From contig JAGMBW010000007.1 of the NCBI GenBank assembly GCA_023129535.1, positions 1 through 44,516 of the forward strand: DNA of 44,516 nucleotides. Direction: 5' to 3'. The DNA is from Desulfobacterales bacterium (lineage in GTDB: Bacteria > Desulfobacterota > Desulfobacteria > Desulfobacterales > C00003060). A program made the translations under genes and the position numbers. Shown here piece by piece: positions 1-44,516 of the stretch. The notes under the pieces were generated by a model. It searched no databases, was not told the origin of the DNA, and was given only the letters and a program-made list of their open reading frames with translations. The stretch's first letter is position 1; each line of letters begins with the position of its first letter.

Positions 1-204
1 AATTAATCCCCCGCCTGTCAGTTCATCCTGACGACCCTGGTCAATTCCTGCCCCCAGGTATTTGAAATACGCCTTTCTTGCCCGATTTGTCGTTCGCCCA
101 AAATATCCTGGAACATAGCCCACATCCTGCCACGGCCTCTTCTTTCTGCCCATCAGTGCGCTGTGCCCGCAATGCTGTATCATTATCGAATCCTCAACAG
201 TCAT
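1..204 (-). pseudogene. C-terminal remnant of a REP-associated (Y1/IS200-like) transposase, cut by the window edge
   Basis: The minus strand is open from just after the hemH stop codon (in the same frame) and runs off the left edge. The visible peptide contains GHSALMG, PWQDVGY, GYFGRTTNRARKAYFKY and DELTGGGLI. From memory these are the hallmark segments that follow the HUH catalytic domain in RAYT/Y1 transposases of this lineage. The catalytic N-terminal half, with its HUH motif and Tyr, is absent because intact hemH occupies the position where it should be. I therefore read this as a 5'-truncated relic rather than a working transposase. The family recognition is by pattern only. What lies beyond the edge is unknown. 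Confidence 0.6.
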
Positions 205-208
205 GTTG

Positions 209-231
209 CAAGTTTCAAGTTTCAAGTTTCA
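209..231. repeat. Short-word tract, unit CAAGTTT, about three copies
   Basis: Three consecutive 7-bp words fill the gap between hemH and the transposase remnant. The hemH TGA stop (229-231 on the plus coordinate) sits in the outermost unit. This is the smallest member of the intergenic tract class seen throughout the window. Confidence 0.75.
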
Positions 232-1170
232 CATTACGACCTTTTTCACAACATCCGCCAGTGCATCGATAAATGCCTGGTCGTGATCGACCGTCCTGGC
301 GCGCAGCAACGTGATGCCCACTTGCCTTGCCGTCTCCATAGCTTCGATGTCAAGGTCGTACAACACTTCAATATTGTCGCATACGAAACCGATAGGGACG
401 GCAACCACGTGCCTCACCCCTTGGGACCCGAGTCGTCGCAACACATCATTCACGTCCGGCTCCAGCCAGGGATCCTGAGGCCGTCCACTGCGGCTCTGGT
501 AAGCGAGTTGCCAGTTTACATGATCCAACCTTTCAGCCACGAGTGTAACCGAACGATCCACCTGCCTGGCATAGAGCTCCACCTGGGGATCAGTGTGCGG
601 GAGGCTATGCGCGGTGAACAGGATATGGGCGGACTCGCGATCGGGCAGGGAGACCTGTTCCAGGCATTCCTTTACCCGGTTTGAGACGGCTTCGATGAAT
701 TTGGGATGGTCGAACAGCGGTGAGGTATAGGTAACATACAGGTCCGCACCGGCCTCAGCTATGACATTTTTGACATCCGTTTGATACTGAGCCCAGCTTG
801 ATCTGCTCTGGTACACGGACATGATCAGGCCTACGGCGCGCTTTACTCCGTCCCGGCTCATCTGCCGCACCGTGTCCACCAGAAGGGGGTGCCAGTTACG
901 CATGCCAACGTAAACCACAAACGGCATACCCTGGTCTCCCAGTGTCGCTTTCAAGGCATCTGCCTGGCGGGAGGTCACCTGTTTGACTGGGGACTTGCCC
1001 CCAAAGAGATCATAGTGATGCGCAACCGCCTCGAGACGCTCCACCGGGACACGGCCTTGACTAACTTTCGCTAAAAATGGACGGACATCCTCGGGCTTTT
1101 CCGGTCCGCCAAAAGCGATCATCAATACAGCGTCAAATCCATCTTCGGATATGGTCTTAACTTCGGCCAT
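229..1170 (-). CDS. hemH: Ferrochelatase (HemH)
   Basis: A 313-residue protein of normal length for the family. Ferrochelatase inserts Fe(II) into a porphyrin at the end of haem synthesis, in the cytoplasm or at the inner face of the membrane. The sequence shows the conserved FTAHSLP motif with the metal-binding His at about residue 188, a YQSRSG segment, and DNIEVLYDLD with the catalytic Glu at about residue 268. The N-terminal LMIAFGGP is also typical. The gene lies 131 bp downstream of hemE on the same strand, so the two probably share a transcript. Together they imply the porphyrin branch of haem synthesis rather than only the sirohaem-based route common in sulfate reducers. Whether the substrate is protoporphyrin IX or coproporphyrin III cannot be told here. 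No clear ribosome binding site precedes the ATG. Confidence 0.93.
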   Translation of the reverse strand: MAEVKTISEDGFDAVLMIAFGGPEKPEDVRPFLAKVSQGRVPVERLEAVAHHYDLFGGKSPVKQVTSRQADALKATLGDQGMPFVVYVGMRNWHPLLVDTVRQMSRDGVKRAVGLIMSVYQSRSSWAQYQTDVKNVIAEAGADLYVTYTSPLFDHPKFIEAVSNRVKECLEQVSLPDRESAHILFTAHSLPHTDPQVELYARQVDRSVTLVAERLDHVNWQLAYQSRSGRPQDPWLEPDVNDVLRRLGSQGVRHVVAVPIGFVCDNIEVLYDLDIEAMETARQVGITLLRARTVDHDQAFIDALADVVKKVVM

Positions 1171-1210
1171 AGTTTTAAGACGTGTTCATCGAACTTTCCA
1201 TCTTACAAGC

Positions 1211-1295
1211 TGATACTGGATACTTGATACTGGATACTGGATTGAAGCTCCCTACAGTTAGTCATTTCAGCCTTGAGCCTTGAGCCTTGAGCCTT
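1211..1295. repeat. Two short-word tracts in the hemE-hemH gap
   Basis: Positions 1211-1243 repeat TGATACTGGATAC-like words of 7-10 bp. Positions 1269-1295 hold almost four copies of the 7-bp word AGCCTTG. Between them lies GATTGAAGCTCCC, which also begins the palindrome near 44276. No promoter or gene is visible in the gap. Confidence 0.7.
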
Positions 1296-1301
1296 CTGCT
1301 T

Positions 1302-2813
1302 TCATCTCGCTGACAGTTCGTGCACCGCGTCTACCAACTCAGCCACGTTTTCCGGAGGCATATCCGGCAAGATGCCGTGCCCCAGATTGAAGATGTGTCC
1401 GGGCCGTCCTGCGGCCTTGTCCAGAATGGCTTGCACCTGCGCACGTATCTCCTTGGGCGATGTGTACAAAACGACGGGGTCCATGTTGCCCATGACAGCC
1501 ACGTCATCGCCAAGGACCGACCAGGCATCTGCCAGGTCGGAACGCCAATCAAGGCCGATCACATCGCCACCCGCTTCTTTCATCAGGGGCAACAAAGCCG
1601 GGTTGCCGGTGCTGAAGTGGATCACTGGCGCTGACTTGTCAATCCCGTCGATCAATCGTTTGACGTGAGGCATGACAAACCGGCGATAATCATCGGGCGA
1701 CAGAGAACCGACCCAACTATCAAAGACCTGGACCGCATCGGCCCCGGCGGCAATCTGGCCATTGAGGTATTCAGTCAGGATCTTCGTCAGTCGTTCCATC
1801 AGCGCGTGCCACGTGGCGTTATCCCGGTACATCATGGTCTTGGTTCTCACATAGTGGTCTGATTTCCCGCCTTCGATCATGTAAGATGCAATTGTGAAGG
1901 GTGCCCCGGCAAAGCCAATCAACCCAATATCAGGCCGTAAGGCCCGCCGGGTAATCTTCAAGGCATCAAATACATAAACCAGCTCATTCACATCAGGGTC
2001 GTTCAGCCGATCCACGTCTTTCCGTGTGCGCACGGGATTGTGGATGACCGGGCCTTCGCCCTTGACGAATTCCAGATTCAGACCCATGGGCTCGGTAACA
2101 AAAAGGATGTCTGAAAAAATAATGGCCGCGTCCACGCCAAGGCGATCTACAGGCATCAGGGTCATTTCGGCCGCTACTTCCGGTGACTTACACAATTCCA
2201 GCATCGTCACTTCTTTCCGAACTCGCACGTATTCACGCTGATACCGGCCGGCCTGCCTCATAATCCATATGGGTGTGTATGGAACCCGTTCGCGACGGCA
2301 CGCCTTCATAAACACGGAATCCTTGATAGTTGGCTGTCCGCCGACGCCAGGTTGCCAAACCATGTCAATGCGCCGCCATTTACCGGTATCAACTCCATTT
2401 GCAAAAGCGGTTCGTTTCTTGTCTAACAAATCGCTGCCGCGGCGGGCCATCTCCCGCACTAAGTGCGCCATCTTCGGGGTATCGGGTTCGTAATCTACGG
2501 TCAATCCTTGCTCGGTAATGGCCCGGCTGGCAATGGGTCCCACAGATCCGATGCAAACGTGCTTGAATGCCTCCAGCAATTGTCTTTCGACCCCGTCCAT
2601 CTTTGCAACCTGGAAGACGTGCCGCACCTGGGTTGCGCTGGTGAACAAAACAAAGTCCGCACATCCTGTGTCCCAGTCGATGATATCCTGGATAGCCCGC
2701 ATGCTTGGAGCAATGACCGGTTTCCCTCCAGCTTGCCTGATCAGTTCGGCCATCTCATCGGCCTTGCGACTTTCGAACGTAACGACATGCAGGCCTTTGA
2801 AATCGATGGGCAT
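1302..2813 (-). CDS. hemE: Uroporphyrinogen decarboxylase with a shortened HemD-like N-terminal part
   Basis: A 503-residue protein, against 340-355 for ordinary HemE. Residues from about 164 to the end are a complete uroporphyrinogen decarboxylase, which converts uroporphyrinogen III to coproporphyrinogen III. They include MRQAGRYQ (about 185), FSDILFVTEP with the key Asp at about 235, and GHGILPDMPPENV near the end. Residues 1-150 resemble uroporphyrinogen III synthase: a FESRKADEMAELI start, then FVLFTSATQVRH and CIGSVGPIAS. The middle of a normal 250-residue HemD appears to be missing, so this part may be non-catalytic. The start is supported by a GAGGAGGA ribosome site 8 bases upstream. 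hemH follows on the same strand. Confidence 0.93.
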   Translation of the reverse strand: MPIDFKGLHVVTFESRKADEMAELIRQAGGKPVIAPSMRAIQDIIDWDTGCADFVLFTSATQVRHVFQVAKMDGVERQLLEAFKHVCIGSVGPIASRAITEQGLTVDYEPDTPKMAHLVREMARRGSDLLDKKRTAFANGVDTGKWRRIDMVWQPGVGGQPTIKDSVFMKACRRERVPYTPIWIMRQAGRYQREYVRVRKEVTMLELCKSPEVAAEMTLMPVDRLGVDAAIIFSDILFVTEPMGLNLEFVKGEGPVIHNPVRTRKDVDRLNDPDVNELVYVFDALKITRRALRPDIGLIGFAGAPFTIASYMIEGGKSDHYVRTKTMMYRDNATWHALMERLTKILTEYLNGQIAAGADAVQVFDSWVGSLSPDDYRRFVMPHVKRLIDGIDKSAPVIHFSTGNPALLPLMKEAGGDVIGLDWRSDLADAWSVLGDDVAVMGNMDPVVLYTSPKEIRAQVQAILDKAAGRPGHIFNLGHGILPDMPPENVAELVDAVHELSAR

Positions 2814-2838
2814 AATAATATCCTCCTCGTTAGGACCC

Positions 2839-2880
2839 AGGAGATTGCCACGCCCGCCTCCGGCGGCCTCGCAATGACAT
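2839..2880. repeat. REP-like imperfect palindrome upstream of hemE
   Basis: GGAGATTGCCACG ... CTCGCAATGACA with a GC-rich centre (GCCTCCGGCGGC). The layout of AT-richer arms around a GC core resembles dispersed extragenic palindromes. Only one full copy is seen in the window. The rest of the gap up to 3005 shows nothing convincing. Confidence 0.5.
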
Positions 2881-3005
2881 CACACCGAGCTTATTGAGGG
2901 GTTGCCTAAGAATAATGTAACTACTTAAAAAATCAGGATTTACGTTCTGGAACGTATAGGTGAGAGATGCTTCTATGTCAAGGCTAAAGCTGGGTTGGTG
3001 TTTTT

Positions 3006-6000
3006 TCACAACCCCTCCCCTGCCAGGCATTGCAGCACATATATCGCCTCAGCCATGCCAATCCTCCCATCCCCATTCACATCCCCTTCTTTATAAACCG
3101 TTGAGGATGGTCTTATGCCGGCCAGTACCTGCAAGGCTAAAATGGCATCCGCCAGGTCAACGTTCCCGTCCCCGTTGCAATCCCCTTTAGTCACTACTAC
3201 TGGTATGGGCTCCAATCCAAAATTTTTTGTCGCAAGGCCTCCCTGAGGAATAGTGACCCCAGAATAGCTCTTCGGATTATACCCATTCGCATTTGCCTCA
3301 ACCTGGTAAGTCCCGGCAGGCATCACACCAAGATAATAACCCCCCAAAGCTGTATTTAAGGTCACGCTCCCAATGGTCACAACCGCAGCAGTTATGGATT
3401 GGTCTGTGGAGGAATCGTATACATAGCCATTGATCCAACCGGGCATAAAATTGGTATTGTCGGTCTCAAAACTCCAGGTATCGTTGCTCGGCGTTGAAGC
3501 CCCATAATAGTCAACGGCCTTCACCCGCCAGTAGTAGGTGGTCAGATCCTTGAGTCCTGCCTCATTGCCCACAAAATAGTGGCTGCGGGGGAGTCTCTCC
3601 GCCCGGTGGGCTGCTATGGCAAACGTGCTCTCCTCTGAAATTTCCACGGTGTACGTCAGGGGATCCCCATCCGGGTCCGTGCTGTCAGACCAGTCCAGCA
3701 TGAGCACCGTTCTGCTCTCCGAGCCGTCTGGAGGCAAAAGTAGATCACAGGCCGGCGGCGGATTGTTATCCGCGTCGGCCTTGTATACGATGGCCTGCTT
3801 GAGCGAAGACTCATTCCCTGTAATGTCATCCCTGGCAAAGAAAAATACCTGATACATCCCCGGCTTTATGAATTCCTGAACCGCACTCCACTCGTATCGA
3901 TTCTCGTCAGAGTTATACGACTCATAAACATGCCCGGGAAGATCCATCTCGATCTGCTCTGTGCCCCCAGAGCCCGGATTATAACCCGGCGCTTTCACTT
4001 CCAACCACAGGCTACGCATACGATTGTTGTCATCAACCCTCGCCCAAAAGGATGCCACATTCTGCTGTGCATCAAGAACCTGTGTGCCACTAACCTCTGT
4101 TACCTGCACATCTCCAGGATCATTCCCTGTCACGGAACTGACGCCGATAAAAAGGCCCTTGCTCAAATACCCGTCATAGCCCGGATCCCCTGCTGGCTCG
4201 TTCTCCCCTATGCCATCTCCGTTGTCCTCCAAAAGAGGATGCTGGCGCGCATCATCCGTGTAAGGACCGTTGGGCTCCCCCGTGCCTGCTGATGTGAAGA
4301 GCTCTGTCTTTTTCACCGCATCCTTAAAACAGGTCAATACATCCTTACCCACGGCCGCTGACTTGAAAAATTCCGTGATGAAAAACTCCCCATCCCGAAC
4401 CCCTGAGGGGTCGGCCGGATCTAAAGGCCCCTTGTATGACGCCTCATCTGCTGCAGCAGAGGCGATCACCACCCGGTTCCAACCGGAAAGCTCGTCCAAA
4501 AACGATCCAGATCGGCAAAATCCCAATAACACCACGATTTCCTGCACCGCGGCCTGGCCACGGAGCTCATCCTGGAGGGTCTCCAGCCATATACCCAGAT
4601 CCTCCGAGGTTATCACGTCCGGATGAATATAGAACTGGTCTGTAAGGCCATGGTCCACCAACACGACATAAAGATTCGCAGGCTTCTGATTCATCTTGTC
4701 ACGGGCCCACTCGGTAATGGCCTGCTGAACTGCAGTCTTCGTGGGACTACCATCCACCTCCACTTCCGGATCTGGCTGATCTGTTTCGTAGTTAAAATAT
4801 TCGATGTCCTGATCCAATAGTCCTCTTTGCTTCAATTGTTTATAAACAAAGTTGGCTGTCTTGTTGTGACTCAAAATCCCTTCCTCACCCTGAATGCGCC
4901 CCTCCACCACCACCGCATAGCCCGCTGTCTCAATGACCTGAACAATGATCACATCCGAACTCGACTCTTCGTACGCCTCATCCCCCAAAAACAATGCCTG
5001 CACGCTCCACTGACCCAGTGCGTCAAATTCCTCATAGTCCTGAAGCACAAAGTGGCCAAAACGGTCACTCGTGGTCACGCTCTGGATGTCCGAGCGTCCT
5101 CCAGGGCCAAATATCACCAGCTTGACTTCCCTGCCCGTGAGGTCTCTGCCGCAGTCAGGCTCCGGCGTGAGCTTGCCGCTCATGTCCACCAAATCCCCCA
5201 ACTTGATGGCCCTTGAGCCAGCATCCAGCGTGACACGACTCTGCGCCTTAGATACAGTCAGGCCCCTGGGCTCGCTTACAGCTCCTTGATACTGGACATC
5301 CCCGCTCCAACTGGCCCGAACCGTCCATTGTCCGGCCTCTATAATATCGGCGCACACAAGGTTGTAGGCAAATGCCCCTTGAGCATTGGCCTCAACGCTA
5401 CGGCATATGGTGCTCCCGGAAGGAGGCACCAGTTCAATACTCACCCACGCCCCGGACTCCGAGGGACCGGGCGTGATCTGTCCGGTCACAACCAGGGTCT
5501 CCCCCAGCGTGATGGAAGAGGAGGAAACCATACACGAGACGGCGCTATCGTACCGGACCACACTCAGGTGGACTGAAAGCCTTGTATTCCCGATCCCATT
5601 GGTCGTATTGCAAAAGGAAATATGACCCACATAATTCTCCAATTGCATATCATTGACATGCTCGTTCAGAGAAACGGTCACCGATACTATCTCCCCTGAA
5701 GCAAGTATCCCTGAGTCATTGGACAGGTCGAGCCAGTAGCAGTCCGTGACGGCCGCCCAGTCCAGAGAGACATGTCCCGTATTCTCAAGGCTGTAAGTGA
5801 TGGAGGTAGGCGTGAATGGTCCCCCCGGATTGCCGGAGGCCATTAGTTCCTCAGTAGGACTCACGGATAGATGACCTGGTCTGGGATTTACGGTAAGAGT
5901 CACCCCGCGCGAGGTGATCCTGTCCTCTGTGACATTTTCGAAGGTGATCTTATCCTGGAAGTTGGCGTAGGGCAGGCTATTCGCCTGCGTTTTGATCTGG

Positions 6001-7364
6001 AAGGTAATCGTGGTCTTCTCATAAGGCTGTAGTCTGCCAGACGTCACATCCGCCTGAAACCAGTCTGCATTCCATGAGACAGACCAGTTCAGCCCAAGAC
6101 CGCCCTGATTGGTCAACTCGTACTTACACGTGCGTGGAGTGAAGGGACCGCCCTCAATTCCGGACGGCTGCCAGACTGTCAGGGGAAGCGCGAGCAGTTC
6201 ACCTGCATTGCCAGGCCCAACGCCTGTGTGCCACAGGTTGCTGTGAAACATGGGCCAGTCAGTTTCGGCCAAACCGGCACTGTCGGAACGAATGGCGTTT
6301 AGGAAACTCGGGCAAGAATAATCATCGTAGGATGCCACATATACGGTTCCGTCAGGGCCGATAACCGGGGAAGATCCGACATAGGCCTTCACGGGGCACG
6401 CCCACTTCTTGTCGCCCGTCGGCTCAATGGCATAGACGACCCAATCGTCGGAGCCGACATAAACTGTTCCATCAGGACCAATGGCTGGAGAAGAGACAAT
6501 GCAATCCCCTGTGGGATATGTCCACTGTACATTGCCATCTCGATCAATAGCATATAAGTTCCAGCTATCCGAACCCACATAGACTGTTCCGTCAGGCCCA
6601 ATGGCTGGAGAAGATCTAACCGGATAACCTGTGGCAAAGTCCCATTTCTTTGTCCCATCCCGATTGATCGCATATAAGTGGCCATCATAGGAACCCACGT
6701 AGATCGTCCCGTCAGAGCCAATAGCTGGAGATGAAGCAACCCAGCTACCCGTAGAAAAGGACCATTTCTGACTACCATCCGGGTTGATCGCATATAAGTG
6801 GACATCATGAGAACCGACATAAACAGTTCCATCACAAGCAACGGCAGGAGATGACTCAACCCAATCACCTGTGTGAAAGGTCCACTTCTCTGTCCCATCC
6901 GGATTGATCGCATATAAATTCCTGTCATCTGATCCCACATAGATGGTTCCGTCAGGACCAATAGCAGGCGATGAGACAACGCAGTCCCGTGTAGGAAATG
7001 TCCACTTCCGGTTCCCGTCTGGATCAATGGCATACAAGTTTCCATCATCAGATCCTACATAGATCGTCCCGTCGGCGCCAATGGCCGGCGACGAAAGAAC
7101 GCAATCGCCTGTCAAAAAATCCCACTTCACAGTGCCATCTGGATTAATGGCATATAAGGTGCCGTCCTCTGATCCCACATAGATTGTTCCGTCACCGCCA
7201 AGAGCGGGGGAAGACCTCAAGCCCATAAAGTCACTTGACTCCCCGGTCTCCGCACACCATTTCACGGTGCCTGGAGCCTGCTCGGCCAGCGCAAGCTTGG
7301 GAAGAATCCATACAAGAAGAATTGCCCCGATCCATACCCGGGCGCATTTAGTGCCCCGTCTCAT
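3006..7364 (-). CDS. Giant secreted PQQ-propeller / C13-peptidase / dockerin-like protein
   Basis: A 1452-residue protein; the ATG at 7364 is taken over the TTG just upstream. Residues 1-28 are a signal peptide (LLVWILPKLALA then EQA). Eight nearly identical 40-residue PQQ/WD-like blades follow (about 40-370; SSPAIGPDGTIYVGS, LYAINPDGTVKW) and close with WPMFHSNLWHTG. Next come two BACON-like beta domains (about 375-590) and two Ig-like domains (about 595-840). A C13/caspase-fold peptidase follows, with the dyad visible as VLVDHG (His about 905) and LGFCRSGS (Cys about 950). After it are an Ig/FnIII region, a carboxypeptidase-regulatory-like domain (GWINGYVYDSS) and a C-terminal dockerin-like pair of Ca-binding repeats (GDCNGDGNVDLADAI and GDVNGDGRIGMAEAI). 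It is probably exported and surface-bound or released. Its partner and substrate are unknown. No neighbour suggests a function. Confidence 0.85.
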   Translation of the reverse strand: MRRGTKCARVWIGAILLVWILPKLALAEQAPGTVKWCAETGESSDFMGLRSSPALGGDGTIYVGSEDGTLYAINPDGTVKWDFLTGDCVLSSPAIGADGTIYVGSDDGNLYAIDPDGNRKWTFPTRDCVVSSPAIGPDGTIYVGSDDRNLYAINPDGTEKWTFHTGDWVESSPAVACDGTVYVGSHDVHLYAINPDGSQKWSFSTGSWVASSPAIGSDGTIYVGSYDGHLYAINRDGTKKWDFATGYPVRSSPAIGPDGTVYVGSDSWNLYAIDRDGNVQWTYPTGDCIVSSPAIGPDGTVYVGSDDWVVYAIEPTGDKKWACPVKAYVGSSPVIGPDGTVYVASYDDYSCPSFLNAIRSDSAGLAETDWPMFHSNLWHTGVGPGNAGELLALPLTVWQPSGIEGGPFTPRTCKYELTNQGGLGLNWSVSWNADWFQADVTSGRLQPYEKTTITFQIKTQANSLPYANFQDKITFENVTEDRITSRGVTLTVNPRPGHLSVSPTEELMASGNPGGPFTPTSITYSLENTGHVSLDWAAVTDCYWLDLSNDSGILASGEIVSVTVSLNEHVNDMQLENYVGHISFCNTTNGIGNTRLSVHLSVVRYDSAVSCMVSSSSITLGETLVVTGQITPGPSESGAWVSIELVPPSGSTICRSVEANAQGAFAYNLVCADIIEAGQWTVRASWSGDVQYQGAVSEPRGLTVSKAQSRVTLDAGSRAIKLGDLVDMSGKLTPEPDCGRDLTGREVKLVIFGPGGRSDIQSVTTSDRFGHFVLQDYEEFDALGQWSVQALFLGDEAYEESSSDVIIVQVIETAGYAVVVEGRIQGEEGILSHNKTANFVYKQLKQRGLLDQDIEYFNYETDQPDPEVEVDGSPTKTAVQQAITEWARDKMNQKPANLYVVLVDHGLTDQFYIHPDVITSEDLGIWLETLQDELRGQAAVQEIVVLLGFCRSGSFLDELSGWNRVVIASAAADEASYKGPLDPADPSGVRDGEFFITEFFKSAAVGKDVLTCFKDAVKKTELFTSAGTGEPNGPYTDDARQHPLLEDNGDGIGENEPAGDPGYDGYLSKGLFIGVSSVTGNDPGDVQVTEVSGTQVLDAQQNVASFWARVDDNNRMRSLWLEVKAPGYNPGSGGTEQIEMDLPGHVYESYNSDENRYEWSAVQEFIKPGMYQVFFFARDDITGNESSLKQAIVYKADADNNPPPACDLLLPPDGSESRTVLMLDWSDSTDPDGDPLTYTVEISEESTFAIAAHRAERLPRSHYFVGNEAGLKDLTTYYWRVKAVDYYGASTPSNDTWSFETDNTNFMPGWINGYVYDSSTDQSITAAVVTIGSVTLNTALGGYYLGVMPAGTYQVEANANGYNPKSYSGVTIPQGGLATKNFGLEPIPVVVTKGDCNGDGNVDLADAILALQVLAGIRPSSTVYKEGDVNGDGRIGMAEAIYVLQCLAGEGL
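6330..7240 (-). repeat. In-gene tandem repeat, 120-bp period
   Basis: The propeller blades are encoded by DNA repeats of exactly 120 bp. For example, a block like GTTCCGTCAGGACCAATGGC recurs at successive 120-bp steps. High identity between units suggests recent amplification or gene conversion and makes copy number prone to change by slippage. Confidence 0.85.
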
Positions 7365-7421
7365 CAAGTTGATTATATACTTGAGTTTTCGAAAAATATT
7401 TTCTGTGTCCGTCTGTGCCTG

Positions 7422-7497
7422 CCCCGTAGATAGGCACTATCGTACTGGGGTGCGTCTGCTTGCCCTGTTAAATTCCGTAGGACTTATTTAACTGGGG
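7422..7497. repeat. Pair of strong hairpins between the secreted-protein gene and the hybrid kinase
   Basis: Hairpin 1 (7422-7450) pairs CCCC/GGGG, GTA/TAC and GATAG/CTATC around a GCA loop. Hairpin 2 (7463-7497) pairs GTTAAAT/ATTTAAC, with CCC/GGG outside and TCC/GGA inside. A 12-base spacer, TGCGTCTGCTTG, separates them. They could be a REP/BIME-type element, or a structured 5' leader of the secreted-protein gene, whose ATG is 58 bases further on. The rest of 7365-7694 holds only the tract at 7583-7612 and no gene. Confidence 0.6.
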
Positions 7498-7582
7498 TGG
7501 CTAATTCAACGTCTCGTATTTGTATAACTCATTGAAATCGTAAGTCTCTTGACGGTAACTGACTGACTTTTGCTGCTCAGAC

Positions 7583-7612
7583 GGAGTATTGGAGTGCTGG
7601 AGTACTGGAGTG
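7583..7612. repeat. Short-word tract, 8-bp unit GGAGTNNT
   Basis: Four consecutive words: GGAGTATT, GGAGTGCT, GGAGTACT, GGAGTG. Two words of the same kind recur at 10335-10348. Confidence 0.7.
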
Positions 7613-7694
7613 AGGTACCCAGATGGTAAAATGACGAAAAAACCATATCAAGAAAAAGCGCAGTTGAAAGCATCAAGAAAAAGATCCAGGCCTG

Positions 7695-9992
7695 TTACTT
7701 ACTTAATTCATCTCTAACAGCTATCCCAATCTTTTGTAACAAAAATGGCTTCTTTACATAGGCTCCAGCACCTAATCTTTGAGTCTCTTTGACACGGCCT
7801 GTTTCAGAAAATCCACTGACGATTATCGCCTTCTGCCCAGGATGTAACTCGAGGGTCCTTTTATATGTCTCAAATCCATCAATGCCAGGGTCCATAATCA
7901 TATCTAAAACCAGTAGATCAGCAGAATTATCTCTCAGGTAATTAACCGCCTCTTCACCATTTGAAACTGATGTGACAGAGTAGCCCAATTTCTTTAGTAT
8001 TTCAGAGCCAATCTCTCTCTGCTCTTTCACATCATCCACAACTAAAATTGACTCTCCCCTGCCCATATAATCTTCAATTCTTAGAAGGGATTTATCTTTG
8101 CTTACTTCTTTTCTGGTTACCGGAAAATATCCGGTGAAGGTCGTTCCCTTTCCTTCAGCGCTTTGAATATCAATATACCCTTTATGGTCTTTTACGGTCC
8201 CATAAACCACTGTCATGCCTAATCCTGTTCCGCTTCTTCCCATCACCTTTTTTGTATAAAATGGCTCAAATATCCTTTCCATATCCTTTGAAGAGATACC
8301 CACTCCAGAATCAGAAACTATAAGGGTAACATAGTCACCCTCCTCTACATGGTCATAGCCTCTTATTGGTCTGTCAACATATCGGTTTTCTGTGGATATG
8401 AGAATCTCTCTCCCCTCAGGCATAGCCTCAGCTGCATTAGAGACTAAATTCATAACTGTTTTAGACAGATGAACAGAGGAGCCTAAAATATTTAATAGAT
8501 CTTTTTCAAGATCGGTCTCCACATGAACTTCGGGATGGAATGACATCAACCTTTCGTGTTCAGGACTTTTCAAGTATTCAGAAATGATATGATTTAAATT
8601 TACTACTTCTTTGACGGCAACCCCTCTACGTGCCAGTGTCAATAAATCCTGTACGATAGCGACGGCTTTTTCTCCTGACTTTTGTATGGTTAATATTGCA
8701 TTTCTTAGGGAACTGTCTTCAGGGATTTCCAGCAATAACAACTCAGGATAACTTACAAGACCAGATAGGATGTTGTTGAGATCGTGAGCCACTCCTCCTG
8801 CAAGGGTTCCAATGACCTCCATCTTCTGGGCTCGTTGGAGTTGGCCTTCCAATCTGCTTTGTTGGGTTATGTCTCTGAGTAAATTGAGAGTCGCGGGGCG
8901 CCCTTCCCATGTGATAAGAACAGTGTTAAGTTGCACCCATAATTCTTCACCAGCTCTGTTTATTATTCTAAAAGAATACGTGCTGGGAGGTTCCTTTCCC
9001 TTTAGCGTTCTTTTGTGCTTGTCAAGAACCATGTCTCTATCTTCAGGGTGAATAAAATCAACAAAGGGAATTTTGGCGAATTCTTCTGCGGAATAGCCTA
9101 TCATGGCCTCAGCCTTAGGGTTTGGAAATTTCACTACTTTGTCCTGGGCAATGAAGATGGCGTCATTGGCATTTTCCACTAAAAGTCTATATTTTTCTTC
9201 CGATTCTTTCAACTCGCCATAGAGTCTGGCATTCTCAATCGCTATCGCGGCTTGAGATGCAAAGATAAGCAGAAACAGTGCATCTTCCTCGGTAAAAAAG
9301 CTCTTATCGACTTTGTTTATAACCTCCAATACACCTATCAATTTTGCTTTTGCTTTAACCGGGACGCAAAGAATGGATTTTGTTTGAATCCCACTTATTT
9401 TATCAATCTCTGGATAAAATCTTGGGTCCTCTCTGGCATCACGGAGCAAAACAGGTTGTTCATGTTGAGCAACCCAGCCTGCAATTCCTTTCCCGCGTGG
9501 AAGACGGATATCAGTCAATTTGTCAGCCTCTGGCCCTGTGGGGAGACTGAATACCAATTCCCCAGTTTTATCATCAAGCAGCATCAGCGTGCTTGCAACT
9601 GAATTAGTCACTCGATTTACATGCCTCATGATAATTGTTAATACTTCATTAAGATTAAGAGTAGAATTAACGAGAGACCCTATCTCTATTGTAATTCCCA
9701 GTTTCCCACTTTCCAATGATCTGTAGACTTCAGCCGATCTATCCTGTTCTTCTAAGGCTTCCCCAAGCTGCTGTCTTGTGACAAATCCCATATCGGCCAA
9801 TATATTTCCCAGTATCGGGCTCGTATCTTTAATCAGTCTGGCTTCAGAAACTAGGCTGGGCCTTTGCAGCCGTTCCGCCAACATTGTTTTTTCAAGTATT
9901 TTTCTTTGTGTTTGTAGGGCTTCGTCGAGCTGCTGCCTTGTGACAAATCCCATATCAATCACAATTTTCCCTAATAACTGTCTTAGTATCAT
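7695..9992 (-). CDS. Hybrid histidine kinase: tandem MshEN-like motifs, GAF, PAS, HisKA/HATPase, receiver
   Basis: 765 residues with no transmembrane segment or signal peptide, so it should be cytoplasmic. Residues 1-30 and 58-88 hold two motifs of the form LGxxxxDMGFVTRQQLxEALxxQ, resembling the c-di-GMP-binding MshEN motif but lacking its first Arg. A GAF domain (about 110-255), a PAS domain (about 262-380) and a kinase core follow, with phospho-acceptor His403 in AGGVAHDLNNILSG and an ATP-binding region ending GTGLGMTVVYG. The C-terminal receiver (about 645-765) has acceptor Asp697 in LLVLDMIM. A GAGGAA ribosome site lies 5 bases before the ATG. The gene stands alone, with no partner regulator beside it. 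The signal sensed is unknown; c-di-GMP and a GAF ligand are candidates. Confidence 0.88.
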   Translation of the reverse strand: MILRQLLGKIVIDMGFVTRQQLDEALQTQRKILEKTMLAERLQRPSLVSEARLIKDTSPILGNILADMGFVTRQQLGEALEEQDRSAEVYRSLESGKLGITIEIGSLVNSTLNLNEVLTIIMRHVNRVTNSVASTLMLLDDKTGELVFSLPTGPEADKLTDIRLPRGKGIAGWVAQHEQPVLLRDAREDPRFYPEIDKISGIQTKSILCVPVKAKAKLIGVLEVINKVDKSFFTEEDALFLLIFASQAAIAIENARLYGELKESEEKYRLLVENANDAIFIAQDKVVKFPNPKAEAMIGYSAEEFAKIPFVDFIHPEDRDMVLDKHKRTLKGKEPPSTYSFRIINRAGEELWVQLNTVLITWEGRPATLNLLRDITQQSRLEGQLQRAQKMEVIGTLAGGVAHDLNNILSGLVSYPELLLLEIPEDSSLRNAILTIQKSGEKAVAIVQDLLTLARRGVAVKEVVNLNHIISEYLKSPEHERLMSFHPEVHVETDLEKDLLNILGSSVHLSKTVMNLVSNAAEAMPEGREILISTENRYVDRPIRGYDHVEEGDYVTLIVSDSGVGISSKDMERIFEPFYTKKVMGRSGTGLGMTVVYGTVKDHKGYIDIQSAEGKGTTFTGYFPVTRKEVSKDKSLLRIEDYMGRGESILVVDDVKEQREIGSEILKKLGYSVTSVSNGEEAVNYLRDNSADLLVLDMIMDPGIDGFETYKRTLELHPGQKAIIVSGFSETGRVKETQRLGAGAYVKKPFLLQKIGIAVRDELSK

Positions 9993-10417
9993 CAGTATTC
10001 CTCAAGAGTTTTTGCCTTAATGTAGATATGTAGGCTATAGACCTTAAAACCGATATATATCTGTAATGGTTAGGGTTAACGTATTATCGTAAAGCTTCAA
10101 GCCGCAACTATCACAAAACAGCTCTTCTGACAAGCTGTTATTGTTTAGGCGAATCATGTTGCAAGGAAAGACCTGACGCATTGACGCATCCGCCGTCCGC
10201 CTGAGGTCCACCGAAGCCGGACGGGGTTGTGGTGAAGCCCTGGGAATGGGGCCTTGAGACGTGGAAACAAAAATTCATTTCCTTTTCTTCGTTGGTTTGG
10301 TAGAGGGTAACCAGTCACGGAGCGCTGAATTAATGGAGTGTTGGAGTGGCGACAAACTCGAAGATAGCATGAAGGAAATTGATGCTGGAATGCAAGCAGA
10401 ATTGCAGGAGATCTTAA
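9993..10417. other. 425-bp gap between divergent genes: one REP-like hairpin and a doubtful small ORF
   Basis: The hybrid kinase and trpS diverge here, so promoters for both must lie within. I see no convincing -35/-10 pair. Visible items are a CCGTCCG ... CGGACGG hairpin at 10193-10224, two GGAGTG words at about 10335-10348, and the small open frame listed separately. A good ribosome site (CAGGAG) lies 6-11 bases before the trpS ATG. Confidence 0.5.
10193..10224. repeat. REP-like hairpin
   Basis: Perfect 7-bp arms CCGTCCG (10193-10199) and CGGACGG (10218-10224) around an 18-base loop. There is no U-run on either side, so it is not a standard terminator. Confidence 0.5.
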
Positions 10418-10425
10418 ATGGCTAA
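10333..10425 (+). CDS. Doubtful 30-codon ORF overlapping the trpS start
   Basis: An ATG frame whose C-terminal part reads MKEIDAGMQAELQEILNG ends at a TAA that overlaps the first codons of trpS. The frame is open back to 10258. The start-stop overlap looks like translational coupling, but the peptide matches nothing I know, contains one Trp, and its ATG has no clear ribosome site. It may be noise. Confidence 0.15.
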   Translation: MECWSGDKLEDSMKEIDAGMQAELQEILNG

Positions 10426-11401
10426 GAAGCGGATTTTGAGCGGTATGCGCCCTACCGGGCCGCTCCATCTTGGAAACCTCCACGGGGCACTGGCAAACTG
10501 GAAAATGATGCAGGACGATTATGAGTGTTTCTTCTTTATAGCCGACTGGCACGCCCTCACCAGCGATTACGACTCAACAGGTCCCATTCAGGGTTACGCC
10601 ATGGATATCTTCATGGACTGGCTGAGTGTAGGGCTTTCACCGGAAAAATCCACGCTTTTTGTTCAGTCACACATCAAGGAACATGCCGAACTCTTTCTGC
10701 TCCTTTCCATGATTACGCCGCTCCCCTGGCTGGAGCGAAATCCGACTTACAAGGAACAGATCGCGGAGTTGAAGAACAAGGATCTTTCCACCTTCGGCTT
10801 CCTCGGTTATCCTGTTCTGCAAGCAGCCGATATTATCATGTACAAGGCCAACGGAGTCCCTGTAGGGATAGATCAAGCCCCTCATGTGGAGATCACGCGA
10901 GAAATCGCCCGGCGGTTCAACCATTTCTACGGAGATATATTCCCGATCCCGGAGACCATTCTCACCGAGACCCCCAAGATTCTCGGTATTGATCGCCGCA
11001 AGATGAGCAAGAGCTATAACAATGCTATATTTCTTTCAGACTCCCCGGAGGAGATCCAAAACAAGGTCAGCCAGATGATTACAGACCCACAGCGCGCAAG
11101 ACGCACCGACCCGGGAAACCCTGATATTTGCAATGTCTTCAGCTTTCATCAGCTTTACTCAGACCAGGAAACCGTGCAGCGTGTAAACCGGGAATGTCCG
11201 GAGGCCCAAATCGGGTGTGTGGAGTGCAAGCGGATGATGGCCGAAAATCTGATCAAGACATTGGAGCCTGTACGTGAACAACGGGCCTACTATGAGGCCC
11301 ACCCGGATATGCTCAGGGCCATTATTGAGGATGGTAATCACAGGGCACGAGGCGTCGCCCGTAAAACTATGGAAGAGATTCGAACCGCCGTAAAGATCTA
11401 A
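10418..11401 (+). CDS. trpS: Tryptophanyl-tRNA synthetase
   Basis: 327 residues, normal for a bacterial class I TrpRS. The enzyme charges tRNA-Trp with tryptophan in the cytoplasm. The HIGH-type signature appears as GPLHLGNLHGAL near residue 13 and the KMSKS loop is exact at about residue 195. AADIIMYKANGVPVGIDQAPH is the typical tryptophan/ATP pocket region. The ATG is preceded by CAGGAG at good spacing. scpA follows on the same strand, but a 207-bp gap holding a terminal-inverted-repeat element separates them. Co-transcription is therefore possible but not evident. Confidence 0.97.
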   Translation: MAKKRILSGMRPTGPLHLGNLHGALANWKMMQDDYECFFFIADWHALTSDYDSTGPIQGYAMDIFMDWLSVGLSPEKSTLFVQSHIKEHAELFLLLSMITPLPWLERNPTYKEQIAELKNKDLSTFGFLGYPVLQAADIIMYKANGVPVGIDQAPHVEITREIARRFNHFYGDIFPIPETILTETPKILGIDRRKMSKSYNNAIFLSDSPEEIQNKVSQMITDPQRARRTDPGNPDICNVFSFHQLYSDQETVQRVNRECPEAQIGCVECKRMMAENLIKTLEPVREQRAYYEAHPDMLRAIIEDGNHRARGVARKTMEEIRTAVKI

Positions 11402-11407
11402 AACACT

Positions 11408-11571
11408 ATCACGAAAACACGAAAGGACAAAAACACGAAAAAGTCAAACATCTGAAAGAGGGGTAATGAGAAATGACAGGGCTCAAGGTGGTAAGTTTTA
11501 TACATTTTGGATTTTATCATTTGAGCTTCTTTACTTGATTTCGTGTTTTCGTATTTTCGTGCTTTCGTGAT
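11408..11571. mobile_element. MITE-like element, ATCACGAAA family, copy 1
   Basis: 164 bp bounded by 34-bp inverted ends matching at about 30 positions. The left end starts ATCACGAAAACACGAAAG and the right end is its near-complement finishing CTTTCGTGAT. Each end is itself built of 8-9 bp words (CACGAAAA, TACGAAAA). The core of about 95 bp is unrelated to the cores of the copies at 14134 and 23618. It starts 6 bases after the trpS stop codon. Confidence 0.65.
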
Positions 11572-11608
11572 TAGTTGTTGGTTTTTTTGGCCCAGGTAAG
11601 ATCAGGCT

Positions 11609-12346
11609 ATGATGGAACAAAGAGAAGATTCGGCCCCTTATGAAGTGCATCTGGAAGATCTCTTTGATGGTCCGATGGACCTTCTGGTGCATCTTGTCAA
11701 GAAAAACGAGGTGGATATCTATGACATCCCCATTGCCTTGATTACCCAGCAGTACATAGAATACCTGGAATGGATGAAATCCCTGAACATCGATGTGGCT
11801 GGCGAGTTTCTGGTCATGGCTGCCACTCTGGCCCACATCAAGTCCCGCATGCTGTTGCCCTCCCAGGACGAACAAGAAGGCGAGAATGACGACCCTCGCA
11901 TGGAAATTGTTAGGCCCTTAGCCGAATATTTGCAGTTGAAGTATGCTGCCGAGGATTTGATGGAGCGAAATCGACTCGACTGGGATGTCTTTGTGCGCAG
12001 GGACTTTGACGGCACCGAGGCCTGGCCTGCGGGAGAGTCACAGGACCTGATACAGGTTGGCCTGTTTGAACTCATCGAGGCATTTCAGGAGATTATCAAG
12101 CGGGTGTCTCCGAAGTATTTCTTTGATCTTACGCCAGATGCCATCTCAGTCAAAAGCAGAATTTCTCAGATTCAAGACATTTTGGAAGAACGGGGTTCTG
12201 TGACCTTTCAAGAGTTTTTTGAAACACAGGCCACCAGAGGAGATATCATTGTGACCTTTTTGGCTCTTCTTGAGATGGCAAAATGCCAGTTGATACGCAT
12301 CATGCAGCATGTCGAATCTCGGATTATCAGGATTTTCAATGGATGA
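11609..12346 (+). CDS. scpA: Segregation and condensation protein A
   Basis: 245 residues. ScpA is the kleisin subunit that bridges the heads of the SMC dimer in bacterial condensin. The N-terminal FDGPMDLLVHLVKKNEVDIYDIPI is the classic ScpA start, and LVMAATLAHIKSRMLLP follows. The C-terminal winged-helix region includes VTFLALLEMAKCQLIRI. scpB overlaps its 3' end and smc itself is 3.4 kb further on, on the same strand, so all three condensin genes are in this window. The start may be the first or second of two adjacent ATGs. The ribosome site is weak. Confidence 0.95.
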   Translation: MMEQREDSAPYEVHLEDLFDGPMDLLVHLVKKNEVDIYDIPIALITQQYIEYLEWMKSLNIDVAGEFLVMAATLAHIKSRMLLPSQDEQEGENDDPRMEIVRPLAEYLQLKYAAEDLMERNRLDWDVFVRRDFDGTEAWPAGESQDLIQVGLFELIEAFQEIIKRVSPKYFFDLTPDAISVKSRISQIQDILEERGSVTFQEFFETQATRGDIIVTFLALLEMAKCQLIRIMQHVESRIIRIFNG

Positions 12347-12881
12347 TTTGAAGGCCATACTTGAAAGCTTGCTCTTTGCTTCGGATACCCCCCTTACAAT
12401 CGATAAGATGAAATCCGTTCTGGAAATGTCGGATCGTAAGGCCATCCGTGATGCCCTCACCAGCCTGGCCGAAGAGTATGAATCCGGCAAGCGGGGCTTC
12501 TTCTTGACCGAGGTTGCCGGCGGATTTCAGCTTCGAACCCGTCCTGAGTACCGGCAGTGGGTCAGACGTCTGAAAGAGACCAGACCGGCTCGTTTGAGCC
12601 GGCCAGCGCTCGAAACCTTAGCGATTGTTGCCTACAAGCAACCTGTGCTTCGCAGCGATGTAGAATATCTCAGAGGAGTAGACTGTGGCGGGACACTCCG
12701 GACGCTGCTTGGACGAAGGCTGATTCGGGTGTTGGGCCGCAAGGATCTGCCGGGCCGCCCCATGATGTACGGCACCACCAAACAGTTCCTGGAACTCTTT
12801 GATCTCAAGGACCTAACTGGTCTCCCTACTCTCAAGGAACTGAAGGATCTGGGAGAAACATGGCCGAACGACTCCACGTAG
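12339..12881 (+). CDS. scpB: Segregation and condensation protein B
   Basis: 180 residues. ScpB is the winged-helix dimer that binds ScpA in the SMC complex. The start is placed at MDDLKAILESLLFASD, which overlaps the scpA stop by 8 bases and has CAGGA upstream. A longer frame from 12309 is open but lacks family character. Typical segments are KAIRDALTSLAEEYES, GGFQLRTRPEY, SRPALETLAIVAYKQP and DVEYLRGVD. Overlaps with scpA and rluB indicate a tightly coupled operon. Confidence 0.95.
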   Translation: MDDLKAILESLLFASDTPLTIDKMKSVLEMSDRKAIRDALTSLAEEYESGKRGFFLTEVAGGFQLRTRPEYRQWVRRLKETRPARLSRPALETLAIVAYKQPVLRSDVEYLRGVDCGGTLRTLLGRRLIRVLGRKDLPGRPMMYGTTKQFLELFDLKDLTGLPTLKELKDLGETWPNDST

Positions 12882-13579
12882 TCTTAGCACGTGCCGGTGT
12901 TGCCTCTCGACGTCAGGCAGAAAAACTGATCCGCGATGGCCGTGTTATGGTAAACGGTCAGGTGGTCCTCAAGCCAGGTACTCAGGTCGTTTGGGGGCAA
13001 GACGCAATACGTGTAAACAACCGGCTCGTGTGCCGATTAGAGCCCAGGGTTACCATCGTACTGAACAAGCCAAAAGGGGTGCTAACCACTTGCCGTGATC
13101 CCAGGGGCCGTCGAACCACAGGTGAACTTGTCCGGGGAATTAAGGCACGCATCTTTCCCGTGGGACGCCTCGATTATCACACCGAAGGGCTCCTCATCCT
13201 CACGAATGACGGAGAGCTGGCCCAGCGCCTCCAGCATCCCCGGTACGGCATCCCCAAGACCTATCAGACCAAGGTCAAGGGTCTGCTCTCCGCAAAGACC
13301 GTGCAACATTTAAGATCTGGTGTCATGCTGGACGGCAGCCGCACTGCAGCGGCCCAGGTTAGGAAAATAGGCACAACCGGCAAGAATACCTGGCTTGAAA
13401 TGACCATAAAAGAAGGGAGAAACCGGCAGATTCGGCGCATGTGTTCGGCCGTGGGCCATCCGGTTCTGAAATTGAAGCGCATACGTTACGGTCCGATGCG
13501 GCTAAGAAATCTGAAACCCGGATTCTACCGCGAGGTGAGGCCCGCTGAAATGGAAAAACTGCGGAAATATGTAGCGTAG
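12860..13579 (+). CDS. rluB: 23S rRNA pseudouridine synthase, RsuA/RluB family
   Basis: 239 residues. The N-terminal S4 RNA-binding domain (about 1-60; VLARAGVASRRQAEKLIRDGRVMVNG) is followed by the RsuA/RluB catalytic domain, with the nucleophile Asp105 in GRLDYHTEGLLILTNDGE. RluB isomerises U2605 in 23S rRNA (E. coli numbering). The length and the scpA-scpB-rluB order, common in bacteria, favour RluB over RsuA or RluE. Its start overlaps the scpB end by 22 bases, implying translational coupling. A tRNA-Val gene lies about 100 bases beyond the stop. Confidence 0.92.
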   Translation: MAERLHVVLARAGVASRRQAEKLIRDGRVMVNGQVVLKPGTQVVWGQDAIRVNNRLVCRLEPRVTIVLNKPKGVLTTCRDPRGRRTTGELVRGIKARIFPVGRLDYHTEGLLILTNDGELAQRLQHPRYGIPKTYQTKVKGLLSAKTVQHLRSGVMLDGSRTAAAQVRKIGTTGKNTWLEMTIKEGRNRQIRRMCSAVGHPVLKLKRIRYGPMRLRNLKPGFYREVRPAEMEKLRKYVA

Positions 13580-13612
13580 GAACGAAGGATGAACGGGTAA
13601 AACAGAAAGTCC

Positions 13613-13639
13613 TTGACTTTGCCTTTCACTCTCTTTAAT
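13613..13639 (+). promoter_or_regulatory. Possible sigma-70-type promoter for tRNA-Val
   Basis: TTGACT (13613-13618) and TTTAAT (13634-13639) with a 15-base spacer, about 48 bases upstream of the tRNA. The spacing is short of the ideal 17 and the second -10 base is wrong, so this is only a candidate. The leader between it and the tRNA carries AAATCC-like words. Confidence 0.3.
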
Positions 13640-13686
13640 GAACGTACATCGACTAAATCCCAAATCGAAAATCCAAAATGACAAAT

Positions 13687-13762
13687 GGGCGGTTAACTCA
13701 GTGGTGAGAGTGCCATCCTCACACGGTGGAAGTCCGCGGTTCAAATCCGCGACCGCCTACCA
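13687..13762 (+). tRNA. tRNA-Val (anticodon CAC), CCA encoded
   Basis: A 76-base cloverleaf. Acceptor stem GGGCGGT/ACCGCCT (G1-U72 wobble); D-arm ACTC/GAGT; anticodon stem CCATC/GGTGG with loop CTCACAC, giving anticodon CAC at positions 34-36 after U33. The variable loop is AAGTC and the T-arm is CGCGG/CCGCG with loop TTCAAAT. Discriminator A73 is followed by an encoded CCA. A T-rich run (GTTTTTATTT) follows immediately and may end transcription. Confidence 0.97.
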
Positions 13763-13777
13763 GTTTTTATTTACTTC

Positions 13778-14083
13778 CTATTTGCCACTCTTTTTATGCA
13801 GCCTGTCAGCTATCCGCTTGACTCTGTCGGACTTAACCATGGAGGCTGCCTTGTCGGCAAAGCGCCTCGCATCCGAAACTTTGCCGTCTATCAAATAATC
13901 TCTGACCCGCTTTTCAATTCGAGCAGTTGCATGATCTGTTTTGACATGAATAGCCGGCGCTGCTATCAGCTTTCTGCACTCGTGGCCCCCACAGGTCGGA
14001 CATGATGGGGCGGCCCCATCGATATCAAGGATGACCTCAAAAACCTCCCCGCAACCAGCGCATTTATACTCATAGATCGGCAT
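13778..14083 (-). CDS. FmdB-family zinc ribbon protein
   Basis: 101 residues. The N-terminus MPIYEYKCAGCGEVFEV with a second pair in CPTCGGHEC is the FmdB/CxxC-CxxC putative regulatory protein zinc ribbon. The rest (about 45-101) is basic and helical. The ATG at 14083 is chosen because GAGGAA lies 5 bases upstream; a TTG 12 bases earlier is open but unlikely. The family has no settled biochemical role. It converges on the tRNA gene and has no operon partner. Confidence 0.82.
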   Translation of the reverse strand: MPIYEYKCAGCGEVFEVILDIDGAAPSCPTCGGHECRKLIAAPAIHVKTDHATARIEKRVRDYLIDGKVSDARRFADKAASMVKSDRVKRIADRLHKKSGK

Positions 14084-14133
14084 AGAATTCCTCAATCCCT
14101 AACCTGGATAAACCGGAACAAAAAACAAAAACT

Positions 14134-14263
14134 ATCACGAAAACACGAAAGGCTGAATGTTTTTTTATTTCGTGCTTTCCCTGGCCCAGACCTGGCTTAC
14201 AGGCTTAGGAGACTGATTCGAGCACACAGCGCCAGGGCAGGCAATCTTTCGTGCTTTCGTGAT
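14134..14263. mobile_element. MITE-like element, ATCACGAAA family, copy 2
   Basis: 130 bp with 18-bp inverted ends that match at 17 positions (ATCACGAAAACACGAAAG at the left, its near-complement at the right). The core contains the 64-bp dispersed repeat at 14179-14242. It lies between the FmdB-type gene and the radical SAM gene. Bases 14264-14330 show nothing further. Confidence 0.6.
14179..14242 (+). repeat. 64-bp dispersed repeat, copy A
   Basis: Begins CCCTGGCCCAGACCTGGC and ends GCAGGGCAGGC-like sequence. A second copy of exactly the same length lies inverted at 29863-29926. The first 18 bases are identical and the remainder is roughly 60-70% identical without gaps. Confidence 0.65.
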
Positions 14264-14330
14264 TATCTTTTAAGGTTTTCCGCCATAAAAGACACGAATC
14301 TTTGAACTAAGCGCCTAAATTCTTAAGGTG

Positions 14331-15266
14331 TCACAACCTTCGCAGGTACCGCATACCTTCAAGCTCAGCCCTAAAGGCCGCATCTTTTGCCAGTTTCTCC
14401 AGGGCCGTGTCAATCAGAGCAAGCATCTTGGTTTTGTCGGCCGGCAGGCTTCCATTGATAACGGCATAGTTGGAAACATGGTCAGAAAGATAATGCGAGG
14501 TGACCGACAGGCCTTCAACAAGTCTCCTTTCCTCCTTCAGGATGGTCTCAGGCGCGGCCATCTGAAAGCTCCCCTCGCTCCACCATTGAAACACGGGGGT
14601 GCCCGGCTGGGGAGTCAGGGTCCTCACCCGGACAAAATCAGGATCGATCTCATTGAGCACCCTTGCTGTCTCCAGCGCATGCTCCTGCGAAGCCGACTCG
14701 CCCCCGATACCCAGAAGCACGTACAGGGAAACTTCAAAACCGGCTTCTCTGGCCCTGGTACATCCCCGGATCATGGTATCGGGTCCTGCACCTTTTCTCA
14801 TCCGGTCCAGCAATCGTGCACTTCCGGTCTCGAGACCGATATGAAGGCGGGTCAGTCCGGCCGACCTTATCTTTCTTAAGGTCTCGGGGGACTTCCGCTT
14901 GAGCGTCAGGGCTCGCGCATAGCTCGTAACCCTGTTCAGGGATGAAAAAGTACAATGAAGGTGCTCAAGAATTTGACACATCTCTTCCGTCTTGATAACC
15001 AGACTATCTGAGTCCGCGATGAATACGGTCTCCACGTTTCCACCCGTGTAGGCCTTAGCCGTATCAATGTCCCGCTTGACTGCCTGAACCGAGCGCTTTT
15101 CAAACTTGACCTGTTTGTACATGGGGCAAAAAGCACACCGATTCCAGGGACAGCCCCGGGTAACCCTCAGAAGGAGGCTGTCGACCTCACTCGGGGGACG
15201 GAAAGGTGGAAAATCATAACTTTCTTCGGTCACGGCAAGACGCCTGCCAAAACGAAAATTGAACAT
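14331..15266 (-). CDS. Radical SAM protein of unknown function
   Basis: 311 residues from the ATG at 15266. A frame 29 codons longer is open but reads through the CCTGATG tract, so the shorter start is chosen. RVTRGCPWNRCAFCPMYK at about 34-51 gives cluster Cys39, Cys44 and Cys47, a CX4CX2C spacing rather than the usual CX3CX2C. The later segments FIADSDSL, RLHIGLETGSARLLDRM and VSLYVLLGIGGE match the Elp3/HemN-like half of the superfamily. The C-terminus (SDHVSNYAVINGSLPADK) is typical of a group of Fe-S oxidoreductases whose substrate is not known. It stands alone on its strand. Confidence 0.85.
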   Translation of the reverse strand: MFNFRFGRRLAVTEESYDFPPFRPPSEVDSLLLRVTRGCPWNRCAFCPMYKQVKFEKRSVQAVKRDIDTAKAYTGGNVETVFIADSDSLVIKTEEMCQILEHLHCTFSSLNRVTSYARALTLKRKSPETLRKIRSAGLTRLHIGLETGSARLLDRMRKGAGPDTMIRGCTRAREAGFEVSLYVLLGIGGESASQEHALETARVLNEIDPDFVRVRTLTPQPGTPVFQWWSEGSFQMAAPETILKEERRLVEGLSVTSHYLSDHVSNYAVINGSLPADKTKMLALIDTALEKLAKDAAFRAELEGMRYLRRL

Positions 15267-15273
15267 TTTTGTA

Positions 15274-15302
15274 CCTGATCCCTGATGCCTGATGCCTGAT
15301 GG
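15274..15302. repeat. Short-word tract, unit CCTGATG
   Basis: Four 7-bp words (CCTGATC, then three CCTGATG) sit directly upstream of the radical SAM start codon. Confidence 0.7.
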
Positions 15303-15313
15303 CAAATTTTGGA

Positions 15314-15440
15314 GGTTGGGTTGAGGAACGAAACCCAACGACCATGAGGTCAATTTGCTTGCATTTGTTGGGTTTAGCGCAGGGTTGCGCCTGACGGCTT
15401 GAAAACATTACACTTCGTGTCGCTACCGCTCAACCCAACC
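15314..15440. mobile_element. Nested-palindrome element with GGTTGGGTTGAG ends
   Basis: Outer perfect 12-bp inverted repeat GGTTGGGTTGAG (15314-15325) / CTCAACCCAACC (15429-15440). Inner perfect 9-bp pair AAACCCAAC (15331-15339) / GTTGGGTTT (15367-15375). Elements with these ends are widely dispersed in proteobacterial intergenic DNA. No ORF is inside. It probably folds as a cruciform or RNA hairpin between the divergent radical SAM and smc genes. Confidence 0.6.
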
Positions 15441-15488
15441 TACGTCATGATAGATTGCCATAATTAGAATTGCTGGGACTACGTCATG

Positions 15489-15613
15489 CATCTGGTATCC
15501 GATATTGGTATCTGGTATATTGGATAACCTATTCAGACGGAATTGACAAGAGGTTTCAGGATCATTTTAGCTGGCATCCGGTATCTGGCATCCGGGATCC
15601 TGTATCCGGTATA
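15489..15613. repeat. Short-word tracts, CTGGTATCCG-like words
   Basis: Two clusters (15489-15527 and 15571-15613) of words such as TCTGGTATCC, TCTGGTATAT, CTGGCATCCGG and CTGTATCCGG. They lie in the smc upstream region. The smc reading frame runs open through them, but this is not taken as coding. Confidence 0.65.
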
Positions 15614-15754
15614 AAGACCCCATATGTTGTATCTGTAAATTTAAGATATACATTTTATGGTACTTTTTTCTTTACAAAGCCTTTTCTGTCTGGTACGAAT
15701 CAAGGAATTGGGGACTGGTGTCAATTCGGAGTTGCCTTAACGAGGTTATTTATC

Positions 15755-18700
15755 ATGAAAATCAAACAGTTAGACATCACAGGATTCAAGTCTTTTGTAG
15801 ACAGGACAACGATGGCGTTTCCAGAAGGGATATCCGCGGTGGTTGGTCCCAACGGTTGCGGCAAGAGCAATATCGTTGATGCCATTCGTTGGGTCATGGG
15901 AGAACAGAGCGTCAGACTGCTCCGCGGCAAATCGATGGAAGATCTCATTTTCTCGGGCACTGAGAAAAGGCCCCCTTTGAACGTGACTGAGGTGGCGCTG
16001 ACACTTATCAATGATAACGGGAACACTCCGGAACAATATCGTGGGTTTTCTGAAATTATGGTAGCCCGTAGACTGTTCCGGTCGGGTGAAAGCGCTTACT
16101 TTATCAATAAGCAACCATGTAGACTTAAGGACATCCAGAACCTGTTGATGGGAACTGGGGTGGGGTCCAGAACATACGCAGTCATTGAGCAAGCACGGAT
16201 CACAAACCTAATCGACGCCGGACCAGAGGAGCGACGTTTGTTTATTGAAGAGGCGGCGGGAACGACCCGGTATAAGAGTCGAAAAAACGAGGCCCTTCGG
16301 AAGATCGAGAGAACCCAACAAAATCTGGTGCGTATCAACGACGTTATCACCGAGGTGAAGCGCCAAATGAACAGCCTTAAGCGTCAGGCCAGAAAAGCCG
16401 AGCGATACAAGACCTGTCAAAAACAGGTTGAACGTTTGGAAATTAACCTGGCAAATTATCAATACAAGGCCATCTGCGCGAAGATGCGTGAAACTGAGGC
16501 GTTAGTGCAATCCCTGCGTGATACAGATCTCAAGCATGGATCTGAACTCGCAAAGCTCGATGCTGCGATTGAAGAAATAAAACAGGAACAAGCCGGCAAG
16601 CACCAGGAGATCTCCGAGCATAGAGCCAGAAGATATCAGCTCCAACGTGACATCGACAAGCTGGAAGGGGATCTTGAATACGGCACAAAGGATCTTGAGC
16701 GTTTTATTGCGGAGGCCGAGCAGCTCAAGGTTGAAATCAGAGAAATTGAGGAGAAAGACGATGAGATCGGCCTCGAATGTCGCGACCTGGATGAGCGCTC
16801 ACTTGTCCTGCAACAGCAAATCGAGCAAATTAAAGACACCATGAAACAAGAGGAACCCACCGGACGGGCCTTGAAAGACCGCCTGGCCAAGCTAAAACAG
16901 ACGCTTGAGACCAAGAAGGCTGAACTGATGAACCTGGCAACCCGCAAGGCAGCCTATCAGAACACCCTCCAGAACACCTCACAAACCAAAGCGACTCTTG
17001 CAAGGCGGCTTGAGCATATCAAGAAGGAAAAAACTGAGACTGAGAGCAAGATTCTCAGGCTTGAAAAGGCCCTGAGGAAAATTAACGAGCAGCTTCATGC
17101 CTTAAAGCAAGATCTGAAGGAGATGAGTGAAACCCTTGAAACGTCAAACAAAGAACTCCTGGAAAAGCGTGAGGCCCTTGCCCGCCAGGTGCGCAAGGTC
17201 CAGATCTGCGAGGCTGAAAAGCAAAAGATTCGATCCCGACATGGAGCGCTCAAGAAGATGGATGAGAATTACGAGTGGTACAAGGAGGGGGTTCGGGCAA
17301 TCATGAGAGAATGGAACTCGCAGGACCCTGAGCAAATCGAGATTCATGGGCTGGTGGCCGATGTTATCGAAGCCGAACCCTCCTATGAGGCCGCCGTGGA
17401 AGCCGCCCTGGGCGAAACCTTGCAATGTGTGATTGTCAGGGACCAGGAGGGTGGTGTGGCAGCCATTGACTATCTTCGTGCGCAGTCGGCCGGCCGGGGC
17501 GCTTTTATCCCCATAAAAGAACTCAGGCCAATCATGAATACAAGCGCAGCCTCTCAAAACCCCCTCATTGAGCACATGAGGGTCAAAGAGGATTATAAGC
17601 ACCTGATCCGATCCCTCGTGGGGCACGTCGTGGTTGCCCAAGACCTTAAGGCTGCGTTGCACCTTTGGAACAATAACGGCTGCCCCGTGGCTGTGGTCAC
17701 TCAAAAAGGGGACCGTGTTTGCTCTCAGGGTATCCTGATAGGTGGCAGTCCAGACAATGTGGCTTCCGGCATCCTGGCCAAGAAGAGGGAAATCAAGGAA
17801 TTGGGCAAACAGCTTTCGCAGCTTGAGACCTCGACTACAGAGGCCAAATCCGTACAGGAACGATTAGAAGCTGAAACCATTGCGTTGGAAACACAAATTC
17901 AAAAGGCCCGACAGATCCAGCGCCAAAAAAGCCAGGGAGAGATGGACCTTGAAAAGGAGCTTTACCGGCTCGGAGAAGAGCTGAAGCATACCCATCATCG
18001 GTTGAAGATTTTAGACCTCGAGACACAGCAAATCAAAGGCGAGGAAACAGACCTGGATCAGGAGCTTTCCGGGTATGAGGGGGTCTTATTCGATCTCTCC
18101 CATGAGATTCAAACAACGGAGTCCGCCATTGTCCGGGAAGACGTGGAAGTCAGAGAGATTTCAGAAGGCCTGGATTCCTTCAACGAAAAGCTTGTGGGGC
18201 TCAGGCTGGAATTGACGAAACTGCAGGCACAATATGACAACGGCCGAAACACCCTGCGACGTTTGAAAGATTTTCAGGATGAGCGTGTAGGGAAATTGAG
18301 CTACCTGACCAGCCAGTTCAAGCAAAGAGAAGAAGATAAAATAGCCGTCGAGCAGTCGCTGGCAAGAGATCGAGACAAAATAGCGAGTCTGTATAGAGAG
18401 CTAAAGACCCTGGAAGAGGCCCTGGATGAAATGGAAACCGAGTTTCAGACCATTGAAGGGGTGCTCGTAGACAATGACCGGGCGCTCTCCGATGTTAGAA
18501 GCGCCCAACAACAGGCTTTACAGAAGATCCAGCAGCTCGAATTGAAGCAAGCCGAACGCGGGATGCAGCGCGAACACCTTGTAAGTCGCATTCAGGAAAG
18601 GTACCACCGAGACATCGAAGGTTCTGATCATGAGGACGATGCCGGGGCGCTTTCAGTGGAAGAAACAGAAAAGGCGCTGGCACGCTACCGTGAACAGATC

Positions 18701-19303
18701 ACTAAGATGGGTGATGTAAACCTTCCGGCCATCCAGGAATATGAGGCCATGGAGGAACGATACCGGTTTCTCACTGAACAGCGGGATGACCTGGTGGAAG
18801 CCATAGATGCCCTGCGTCGAGTCATTCGCAAGATTAACCGGACGTCTTTGAAACGGTTTATGAAGACCTTCAGGACTGTCAACGAGAAACTGCAAGAGGT
18901 CTTTCCCAGCCTCTTTGAGGGTGGCACGGCCAGGCTGGTACTCACCGACCCAAAGAGACCCTTAGAATCAGGCGTGTCTTTCTTCGTTCATCCACCGGGG
19001 AAAAAACTGACCCGCATGAGTCTGCTTTCCGGCGGCGAAAAGGCTCTGGCTGCCATTGCCCTTATCTTTTCCATTTTTTTGATCAAGCCCAGTGCATTTT
19101 GCGTTTTTGACGAGATTGATGCCCCCCTGGACGACGCAAACACGTACCGCTTTAACCAACTTCTCCGGCAAATAGGAACGGACTCTCAAGTCATTATGGT
19201 TACCCATAACAGACAAACCATGCAGGTCGCTGACGCCCTTTTTGGTGTAACCATGGAGGATAAAGGAATTTCAAAACTTATCTCAATAAACCTTGAAAAT
19301 TAA
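15755..19303 (+). CDS. smc: Chromosome segregation ATPase SMC
   Basis: 1182 residues, the normal length. SMC forms the condensin core that compacts and segregates the chromosome with ScpA and ScpB. Visible parts: N-terminal MKIKQLDITGFKSF with Walker A GPNGCGKSN near 30-40; coiled coil to about 520; a hinge at about 525-665 (IHGLVADVIEAEPSYE, GRGAFIPIKEL, GILIGGSPDN); a second coiled coil; the ABC signature LSGGEKALAA at about 1090; and Walker B FCVFDEIDAPLDD near 1115. The start is set at the family start with GAGGT upstream. A frame 95 codons longer is open, but it covers repeat tracts. ftsY follows after 32 bases. Confidence 0.97.
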   Translation: MKIKQLDITGFKSFVDRTTMAFPEGISAVVGPNGCGKSNIVDAIRWVMGEQSVRLLRGKSMEDLIFSGTEKRPPLNVTEVALTLINDNGNTPEQYRGFSEIMVARRLFRSGESAYFINKQPCRLKDIQNLLMGTGVGSRTYAVIEQARITNLIDAGPEERRLFIEEAAGTTRYKSRKNEALRKIERTQQNLVRINDVITEVKRQMNSLKRQARKAERYKTCQKQVERLEINLANYQYKAICAKMRETEALVQSLRDTDLKHGSELAKLDAAIEEIKQEQAGKHQEISEHRARRYQLQRDIDKLEGDLEYGTKDLERFIAEAEQLKVEIREIEEKDDEIGLECRDLDERSLVLQQQIEQIKDTMKQEEPTGRALKDRLAKLKQTLETKKAELMNLATRKAAYQNTLQNTSQTKATLARRLEHIKKEKTETESKILRLEKALRKINEQLHALKQDLKEMSETLETSNKELLEKREALARQVRKVQICEAEKQKIRSRHGALKKMDENYEWYKEGVRAIMREWNSQDPEQIEIHGLVADVIEAEPSYEAAVEAALGETLQCVIVRDQEGGVAAIDYLRAQSAGRGAFIPIKELRPIMNTSAASQNPLIEHMRVKEDYKHLIRSLVGHVVVAQDLKAALHLWNNNGCPVAVVTQKGDRVCSQGILIGGSPDNVASGILAKKREIKELGKQLSQLETSTTEAKSVQERLEAETIALETQIQKARQIQRQKSQGEMDLEKELYRLGEELKHTHHRLKILDLETQQIKGEETDLDQELSGYEGVLFDLSHEIQTTESAIVREDVEVREISEGLDSFNEKLVGLRLELTKLQAQYDNGRNTLRRLKDFQDERVGKLSYLTSQFKQREEDKIAVEQSLARDRDKIASLYRELKTLEEALDEMETEFQTIEGVLVDNDRALSDVRSAQQQALQKIQQLELKQAERGMQREHLVSRIQERYHRDIEGSDHEDDAGALSVEETEKALARYREQITKMGDVNLPAIQEYEAMEERYRFLTEQRDDLVEAIDALRRVIRKINRTSLKRFMKTFRTVNEKLQEVFPSLFEGGTARLVLTDPKRPLESGVSFFVHPPGKKLTRMSLLSGGEKALAAIALIFSIFLIKPSAFCVFDEIDAPLDDANTYRFNQLLRQIGTDSQVIMVTHNRQTMQVADALFGVTMEDKGISKLISINLEN

Positions 19304-19316
19304 AGATATAATGTTT

Positions 19317-19328
19317 CAAGTATACTTG
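19317..19328. repeat. Perfect 12-bp palindrome CAAGTATACTTG
   Basis: Lies in the 32-base smc-ftsY spacer, ending 7 bases before the ftsY ATG and taking the place of a ribosome site. It may be an operator or chance. Confidence 0.35.
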
Positions 19329-19335
19329 TCCAATC

Positions 19336-20421
19336 ATGCCTTTAAAATGGTTTAAAAGGAAAAAGAAAGCCGATAAGGCCCCGGATGATGTGGTCCAACA
19401 AGATCTGGCCTCTGAAGAGATAGAAAGGGCCCCAGGGGCCGACGAAAGGGAAAAACCCGAAGAGGAAACGCCAGTCCCCCAGGTGCCAAAAGAAACGTTT
19501 TTCGTCAGGCTTAGAGATCGCCTGTCCAGAACACGAAAGGCCTTTACCGGCCGCCTGGACAATCTTCTTCTCGGGAAAAAGGAGATTGACGAAAAGCTAC
19601 TCGAAGAACTGGAGGAGATTCTCATTACCTCAGATATTGGTGTACACACGACCGTGGCCCTCATTGAAAAGGTCAGGGAGAGGGTTGAAACCAAAGACCT
19701 GAGTGATCCCGCTGAGCTCAAACAGACACTGCGGAGTGACATTTTAGCCTTTCTAAAAGCCCCATCAAAACCGGTTCACATGCCCCATGACAAACCCCAT
19801 GTCATTATGGTCGTAGGAGTAAATGGCGTCGGCAAAACAACCACCATTGCAAAATTAGCGGACCGGTATATAAAACAAGGACAGCGAGTACTGTTGATCG
19901 CGGCCGATACTTTCAGGGCCGCTGCTGTTGAACAGCTCGAAATCTGGGGAGAACGTGTCGGCGCTGAAATCATTCGGCATAAGGGACACGAGGTGAAGCC
20001 CTCCGCTAAGGCCGATCCTTCCGCTGTTGTCTACGATGGTATCCGGGCTGCAAAGTCGAGGGGCGTGGATGTCGTTATGATCGACACAGCAGGCCGGCTG
20101 CATACCAAGGTCAATCTCATGGAAGAACTCAAGAAAATCCGCCGGACGGTTGCCCGCCAAATCCCTGATGCACCTCACGAAATCCTGTTGGTTCTGGATG
20201 CCACAACAGGGCAAAACGCCATATCCCAGGCCCGACTCTTTGATCAAGCCATTGAGATCACGGGTATTGTCCTTACAAAACTGGACGGCACAGCAAAGGG
20301 CGGCATCGTGGTGGGTATATGCCACGATTTCAACCTCCCTATCGAGTACATTGGGCTCGGAGAAAAGGTCGATGATCTGCAAGATTTTGATGCTCAGATC
20401 TTTGCCAATGCCTTGTTTTAG
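19336..20421 (+). CDS. ftsY: Signal recognition particle receptor FtsY
   Basis: 361 residues. FtsY is the membrane-associated GTPase that receives SRP-ribosome complexes and delivers them to the Sec translocon. A basic start (KWFKRKKKADK) and a short acidic A region (about 15-60) precede the N domain. The G domain shows G1 GVNGVGKTTTIAKLA, DTFRAAAVEQL, G3 DTAGR, TKLDGTAKGG and IGLGEKVDDLQDF. The gene is 32 bases from smc, an adjacency seen in many bacteria. No clear ribosome site is visible. Confidence 0.97.
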   Translation: MPLKWFKRKKKADKAPDDVVQQDLASEEIERAPGADEREKPEEETPVPQVPKETFFVRLRDRLSRTRKAFTGRLDNLLLGKKEIDEKLLEELEEILITSDIGVHTTVALIEKVRERVETKDLSDPAELKQTLRSDILAFLKAPSKPVHMPHDKPHVIMVVGVNGVGKTTTIAKLADRYIKQGQRVLLIAADTFRAAAVEQLEIWGERVGAEIIRHKGHEVKPSAKADPSAVVYDGIRAAKSRGVDVVMIDTAGRLHTKVNLMEELKKIRRTVARQIPDAPHEILLVLDATTGQNAISQARLFDQAIEITGIVLTKLDGTAKGGIVVGICHDFNLPIEYIGLGEKVDDLQDFDAQIFANALF

Positions 20422-20502
20422 GCACTCAGAGGATGGTGGCAACGGGAAATCGAGTTAGAATCTCACTCTGCGAAGGAAAAAAATGAAAATGTTATTATAC
20501 TA

Positions 20503-20529
20503 TTGACATCTCGATCATATCAATATATG
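20503..20529 (+). promoter_or_regulatory. Possible sigma-70-type promoter upstream of the HU gene
   Basis: TTGACA (20503-20508) and TATATG (20524-20529), spacer 15, in an AT-rich stretch. Transcription from here would cross the 18-bp tandem repeats and the hairpin before reaching the HU ATG, giving a leader of about 175 bases. Confidence 0.4.
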
Positions 20530-20535
20530 GGACAA

Positions 20536-20589
20536 CCACTGTGACCGGGGGTTCCACTGTGACCGGGGGTTCCACTGTGACCGGGGGTT
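20536..20589 (+). repeat. Three exact 18-bp tandem repeats
   Basis: CCACTGTGACCGGGGGTT occurs three times end to end without change, right after the predicted HU promoter. Exact identity and phasing near a promoter fit a multi-site binding array or a recent duplication. There are no spacers, so it is not CRISPR. Confidence 0.85.
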
Positions 20590-20598
20590 CCACCGGGT

Positions 20599-20685
20599 GC
20601 TAATATTACACGAGGTAAACCCTGTGTAATAAGCTGTTCATTGGCACCATAAACAATCGGGCGCCAATATTACACAGGGTAAACC
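20599..20685 (+). promoter_or_regulatory. Two direct repeats and a hairpin in the HU leader
   Basis: GCTAATATTACAC..GGTAAACC (20599-20621) recurs at 20663-20685 with 20 of 23 bases the same, spaced by exactly 64 bp. The first copy forms a perfect 8-bp hairpin, TATTACAC (20604-20611) / GTGTAATA (20624-20631). This looks like a paired operator or structured leader controlling the HU gene. Confidence 0.5.
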
Positions 20686-20711
20686 TTAAGTAAAAAGGGA
20701 GGGTAGGAATT

Positions 20712-20984
20712 ATGACAAAGGCAGAAATTGTAGAGAAAATCGCCACCGATGCAGATATCTCTAAGGCAGCGGCCGGTGCTGCGCTGAATTCGCTTGTGGA
20801 CAGCATTACCAAGGCGCTGAAAAAGAAGGACGGCAAGGTAACCCTTGTGGGCTTTGGCACCTTTTCGAAGGTCCGTCGTAAAGCACGCAAAGGAAGAAAT
20901 CCTCAAACCGGCGAAACCATCAAGATTAAGGCTTCTAATACTGTAAGATTCAAGCCGGGCAAGGCATTGAAAGACGCCTTGTAA
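20712..20984 (+). CDS. HU-family nucleoid DNA-binding protein
   Basis: 90 residues, the standard HU/IHF length. It begins MTKAEIVEKIA, has the conserved VGFGTF turn at about 46-51, the beta-arm region RNPQTGE and the end IKASNTVRFKPGKALKDAL. HU dimers bend and compact DNA. This one is HU-like rather than IHF-like by its RNPQTG arm. AGGAA precedes the ATG. It is monocistronic between ftsY and a convergent acylphosphatase gene, behind an unusually elaborate upstream region. Confidence 0.95.
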   Translation: MTKAEIVEKIATDADISKAAAGAALNSLVDSITKALKKKDGKVTLVGFGTFSKVRRKARKGRNPQTGETIKIKASNTVRFKPGKALKDAL

Positions 20985-21013
20985 GCCGGAGCGACCAGGT
21001 TTTGATCTGAAAA

Positions 21014-21104
21014 GTAGTTCTCATCCGATTTCGCCGCCAGCAAAATTCCACTTTCCGACCCATTCGTGAACCACATTGAGACGAGTTAGTCGGATGAGAA
21101 CTAC
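21014..21104. mobile_element. 91-bp element with perfect 15-bp inverted ends
   Basis: GTAGTTCTCATCCGA (21014-21028) and TCGGATGAGAACTAC (21090-21104) enclose 61 bp without an ORF. It sits between the convergent HU and acylphosphatase genes. It may be a tiny MITE, or a long stem acting as a two-way terminator. Confidence 0.6.
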
Positions 21105-21111
21105 GAACGCT

Positions 21112-21393
21112 TTAAACAAAAGTGACGTCAAAGCTGTCGAAGTTGTCCGTGTAAGGCTCCCACGTTAATGACACGTTGCTTACACGGGCAATAGCCGGCC
21201 CGGCTTCGCACCATTCCACCATAGACCTCACCGCGGGGTCTTCCCCTTCGAATACCGCTTCAACGGCGCCGTCACGCCGGTTTCTTACCCACCCGGTGAC
21301 GCCCCGCTGTATGGCAGCGCGCCTTGTTTCCATCCTAAAAAAGACACCCTGGACGCGTCCGTCAATTACGACGTGCGCTCTTACTTTTTTCAT
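21112..21393 (-). CDS. acyP: Acylphosphatase
   Basis: 93 residues. The enzyme hydrolyses acyl phosphates such as carbamoyl or acetyl phosphate. GRVQGVFFR at about 13-21 holds the catalytic Arg and GWVRNRRDGAVEA holds the catalytic Asn. The start at 21393 is chosen because GGAGAAAGG lies just upstream and the 30 codons open before it are made of GATTGTY repeat words. There is no operon partner; ligA lies upstream beyond the tract. Confidence 0.93.
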   Translation of the reverse strand: MKKVRAHVVIDGRVQGVFFRMETRRAAIQRGVTGWVRNRRDGAVEAVFEGEDPAVRSMVEWCEAGPAIARVSNVSLTWEPYTDNFDSFDVTFV

Positions 21394-21411
21394 GACCTTT
21401 CTCCTATTTGG

Positions 21412-23590
<2,179 letters not shown>

Positions 23591-23617
23591 TCATGGAATT
23601 TTTACGAAGAAAAACCA

Positions 23618-23820
23618 ATCACGAAAACACGAAAGTACGAAAACACGAAAAAAAGCCGTGGTAGTCCTCATCGAAATCTATAGATTCGTATGGTGGGCAG
23701 CGCCCACCGACAACAATGATGCACCTTTTTTGGTGGGCAATGCCCACCCTACGAGCTGGCAACGCCCACCCTACGAGCTTCTGTGCCTTTCGTGTTTTCG
23801 TTATTTCGTGCTTTCGTAAT
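23618..23820. mobile_element. MITE-like element, ATCACGAAA family, copy 3
   Basis: 203 bp with 34-bp inverted ends (left ATCACGAAAACACGAAAG; right end near-complementary, about 29 of 34). The right end contains the stop codon of the nucleoside-phosphorylase-like gene. The core holds GGTGGGC palindromes and a 12-bp palindrome AATCTATAGATT. Confidence 0.65.
23692..23777. repeat. REP-like GGTGGGC palindromes
   Basis: Two 17-bp palindromes (GGTGGGC A GC GCCCACC at 23692-23708 and GGTGGGCAATGCCCACC at 23732-23748) and two GCCCACCCTACGAG tails (ending 23755 and 23777). They are nested inside the ATCACGAAA element. Confidence 0.7.
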
Positions 23821-24577
23821 GATCTTTTTGATTCCTTTTAGGAAAGCCCACGTTCAGCTTCTGACATATTGCAGGGATAATCTCTGTGGCCAACTTGCGA
23901 GACCTTTTAAACTTGCCGCTTGAAAACCCGCGCCTCCAGCGCAGTGAGCCAAGCTCATCCGAGACCACAAGGATGGCCCCGATCTCAACCTGCCGGAACC
24001 GCGCCACCGTAAACAACGCGGAGATTTCCATATCCACGCCGAGCATGCCCTCGCTCTGGAGCAAAAGTACCTTCTGCCTCGTCTCCCGATAAGGGGCATC
24101 TGTTGACCAGACAGGACCTTTGTGAAAAGGGACGGAGTATATCTCCAAGCTCTCCTCGACAGCCCTAATTATACCCTCAGACGCTCTCGGGTATTCATTG
24201 TTTAGAGGGTAATACCCGGACGTCCCTTCCCCTACTACCGCACGGTCAGGGACCACAAAGTCCGCAATCTGGACCCTTTGCTGGATCGAACCGCACCACC
24301 CTAAAAAGAGTATCCTCTTTGCGCCCAGGACAATCAACTTTTCCAGAATCATAACCGCATGTGGGGCACCCAGGACAGGTCCCACCACAGTGATGTCTTG
24401 ATGACGGTATGTTGCCCTGTACAACCTGCTGGTCAAGATCCTGCATACTCCCCTTCCCTGGATGTCCAGAGATCGTCGCATCAGGGCCAGGTCTTTCTCC
24501 ATGGACACCATGACCGCGACAGGACCAATAGTCGGGTCGTGTTTGCCTTTTCTGGGATAGATAATTTCGTCTCGCAT
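23801..24577 (-). CDS. Nucleoside phosphorylase-like protein (PNP/UDP family)
   Basis: 258 residues. The PNP_UDP_1 fold is indicated by VVGPVLGAPHAVMILEKLIVLGAKRILFLGWCGS, the substrate-pocket segment GVDMEISALFTVARF (about 180) and VVSDEL. Members cleave the glycosidic bond of nucleosides. The exact substrate cannot be told, and the N-terminus (IYPRKGKHDPTIGPVAVMVS) is not that of DeoD, Udp or Pfs. It starts 5 bases after the stop of the upstream glycosyltransferase gene, so the two are coupled. Both that stop and this start lie in one ATTGTGTTT tract. Its last residues, HYESTK and the TAA, come from the inverted end of the downstream MITE-like element. Confidence 0.75.
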   Translation of the reverse strand: MRDEIIYPRKGKHDPTIGPVAVMVSMEKDLALMRRSLDIQGRGVCRILTSRLYRATYRHQDITVVGPVLGAPHAVMILEKLIVLGAKRILFLGWCGSIQQRVQIADFVVPDRAVVGEGTSGYYPLNNEYPRASEGIIRAVEESLEIYSVPFHKGPVWSTDAPYRETRQKVLLLQSEGMLGVDMEISALFTVARFRQVEIGAILVVSDELGSLRWRRGFSSGKFKRSRKLATEIIPAICQKLNVGFPKRNQKDHYESTK

Positions 24578-24599
24578 TGTGTTTATTGTGTTTGCCCTG
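24575..24599. repeat. Short-word tract carrying both a start and a stop codon
   Basis: CATTGTGTTTATTGTGTTTG on the plus strand. On the minus strand it supplies the TAA of the first glycosyltransferase and the ATG of the nucleoside-phosphorylase-like gene. Confidence 0.65.
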
Positions 24600-25830
24600 T
24601 AATCTCACGCAAAAATGGGAAGATTTCCCTCTTGCAAACAACATCCCATACGTATTTCCGCATCACATTGCGGAACATCTCGTGGGTATTTGTTCGGGCC
24701 AGATATTCCATGATCCGCCCGGCTATAATGAGTGGTGGTTCATCCAGCCCAAAAAAGCATACGCCTTGTCCCAGCTCTTGAAATGGCGCGATCTGTGAAC
24801 AGGCAATAGGGAGCTTGATCATACCCGCCTCAAGAAGCGGCAGCCCAAAGCCTTCATCTTTACTTGTCATGAGCAGCAGGTCCGCCATGAGATACAGATC
24901 GCGGATGAAGATGCGATCGGGAACCAACTTCGTCCTGTCGTGAAACCTGTATTCCGCCAACACGGCAATGTTGTCCTGAAGGCCCAGCTCATTGATCCAG
25001 TACCTGAGCCTGCGGTAATAGGCCACGGCCCGTTTCTCATGTGGATCGTAGGCCCCTGTTAGTATAAAAAGCACATTATAGCCTAAAAGCTTTATCCCCC
25101 TAATGATGTGAATGGACAGCTCCAGGTTCTTTCGCGGCGTGACCCTTGACGGCTGCACTACCACAAGGTCGCGGCTGAATAGGGCAAGTTCCTCCGATAG
25201 CTTCACGGACCTCGGGTCAAGGTAGAAAAAACGCACCGGATCAATCCCGTTATGTATAACCCTCCAGGGGGCCTCTCCCCAATGTTTCCTGAACAGCTTC
25301 ATTCGTGACTCCGAAACGGTCACGTAGTGTATATTCGGATTGGAGCGCTGAAGGACCAGCCATGGAGGGCCATACAGATATTTCGGTGGGCTGGGTTGAA
25401 AGTAAGGCGAATCGTGGGCCCAACTCACCATGACCGGTCCGTCTTCTCGGTCTGCCAGACGTTGCAAGGCTATGGTCAGGGGAAGGTTGAATGGCATGTG
25501 AAGCACGTTGTGGACGAGCATCACATCAAGCTCATGAGACCAATCTTTCAGGATTTTGTAAATCGTGTTTGTAGGCCGCCTTAAGGCTTCCTCGTGCCCC
25601 CTTTTGCATTCTTCCTGGGCCTTGATGATCCGGGCATTCTTGGAACTTAACACCGGTTCTATGCGAACGGGGAAATCATTAGTGTAAATCTCACCCATGC
25701 CAGCCAGCACGGAGACCGAGTAGCCAGAGCGGTGAAAAATAGATGCCTGCTGCCTCACTATCTCTTCTACGCCGCCCACAACCGGCGGGCATGAGTAGTG
25801 CAAAATTCCGATGCGCAAAGGTACATCCAT
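24583..25830 (-). CDS. Glycosyltransferase, GT4 type (first of two)
   Basis: 415 residues from the ATG at 25830, chosen because TGGAG lies 6 bases before it. The frame is open 9 codons further upstream. It has a GT-B fold: an N-terminal acceptor domain (RIGILHYSCPPVVGGVE, MVSWAHDSPYF) and a C-terminal donor domain with HNGIDPVRFF, QPSRVTPRKNLELSI and the E-x7-E motif SKDEGFGLPLLEAG near 320. It is a retaining transferase using an activated sugar; acceptor and product are unknown. It lies between GT2 and the nucleoside-phosphorylase-like gene on one strand. Confidence 0.85.
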   Translation of the reverse strand: MDVPLRIGILHYSCPPVVGGVEEIVRQQASIFHRSGYSVSVLAGMGEIYTNDFPVRIEPVLSSKNARIIKAQEECKRGHEEALRRPTNTIYKILKDWSHELDVMLVHNVLHMPFNLPLTIALQRLADREDGPVMVSWAHDSPYFQPSPPKYLYGPPWLVLQRSNPNIHYVTVSESRMKLFRKHWGEAPWRVIHNGIDPVRFFYLDPRSVKLSEELALFSRDLVVVQPSRVTPRKNLELSIHIIRGIKLLGYNVLFILTGAYDPHEKRAVAYYRRLRYWINELGLQDNIAVLAEYRFHDRTKLVPDRIFIRDLYLMADLLLMTSKDEGFGLPLLEAGMIKLPIACSQIAPFQELGQGVCFFGLDEPPLIIAGRIMEYLARTNTHEMFRNVMRKYVWDVVCKREIFPFLREITGQTQ

Positions 25831-25884
25831 GGCCATCTCCACATCGCTTCCGTACATAGGTTACATAGCGAAATCCCCGAAATT

Positions 25885-25906
25885 CCCTCCCCCTTGACGG
25901 GGAGGG
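25885..25906. repeat. GC hairpin between the two glycosyltransferase genes
   Basis: CCCTCCCC (25885-25892) and GGGGAGGG (25899-25906) with loop CTTGAC. There is no U-run, so it could slow rather than end transcription. It may belong to a dispersed CCCTCCCCCTTGACGGGG repeat class. Confidence 0.5.
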
Positions 25907-25924
25907 GGAGTTTCTGGATGGACA

Positions 25925-27166
25925 CTACCTAAAAGATTCGACCAGGGACAGGAGTTTCTTCTCCAACACCTCGTATGAGAAATGCTGTTTGCCTAACTCG
26001 TAATTGTTGTCAGCCACACGGCTCAAATGTTCTGGTTCCAAAAATAGTTTGATCCTATCAACGATTTCCTGGGTTACAAAGGATTCAAATGAGATGACCT
26101 CAAAGCCGCACGGTTCAATATCCTCGATAAAGGTCGAATACCGATTTACCACAATCGGCTTTTTGAAGTAGATCGCCTCCAGAAAGGCATTTCCGAACCC
26201 TTCATAACCTGAAGGATAGGTCACCAGGTCGGCGTTTTGATAGGCATCATCCATGGTATATTTCGTTTCACATCTGATTCCAAAACACCGAGCAGAGCCG
26301 ACCCAGTCGCCCATGTAGATGATCTCTACACCAAGACGTTCGGCGTATTCCATGACCCTTCGGCCATATAGGTCTCCCTCATCACCAGATTCGTGGGAAA
26401 CTACCAATCGAAGCCGTCTTAACTTCATAAGACTTACCAACTCCACAGCCCGTTCAATCCACTTTCGGGGCACAATCCTGGTGGGTTGAAGGACAAAGAG
26501 ATCATCATCTTCAAAGCCGAGTTCCTCCCGAAGCAACTTGCCCCTGGGAGGAGGTGGAGGCGGACTTGCAAAATCAAACACGTTTGGAATGACCACATTG
26601 CTCAGGCCTCTGCGGTAGCTAAGTTGCCGGGAAGCCGCAGAATTTATCACTACGTGCTGCATGGACCGAAGGTTCGGCGGAAAGGAGCGCTGGAGGTAGT
26701 CCTGAACCGCGCTGATGAGGAAGCGTCTTCGCTCCCAACTAAAATCGTGGTGGTGGGCTATGGTCGGCATCCCCGTCTCGGCTATCAGTTCAGTGATGGC
26801 CAGCCCCAGAGGGATGTTCATGGGAATGGCCAGGGCATTTTCCGGGATGAGGATCTCAATGTCAAATTGTCCGCAAAACTCGTAGAGTCTTGACTTGAGG
26901 TAATCCTTTAGGTCCTGAATCTTCTCAGAGAGGGATGCTTTGCGGGTCGTCGTTCCAAAACAGGCCGCATGAATTTCCAGTATTTCCGGATCTTCAAAAT
27001 GGGCCTTGGGCTCCAAGAAGGACCGCTCAGGCGGGGTGCCGAGTCCTCCGGCAAAAAAGAAGCACTCATATCCGTTTCGCTCCAGGACCTGATACCACTT
27101 ATAGGTTTCTAGCGTCACCCCGTCGGTACCGGCAATGCGCGTAGACAGGAATCCGACTCTTTTCAT
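25925..27166 (-). CDS. Glycosyltransferase, GT4 type (second of two)
   Basis: 413 residues with GAGGAG 7 bases before the ATG. The start FLSTRIAGTDGVTLETYKWY, the HHHDFSWERRR segment and SGYEGFGNAFLEAIYFKKP (about 320) show a GT-B retaining transferase. The N-terminal pattern reminds me of mannosylglucosylglycerate synthases, which make a compatible solute. That is recall only, and other sugar transfers are equally possible. A poly-Pro run (SPPPPPPRG) lies between the domains. It is the first gene of the GT2-GT1-nucleoside-phosphorylase run. Confidence 0.85.
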   Translation of the reverse strand: MKRVGFLSTRIAGTDGVTLETYKWYQVLERNGYECFFFAGGLGTPPERSFLEPKAHFEDPEILEIHAACFGTTTRKASLSEKIQDLKDYLKSRLYEFCGQFDIEILIPENALAIPMNIPLGLAITELIAETGMPTIAHHHDFSWERRRFLISAVQDYLQRSFPPNLRSMQHVVINSAASRQLSYRRGLSNVVIPNVFDFASPPPPPPRGKLLREELGFEDDDLFVLQPTRIVPRKWIERAVELVSLMKLRRLRLVVSHESGDEGDLYGRRVMEYAERLGVEIIYMGDWVGSARCFGIRCETKYTMDDAYQNADLVTYPSGYEGFGNAFLEAIYFKKPIVVNRYSTFIEDIEPCGFEVISFESFVTQEIVDRIKLFLEPEHLSRVADNNYELGKQHFSYEVLEKKLLSLVESFR

Positions 27167-27204
27167 GACACACTCCTCAATCTATTTTTGGTGAAATAAG
27201 CTAA

Positions 27205-27306
27205 AGCTTAACCGTTCACGGGTTTAGGGTTCAGAGGTTCAGGGTTCAAAGGCAACCCTGAACGGTGAACGGTGAAGCTGTGAACCCTTACGTTAAAGCT
27301 TAGTTC
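27205..27306. repeat. Inverted short-word tract, GGTTCAG words
   Basis: Words GGTTCAGA, GGTTCAGG, GGTTCAAA, then complementary CCCTGAACGGTGAACGGTGAA words, between AAGCTTAAC-type and GTTAAAGCTT-type ends. No gene lies in 27167-27506 apart from this tract and the next element. Confidence 0.6.
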
Positions 27307-27357
27307 GATTTTGCGAACATTGCTTAGCGCAAGGTTTCCGAGGGATATATGTTTGCG

Positions 27358-27514
27358 CTAATTAGTGCTTGAACGAAAACCCTCCAAATCTCCCCCCTTT
27401 GAAAAAGGGGGGCCGGGGGGGATTTTGGCAATCGATTGAAATCCCCCTAAATCCCCCTTTACAAAAGGGGGACTTGTAAGGAAATTAACCGGTTTTCGTT
27501 CAGGCACTAATTAG
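27358..27514. mobile_element. 157-bp MITE-like element with 24-bp inverted ends
   Basis: The left end (27358-27381, starting CTAATTAGTGC and finishing GAACGAAAACC) and right end (27491-27514) are complementary at 23 of 24 positions. The core contains two hairpin-forming AAATCCCCC/GGGGGATTT-type stretches. No ORF is inside. The right end supplies the TAG stop of the next gene. No target duplication is obvious. Confidence 0.75.
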
Positions 27515-28202
27515 GTTTCAAGAAAGCAAAAAGAGCTCTCAGTTGACCCTTTACCCTATCGCTTGGAAAATCAACACAGAGCAAAGAATCCAATTCACGA
27601 TAATCTTCGTTTAACCTTTTCCAAACGATTTCTTTTGCCACCCTTTTCAGGTCCTGGAAAGATGGCTTTGACAAAGCGGGAAGAAAAGATTCCTCAAACA
27701 CGAAAAAGCTGAACAATTTCTTGAATGTTTGCAGATCGTACAGGTCCACGGAAAGATCAAATTTTACCTTATCAGAGATCGAAGTAGCAAGCGCTTTCAT
27801 CCGTCTGAACAAGGGAAGACGTATCTGATTTCGGGCAAGCTCTTCAAACAACGCGTATTCTGCAGCAATGGTGGCATACTCAGCAGGTCTATATTCATTC
27901 AAGATCAATTTATCCCTGAAATGCCCGGTAAACGCGACCTTAAGGGCGTCAACCAGTATCATGAAATCCATCTGGGTGCGCAAGTAGCCGAGCTCAGCAG
28001 GGGTGAGCGAACACATCCTTGCAATTTCGGCAAGGGAAAAGACTCCAACGTAAAGGTGCATGAGGGCGGCTGCAAAGTACCTTTCAGAGAATACAACCCT
28101 CTTGCCTCTCAAGGACGAAAGTTTTCGGTTGCCCTTCCGGTATTTCAAAAGACAATTCTCGATCCACTTGTGCCCCAAAAAAAACTGCGGCAAAGGACAC
28201 AA
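27507..28202 (-). CDS. Conserved-looking protein of unknown function, downstream of a methyltransferase
   Basis: About 231 residues, and not recognised. It is helical, with no signal peptide or membrane segment. A helix-turn-helix-like stretch (FSLAEIARMCSLTPAELGYLRTQMDFM) lies at about 55-81, followed by helical repeats. There is no in-frame ATG near the start. TTG at 28202 abuts GGGAG, and a TTG three codons later has better spacing. It begins 5 bases from the methyltransferase stop, so the pair are coupled and probably work together. Its stop codon lies in the inverted end of the MITE-like element, so its original C-terminus may have been altered. Confidence 0.6.
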   Translation of the reverse strand: MCPLPQFFLGHKWIENCLLKYRKGNRKLSSLRGKRVVFSERYFAAALMHLYVGVFSLAEIARMCSLTPAELGYLRTQMDFMILVDALKVAFTGHFRDKLILNEYRPAEYATIAAEYALFEELARNQIRLPLFRRMKALATSISDKVKFDLSVDLYDLQTFKKLFSFFVFEESFLPALSKPSFQDLKRVAKEIVWKRLNEDYRELDSLLCVDFPSDRVKGQLRALFAFLKPN

Positions 28203-28207
28203 CTCCC

Positions 28208-28834
28208 TTACCCCCTTTTTTTGGTCACCATAATATACAGCTTTTCCTCATCAACAAACTCTATTATGTCAAATCCATAAGGTTCGAGCAAGGTTTTTGC
28301 TTCAGGTTTCTCAGGAAAATCATCCAGGGGAAAAGGTGATTTATTCTTCAAAAAGCCAATAAACGATTTCCCCATCGGGTGGCTGATCACCATGCGCCCG
28401 CCTTGTTTCATCATCCGGCTTATATTCACAAAGCCTCTGTGTTTATCCACAATATTAGGATAGCAAGCATTTAGAAAAACTACATCCATACTTTGATCCG
28501 GCAAGGTAAGATCGCGAACTGCCGCAGCTATCGTCTTTGCATACGGGTACTGCTCTTGCAAATGAGCAAGCATGGCCTCCGAGAGATCACACGCATAGAC
28601 AGCCTCAGGCTCATACTCTTGAATCAGAGGGATCAATATCCCTGTGCCTGTACCCACATCCAGTACAACATCGCCTTTAGCTATCCTGGCAGATGCCACA
28701 ATCTTTTTCAGACGCTCCGGCACACCTTCCGGTAAAGGCGGGTCAAATACGTGGATGAGTTCGCTGAAAAAATCGCCCTGGAGCCGGTTGATCCTTTGGA
28801 TCTCTTCGTCAGTTCGTCTCTTGTAAGCATTCAT
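28208..28834 (-). CDS. Class I SAM-dependent methyltransferase
   Basis: 208 residues. VVLDVGTGTGILIPLI near residue 52 is SAM motif I, AVYACDLSEAMLAHL is motif II and MDVVFLNACYPN is motif III. The fold is that of small-molecule or quinone-type methyltransferases. The substrate is unknown. The N-terminal FFSELIHVFDPPLPEGVPERL and C-terminal IIEFVDEEKLYIMVTKKR are not diagnostic. It is followed at once by the unknown protein and preceded by the diguanylate cyclase on the same strand, so it may be the tail of the chemotaxis transcript. Confidence 0.85.
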   Translation of the reverse strand: MNAYKRRTDEEIQRINRLQGDFFSELIHVFDPPLPEGVPERLKKIVASARIAKGDVVLDVGTGTGILIPLIQEYEPEAVYACDLSEAMLAHLQEQYPYAKTIAAAVRDLTLPDQSMDVVFLNACYPNIVDKHRGFVNISRMMKQGGRMVISHPMGKSFIGFLKNKSPFPLDDFPEKPEAKTLLEPYGFDIIEFVDEEKLYIMVTKKRG

Positions 28835-28919
28835 GGATAATTGACTATTGAAGATTGACCATTGAAGATTGACTTATGGTTTTCTTTCGATTGACAATCT
28901 TCAATCTTCAATTCCATAC
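28835..28919. repeat. Short-word tract, GAAGATT/AATCTTC words
   Basis: Words ATTGAAGATTGAC at the left and the complementary CAATCTTCAATCTTCAATT at the right make an inverted pair. The diguanylate cyclase stop (TGA at 28901-28903) and its last residues IED are read from it. Confidence 0.75.
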
Positions 28920-29818
28920 ATCTCTACCCGGTTTCGGCCCTTCTCCTTGGCCAGATACAGCGCCTTATCAGCACCTTCAATCAACTCCTTCGAATCGTGG
29001 ATTTGCTCGTTTCGAAATGTAGCGACCCCTGCGCTGATGGTGACACGCAGCGTTTCGCTTTTTTCATGGAATTCATGATTTTCCACTGTTCGCCGGAAGC
29101 GTTCAGCCACACAGAACGCCACTGGCCCGTCGGTGTAATGCAAAATTAGCGCGAACTCTTCACCCCCGTATCTGGCTGCCAAATCGCTGTCCCTTATTGA
29201 GTCTTGAATTAAGCGTCCCAGGGTACTCAATATGACGTCACCCGTCTGATGGCCGTGGGTGTCGTTAAATTTCTTAAAGTGGTCTATGTCTAACAAAACG
29301 CACGACAAAGACTCATGGTACCGTCTGGCGCGCAAAAAGTCCTTTGACAAGTGCTCGTGGAAATATCGGTGATTGTACAAGCCTGTGAGTCCGTCTCGGT
29401 TAGCCATCTCCTGGAGCTGCCGATTTTTCTCCTGAAGGGCTTCATAGAGCTCCTTCAGTCGTAACTGTATATTCACACGGGCTACCAACTCGCCTTCGTC
29501 AAAGGGTTTGGTCACATAGTCCAAGGCCCCCATTTTCAGCCCCCTTACCTTGTCGGCGGCCTCAGCCTTTGACGTAAGCATAATGACAGGTATGTCCTTG
29601 GTGCTATCCTCTTCTTTTAACTGTTCACACACCTGGTAGCCATCCATGACCGGCATGATCAAATCCAACAAAATGAGGTTCGGCTTTTCAGACTTGGCTG
29701 CTTCCAGGCCAGCCAGGCCGTCCTGAGCCAAAATGACCTCATGCCCGGACTTCGTCAAAATGGTTTTCCCCACGTGCACAATCAACCGGCTGTCATCTAC
29801 AATTAATATCTTGGCCAT
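28901..29818 (-). CDS. Response-regulator diguanylate cyclase (REC-GGDEF)
   Basis: 305 residues in a PleD-like layout with one receiver. The receiver (about 1-120) has acceptor Asp52 in LILLDLIMP and the KPF motif. A short coiled coil (LYEALQEKNRQLQEMAN) leads to a GGDEF domain (about 138-303) with active ARYGGEEFALIL and the inhibitory-site RDSD exactly five residues before GGEEF. It should make c-di-GMP when phosphorylated and be product-inhibited. It lies at the end of the che cluster on the same strand, making CheA a plausible phosphodonor. Its C-terminal end is read from a repeat tract. Confidence 0.93.
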   Translation of the reverse strand: MAKILIVDDSRLIVHVGKTILTKSGHEVILAQDGLAGLEAAKSEKPNLILLDLIMPVMDGYQVCEQLKEEDSTKDIPVIMLTSKAEAADKVRGLKMGALDYVTKPFDEGELVARVNIQLRLKELYEALQEKNRQLQEMANRDGLTGLYNHRYFHEHLSKDFLRARRYHESLSCVLLDIDHFKKFNDTHGHQTGDVILSTLGRLIQDSIRDSDLAARYGGEEFALILHYTDGPVAFCVAERFRRTVENHEFHEKSETLRVTISAGVATFRNEQIHDSKELIEGADKALYLAKEKGRNRVEMYGIED

Positions 29819-29820
29819 TC

Positions 29821-29853
29821 GATTTGGGATTTTGGAATGCGGATTTTGGATTT
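29821..29853. repeat. Short-word tract, GATTTTGG words
   Basis: GATTTGG, GATTTTGGAATGCG, GATTTTGGATTTCC directly upstream of the diguanylate cyclase ATG. Similar words recur at 38631-38680. Confidence 0.6.
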
Positions 29854-29862
29854 CCTCGCCCT

Positions 29863-29926
29863 GCCCGCCCTGCCGCTACGTGCTGAACTGGCTCTATTGA
29901 GCCTATAGGCCAGGTCTGGGCCAGGG
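29863..29926 (-). repeat. 64-bp dispersed repeat, copy B
   Basis: Inverted counterpart of 14179-14242 with the same length. On the minus strand it begins CCCTGGCCCAGACCTGGC, as copy A does. Here it is not enclosed by ATCACGAAA ends. Confidence 0.65.
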
Positions 29927-29930
29927 TTAA

Positions 29931-29964
29931 AACTCAATAAACTCAACAAACACAACAAACACGA
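29931..29964. repeat. Short-word tract, ACTCAATAA/ACACAACAA words
   Basis: Words AACTCAATAA, ACTCAACAA, ACACAACAA, ACACGATCACGA end exactly at the cheB stop codon. Confidence 0.65.
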
Positions 29965-30999
29965 TCACGATCTGAGCTTCGAAAGAACAATGCCTGCTAT
30001 ATCGTCCAGCGCAGCCACTACTTCAACGGCACCACGTTCAATAGCCGATCCAGGCATACCAAAGACTACCGAGCTGGCTTCATCCTGCGCAAGGGTAAAG
30101 GCACCGGCTCTCTTCATAGCCAGCAGGCCATCAGTCCCGTCATCACCCATCCCTGTCAGGAGTATGCCAATGGCATCGCGTGCTGCAGTCTTTGCAACCG
30201 AGTTGAAGAAGACATCTACCGAAGGCCGCTGGTGCCTGACCGGTTGGCCGTCTTGCAGCCGCACGTAATATCCCTTATGGTCCTTTGCCACCTCCAGGTG
30301 CCTCCCACCGGGCGCCACCAGCACCTTGCCTCTCTCCAGGCGCTCCGTGTCTTCGGCCTCCTTTATGTCCATAGGAAACAATGTGTCCAACCGCTCGGCA
30401 AATGCCTTTGTAAAGCGTGCTGGCATGTGCTGGACTATAACAATTCCATTTACATCGGAAGGTATGGACGCGAGCAGCCTCTCTATGGCCCGAGTGCCAC
30501 CTGTTGAGGCCCCGATGGCAATGATCTTGTCCGAGGGCCCGATTTTCGCTGTCGGCAAAGGTTTTCCGGGCCTGCCAAACGGAAGGGATGGCTTGATCCT
30601 GGCCGGTGCTGCCGCTCTTACCTTCGTGGTGATCTCATATCTCAATTCCTGAAGGCCGATCCTGACATCGCCTGTAGGTTTGGCAACAAAATCAACAGCC
30701 CCGGCATCCAGGGCTTCCAGGGTGCGCATGCTATTTTCGCGGGTATATGAACTGATCATGATCACAGGGAGGGGCCGAAAGCTCATAAGGCGTTTTAGAA
30801 AGGTGATCCCATCCATTCGAGGCATCTCAATGTCAAGGGTGATCACGTCAGGCTTTTTTTTCAGGATCAAGTCTTTTGCCTCAAAGGGATCCGAAGCAGT
30901 TCCCAACACCTCGATATCAGGCTCTGCCGAGAGGATACTCGTCAATACCGATTGCACGGTAGGTGAATCGTCAACAATGAGCACGCGGATTGGATTCAT
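29965..30999 (-). CDS. cheB: CheB: chemoreceptor methylesterase / response regulator
   Basis: 344 residues. The N-terminal receiver has VDDSPTVQS and acceptor Asp56 in VITLDIEMP. The C-terminal methylesterase domain has catalytic Ser165 in IAIGASTGGT, His in IVQHMPARF and Asp in GMGDDGTDG. CheB demethylates and deamidates glutamyl sites on chemoreceptors when phosphorylated by CheA, giving adaptation. It starts 3 bases after the cheD stop, so the two are translationally coupled. Confidence 0.96.
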   Translation of the reverse strand: MNPIRVLIVDDSPTVQSVLTSILSAEPDIEVLGTASDPFEAKDLILKKKPDVITLDIEMPRMDGITFLKRLMSFRPLPVIMISSYTRENSMRTLEALDAGAVDFVAKPTGDVRIGLQELRYEITTKVRAAAPARIKPSLPFGRPGKPLPTAKIGPSDKIIAIGASTGGTRAIERLLASIPSDVNGIVIVQHMPARFTKAFAERLDTLFPMDIKEAEDTERLERGKVLVAPGGRHLEVAKDHKGYYVRLQDGQPVRHQRPSVDVFFNSVAKTAARDAIGILLTGMGDDGTDGLLAMKRAGAFTLAQDEASSVVFGMPGSAIERGAVEVVAALDDIAGIVLSKLRS

Positions 31000-31002
31000 C
31001 TC

Positions 31003-31587
31003 TTAAAACAGGATCACTGGTGATTTTTCGAGTCGTTTTTGGAAAACCCTTCCCCTATAAGCCTCTTCGTCTTGAAAGAATCGGCGCTCTTTTTTGATAT
31101 CAAATCTTTTCAAGAGGACTCGATCAGTATCAGTAAAAAACAGGATCTTTCTACCGTTGTTCCCTCCCAGGTTTTCTTTCACTGTAGGGATACCTTCCAG
31201 TTCCAGGAATTTTTTTGCAAAACGAATATTGGATCCGGTTACATCACCGTCGGTGCTTCTAAATCTCAACACATTGCCCCCCCCAAACAACTTGGCCTGA
31301 AGCCGTTCTCTTCGCGCTCCCAATCTAATAAGTTCGCCGATCAACAACTCCATGGCAAACATACCATATCGGCCGACCTCACAAGAGAGCATTTCATCAG
31401 CACGGACCATTCCCGGAAGTAAAAAATGGTTCATCCCGGCCACTTTTCTTTCCATGTCATAGATGCAGGTGGCGACACAGGAGCCCACCACAGTGTAAAG
31501 TACCTCGCCATTTTGAGTGGCAAAATACTCACCCGCCATGAGCATTATGACTGTTTTTTTCAGCTTGTGGCTGTGAAATCGGTACAA
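31003..31587 (-). CDS. cheD: CheD: chemoreceptor glutamine deamidase
   Basis: 194 residues. CheD deamidates specific receptor glutamines and in some bacteria interacts with CheC or CheY. The catalytic Cys37 lies in VVGSCVATCIYD and the His in GMNHFLLPG (about 53). LFGGGNVLR and NIRFAKKFLELEGI are also typical. A longer than usual C-terminal tail (KKERRFFQDEEAYRGRVFQKRLEKS) extends past the domain. The gene lies between cheR and cheB. No cheC is seen in the window. Confidence 0.94.
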   Translation of the reverse strand: MYRFHSHKLKKTVIMLMAGEYFATQNGEVLYTVVGSCVATCIYDMERKVAGMNHFLLPGMVRADEMLSCEVGRYGMFAMELLIGELIRLGARRERLQAKLFGGGNVLRFRSTDGDVTGSNIRFAKKFLELEGIPTVKENLGGNNGRKILFFTDTDRVLLKRFDIKKERRFFQDEEAYRGRVFQKRLEKSPVILF

Positions 31588-31603
31588 AAGTCTATCTCTT
31601 CGA

Positions 31604-32434
31604 CTATCCTCTCTTTTGATAGATGGAATGGCCCACTAAGGCAAAACGCTCGTCGATGCCAATCAAAGATTCGGAAGATCCCAGCAACAGGAATCCATGT
31701 CGCTCCAAAACGCAGAAGAAACTATCTATGAGTTTCTTTTTAACCTCTGCATCAAAATATATCATCACGTTTCGGCAAAAAATGATGTCGACAGGGCTCT
31801 TGAAAGAAAAGTCAAAATGGACAATGTTAAGCCTGCGAAACAATAGTTTTTTTCTTAAGACCTCCCTGACCAGAAAGAATCCAGTGTCCTTTCCGGTACC
31901 TTTTCTAAAATATCTCAGATATTCCACGGGAATTTGTTGTACACACTCCCTTGAATATTTACCCTTATAGGCAAATTTGAGGTCGTCTGTATCAATATCG
32001 CTGGCGAGGATCTTAATGTCCCAGGCAGCGTCCCTTTTAAACATCTCGTTTACCACGATAGCAATACTGTAAGCTTCCTCGCCTGTGGCGCATCCGGCGG
32101 ACCATATGCGCAGCTTCCTGGTAGTCTGCTTCTGTGCCGCCACTTGAGGTAATACGACGTTGGCCAGAAGTTCAAACTGTTTGGTGTGCCTGAAAAACGC
32201 GGTTTGGTCGACAGTAATCGCGTTGATAAGTTGCCGAAGTTCCAATCCGCCTTCTTTGTTATGAAGCAAGTAGCGATAATACGCACCATACGAATCTAAC
32301 CCGAACCGACTCAGTCTGGAGGCCAACCTTCGTTGCAAAGTCGCCTTTTTTGCACGAGAAAACGAGATGCCAACATGTTTCTTGACAAGGTGTCTGAATA
32401 ACTCAAATTCTGATTCCGACAGGTCGGGAACCAT
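31604..32434 (-). CDS. cheR: CheR: chemoreceptor glutamate methyltransferase
   Basis: 276 residues. An N-terminal helical domain (LVKKHVGISFSRAKKATLQRRLASRL) precedes the SAM-binding domain, with LRIWSAGCATGEEAYSIAI and the DIIFCRNVMIYFD segment. CheR methylates receptor glutamates opposite to CheB. There is no C-terminal pentapeptide-tether extension or TPR. It lies 18 bases after cheW and 16 bases before cheD on the same strand. Confidence 0.96.
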   Translation of the reverse strand: MVPDLSESEFELFRHLVKKHVGISFSRAKKATLQRRLASRLSRFGLDSYGAYYRYLLHNKEGGLELRQLINAITVDQTAFFRHTKQFELLANVVLPQVAAQKQTTRKLRIWSAGCATGEEAYSIAIVVNEMFKRDAAWDIKILASDIDTDDLKFAYKGKYSRECVQQIPVEYLRYFRKGTGKDTGFFLVREVLRKKLLFRRLNIVHFDFSFKSPVDIIFCRNVMIYFDAEVKKKLIDSFFCVLERHGFLLLGSSESLIGIDERFALVGHSIYQKRG

Positions 32435-32452
32435 AAGAGCACACTGTGTTGA

Positions 32453-32905
32453 TCAGGCAGCATCCAGGATTTCGAGTTCCTCAGGACTCAGGAGTCGATC
32501 TACGTCCAACAGGATGATAAGCTCATCTTCTTTCTTGCCGATGCCTTTGAGATATTCGGTTTGTACACCGGGGGGAAGATTGGCAGTGGCTTGAACTTCC
32601 TCGGGAAAGAGTTCCACCACGTCCGAAATCTCATCTACAATAACCCCCATAACTCTTCCCGATATCTCTATTACCATGATTATGTGGAAACGGGTGTAAG
32701 TAGTTTCCGGAAGATGAAACTTTTCTTTCAAATCAAATACAGGCAGAATAATCCCTCTCAGATTAATGATCCCCTTAATAAAGCCTCTCATATTGGGAAG
32801 GGGTGTAACCTTTCGATAACTGACGACCTCTTTTATCTTGAGGATTTCAATACCGAATATTTGTTCATTTATTGAAAAGATGACATATTGCTCAATTTCA
32901 GACAT
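32453..32905 (-). CDS. cheW: CheW: chemotaxis coupling protein
   Basis: 150 residues and a single CheW domain: IFGIEILKIKEVVSYRKVTPLPN, FIKGIINLRGIILPVFDLK, and VIVDEISDVVELF. CheW links the receptor array to CheA. Its ATG overlaps the MCP stop in a TAATG arrangement, so this MCP is its likely partner. Confidence 0.96.
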   Translation of the reverse strand: MSEIEQYVIFSINEQIFGIEILKIKEVVSYRKVTPLPNMRGFIKGIINLRGIILPVFDLKEKFHLPETTYTRFHIIMVIEISGRVMGVIVDEISDVVELFPEEVQATANLPPGVQTEYLKGIGKKEDELIILLDVDRLLSPEELEILDAA

Positions 32906-35217
32906 TAGAATTCCTCGAATCCCTCATCTAACTCTTTTTCTATCAAGTCGTCTTCCTTCTCTTCGATGGGATGCTGGGTAGCCAACGCCTCACGCAACGA
33001 CTTTGTAGTAGGCGGTTTGGTTCCTCGCCTCTCTTTCTTTGAAACTGGAATACTCTTCTTGAAACTGACATCCTCAACCTCGATATCCTCCTGATCGCCC
33101 AACGTGAACTTCTCGGCCATCCCCTGTAGCAAACTGGCTTTTTCGTTGAGCTGTTCTGTAGCACCAGCCAGTTCATCCACTAATGTTACATTATGTTCAA
33201 TCACATCACTCATCTCGTCCATTCCCTGCCCAATTTGCTCAACTCCTCGCGAGCTCTCCTGCGTGGCTAAGGAGACCTCGCTGAGAGCATCGGAAACCTG
33301 TTTAACGGTTTGGACAATCTTCTTAAATCCGTTCTCAAGCTGGCCAACCCACTCCTTGCCCGTATCAACCCTTTCCATAATATCACGAACAAGGCTTTGA
33401 ATATCCTTGGACGCCTCTGAGCTTCTCTTTGCAAGACTGCGTATTTCGTTGGCAACAACAGCAAACCCCCGCCCATGTTCTCCGGCCCGCGCCGCTTCCA
33501 CGGCAGCATTGATCGAAAGAAGGTTGGTCTGAAAGGTTATGTCGTTGATCAAATCCATCATCTCTACGATTTTGCGGCTGCCTTTCGACATGTCGTTCAT
33601 GGCCTGAGTTGTCTTTTCAACTGTATCTCCACCCTCCACGGCTACAGCAACCGCCTCCTTTGAAAGACTATCGGCCCGCTGGGTGTTAGTGGCGTTTTGG
33701 CTGATATTGGATACAAGTTGTTCCACAGTTGCGCTCGTCTCTTCCACAGTGGCGGCCTGTTGCTGGGTGCGCTGCGAAAGTTCCTGGTTTCCTTCAGAGA
33801 TGTGCCGGACGCCCCTGACCACTGTAAGGGCGGCCTTTTTCGTCTGGCCAATAAGTTCCTCCATTTGATCAATGGTTTCGTTGGTTCTCTCAACCAGTTG
33901 GTCCATTGCATCATTTTTACCACTTGTTTCGGCCCTCACCGTGAGGTCGCCCTCGGCAACTCTTCTCAAGATACCTGAAAGGTTCTTGACTCTCTCCTGC
34001 ATGTTCTTCTTTGCTTCTTCTTCCTTGAGGTAAGAATCCCTGAGCACGGATTCTGCTTCAACTTCTTTGGAGATATCGCGCATAATCTCAAACCCGCCCA
34101 GGATCTTGCCCGCAGAGTCCCTCAGGGCAGCTCCACTCGTCATAATAGGGATTTCCTTCCCCTCTGCATTTTTCATCGTAACCCTGGAACCCACGGTAGC
34201 CTCTCCGGTCTCCATGGCCTTTTTCACAGGGCACGCCGTATGGCACACATCGGTTTTAAATACCTGTCCACAGGTTCTCTTCCCCTGAACCTCATCAGGC
34301 CGAACCCCCGCAAGTTTGGCAGCGGCATCATTCATATAGGTCACATTCATATCAGGATCGACCATAATAAAAGGGTCTGAAATGCCCAGCTTGAGGCTAT
34401 TGGCATATTCCATGCGATCGCGTATGTTTTTAATCATCTGGTCAAAATTCCGAGCTAACTTTCCGATGGAGTCATAAGAATCATCATGGACTTCAACGGT
34501 GATATCTCCTGCCGAGACCTGACCCGTCTTCTCTGCCAACCCCTGAATGCGCCGGGTTACCAATCGATTGAAAAGAAAGTTTATAACAAATATGATCCCT
34601 ATGATCCCTATCCCAGAATATATAATCAAGCGATTTCTGGCTGCGGCAAGCGATGCATAAACCTCTTTTACAGGGTGTTTGACAACCATGGCACCCAGGA
34701 CTTTTTGACTTGCCCCGTGGCAGTGATGACAGGGACTTTCATTCAAAAGGGGCTTTATTGTGACCATAAAGGCGTGCTGGTCTCTGATTTCCGTAAACGA
34801 CTGTTCAGGCGACTGTCCTGTCCTTAATGCACCGGCAAGCGCCTCCTGGGTCTCTTTTTCCCACAGATACTCCGTCATGCTGGTATGAATGCGGTCTTCT
34901 TCCGAGGCATAGGTGAGCCTCTCGCGGAAGTCGGATATATAGACCTCAACGCCTTTCATGTTGTCTTTAATATCGTTTAGTTGCTCCTCAACTGTCTTGC
35001 TATCTCCGACTGACATGGGATATTTGATAGCGCTGTATGTGTTTTCGAGCAGGCTCTGGTTCGATTCTGCCACCTGGTTCAAGGCGCTTTCAGTATGAAA
35101 AGATAGTGTTTGATAAAGGGATATCCCGGTAATTGCCCCAACCACCATGATAGTTGCCACGAGGATCTTGGCACGAAGCCCGGTCCTTTTTGATAGTTTA
35201 TGTATCCAGTTTGTCAT
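32905..35217 (-). CDS. Methyl-accepting chemotaxis protein with periplasmic haem-c motif and Cys-rich PAS
   Basis: 770 residues from the ATG at 35217, with GGAGGTGAAGG upstream; a GTG 5 codons earlier is rejected. TM1 is at about 15-37. The periplasmic domain carries SPCHHCHGAS with the CxxCH motif at Cys163, predicting one covalently bound haem. TM2 is at about 195-217 (IIYSGIGIIGIIFVINFLF). Then come HAMP, a PAS domain with a three-Cys segment (RTCGQVF, DVCHTACPVKKA), a second HAMP-like stretch and the signalling domain (tip INDITFQTNLLSINAAVEAARAGE). It is likely a redox, NO or O2 sensor. It sits between a tetraheme cytochrome gene and cheW. Confidence 0.9.
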   Translation of the reverse strand: MTNWIHKLSKRTGLRAKILVATIMVVGAITGISLYQTLSFHTESALNQVAESNQSLLENTYSAIKYPMSVGDSKTVEEQLNDIKDNMKGVEVYISDFRERLTYASEEDRIHTSMTEYLWEKETQEALAGALRTGQSPEQSFTEIRDQHAFMVTIKPLLNESPCHHCHGASQKVLGAMVVKHPVKEVYASLAAARNRLIIYSGIGIIGIIFVINFLFNRLVTRRIQGLAEKTGQVSAGDITVEVHDDSYDSIGKLARNFDQMIKNIRDRMEYANSLKLGISDPFIMVDPDMNVTYMNDAAAKLAGVRPDEVQGKRTCGQVFKTDVCHTACPVKKAMETGEATVGSRVTMKNAEGKEIPIMTSGAALRDSAGKILGGFEIMRDISKEVEAESVLRDSYLKEEEAKKNMQERVKNLSGILRRVAEGDLTVRAETSGKNDAMDQLVERTNETIDQMEELIGQTKKAALTVVRGVRHISEGNQELSQRTQQQAATVEETSATVEQLVSNISQNATNTQRADSLSKEAVAVAVEGGDTVEKTTQAMNDMSKGSRKIVEMMDLINDITFQTNLLSINAAVEAARAGEHGRGFAVVANEIRSLAKRSSEASKDIQSLVRDIMERVDTGKEWVGQLENGFKKIVQTVKQVSDALSEVSLATQESSRGVEQIGQGMDEMSDVIEHNVTLVDELAGATEQLNEKASLLQGMAEKFTLGDQEDIEVEDVSFKKSIPVSKKERRGTKPPTTKSLREALATQHPIEEKEDDLIEKELDEGFEEF

Positions 35218-35232
35218 ATCCTTCACCTCCAC

Positions 35233-35322
35233 CAGTTGTGTCTACCGTGTTCATTGTGTTTGTCGGGTTTATTGGGTTAACCCAATAAACTCAATGAACT
35301 CAACAGACTCAATGAACTCAAG
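35233..35322. repeat. Inverted short-word tract with a perfect 24-bp palindrome
   Basis: ACTCAATGA/ACTCAACAG words at 35279-35322 face complementary words at the left. Their junction (35267-35290) is a perfect 24-bp palindrome with half-site GTTTATTGGGTT. It lies between the cytochrome stop and the MCP ribosome site, inside the che cluster. Confidence 0.75.
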
Positions 35323-35805
35323 TCAGTGTGCCCCCCCGTGGATCAGGGGCTTGTAATGAAAGGCACCCACCCTCTCTGCACTATGGCAGACCTCGCAATC
35401 CTTTGCCGTCATGCTCCCTATAATGTCTTCCGGTTCGTTGGTTTCAACATGAAGACTCCCCGGGCCGTGACAGACCTCACAACCCGCATTCTTGAGGTTG
35501 GGCGTCTCCTGTTCGGAGCGGAACCCACCCGGTTTTTTGTATCCGGTGGTGTGACACTCGAAGCACTTGCGAAACTCTGCCTCCGTGAGACCCTTTTTCA
35601 TTACCTTGATGCTTTCATAAGAGTGGGCCTTCTTGGCATAGGTCTTGAAATTTTCATATTCGGTTTCGTGGCAATCTTGGCACGCATCAGAGCCCACATA
35701 GCCACTCGGTTTGGGGTTCTGTGCCCAAACCGGGGTGGATACAAAAATGAAAAACATCATGTAAACCAAGCCCTTAGCCTGATTTGCCCTTTTGTTCACT
35801 TTCAT
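35323..35805 (-). CDS. Periplasmic tetraheme cytochrome c (c554-like) inside the che operon
   Basis: 160 residues from the ATG at 35805, with AAGGAG 9 bases upstream. A signal peptide (GLVYMMFFIFVSTPVWA, cleaved before QNPKP) is followed by four CxxCH haem sites: CQDCH, CFECH, CEVCH, CEVCH. YVGSDACQDCHETEYENF and NAGCEVCHGPGSLH fit the cytochrome c554/c-prime-like multiheme group. It would be a periplasmic electron carrier. It overlaps the cheA 3' end by 32 bases and precedes the haem-bearing MCP. This position suggests it feeds redox information to, or shares electrons with, that receptor, which is an inference. Confidence 0.88.
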   Translation of the reverse strand: MKVNKRANQAKGLVYMMFFIFVSTPVWAQNPKPSGYVGSDACQDCHETEYENFKTYAKKAHSYESIKVMKKGLTEAEFRKCFECHTTGYKKPGGFRSEQETPNLKNAGCEVCHGPGSLHVETNEPEDIIGSMTAKDCEVCHSAERVGAFHYKPLIHGGAH

Positions 35806-37936
35806 AGTCTTCGTCTCCTTCAAAGGAATGTTTGAAGAATATTTCCTCCAGTCCTAAAAGATCCAGAACAAGGGAGACCGAGCCATCCCCCAGGATGGTG
35901 GCACCGGCAATCCCCTTGACGTTGCGATAGTTTGTCTCCAGGGTCTTGACAATAACCTGTTGCGGGTCCAGGACCTCGTCTACAGCTATACCAAAGGTTT
36001 TTCTATCTGTATTCACAAAGACCAGCGCAGAGGTGTCGCCATTTGCAGAAGGCATACCTATGTCAAGAATTTTCGTTATATCTACAAGGGGAAGATAATC
36101 ACCCCGAAACGGGTATACCCTTTCCCGGGCTCCAAAGCTCTTGACGAGTTCGTTGTCGAATTTTTCCGTCGAAACAACAGACTGCAATGGCACCAGGTAT
36201 GAAGCGCCCTGCACCATCACGCGCAAGACCTCCATGAGGGCAGATATCAGGGGCAGGCATAAGATAAAGGTAGTCCCCCTGTCCTTTTCCGTATGAATGT
36301 CTATGGTGCCCCCGATTTGATCAAGCTTTGTTTTGACCACATTCATCCCAACACCTCTGCCGGAGAGCTCCGTAACCTCTGAGGTGGTGGAAAACCCGGG
36401 CTTAAACAGAAAGTCCAGTAAGTCGTCTTCACTCAGGACTTGATCCGGCTCAATCCAGCCCCTTTCAATGGCCTTCCGCCTGATGGCCGCCGAGTCGATC
36501 CCTCTTCCGTCGTCACGGATCTCAACAAAGATTCTTCCTGCTCTCTGATATGCCTTGAATTCGATGATCCCCGTGGGCGGTTTTCCCTTTGCCTCCCTTT
36601 CTTCCGGAGTTTCTATGCCGTGATCGATACAATTTCGCACAAGATGTTTTAGAGGATCTGTACAATGTTCAATCACCTCTTTGTCCAATTCCGTATCAAG
36701 TCCGGTTAAGATCACGTTGATCTGTTTGTTCTGCTTAAGAGCAAGATCCCTTGCCATACGCTGGAATCTGCGGAAGGTTCCTTCTAAGGGAAACATTCGA
36801 ACCCGTGTCACTCGTTCCTGAAATTCTTGGTTCACCTTGAGGAGGTTTTCCATCTCCTCCGTCATTTCCATTTGTCCGGGGCTGGTATACTTTTCAAAGA
36901 GTGTCTGCAGCTTAGCGAGTCCAATACCCATCTCTTCACCCAGATTTACCAGGTTATCAATTTTTTCCACATCAACACGGATGGTTGTTTTGCGATAAAC
37001 CGTGCGACTCTCCTCCTGTAACGCCACTGCTTTCTGAAGATCTTTGCGCTGGATTTTTCCATCCTCTACCAGGATCTCCCCCAGCATCTTCTGTTTCTTC
37101 AGGGCATCGGTCAATTCCTCATCTGTAATGCTGGTCTTTTCCAGGAGCACTTCACCGAGTTTCTTGTCGGCAAGCTCCACATCAACACCCTCCCTATAGC
37201 GCTTGGTGACATCTTCAATACGAATGTCGTTGTCATCCTTGACGAACATAAAAACATCTTCAAGATCCTCACGAGACCGCCTGGTCCTAATAATGACCTG
37301 CCAGGATATATAGAGATCATACATGGAAATATTTTCAAAATCCGGAAGTTCGGAAAGATCGGGATCCACCTGGACAAACTCCCCTAATTCCGAAAGGCCC
37401 AGAAGGATGAGGAGGGGGTCCTGGCCGGAATAGAAAAGTTGCTTTCCGAACTTGAGATCAATCTTGTAGAAACTGAATTTTTGTGCGGATTTTTTGGGAG
37501 CTTGTTTGACCGGTGGCTCAGCTCCCTCTTCAGATGAGCTTATCCCATCTATCCCCAAATAGCGCTTTACCTGATCCTTTCGCTCATTAAGAACCTCAGG
37601 GTCGACTTCGCTCTCACCTTGAGATACCCTGTCAACCATGGATCGAATAAAGTCGATTGAGCCCAGAAGAAAGGTGATAAGGCTATTGGTAAGAGCCAAC
37701 TTACCAGCTCTGAGACGTTCCAGCAGGTTCTCTAAAAGGTGGGCAAAGTCTGAAATACCCATAAATCCTACCATGGCCGCACCACTCTTCAGGGTATGAA
37801 CCGACCTGAAAAGCCGTTCTATATCTGATGCAGATTCCGGCGTGGATTCAAGGGCCAGAAGGCTTTCTTCTGACGCTTTGAGCAGATCTTCTGTCTCAGA
37901 AAAAAAAATCTCTAAGGTCTCATCTTGTTCGCTCAT
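35774..37936 (-). CDS. cheA: CheA histidine kinase with embedded MshEN-like tandem motif
   Basis: 720 residues. The start is placed at MSEQDE, where ATG overlaps the cheY TGA (ATGA). The Hpt domain has phospho-acceptor His47 in SVHTLKSGAAMVGF. A P2-like region (about 150-250) is followed at about 255-310 by two tandem LGEVLLEKTSITDEELTDAL / LGEILVEDGKIQRKDLQKAV motifs. These resemble MshEN c-di-GMP-binding motifs but lack the leading Arg, and the first also lacks the Gly. Dimerisation, the HATPase domain (VRNCIDHGIETPEER, IRDDGRGID, GRGVGMNVVK) and a CheW-like domain complete it. It autophosphorylates and feeds CheY, CheB and possibly the REC-GGDEF protein. Confidence 0.95.
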   Translation of the reverse strand: MSEQDETLEIFFSETEDLLKASEESLLALESTPESASDIERLFRSVHTLKSGAAMVGFMGISDFAHLLENLLERLRAGKLALTNSLITFLLGSIDFIRSMVDRVSQGESEVDPEVLNERKDQVKRYLGIDGISSSEEGAEPPVKQAPKKSAQKFSFYKIDLKFGKQLFYSGQDPLLILLGLSELGEFVQVDPDLSELPDFENISMYDLYISWQVIIRTRRSREDLEDVFMFVKDDNDIRIEDVTKRYREGVDVELADKKLGEVLLEKTSITDEELTDALKKQKMLGEILVEDGKIQRKDLQKAVALQEESRTVYRKTTIRVDVEKIDNLVNLGEEMGIGLAKLQTLFEKYTSPGQMEMTEEMENLLKVNQEFQERVTRVRMFPLEGTFRRFQRMARDLALKQNKQINVILTGLDTELDKEVIEHCTDPLKHLVRNCIDHGIETPEEREAKGKPPTGIIEFKAYQRAGRIFVEIRDDGRGIDSAAIRRKAIERGWIEPDQVLSEDDLLDFLFKPGFSTTSEVTELSGRGVGMNVVKTKLDQIGGTIDIHTEKDRGTTFILCLPLISALMEVLRVMVQGASYLVPLQSVVSTEKFDNELVKSFGARERVYPFRGDYLPLVDITKILDIGMPSANGDTSALVFVNTDRKTFGIAVDEVLDPQQVIVKTLETNYRNVKGIAGATILGDGSVSLVLDLLGLEEIFFKHSFEGDEDYESEQKGKSG

Positions 37937-38316
37937 TTTGGCCACACAACTTTCTTGACAGCCCACAGCAGTTGTTCGGGTTGAAAAGGCTTTACCAGCC
38001 AGCCCGCGGCCCCTGCGGCTCGCCCTTTTTCTATCACAGACTCCTCGCCCTCGGTGCTCAAGACCAATATGGGAAGAAACTTGAATTCGGTCTCTTTTAC
38101 CCTGGATATAAAAGTAATCCCATCCATCTGCGGCATATTAATGTCAGTGATAATCAGGGACAAGGATTGATCATTTTCCTTCATGGATTGCAGTTTTTGG
38201 AGTGCATCTTGACCATCTACAGCCTCTGTCACTCTATATCCTGCATTGCGCAAGCAAAAAGAACCCGACGACCTCATCGTAGGCGAATCATCCACAAATA
38301 GAATGTGCTTTTCCAT
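37933..38316 (-). CDS. cheY: CheY-like response regulator
   Basis: 127 residues from MEKHILF; an ATG 12 bases earlier (38328) is equally open and would abut the STAS stop. It is a single receiver domain: VDDSPTMRS, acceptor Asp in LIITDINMPQMDG, LVLSTEG and VKPFQPEQLLWAVKK. There is no output domain, so it should act by binding the flagellar switch or a partner. It is coupled to cheA by an ATGA overlap. The unusual VEYR-free pairing with STAS recalls chemotaxis loci that control functions other than swimming. Confidence 0.9.
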   Translation of the reverse strand: MEKHILFVDDSPTMRSSGSFCLRNAGYRVTEAVDGQDALQKLQSMKENDQSLSLIITDINMPQMDGITFISRVKETEFKFLPILVLSTEGEESVIEKGRAAGAAGWLVKPFQPEQLLWAVKKVVWPK

Positions 38317-38329
38317 CTTGGCATGCATA

Positions 38330-38626
38330 TCAGAGCAACGCGGTTTTTAGACCACAAAGCGACAAGATGTCCTCTACCTCGGCAGAGACTGCGCAAATCC
38401 GCAACTTAACCTCAGGTTCCAGCCGTCTTTTAAAGGCAATAAGCAACTGAAGGGCCGCAGTGTCAATAAATCTAACCTCGGCGAGGGAAATAGCTATCTC
38501 CTGTCCGCCCTTGAGAGACTCTTCCAAAAAGACTTTCAACACACCCAGCTCATGGATAGAGAGTTCTCCCTGAAGGTGGTAAATGCCGCGTTCGTCTTGG
38601 GTTACATTAAACTTTCTCGCAGCCAT
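38330..38626 (-). CDS. STAS-domain protein (anti-anti-sigma-like), first gene of the che operon
   Basis: 98 residues, a lone STAS domain: GIYHLQGELSIHELGVLKVFLEESL and AISLAEVRFIDTAALQLLIAFKRRL. The phosphorylatable Ser of SpoIIAA-type proteins is Thr here (DTAAL for DSAGL). Such proteins bind ATPase or kinase partners, and STAS-CheY-CheA gene order is known in several signalling loci. No anti-sigma kinase lies nearby. It ends 2-13 bases from the cheY start. A sigma-54 element lies about 95-110 bases upstream. Confidence 0.88.
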   Translation of the reverse strand: MAARKFNVTQDERGIYHLQGELSIHELGVLKVFLEESLKGGQEIAISLAEVRFIDTAALQLLIAFKRRLEPEVKLRICAVSAEVEDILSLCGLKTALL

Positions 38627-38630
38627 CTAT

Positions 38631-38680
38631 TGCATTTTGGATTTTGGATTTTGGTTTTTGGATTTTGGTTTTTGGATCGC
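38631..38680. repeat. Short-word tract, TTTTGGA words
   Basis: About seven 7-8 bp words (ATTTTGG, ATTTTGG, TTTTTGG, ATTTTGG) between the sigma-54 element and the STAS start, so it would be transcribed as a leader. Confidence 0.75.
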
Positions 38681-38718
38681 GGAATTAAGGAAAACCGCAT
38701 TGCCCTTAAGGTTAGAGA

Positions 38719-38734
38719 AGCAAGCTGCGTGCCA
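38719..38734 (-). promoter_or_regulatory. Sigma-54 (-24/-12) promoter for the che operon
   Basis: On the minus strand TGGCACGCAGCTTGCT matches TGGCAC-N5-TTGCT with no mismatch, and GG and GC are correctly spaced. The predicted start near 38707-38709 gives a leader of about 80 bases to the STAS ATG. Expression would need RpoN and an enhancer-binding activator. Apart from this, the tract at 38631 and the tract at 38984, the 384-bp gap 38627-39010 shows nothing clear. Confidence 0.75.
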
Positions 38735-38983
38735 AAATGGCAAATATCAGGTTTTTTCGTTTTGCAAATCCCATCCGGCGACCTTTCGTCCTTAACTTCA
38801 GGCACAAACTTAAACATACTGCTCGCCAGGCAATAGGAAAAACTATTCTCTTGCCCCAGGCGCTGACACCTTCAGCCCCCTCCCCTGTCAAGATTTTGAC
38901 CCTCACAAGCGCTCTTAATAATCAAATATTATGGAAATTCCTATACTGTGAACTTAAGGGCTTGGCCCCAATTGGAGTATTCT

Positions 38984-39033
38984 TGATTGCTGATTGTTGA
39001 TTTGTTTTCGTCAATCGCCAATCGTCAATCGCC
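38984..39033. repeat. Inverted short-word tract, GATTGTT / CAATCGC words
   Basis: TTGATTGCTGATTGTTGATT at the left faces TCAATCGCCAATCGTCAATCG at the right, in a layout like 21412-21588. The TrpF-like gene takes its last residues LTIGD and its TGA (39011-39013) from it. Confidence 0.75.
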
Positions 39034-39778
39034 GAAGGTCTTTCTCGGCGCGACGCACCTCCTGGACAAAGGCCTTCACCTTGTTGTGATCCTTCTTGAA
39101 CCTCACAGGCCTTCCGCTGTCAACCGCATTGGTTCTTGTGCAGCTATCTACCCCAAAAGGCTTCACTGCCATGACAGCCTCGTAGACATTCTCTGGCGAC
39201 AGCCCTCCGGCCAGAAAGACAGGAACAGGGCTCGACTCTACGAGCTCTCTGGCAACGCTCCAGTCGCCAGTGCGTCCTGTGATGCCAATGTATCCCTCCA
39301 CAGGCTCGCTGCCAAGCGAGGTGTCCGTGAGAAAACAATCAGTTGCGGCTTCAAAACACTTGCCAATTTCCAGAGTTGGAATCCTTCGATAACTTCTTCG
39401 GGCAGCTACGGGGATAGACCGCATGATTTCAATTTCCGGGAATTGCTCTTTAATGCAAATCTGGAGCTCAATAAAGGCCTCACAGGCGATTATGCGGCCG
39501 TCATCATCAGTCAAACGGTCGCAAAAATGTACAATGTCCGGCTGATAATACTCAATGGCTTGAAACAAGACCCTTCTCGCATGGAAGAGGAAAATTAAAC
39601 TGTGCTTCACCTGGGCTTCCCTTGAGATGAGGATTGCTTCACTTATAGCTGGCACTTTCCAGTCTTTTTCAGAGAGGATGACGCTTCCGATCCGATCAAC
39701 ACCTAACTCGATAACGGCTTCGGCCTCTCGGGGGTCCTGTATCTCGTAAATCTGAACTGCGATGTGGTCACTGGTCAT
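39011..39778 (-). CDS. TrpF-like (phosphoribosylanthranilate isomerase fold) protein, divergent
   Basis: 255 residues. The C-terminal half, PVFLAGGLSPENVYEAVMAVKPFGVDSC, is clearly TrpF-like and TGRTGDW matches the GGTGxxFDW region. A candidate general-acid Asp is in FLTDTSL. The N-terminus HIAVQIYEIQDPREAEA replaces the KICG segment, so the catalytic Cys of TrpF is missing. SSGVE is SCTRTN. It is longer than TrpF (about 205), and no trp genes are nearby. A changed function is likely. Its ATG lies in an ATGACAA word tract and its stop in a GATTGTY tract; no ribosome site is visible. Confidence 0.75.
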   Translation of the reverse strand: MTSDHIAVQIYEIQDPREAEAVIELGVDRIGSVILSEKDWKVPAISEAILISREAQVKHSLIFLFHARRVLFQAIEYYQPDIVHFCDRLTDDDGRIIACEAFIELQICIKEQFPEIEIMRSIPVAARRSYRRIPTLEIGKCFEAATDCFLTDTSLGSEPVEGYIGITGRTGDWSVARELVESSPVPVFLAGGLSPENVYEAVMAVKPFGVDSCTRTNAVDSGRPVRFKKDHNKVKAFVQEVRRAEKDLRRLTIGD

Positions 39779-39940
39779 TTGTCATTTGTCATTGGTCAAT
39801 AATGCAGTGCCTAAAGTGAGCTAAAGTGAACTAAAGTGAACTAAAGTTGTAAAGCCAAAATCCAAAATCGAAAGTCGCAGGTTGCCCATCTTATCTTTTC
39901 TTTCATTCCGCATTCCGCAATCCGCATTCCAAAATATCCT
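39768..39940. repeat. Three short-word tracts upstream of the TrpF-like gene
   Basis: 39768-39800 GTCATTTGTCATTGGTCAAT words; 39812-39848 about four CTAAAGTGAA words of 9-10 bp; 39853-39940 CAAAATC and CATTCCGCA words. No promoter or gene is visible in 39779-39947. Confidence 0.65.
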
Positions 39941-39947
39941 ACCTCCC

Positions 39948-40232
39948 TCAGGTTCGTTTGCGGGTCCTTTCAAGGGAAGGGTGAAATTTCCCCCGAACTC
40001 CTCCGATTTTTTTGTCGGCCTTTTTATGCTTATTGTAATCTTCGTCCCTTAAGATCTTGCGCTCGATGTCTTTGATTTTAGCCCTTTGCAACTGTTCCAG
40101 AATTCTTTCTTCCCTTGGCCGGCTATCCTTCTTAATCTTCTCCGCCTTTTCTTTTCCGAGTTTGATTTTGTCAAGCTCTCTGGAAATTTCCGGCCTTAAA
40201 GATGATTCGGTTTTCTCCTTCTTTTTTGACAT
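39948..40232 (-). CDS. Small charged coiled-coil-like protein of unknown function
   Basis: 94 residues from MSKKKEK, with AGAGGTG 6 bases upstream; the longer open frame reads through a GATTGTT tract and is rejected. It is very rich in Lys, Arg and Glu (ISRELDKIKLGKEKAEKIKK, EERILEQLQRAKIKDIERK) and predicted helical. There is no Cys, signal peptide or membrane span. It is not recognised; the composition suggests RNA or ribosome association but proves nothing. It is downstream of malQ on the same strand. Confidence 0.6.
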   Translation of the reverse strand: MSKKKEKTESSLRPEISRELDKIKLGKEKAEKIKKDSRPREERILEQLQRAKIKDIERKILRDEDYNKHKKADKKIGGVRGKFHPSLERTRKRT

Positions 40233-40245
40233 GTGACACCTCTTC

Positions 40246-40275
40246 CTATTGTTGATTGTTGATTGTCGATTGTCG
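40246..40275. repeat. Short-word tract, GATTGTT/GATTGTC words
   Basis: Four 7-bp words (ATTGTTG, ATTGTTG, ATTGTCG, ATTGTCG) just upstream of the small charged protein gene, followed by ATCCAGCATCCAGAG words at 40291-40305. Confidence 0.7.
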
Positions 40276-40363
40276 ATTTTTGAATTTTTTATCCAGCATC
40301 CAGAGACCAGAATCGAGTATCTGCTCGTCTCTTGCACCTGTAAAAACATGCCCAAATGTGTGT

Positions 40364-42655
40364 CTAAGGTGCGAGATTTTTTCGTCCTGATCTGTCGATC
40401 CAGGTCCGAAACATTTCAGAAAAAGCTCTGGCCTTGGGGTCTCTACGCAGTTCTTCCACCGTGTATTTCATCTTCAGGGACCAATTCGGGTATTCTGTGG
40501 TGGTTCCCGGAAGATTTTGCTGGTCAGCCTCCTTGAACAGGTCTTCCTGGCTTAAAATGAATAGCTTGGCAGGTGTTAGCGCAAGAAAGCCCACCACTGC
40601 ATTGTGAAGTTTCCCTGTGACCTCAGGATAGGCCGTGACGTCCGTGGAACACTGTTCAGGAAGCAGGTATAGACTCTTTAAGAGCTGTAGCAAGCTCTCC
40701 TTGTCTGCTTCTCTTTGAGCAACAGCCTTCAGCACTGCCTGTTGATTGTCAAACATGCCCGCCTCTTTTCGGACATTGATATCTCTATGCGTCCAGAATC
40801 CGGCCAAGGTGGGTAAATCGTGGGTTGAAACCGTTACCAGGGCCGATTCAGGATAGTCCTGGGGCCGAATAAAGTTTTGTTGATCGTCTTTTTCAAAATA
40901 TAGAAGTCTGTATGAAAAAATGTTGGTCTCGTTCAATATATCCCGTATATATGCCGGGACAGTACCGAGGTCTTCGCCTATAATGACCACCTCATTCCGA
41001 ACGCTCTCCAGGGCGAGGAGCCTGAGCAAATCTTCAAAAGGTTGTGATATATAGGCCCCTTCCCTGGGTGGTCCACCTTCAGGGATACAGTAAAGATGAA
41101 AAAATCTCATGACGTGATCGATCCGCAAGGCACCCCCAAAGGCGCAATTTTTTTGAATCTCTTTCACAAATAGATCATAGCCGCTCTCTCGGATTTTCTC
41201 CATATTAGGCGGCGGGACCCCCCAGTCCTGACCTTGTTGTGAAAATGCATCCGGAGGAGCGCCCACTCGCGCACCAGCAATGAAAAAATCTTGATAAGCC
41301 CAAAAATCAGACCCCAACCGGTCGACAGCTAAAGCCAAATCGTGGTACAAACCGATACACATTCCGCGGCTTTTTGCATAGTCCTGGACTTCCGCAAGCT
41401 GTTTTTCCAGTTGCCATTGGAGATACTTGTGAAAAAGGACCTCCTGCCAGTGTTCCTGCCGAAATCGTCTGACCGCTTCGGTGTCAGGTCGCCGGTACTC
41501 CGGGAGCCATTGGGACCAGGTCCACACCTTTGGATCGCGGGAGCGCATGGCTAAATCCAAGGCGCAGAAGGTCGCAAAGTTGTCCAACAGCAGGGCTTCG
41601 CTCTCGATGTAGTTTTCAAGCTCCTTCTGCCGGTCAGTTTTGCTGCCCGTCCTGTTCCAGTGATGCTCTAAAAAGGTTTGGAAAACCTGCTTTAACACTT
41701 CCTGCTTCAGCGCAGCTACCTGTTCATACCGGACCGTCTCCGAAGCTCTAAGCTCAGAGATGAGCTGTTGTGTCCTGGGTGATTCAACCACGGCTTGAGC
41801 CTCGGGCGCATCCTGAAAATCCTCCATGGCAGGAATATCGAGATAGATGAAATTTCGGTAAAATCGGCTCATGGGAAGGTAGGGACTGGTGTTAAAAGGC
41901 ATGCGGTTAAAGGTGGCGTGAAGCGGATTGACACCGATAACACCCCCGCCAAGGTCGTCTGCTACCCAATCCACAAGTTCTTTCAGATCGCCAAAATCAC
42001 CAATACCCCAATTTGTCCTGGATCGCACCCCATAAAGGCTTATGGAAATACCGGCGGTGCGTCTGTCTCCCTGCAGGGCAGGCCCGATGTAGGCCTTCTC
42101 AGGGCATATGGCAACAAAAATGGTTTGTGACTTGTGTTCACCTCCCATATGTACGGACAAGTGAAACCTATAATAACCAAGCGTCTGAAGTTGAGGAAAT
42201 GGCAGACTCCAGCGCTCGTATACCCTGTTCCCAACCCGCCTGCTTTCGCAAAAGGAAAGGTCCTTGCGTGTGAAACAAAAGCGTCGCACGATACCGTGTT
42301 CATCAGTAACTTCCAGGGAGGCATCAACATCCTCACTTGCTGAGCCTGCCGAGGCATCTTGAGCCCCAAGGGGTATCTGAAACATCAGCTCGTCTGGCAG
42401 GCTGGAGGGAGTGGCCACGATCGCGGGATCTGTCACACGTGACCATTCACGGTCTCGCCTTGCACGCCATGCCTCATTTGCCTGGGCCTTCGTATCAACG
42501 TTGACCCCCATTGCTTTGAGGATATTCCGTTTGGTCTCTACCAAAGTTGGGTGAGTCTGGCCCCAGTTGTCCCTGTATTCCGGCTCTATGCCGTAGGATG
42601 CGGCCAATTTGTTAATGATATGTTTGTGGGATAATTTGGACAAACGGTTTTTCAC
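40364..42655 (-). CDS. malQ: 4-alpha-glucanotransferase (amylomaltase, GH77)
   Basis: 763 residues, the long E. coli-like form with an N-terminal beta extension (about 1-160). It transfers alpha-1,4-glucan segments in maltodextrin or glycogen metabolism. Catalytic segments visible: GIGDFGDLKELVDW, FGGALRIDHVMRFFHLY (nucleophile Asp), VIIGEDLGTVPAYI (acid/base Glu) and STHDLPTLAGFW. The start is a GTG without a clear ribosome site, and an internal start cannot be excluded. No other glycogen genes are adjacent. Confidence 0.93.
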   Translation of the reverse strand: MKNRLSKLSHKHIINKLAASYGIEPEYRDNWGQTHPTLVETKRNILKAMGVNVDTKAQANEAWRARRDREWSRVTDPAIVATPSSLPDELMFQIPLGAQDASAGSASEDVDASLEVTDEHGIVRRFCFTRKDLSFCESRRVGNRVYERWSLPFPQLQTLGYYRFHLSVHMGGEHKSQTIFVAICPEKAYIGPALQGDRRTAGISISLYGVRSRTNWGIGDFGDLKELVDWVADDLGGGVIGVNPLHATFNRMPFNTSPYLPMSRFYRNFIYLDIPAMEDFQDAPEAQAVVESPRTQQLISELRASETVRYEQVAALKQEVLKQVFQTFLEHHWNRTGSKTDRQKELENYIESEALLLDNFATFCALDLAMRSRDPKVWTWSQWLPEYRRPDTEAVRRFRQEHWQEVLFHKYLQWQLEKQLAEVQDYAKSRGMCIGLYHDLALAVDRLGSDFWAYQDFFIAGARVGAPPDAFSQQGQDWGVPPPNMEKIRESGYDLFVKEIQKNCAFGGALRIDHVMRFFHLYCIPEGGPPREGAYISQPFEDLLRLLALESVRNEVVIIGEDLGTVPAYIRDILNETNIFSYRLLYFEKDDQQNFIRPQDYPESALVTVSTHDLPTLAGFWTHRDINVRKEAGMFDNQQAVLKAVAQREADKESLLQLLKSLYLLPEQCSTDVTAYPEVTGKLHNAVVGFLALTPAKLFILSQEDLFKEADQQNLPGTTTEYPNWSLKMKYTVEELRRDPKARAFSEMFRTWIDRSGRKNLAP

Positions 42656-42711
42656 TGAAGCAGAAAATTTATATCGAAACGCGAATTTAACGCTATTCGG
42701 GCAGATCAGAT

Positions 42712-42784
42712 ACTGGATGCTCGATACTTGATACTGGATGTGTGAATCGAGTTTGTATCTTTATCCAGCATCCAGTATCCGATA
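42712..42784. repeat. Inverted short-word tract, GATACTGGAT words
   Basis: GATACTGGATGCTCGATACTTG words at the left face ATCCAGCATCCAGTATCC at the right. The words are the same as at 1211-1243. It lies between the divergent malQ and fxsA genes; the rest of 42656-42967 shows only the promoter-like pair below. Confidence 0.7.
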
Positions 42785-42901
42785 GGTAATGCCGAAAAGA
42801 TTTCTCTGAAAGAGATACGTCATATACCCTAAAGTCTATAAGTTGTAATATCAATATCAACTAAGGATTACAGCGTCAACAAAGAAGCTTGCATCTTAAC
42901 C

Positions 42902-42931
42902 TTGACATAAGATGATGTGCCCGCATATGTT
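42902..42931 (+). promoter_or_regulatory. Possible sigma-70-type promoter for fxsA
   Basis: TTGACA (42902-42907) and TATGTT (42926-42931), spacer 18, 37 bases before the fxsA ATG. Confidence 0.4.
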
Positions 42932-42967
42932 CAGTGCAAATACATAACCGGTGAGGACCTACCAAAC

Positions 42968-43360
42968 ATGTTGCTAAAGCTGTTCCTGGCCTTTACGCTC
43001 ATTCCCTTCTTTGAACTTTATCTGTTGATAAAGATCGGATATTACATAGGGGCTTTCAACACCATTCTTATCGTAATTGTGACAGCCTTCTTGGGCGCAT
43101 ATCTGACAAAGCTTCAGGGAATCAAAACCATGATGAGGGTCAGAGAAAGCCTGAACCGTGGGGAACTGCCGGCAGAGCAAATGTTGGATGCGCTGTTGAT
43201 CTTCGTCGCCGGCATTGTGCTGCTCACCCCAGGATTCATCACCGATTTGGCAGGTATTGGGATCCTGGTACCAAATACAAGGTCCTGGTTTAAGCGGTGG
43301 CTGCGCAAAAAGTTTGATCAATGGATCTCAAGAAACAAGGCGAATATAGTAATTTTCTGA
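42968..43360 (+). CDS. fxsA: FxsA-family membrane protein
   Basis: 130 residues from MLLKLFLAFTLIPFFELYLLIKIG; a longer frame from 42917 lacks family character. There are three hydrophobic segments (about 4-24, 28-48, 75-95). LTPGFITDLAGIGILVP is the conserved FxsA signature, followed by a basic tail (RSWFKRWLRKKFDQW). It is an inner-membrane protein. In E. coli, FxsA modifies exclusion of phage T7 by F plasmids, and its ordinary role is unknown. It is monocistronic. Confidence 0.9.
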   Translation: MLLKLFLAFTLIPFFELYLLIKIGYYIGAFNTILIVIVTAFLGAYLTKLQGIKTMMRVRESLNRGELPAEQMLDALLIFVAGIVLLTPGFITDLAGIGILVPNTRSWFKRWLRKKFDQWISRNKANIVIF

Positions 43361-43396
43361 AGATTATCCGACCCCGGGTATCACGGCTGGAACACT

Positions 43397-43957
43397 TTAC
43401 TCATCAGCGACCATCCCCTCCCACGTTGCCATTCGAGGGTCCTCTTTGCCGACGAGATCCTCAAGCCACCGATGTACATATTCTCGATCCAGGTTGTTAG
43501 CTTGGAAGCGCACGAGGCGCTCGACGTCGTTTATGTCCTTGGGGCGATAAAACAGCAGCTTAAAAAGCACTAAGTCTTCAGCGGATAACACCATAACCGG
43601 CCGACCTAGCAATACCGCCCGTTTGGCACGACGGCCTGCGGATGCGGATAATGGGATAGATGGAACGAAGACATCTACACGCATCCCGTTGACGCGGACA
43701 CTAAAATCGCCCCGTTCTGCTGCGGAGGATCGAGCCCCCGGGCGGTCTAACGTCGCCCCGGCCTTCTCTAACGCGTCGAAGCAAGGATCGAGCACTTGTG
43801 GGACGACAAAAACGTTCAGGTCCACATCGTTGGTGGCCCGTGGCGGGGCGTGAAGGCCATAGGCAATGGCACCGCCAATGGCATACGGGATTTGTGCCTC
43901 TTCCAGGGCATCCGCCAGGCGCCTGGCTACCTCCGGAGCGCTAAGGATTTTAACCAC
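43397..43957 (-). CDS. Nucleotidyltransferase, AbiEii/MNT-like
   Basis: 186 residues from a GTG at 43957 with GAGGT 9 bases upstream; the longer frame overlaps the partner gene in another frame. YAIGGAIAYGLHAPPRATNDVDLNVFV has the GG, R-x-T and DxD features of minimal nucleotidyltransferases of the AbiEii/toxin type. VNGMRVDVFVPSIPLS gives the third acidic strand and AEDLVLFKLLFYRPKDINDVERL is the usual end. Its start overlaps the small upstream gene by 8 bases. Such pairs can be toxin-antitoxin or antibiotic/phage-defence modules, but neither is proven here. The region is more GC-rich than its surroundings and free of tracts. Confidence 0.7.
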   Translation of the reverse strand: MVKILSAPEVARRLADALEEAQIPYAIGGAIAYGLHAPPRATNDVDLNVFVVPQVLDPCFDALEKAGATLDRPGARSSAAERGDFSVRVNGMRVDVFVPSIPLSASAGRRAKRAVLLGRPVMVLSAEDLVLFKLLFYRPKDINDVERLVRFQANNLDREYVHRWLEDLVGKEDPRMATWEGMVADE

Positions 43958-44201
43958 CGTGTTGATACCTCTTGCGCAAGCGTGCGAGGAGCGCTTCGGT
44001 TTCCGGTGAACACGGATCCTGCCAGTCGAGGGCACGCTGAGGGTCTTCATGTTGGGCAATGAACTCAGCGGCCATTCGGCACAGAGATTCCAGGACTCGT
44101 GCTCGCTCTGCTACCGTCGTTCCGCGAAACCGAGAGACGTCATCCTCGGTGTCCTGTGCGGGCGTGCGTTCTAAAAAGGTCGCTGGCAAAGATTGTCGCA
44201 T
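43950..44201 (-). CDS. Small acidic partner of the nucleotidyltransferase, unknown function
   Basis: 83 residues, soluble and mostly helical (TTVAERARVLESLCRMAAEFIA, SPETEALLARLRKRY). It is not recognised as a named family. The position directly before the nucleotidyltransferase, with an 8-base overlap, suggests an antitoxin or chaperone-like partner. No DNA-binding motif is obvious. Confidence 0.6.
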   Translation of the reverse strand: MRQSLPATFLERTPAQDTEDDVSRFRGTTVAERARVLESLCRMAAEFIAQHEDPQRALDWQDPCSPETEALLARLRKRYQHGG

Positions 44202-44275
44202 ATAGAAAACATATCACCAAGAAGTAGCAAAGCTGTAGATTTATAATACCCTGTTTTTCGAGTTGATCCTATGCG

Positions 44276-44332
44276 ATTGAAGCTCCCCGCAGCCCGCGAA
44301 GCACTGCCGTCAGGCAGAACCTGCGGGGAATG
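44276..44332. repeat. REP-like nested palindrome
   Basis: Outer perfect pair TCCCCGCAG (44284-44292) / CTGCGGGGA (44321-44329) and inner CTGCC-GTCA-GGCAG (44304-44317). It begins GATTGAAGCTCCC, which also occurs at about 1242-1254. The remaining 44202-44516 contains no ORF or other signal that I can support. Confidence 0.65.
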
Positions 44333-44516
44333 CGCTCGCTCTTGCGGTTCAACTTAGGGTGTCCAAGGGGTCGCCCTTTGGTTTTGCAGGTTTCAGTTTG
44401 AGGTTCCATGGGTCCGCTACAACGCTCAATTGCTCCATCCCCGACTTTCTTGCCATCATGAACCGACTCTAAAAGGATTACTTAGAAACTGTAAAACTAA
44501 AGAGCGCACCCAAACT

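Follow-up and report, generated by a model that had tools for sequence, protein, structure and literature searches.

The tetrahaem cytochrome encoded in a chemotaxis operon of a Desulfobacterales bacterium (contig JAGMBW010000007.1) belongs to a family whose genes almost always precede those of one haem-receptor subclass, and it does not count as a che component in its own right. Cytochrome and receptor genes together form a cassette that occurs in several settings, a che operon being one and lone MCPs or histidine kinases being others, and gene order across Desulfobacterota, Nitrospirota and one Acidobacteriota MAG strongly supports a functional connection of the cytochrome with the haem receptor. 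Knowledge of receptors that carry haem goes back to DcrA and the Geobacter MCPs, and a recent preprint favours NO sensing. A search of the openly accessible literature returned no description of the cytochrome-haem receptor pairing.

In the window, by which the whole analysed stretch of 44,516 nucleotides is meant, the che operon is complete, with cheA, cheW, cheY, cheR, cheB and cheD together with an MCP gene, and all genes lie on the minus strand in the order STAS, cheY, cheA, cytochrome, MCP, cheW, cheR, cheD, cheB and response regulator-GGDEF (Table 1). The STAS, CheY, CheA, CheW, CheR, CheD, CheB and response regulator-GGDEF proteins all exceed their Pfam cut-offs, in agreement with the earlier note, which had placed STAS, cheY and cheA upstream and cheW, cheR, cheD and cheB downstream. 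Its range extended from the MCP stop to just past the STAS gene, the last four genes lying outside (29965-32905), consistent with its text. The same layout, with the cytochrome in the same position, recurs within the genus and also in further families of the order (loci L034-L038, L044, L045, L049, L052 and L053), and because of this recurrence it cannot be ascribed to chance. FliG is also encoded in the genome.

Table 1. Features of the che operon and of the cytochrome-receptor pair (positions in the window).
Feature	Position	Strand	Evidence
STAS-domain protein, che operon gene 1	38330..38626	-	PF01740/PF13466 over cut-off; retained in orthologous operons
cheY-like response regulator	37933..38328	-	PF00072, 2.8e-25
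cheA	35774..37966	-	Hpt, H-kinase_dim, HATPase_c, CheW; 51-87% identity across orthologous operons
Tetrahaem periplasmic cytochrome, c554 family	35323..35805	-	PF13435, 67.7 bits vs cut-off 20.8
Cytochrome-MCP spacer, long imperfect hairpin	35218..35325	-	MFE -33.4, z -2.7; hairpin not kept in orthologues
Haem-bearing (predicted) MCP, ~770 aa from ATG 35217	32905..35217	-	TM1, Cache-like domain with CHHCH, TM2, HAMP, PAS, MCPsignal
Met68 (PM motif) of MCP	35014..35016	-	Profile alignment to 3b42: on distal haem ligand Met60 of GSU0935
MCP haem-attachment motif CHHCH, Cys163-His167	34717..34731	-	Cys, His, Cys, His invariant, 68/68 rows of alignment
cheW	32453..32905	-	PF01584
cheR	31604..32434	-	PF01739
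cheD	31003..31587	-	PF03975
cheB	29965..30999	-	PF01339 + PF00072
Response regulator-GGDEF protein	28901..29818	-	PF00072 + PF00990; downstream in orthologous operons too, 64-89% identity

The cytochrome has 160 amino acids, counted from its likely start at ATG 35805, which is preceded by AAGGAGA, and carries a cleavable signal peptide (end PVWA, then QNP) and four CxxCH motifs at residues 42, 81, 109 and 137 (CQDCH, CFECH, CEVCH and CEVCH). Its frame stops at 35323 and shares 32 bases with the 3' end of cheA, so that the four-CxxCH periplasmic cytochrome overlapping cheA, as first read from the sequence, was borne out. Profile score and the four motifs place it in PF13435, the cytochrome c554 family, and it is tetrahaem like the Nitrosomonas cytochrome c554; the equivalog cut-off for cytochrome c554 proper (NF043010) is not reached, with 40.3 vs 400 bits. 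The closest solved structure, by profile (7.9e-11) and by fold, is that of N. europaea cytochrome c554, with weak Foldseek support for the fold (E 5e-3), whereas the window protein is shorter (about 130 amino acids in the mature form vs 211) and the alignment spans about half. Invariant in the family are the four CxxCH motifs, Lys31, His91 and a C-terminal His132 (numbering of alignment A4).

The MCP most likely starts at ATG 35217, with GGAGGTGAAGG upstream and about 105 bases past the cytochrome stop. A single CHHCH at residues 163-167 lies between two TM segments, followed by HAMP, PAS and MCPsignal domains, as expected from the claim that the MCP after the cytochrome has a CHHCH in its periplasmic domain. 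The sensor profile matches GSU0935 of Geobacter sulfurreducens (3b42) at 1.1e-11 and sets Met68 on Met60 and His167 of the CxxCH on His144, so that the window sensor is homologous in sequence to the GSU0935/GSU0582 type and shares both its distal Met and its proximal His; a Met occupies the Met60-equivalent column in 54/68 sensor rows and is missing in 14/68. Like GSU0582 (3b47) and GSU0935, which align with it at the CxxCH and at this Met, the window receptor is an MCP with one c-type haem, predicted here, in a periplasmic Cache/PAS-like domain. The two Geobacter proteins have the motif CQSCH, in contrast to the CxHCHG type of the window sensor, and a cytochrome partner gene is not mentioned in the papers examined on them. 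Their type is further marked by a swapped dimer and a change of spin state linked to redox.

The AlphaFold2 model of the sensor (pLDDT 90) predicts a Cache-like domain in which the haem helix (153-159) is flanked by strands 140-150 and 165-174, and Foldseek matches it to 3b42, 3b47 and the WalK and CitA sensors. The best Pfam match is Mcp40H-20_sensor (PF21563; 37.1 vs 27 bits), matched also by 65/67 cytochrome-partnered sensors, and this profile is presumably built on Adeh_3718 of A. dehalogenans. Acetate was present in the solved domain of Adeh_3718, and its authors named other proteins as the haem sensors (PMC3831638). There is also a likeness to sCache_heme (DUF3365/Tll0287-like, PF11845), a Cache fold with a covalently bound c-type haem and a CxxCH helix between strands, fused to an MCP or a histidine kinase (PMC12889525): the extracytoplasmic CxxCH is strictly conserved (CHHCH in the window; 68/68 rows), and model and Foldseek matches point to a Cache fold with a short haem helix between strands. 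PF11845 was nevertheless rejected as the profile for the window sensor, which scores below its cut-off (14.5 vs 24.1 bits); among the relatives 3/67 match it at E 1e-3. The preprint reports NO-sensor properties for one tested sCache_heme member and, in Flavobacteria, fusions to a domain resembling cytochrome c; operons and a multihaem partner go unmentioned in it (PMC12889525).

The pairing of the two genes was followed in the best 80 of 485 relatives from 84,980 species genomes, which gave 74 informative loci. In 72/74 of these a two-TM, one-CxxCH sensor gene lies directly downstream of the cytochrome, as it does for 22/22 tight members of the family in 198 genomes sampled evenly from the phylum. 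The genes overlap in 30/72 pairs; in 21 of these the start/stop overlap is 1 or 4 bases long, which resembles translational coupling. By output, 43/67 partnered sensors are MCPs and 24/67 histidine kinases. One of the pairs belongs to Desulfamplus magnetovallimortis (L121), a named isolate. Seen from the sensor side in 147 genomes of the class, a four-haem gene lies upstream of 21/29 sensors with a CxxCHG motif, against 0/28 for haem sensors whose motif is of another type (Fisher p 2.6e-9). The remaining 8/29 sensors of the subclass have no adjacent cytochrome, one such case being a che operon in which just a cytochrome remnant is left; the receptor can therefore manage without its partner or rely on one encoded at another site. 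The gene-neighbourhood search proposed by the earlier note thus found the sensor downstream, and its counter-scenario, the cytochrome residing elsewhere with respiratory genes, was not what emerged: the genes around it encode sensors, CheW/CheA and response regulators, and respiratory-type cytochromes occur in only a few loci. Of its idea of a dedicated che-operon cytochrome, the functional link with the haem receptor stands, strongly supported by gene order, while the che-only reading was rejected as too narrow because the pair is also seen where the output is a lone MCP or a histidine kinase.

A cytochrome beside a haem sensor, the usual arrangement in sulfate-reducer-like bacteria and related groups, suggests a sensor wired to the outside world by a private electron carrier, and it is plausible that the MCP reads, or trades electrons with, its cytochrome. 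With moderate confidence, we favour a two-gene redox-relay input module that is plugged into che operons, lone MCPs and histidine-kinase phosphorelays, and into a dedicated che system here; gene order establishes the linkage of the two partners, and electron transfer between them is what we infer from it. The cytochrome, with its signal peptide and motifs, would be exported and matured in the periplasm, where it would take up electrons from the periplasmic redox pool or hand them over. As the near-obligate pairing suggests, it would then dock on the Cache domain of the MCP and exchange electrons with the single c-type haem. In LuxP-LuxQ and maltose-binding protein-Tar the signal reaches the membrane receptor by way of a soluble protein in the periplasm, and the arrangement proposed here is alike in this respect, with the difference that the partner would carry electrons and not a small ligand. 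The receptor haem would swap its distal ligand with redox state, being His/Met low-spin when reduced and releasing Met when oxidised, a Met60 switch that was measured for GSU0935/GSU0582 (PMC8396549) and is expected for the window MCP from homology and the conserved Met and His. The switch would be relayed via TM2, HAMP, PAS and the MCP hairpin to CheA, a route established for MCPs generally, and the receptor would report the redox state of, or the electron flux through, its own cytochrome, which amounts to energy or electron-acceptor taxis.

Redox may not be the signal, because the one tested signalling-fused haem-Cache protein showed NO-sensor properties, binding NO with a slow off-rate and not holding O2 (PMC12889525). 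Also counting against the relay are the 14/68 sensors without Met at the Met60-equivalent column, the sensors of the subclass that have no cytochrome next to them and the weak Foldseek support for the c554 fold. The main rival to the redox relay, which we consider unlikely, is a gas sensor with its own reductase, in which NO (or CO) is detected at the receptor haem and the only role of the tetrahaem cytochrome is to keep that haem ferrous and competent. NO and CO bind GSU0582/GSU0935 at the Met60 position (PMC8396549), and the pairing data fit this reading as well as the redox model. However, haem sensors of other motif types do without a cytochrome partner, and NO-metabolism families are absent from the commonest neighbour families (top 25 per set). 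It is improbable that the cytochrome is an enzyme making, destroying or reporting the ligand, an open haem reacting with NO, hydroxylamine or nitrite beside the receptor. NO reactivity is known for cytochrome c554, to which the best structural relatives belong, and the four haems are faced by only two invariant non-motif His (His91 and His132), so that one or two may lack a distal His ligand; yet residues other than His, the invariant Lys31 for example, could act as ligands, and the small protein has no active-site signature beyond the family motifs. Chance neighbourhood of a general respiratory cytochrome is highly improbable and refuted as a general explanation by the one-orientation adjacency in three phyla and many contexts, the motif-type contrast and the signalling neighbours, although multihaem genes are common (263 CxxCH-like DNA motifs in this genome vs 103 with the pattern reversed) and a few histidine-kinase loci adjoin a divergent cytochrome b561 and multihaem pair.

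Returning to the redox relay, a near-obligate cytochrome partner specific to the CxHCHG/CxKCHG receptor subclass would give a concrete link from periplasmic electron transfer to signalling, and the two-protein system makes the choice between redox and NO directly testable. Tentatively, and with some doubt, we propose a widespread unreported class of electron-wired receptors, in which a covalent haem and a cognate tetrahaem cytochrome as soluble, electron-carrying co-receptor would let bacteria guide their swimming or gene regulation by the flow of electrons along a periplasmic wire of the receptor's own, the cassette being swapped between chemotaxis and histidine-kinase outputs. Many candidate pairs are named in sediment and subsurface bacteria, and the pair could serve as a modular redox input for engineering.

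Cytochrome and sensor distances are correlated (Spearman 0.52, Mantel 0/999), and in the tree of each just 2 changes separate MCP from histidine-kinase types, where shuffling gives a mean of 20 on the cytochrome tree. Clean one-to-one co-evolution at a fine scale was rejected, as within the genus 73%-identical cytochromes accompany 28%-identical sensors and the reverse also occurs. There is only a hint that the cytochrome has been displaced within the conserved che operon (2 changes, the sensor having 1; AU p 0.11 and 0.19). Spacer lengths differ among the loci, and the intergenic hairpin was dropped as a regulator of the pair because the spacer is not conserved. Two loci are exceptions to the pairing: in L084 the cytochrome lies directly before cheA in a che operon, with no haem MCP on that fragment, and in L140 it stands between unrelated genes without a sensor.

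The operon layout read from the sequence in the earlier note, with a four-CxxCH cytochrome gene overlapping the end of cheA, a CHHCH-bearing MCP and the genes STAS, cheY, cheA, cheW, cheR, cheD and cheB, was confirmed, all genes exceeding the Pfam cut-offs (see table). The overlap with cheA comprises 32 bases, and the cytochrome gene, for which the ATG at 35805 preceded by AAGGAGA is the best start, encodes 160 amino acids with a signal peptide and the four CxxCH motifs. The MCP, most likely starting at ATG 35217, consists of a transmembrane (TM) segment, one CHHCH and a second TM segment, followed by HAMP, PAS and MCP signalling domains. The spacer between both genes folds into a long, imperfectly paired hairpin that includes a TTTATTGGGTTAACCCAATAAA palindrome as well as TTGAGTTCATTGAGT repeats; its spacing is not conserved. 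A C-x8-C-x3-CP motif (residues 316-329) lies in the cytoplasmic PAS domain of the MCP, is retained with small variations in orthologous MCPs and recurs in three of the kinases analysed (L119, L144, L149); it may be a second redox or metal site, on the cytoplasmic side.

Coordinates of the che operon in the window and of related loci
Feature	Position	Strand	Remarks
che operon	38626 to 28901	-	STAS, CheY, CheA, cytochrome, MCP, CheW, CheR, CheD, CheB, response regulator-GGDEF
Cytochrome gene	35323-35805	-	c554 family, tetrahaem
MCP gene	32905-35217	-	haem-bearing receptor
Cytochrome-MCP spacer	35218-35325		imperfect hairpin
PAS motif of the MCP	34231-34272		C-x8-C-x3-CP
L063 (G000:C195)	3910-6427		second module copy in the window genome
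L068	7835-10023		remote cytochrome and membrane proteins
L069	1088-4465		remote cytochrome and membrane proteins
L201 (G109:C228)	about 1350-1500	-	cytochrome remnant
L266 (G221:C131)	22536-22910	-	family cytochrome with in-frame TGA

A scan of 84,980 species, each represented by one genome, with an alignment of 21 cytochromes as the query yielded 485 relatives. The best 80 were retained; they belong to Desulfobacterota and Nitrospirota and to an Acidobacteria MAG. Six of these loci were too near a contig end, and in 72 of the 74 informative ones the gene directly downstream on the same strand encodes a sensor whose periplasmic domain, flanked by two TM segments, has a single CxxCH. Any CxxCH was accepted in this search; the aligned sensors are all CxHCH, nearly always with G next, NExx ahead and VLG behind. 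Within these best 80, the two genes overlap in 30 of the 72 pairs, by 1 or 4 bases in 21 cases, as is typical of translational coupling. The outputs of the scanned sensors are MCPsignal (43/67) and HisKA/HATPase (24/67). In a second sample, an even draw of 198 genomes across the phylum that has some species in common with the first, the cytochrome family is delimited by a sharp score gap (E 8e-44 to 7e-27), and all 22 above-gap members with surroundings fetched, the window's own aside, are followed by a CxHCHG sensor.

For the reverse direction, 60 of the matches to PF21563, the best-matching Pfam family for the window sensor, were taken from 147 genomes of the class. A gene with at least three haems lies upstream of 16 CxHCH sensors and is missing from 6, compared with 5 and 30, respectively, for sensors with another CxxCH. 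When the sensors were grouped by the glycine following the motif, a grouping chosen after the table of motif types had been seen, the upstream multihaem gene was found for 21 of the 29 CxxCHG sensors vs. none of the 28 others (Fisher 2.6e-9; post hoc grouping), and the cytochrome partner therefore belongs to one haem-sensor subclass and is not a general feature of haem sensors. Within this subclass, some sensors are without a cytochrome partner. An orthologous che operon (L201) contains only a cytochrome remnant, consisting of the signal-peptide start and the C-terminal part, between an intact-looking cheA and haem MCP.

The gene-neighbourhood search proposed in the earlier note was performed with the window cytochrome in 60 relatives, mapping che genes around the matches. 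The position between cheA and the haem MCP recurs in the same operon within the genus and, beyond it, in three or more further families of the order (L049, L052 and L053, about 50% identity), but it is not the only one, as the cytochrome also occurs in different che operons, whose CheA is only 27-40% identical, and precedes lone MCPs and histidine kinases. An association with respiratory genes elsewhere, which the note had set against its reading, is rare, since the flanks are mostly signalling genes, mainly response regulators (33/88 proteins) and kinases (23/88) at the histidine-kinase loci and CheW/CheA/CheR or unrelated genes at the MCP loci, with other cytochromes near the pair in only a few loci. 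A divergent b561-type cytochrome b and a multihaem cytochrome were confirmed in L133 and L138, and L129 has genes of the same size. The pairwise distances of cytochromes and sensors correlate (0.52; 65 pairs; Mantel 0 of 999; species relatedness not removed), and pairs with MCPs and with histidine kinases are separated with two changes on both trees (shuffled mean 20, cytochrome tree), so that the two genes of a cassette have mostly stayed together over long periods. The match is looser within the genus, and cytochrome replacement inside the che operon is hinted at, not significantly. The second module copy of the window genome (L063) has a remote cytochrome (37% identical) preceding a histidine kinase that combines a PAS domain with a PF21563 haem sensor. 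In L068 and L069, a remote cytochrome (29-41% identical) is followed by a protein of 283-291 amino acids with a TM segment at each end, which in L069 has no Pfam match, and then by a further membrane protein. In L069, the latter is a Cache histidine kinase lacking CxxCH, and the arrangement is perhaps a three-gene variant of the module.

A profile of 68 sensor domains matches the Geobacter sulfurreducens haem MCPs GSU0935 (3b42) at 1.1e-11 and GSU0582 (3b47) at 1.7e-7. In GSU0935, His144 is the proximal and Met60 the distal haem ligand (PMC8396549). When the profile is aligned with 3b42, the Met of a conserved PM-x-x-G-D corresponds to chain residue 26 and the His of the CxxCH to residue 110, and because an offset of 34 makes the latter His144, this Met falls on Met60, the equivalent of which is present in the window receptor (residue 68) and in 54 of the 68 aligned rows. 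In the AlphaFold2 model (pLDDT 90), the CxxCH is located in a short helical insertion between two strands, the same placement as in sCache_heme (PMC12889525), and Foldseek matches include 3b42, 3b47, WalK and CitA sensors; the PF11845 profile remained below cut-off against the window sensor.

The two-gene cassette, in which a tetrahaem carrier of the periplasm is paired with a GSU0935-type haem receptor, is shown to be conserved. In such receptors, the reduced haem is low-spin with His/Met ligation, the oxidised haem loses Met, and the oxidised form is proposed to be active (PMC8396549). The cytochrome may set or report whether the receptor haem is reduced or oxidised, and the che system of the window, whose genome encodes FliG, would mediate redox or electron-acceptor taxis. 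If the receptor haem were instead an NO sensor, as would agree with the NO-sensor properties of a related signalling-fused protein (PMC12889525), the cytochrome would be the reductase of that haem; sequence does not discriminate between the two models. Both haem receptors and cytochromes of the c554 type have been described before. The Geobacter chemotaxis papers and the sCache_heme preprint do not mention a multihaem partner gene, searches of the open literature found no cytochrome-receptor pairing, and both the near-obligate pairing and its confinement to a single receptor subclass appear to be new.

The window cytochrome is a member of PF13435, and its best solved relative, by profile (7.9e-11) and weakly by fold, is N. 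europaea c554. Besides the four CxxCH motifs, Lys31, His91 and the C-terminal His132 are invariant in the family, and the two extra histidines would leave room for one or two of the four haems to be without His distal ligation. In the phylum sample, a related c554-like domain sits inside longer open frames of about 390-500 amino acids, and P0001 from this sample also matches, below cut-off, the C-terminus of the NCBIfam UshA-like (seleno)protein model NF041198. In the family cytochrome of L266, an in-frame TGA takes the exact place of the second Cys in the second CxxCH (CCA-TGA-H), and a hairpin of about -10.5 kcal/mol lies just downstream; this may be a haem motif with selenocysteine, CxxUH, or result from a sequencing error.
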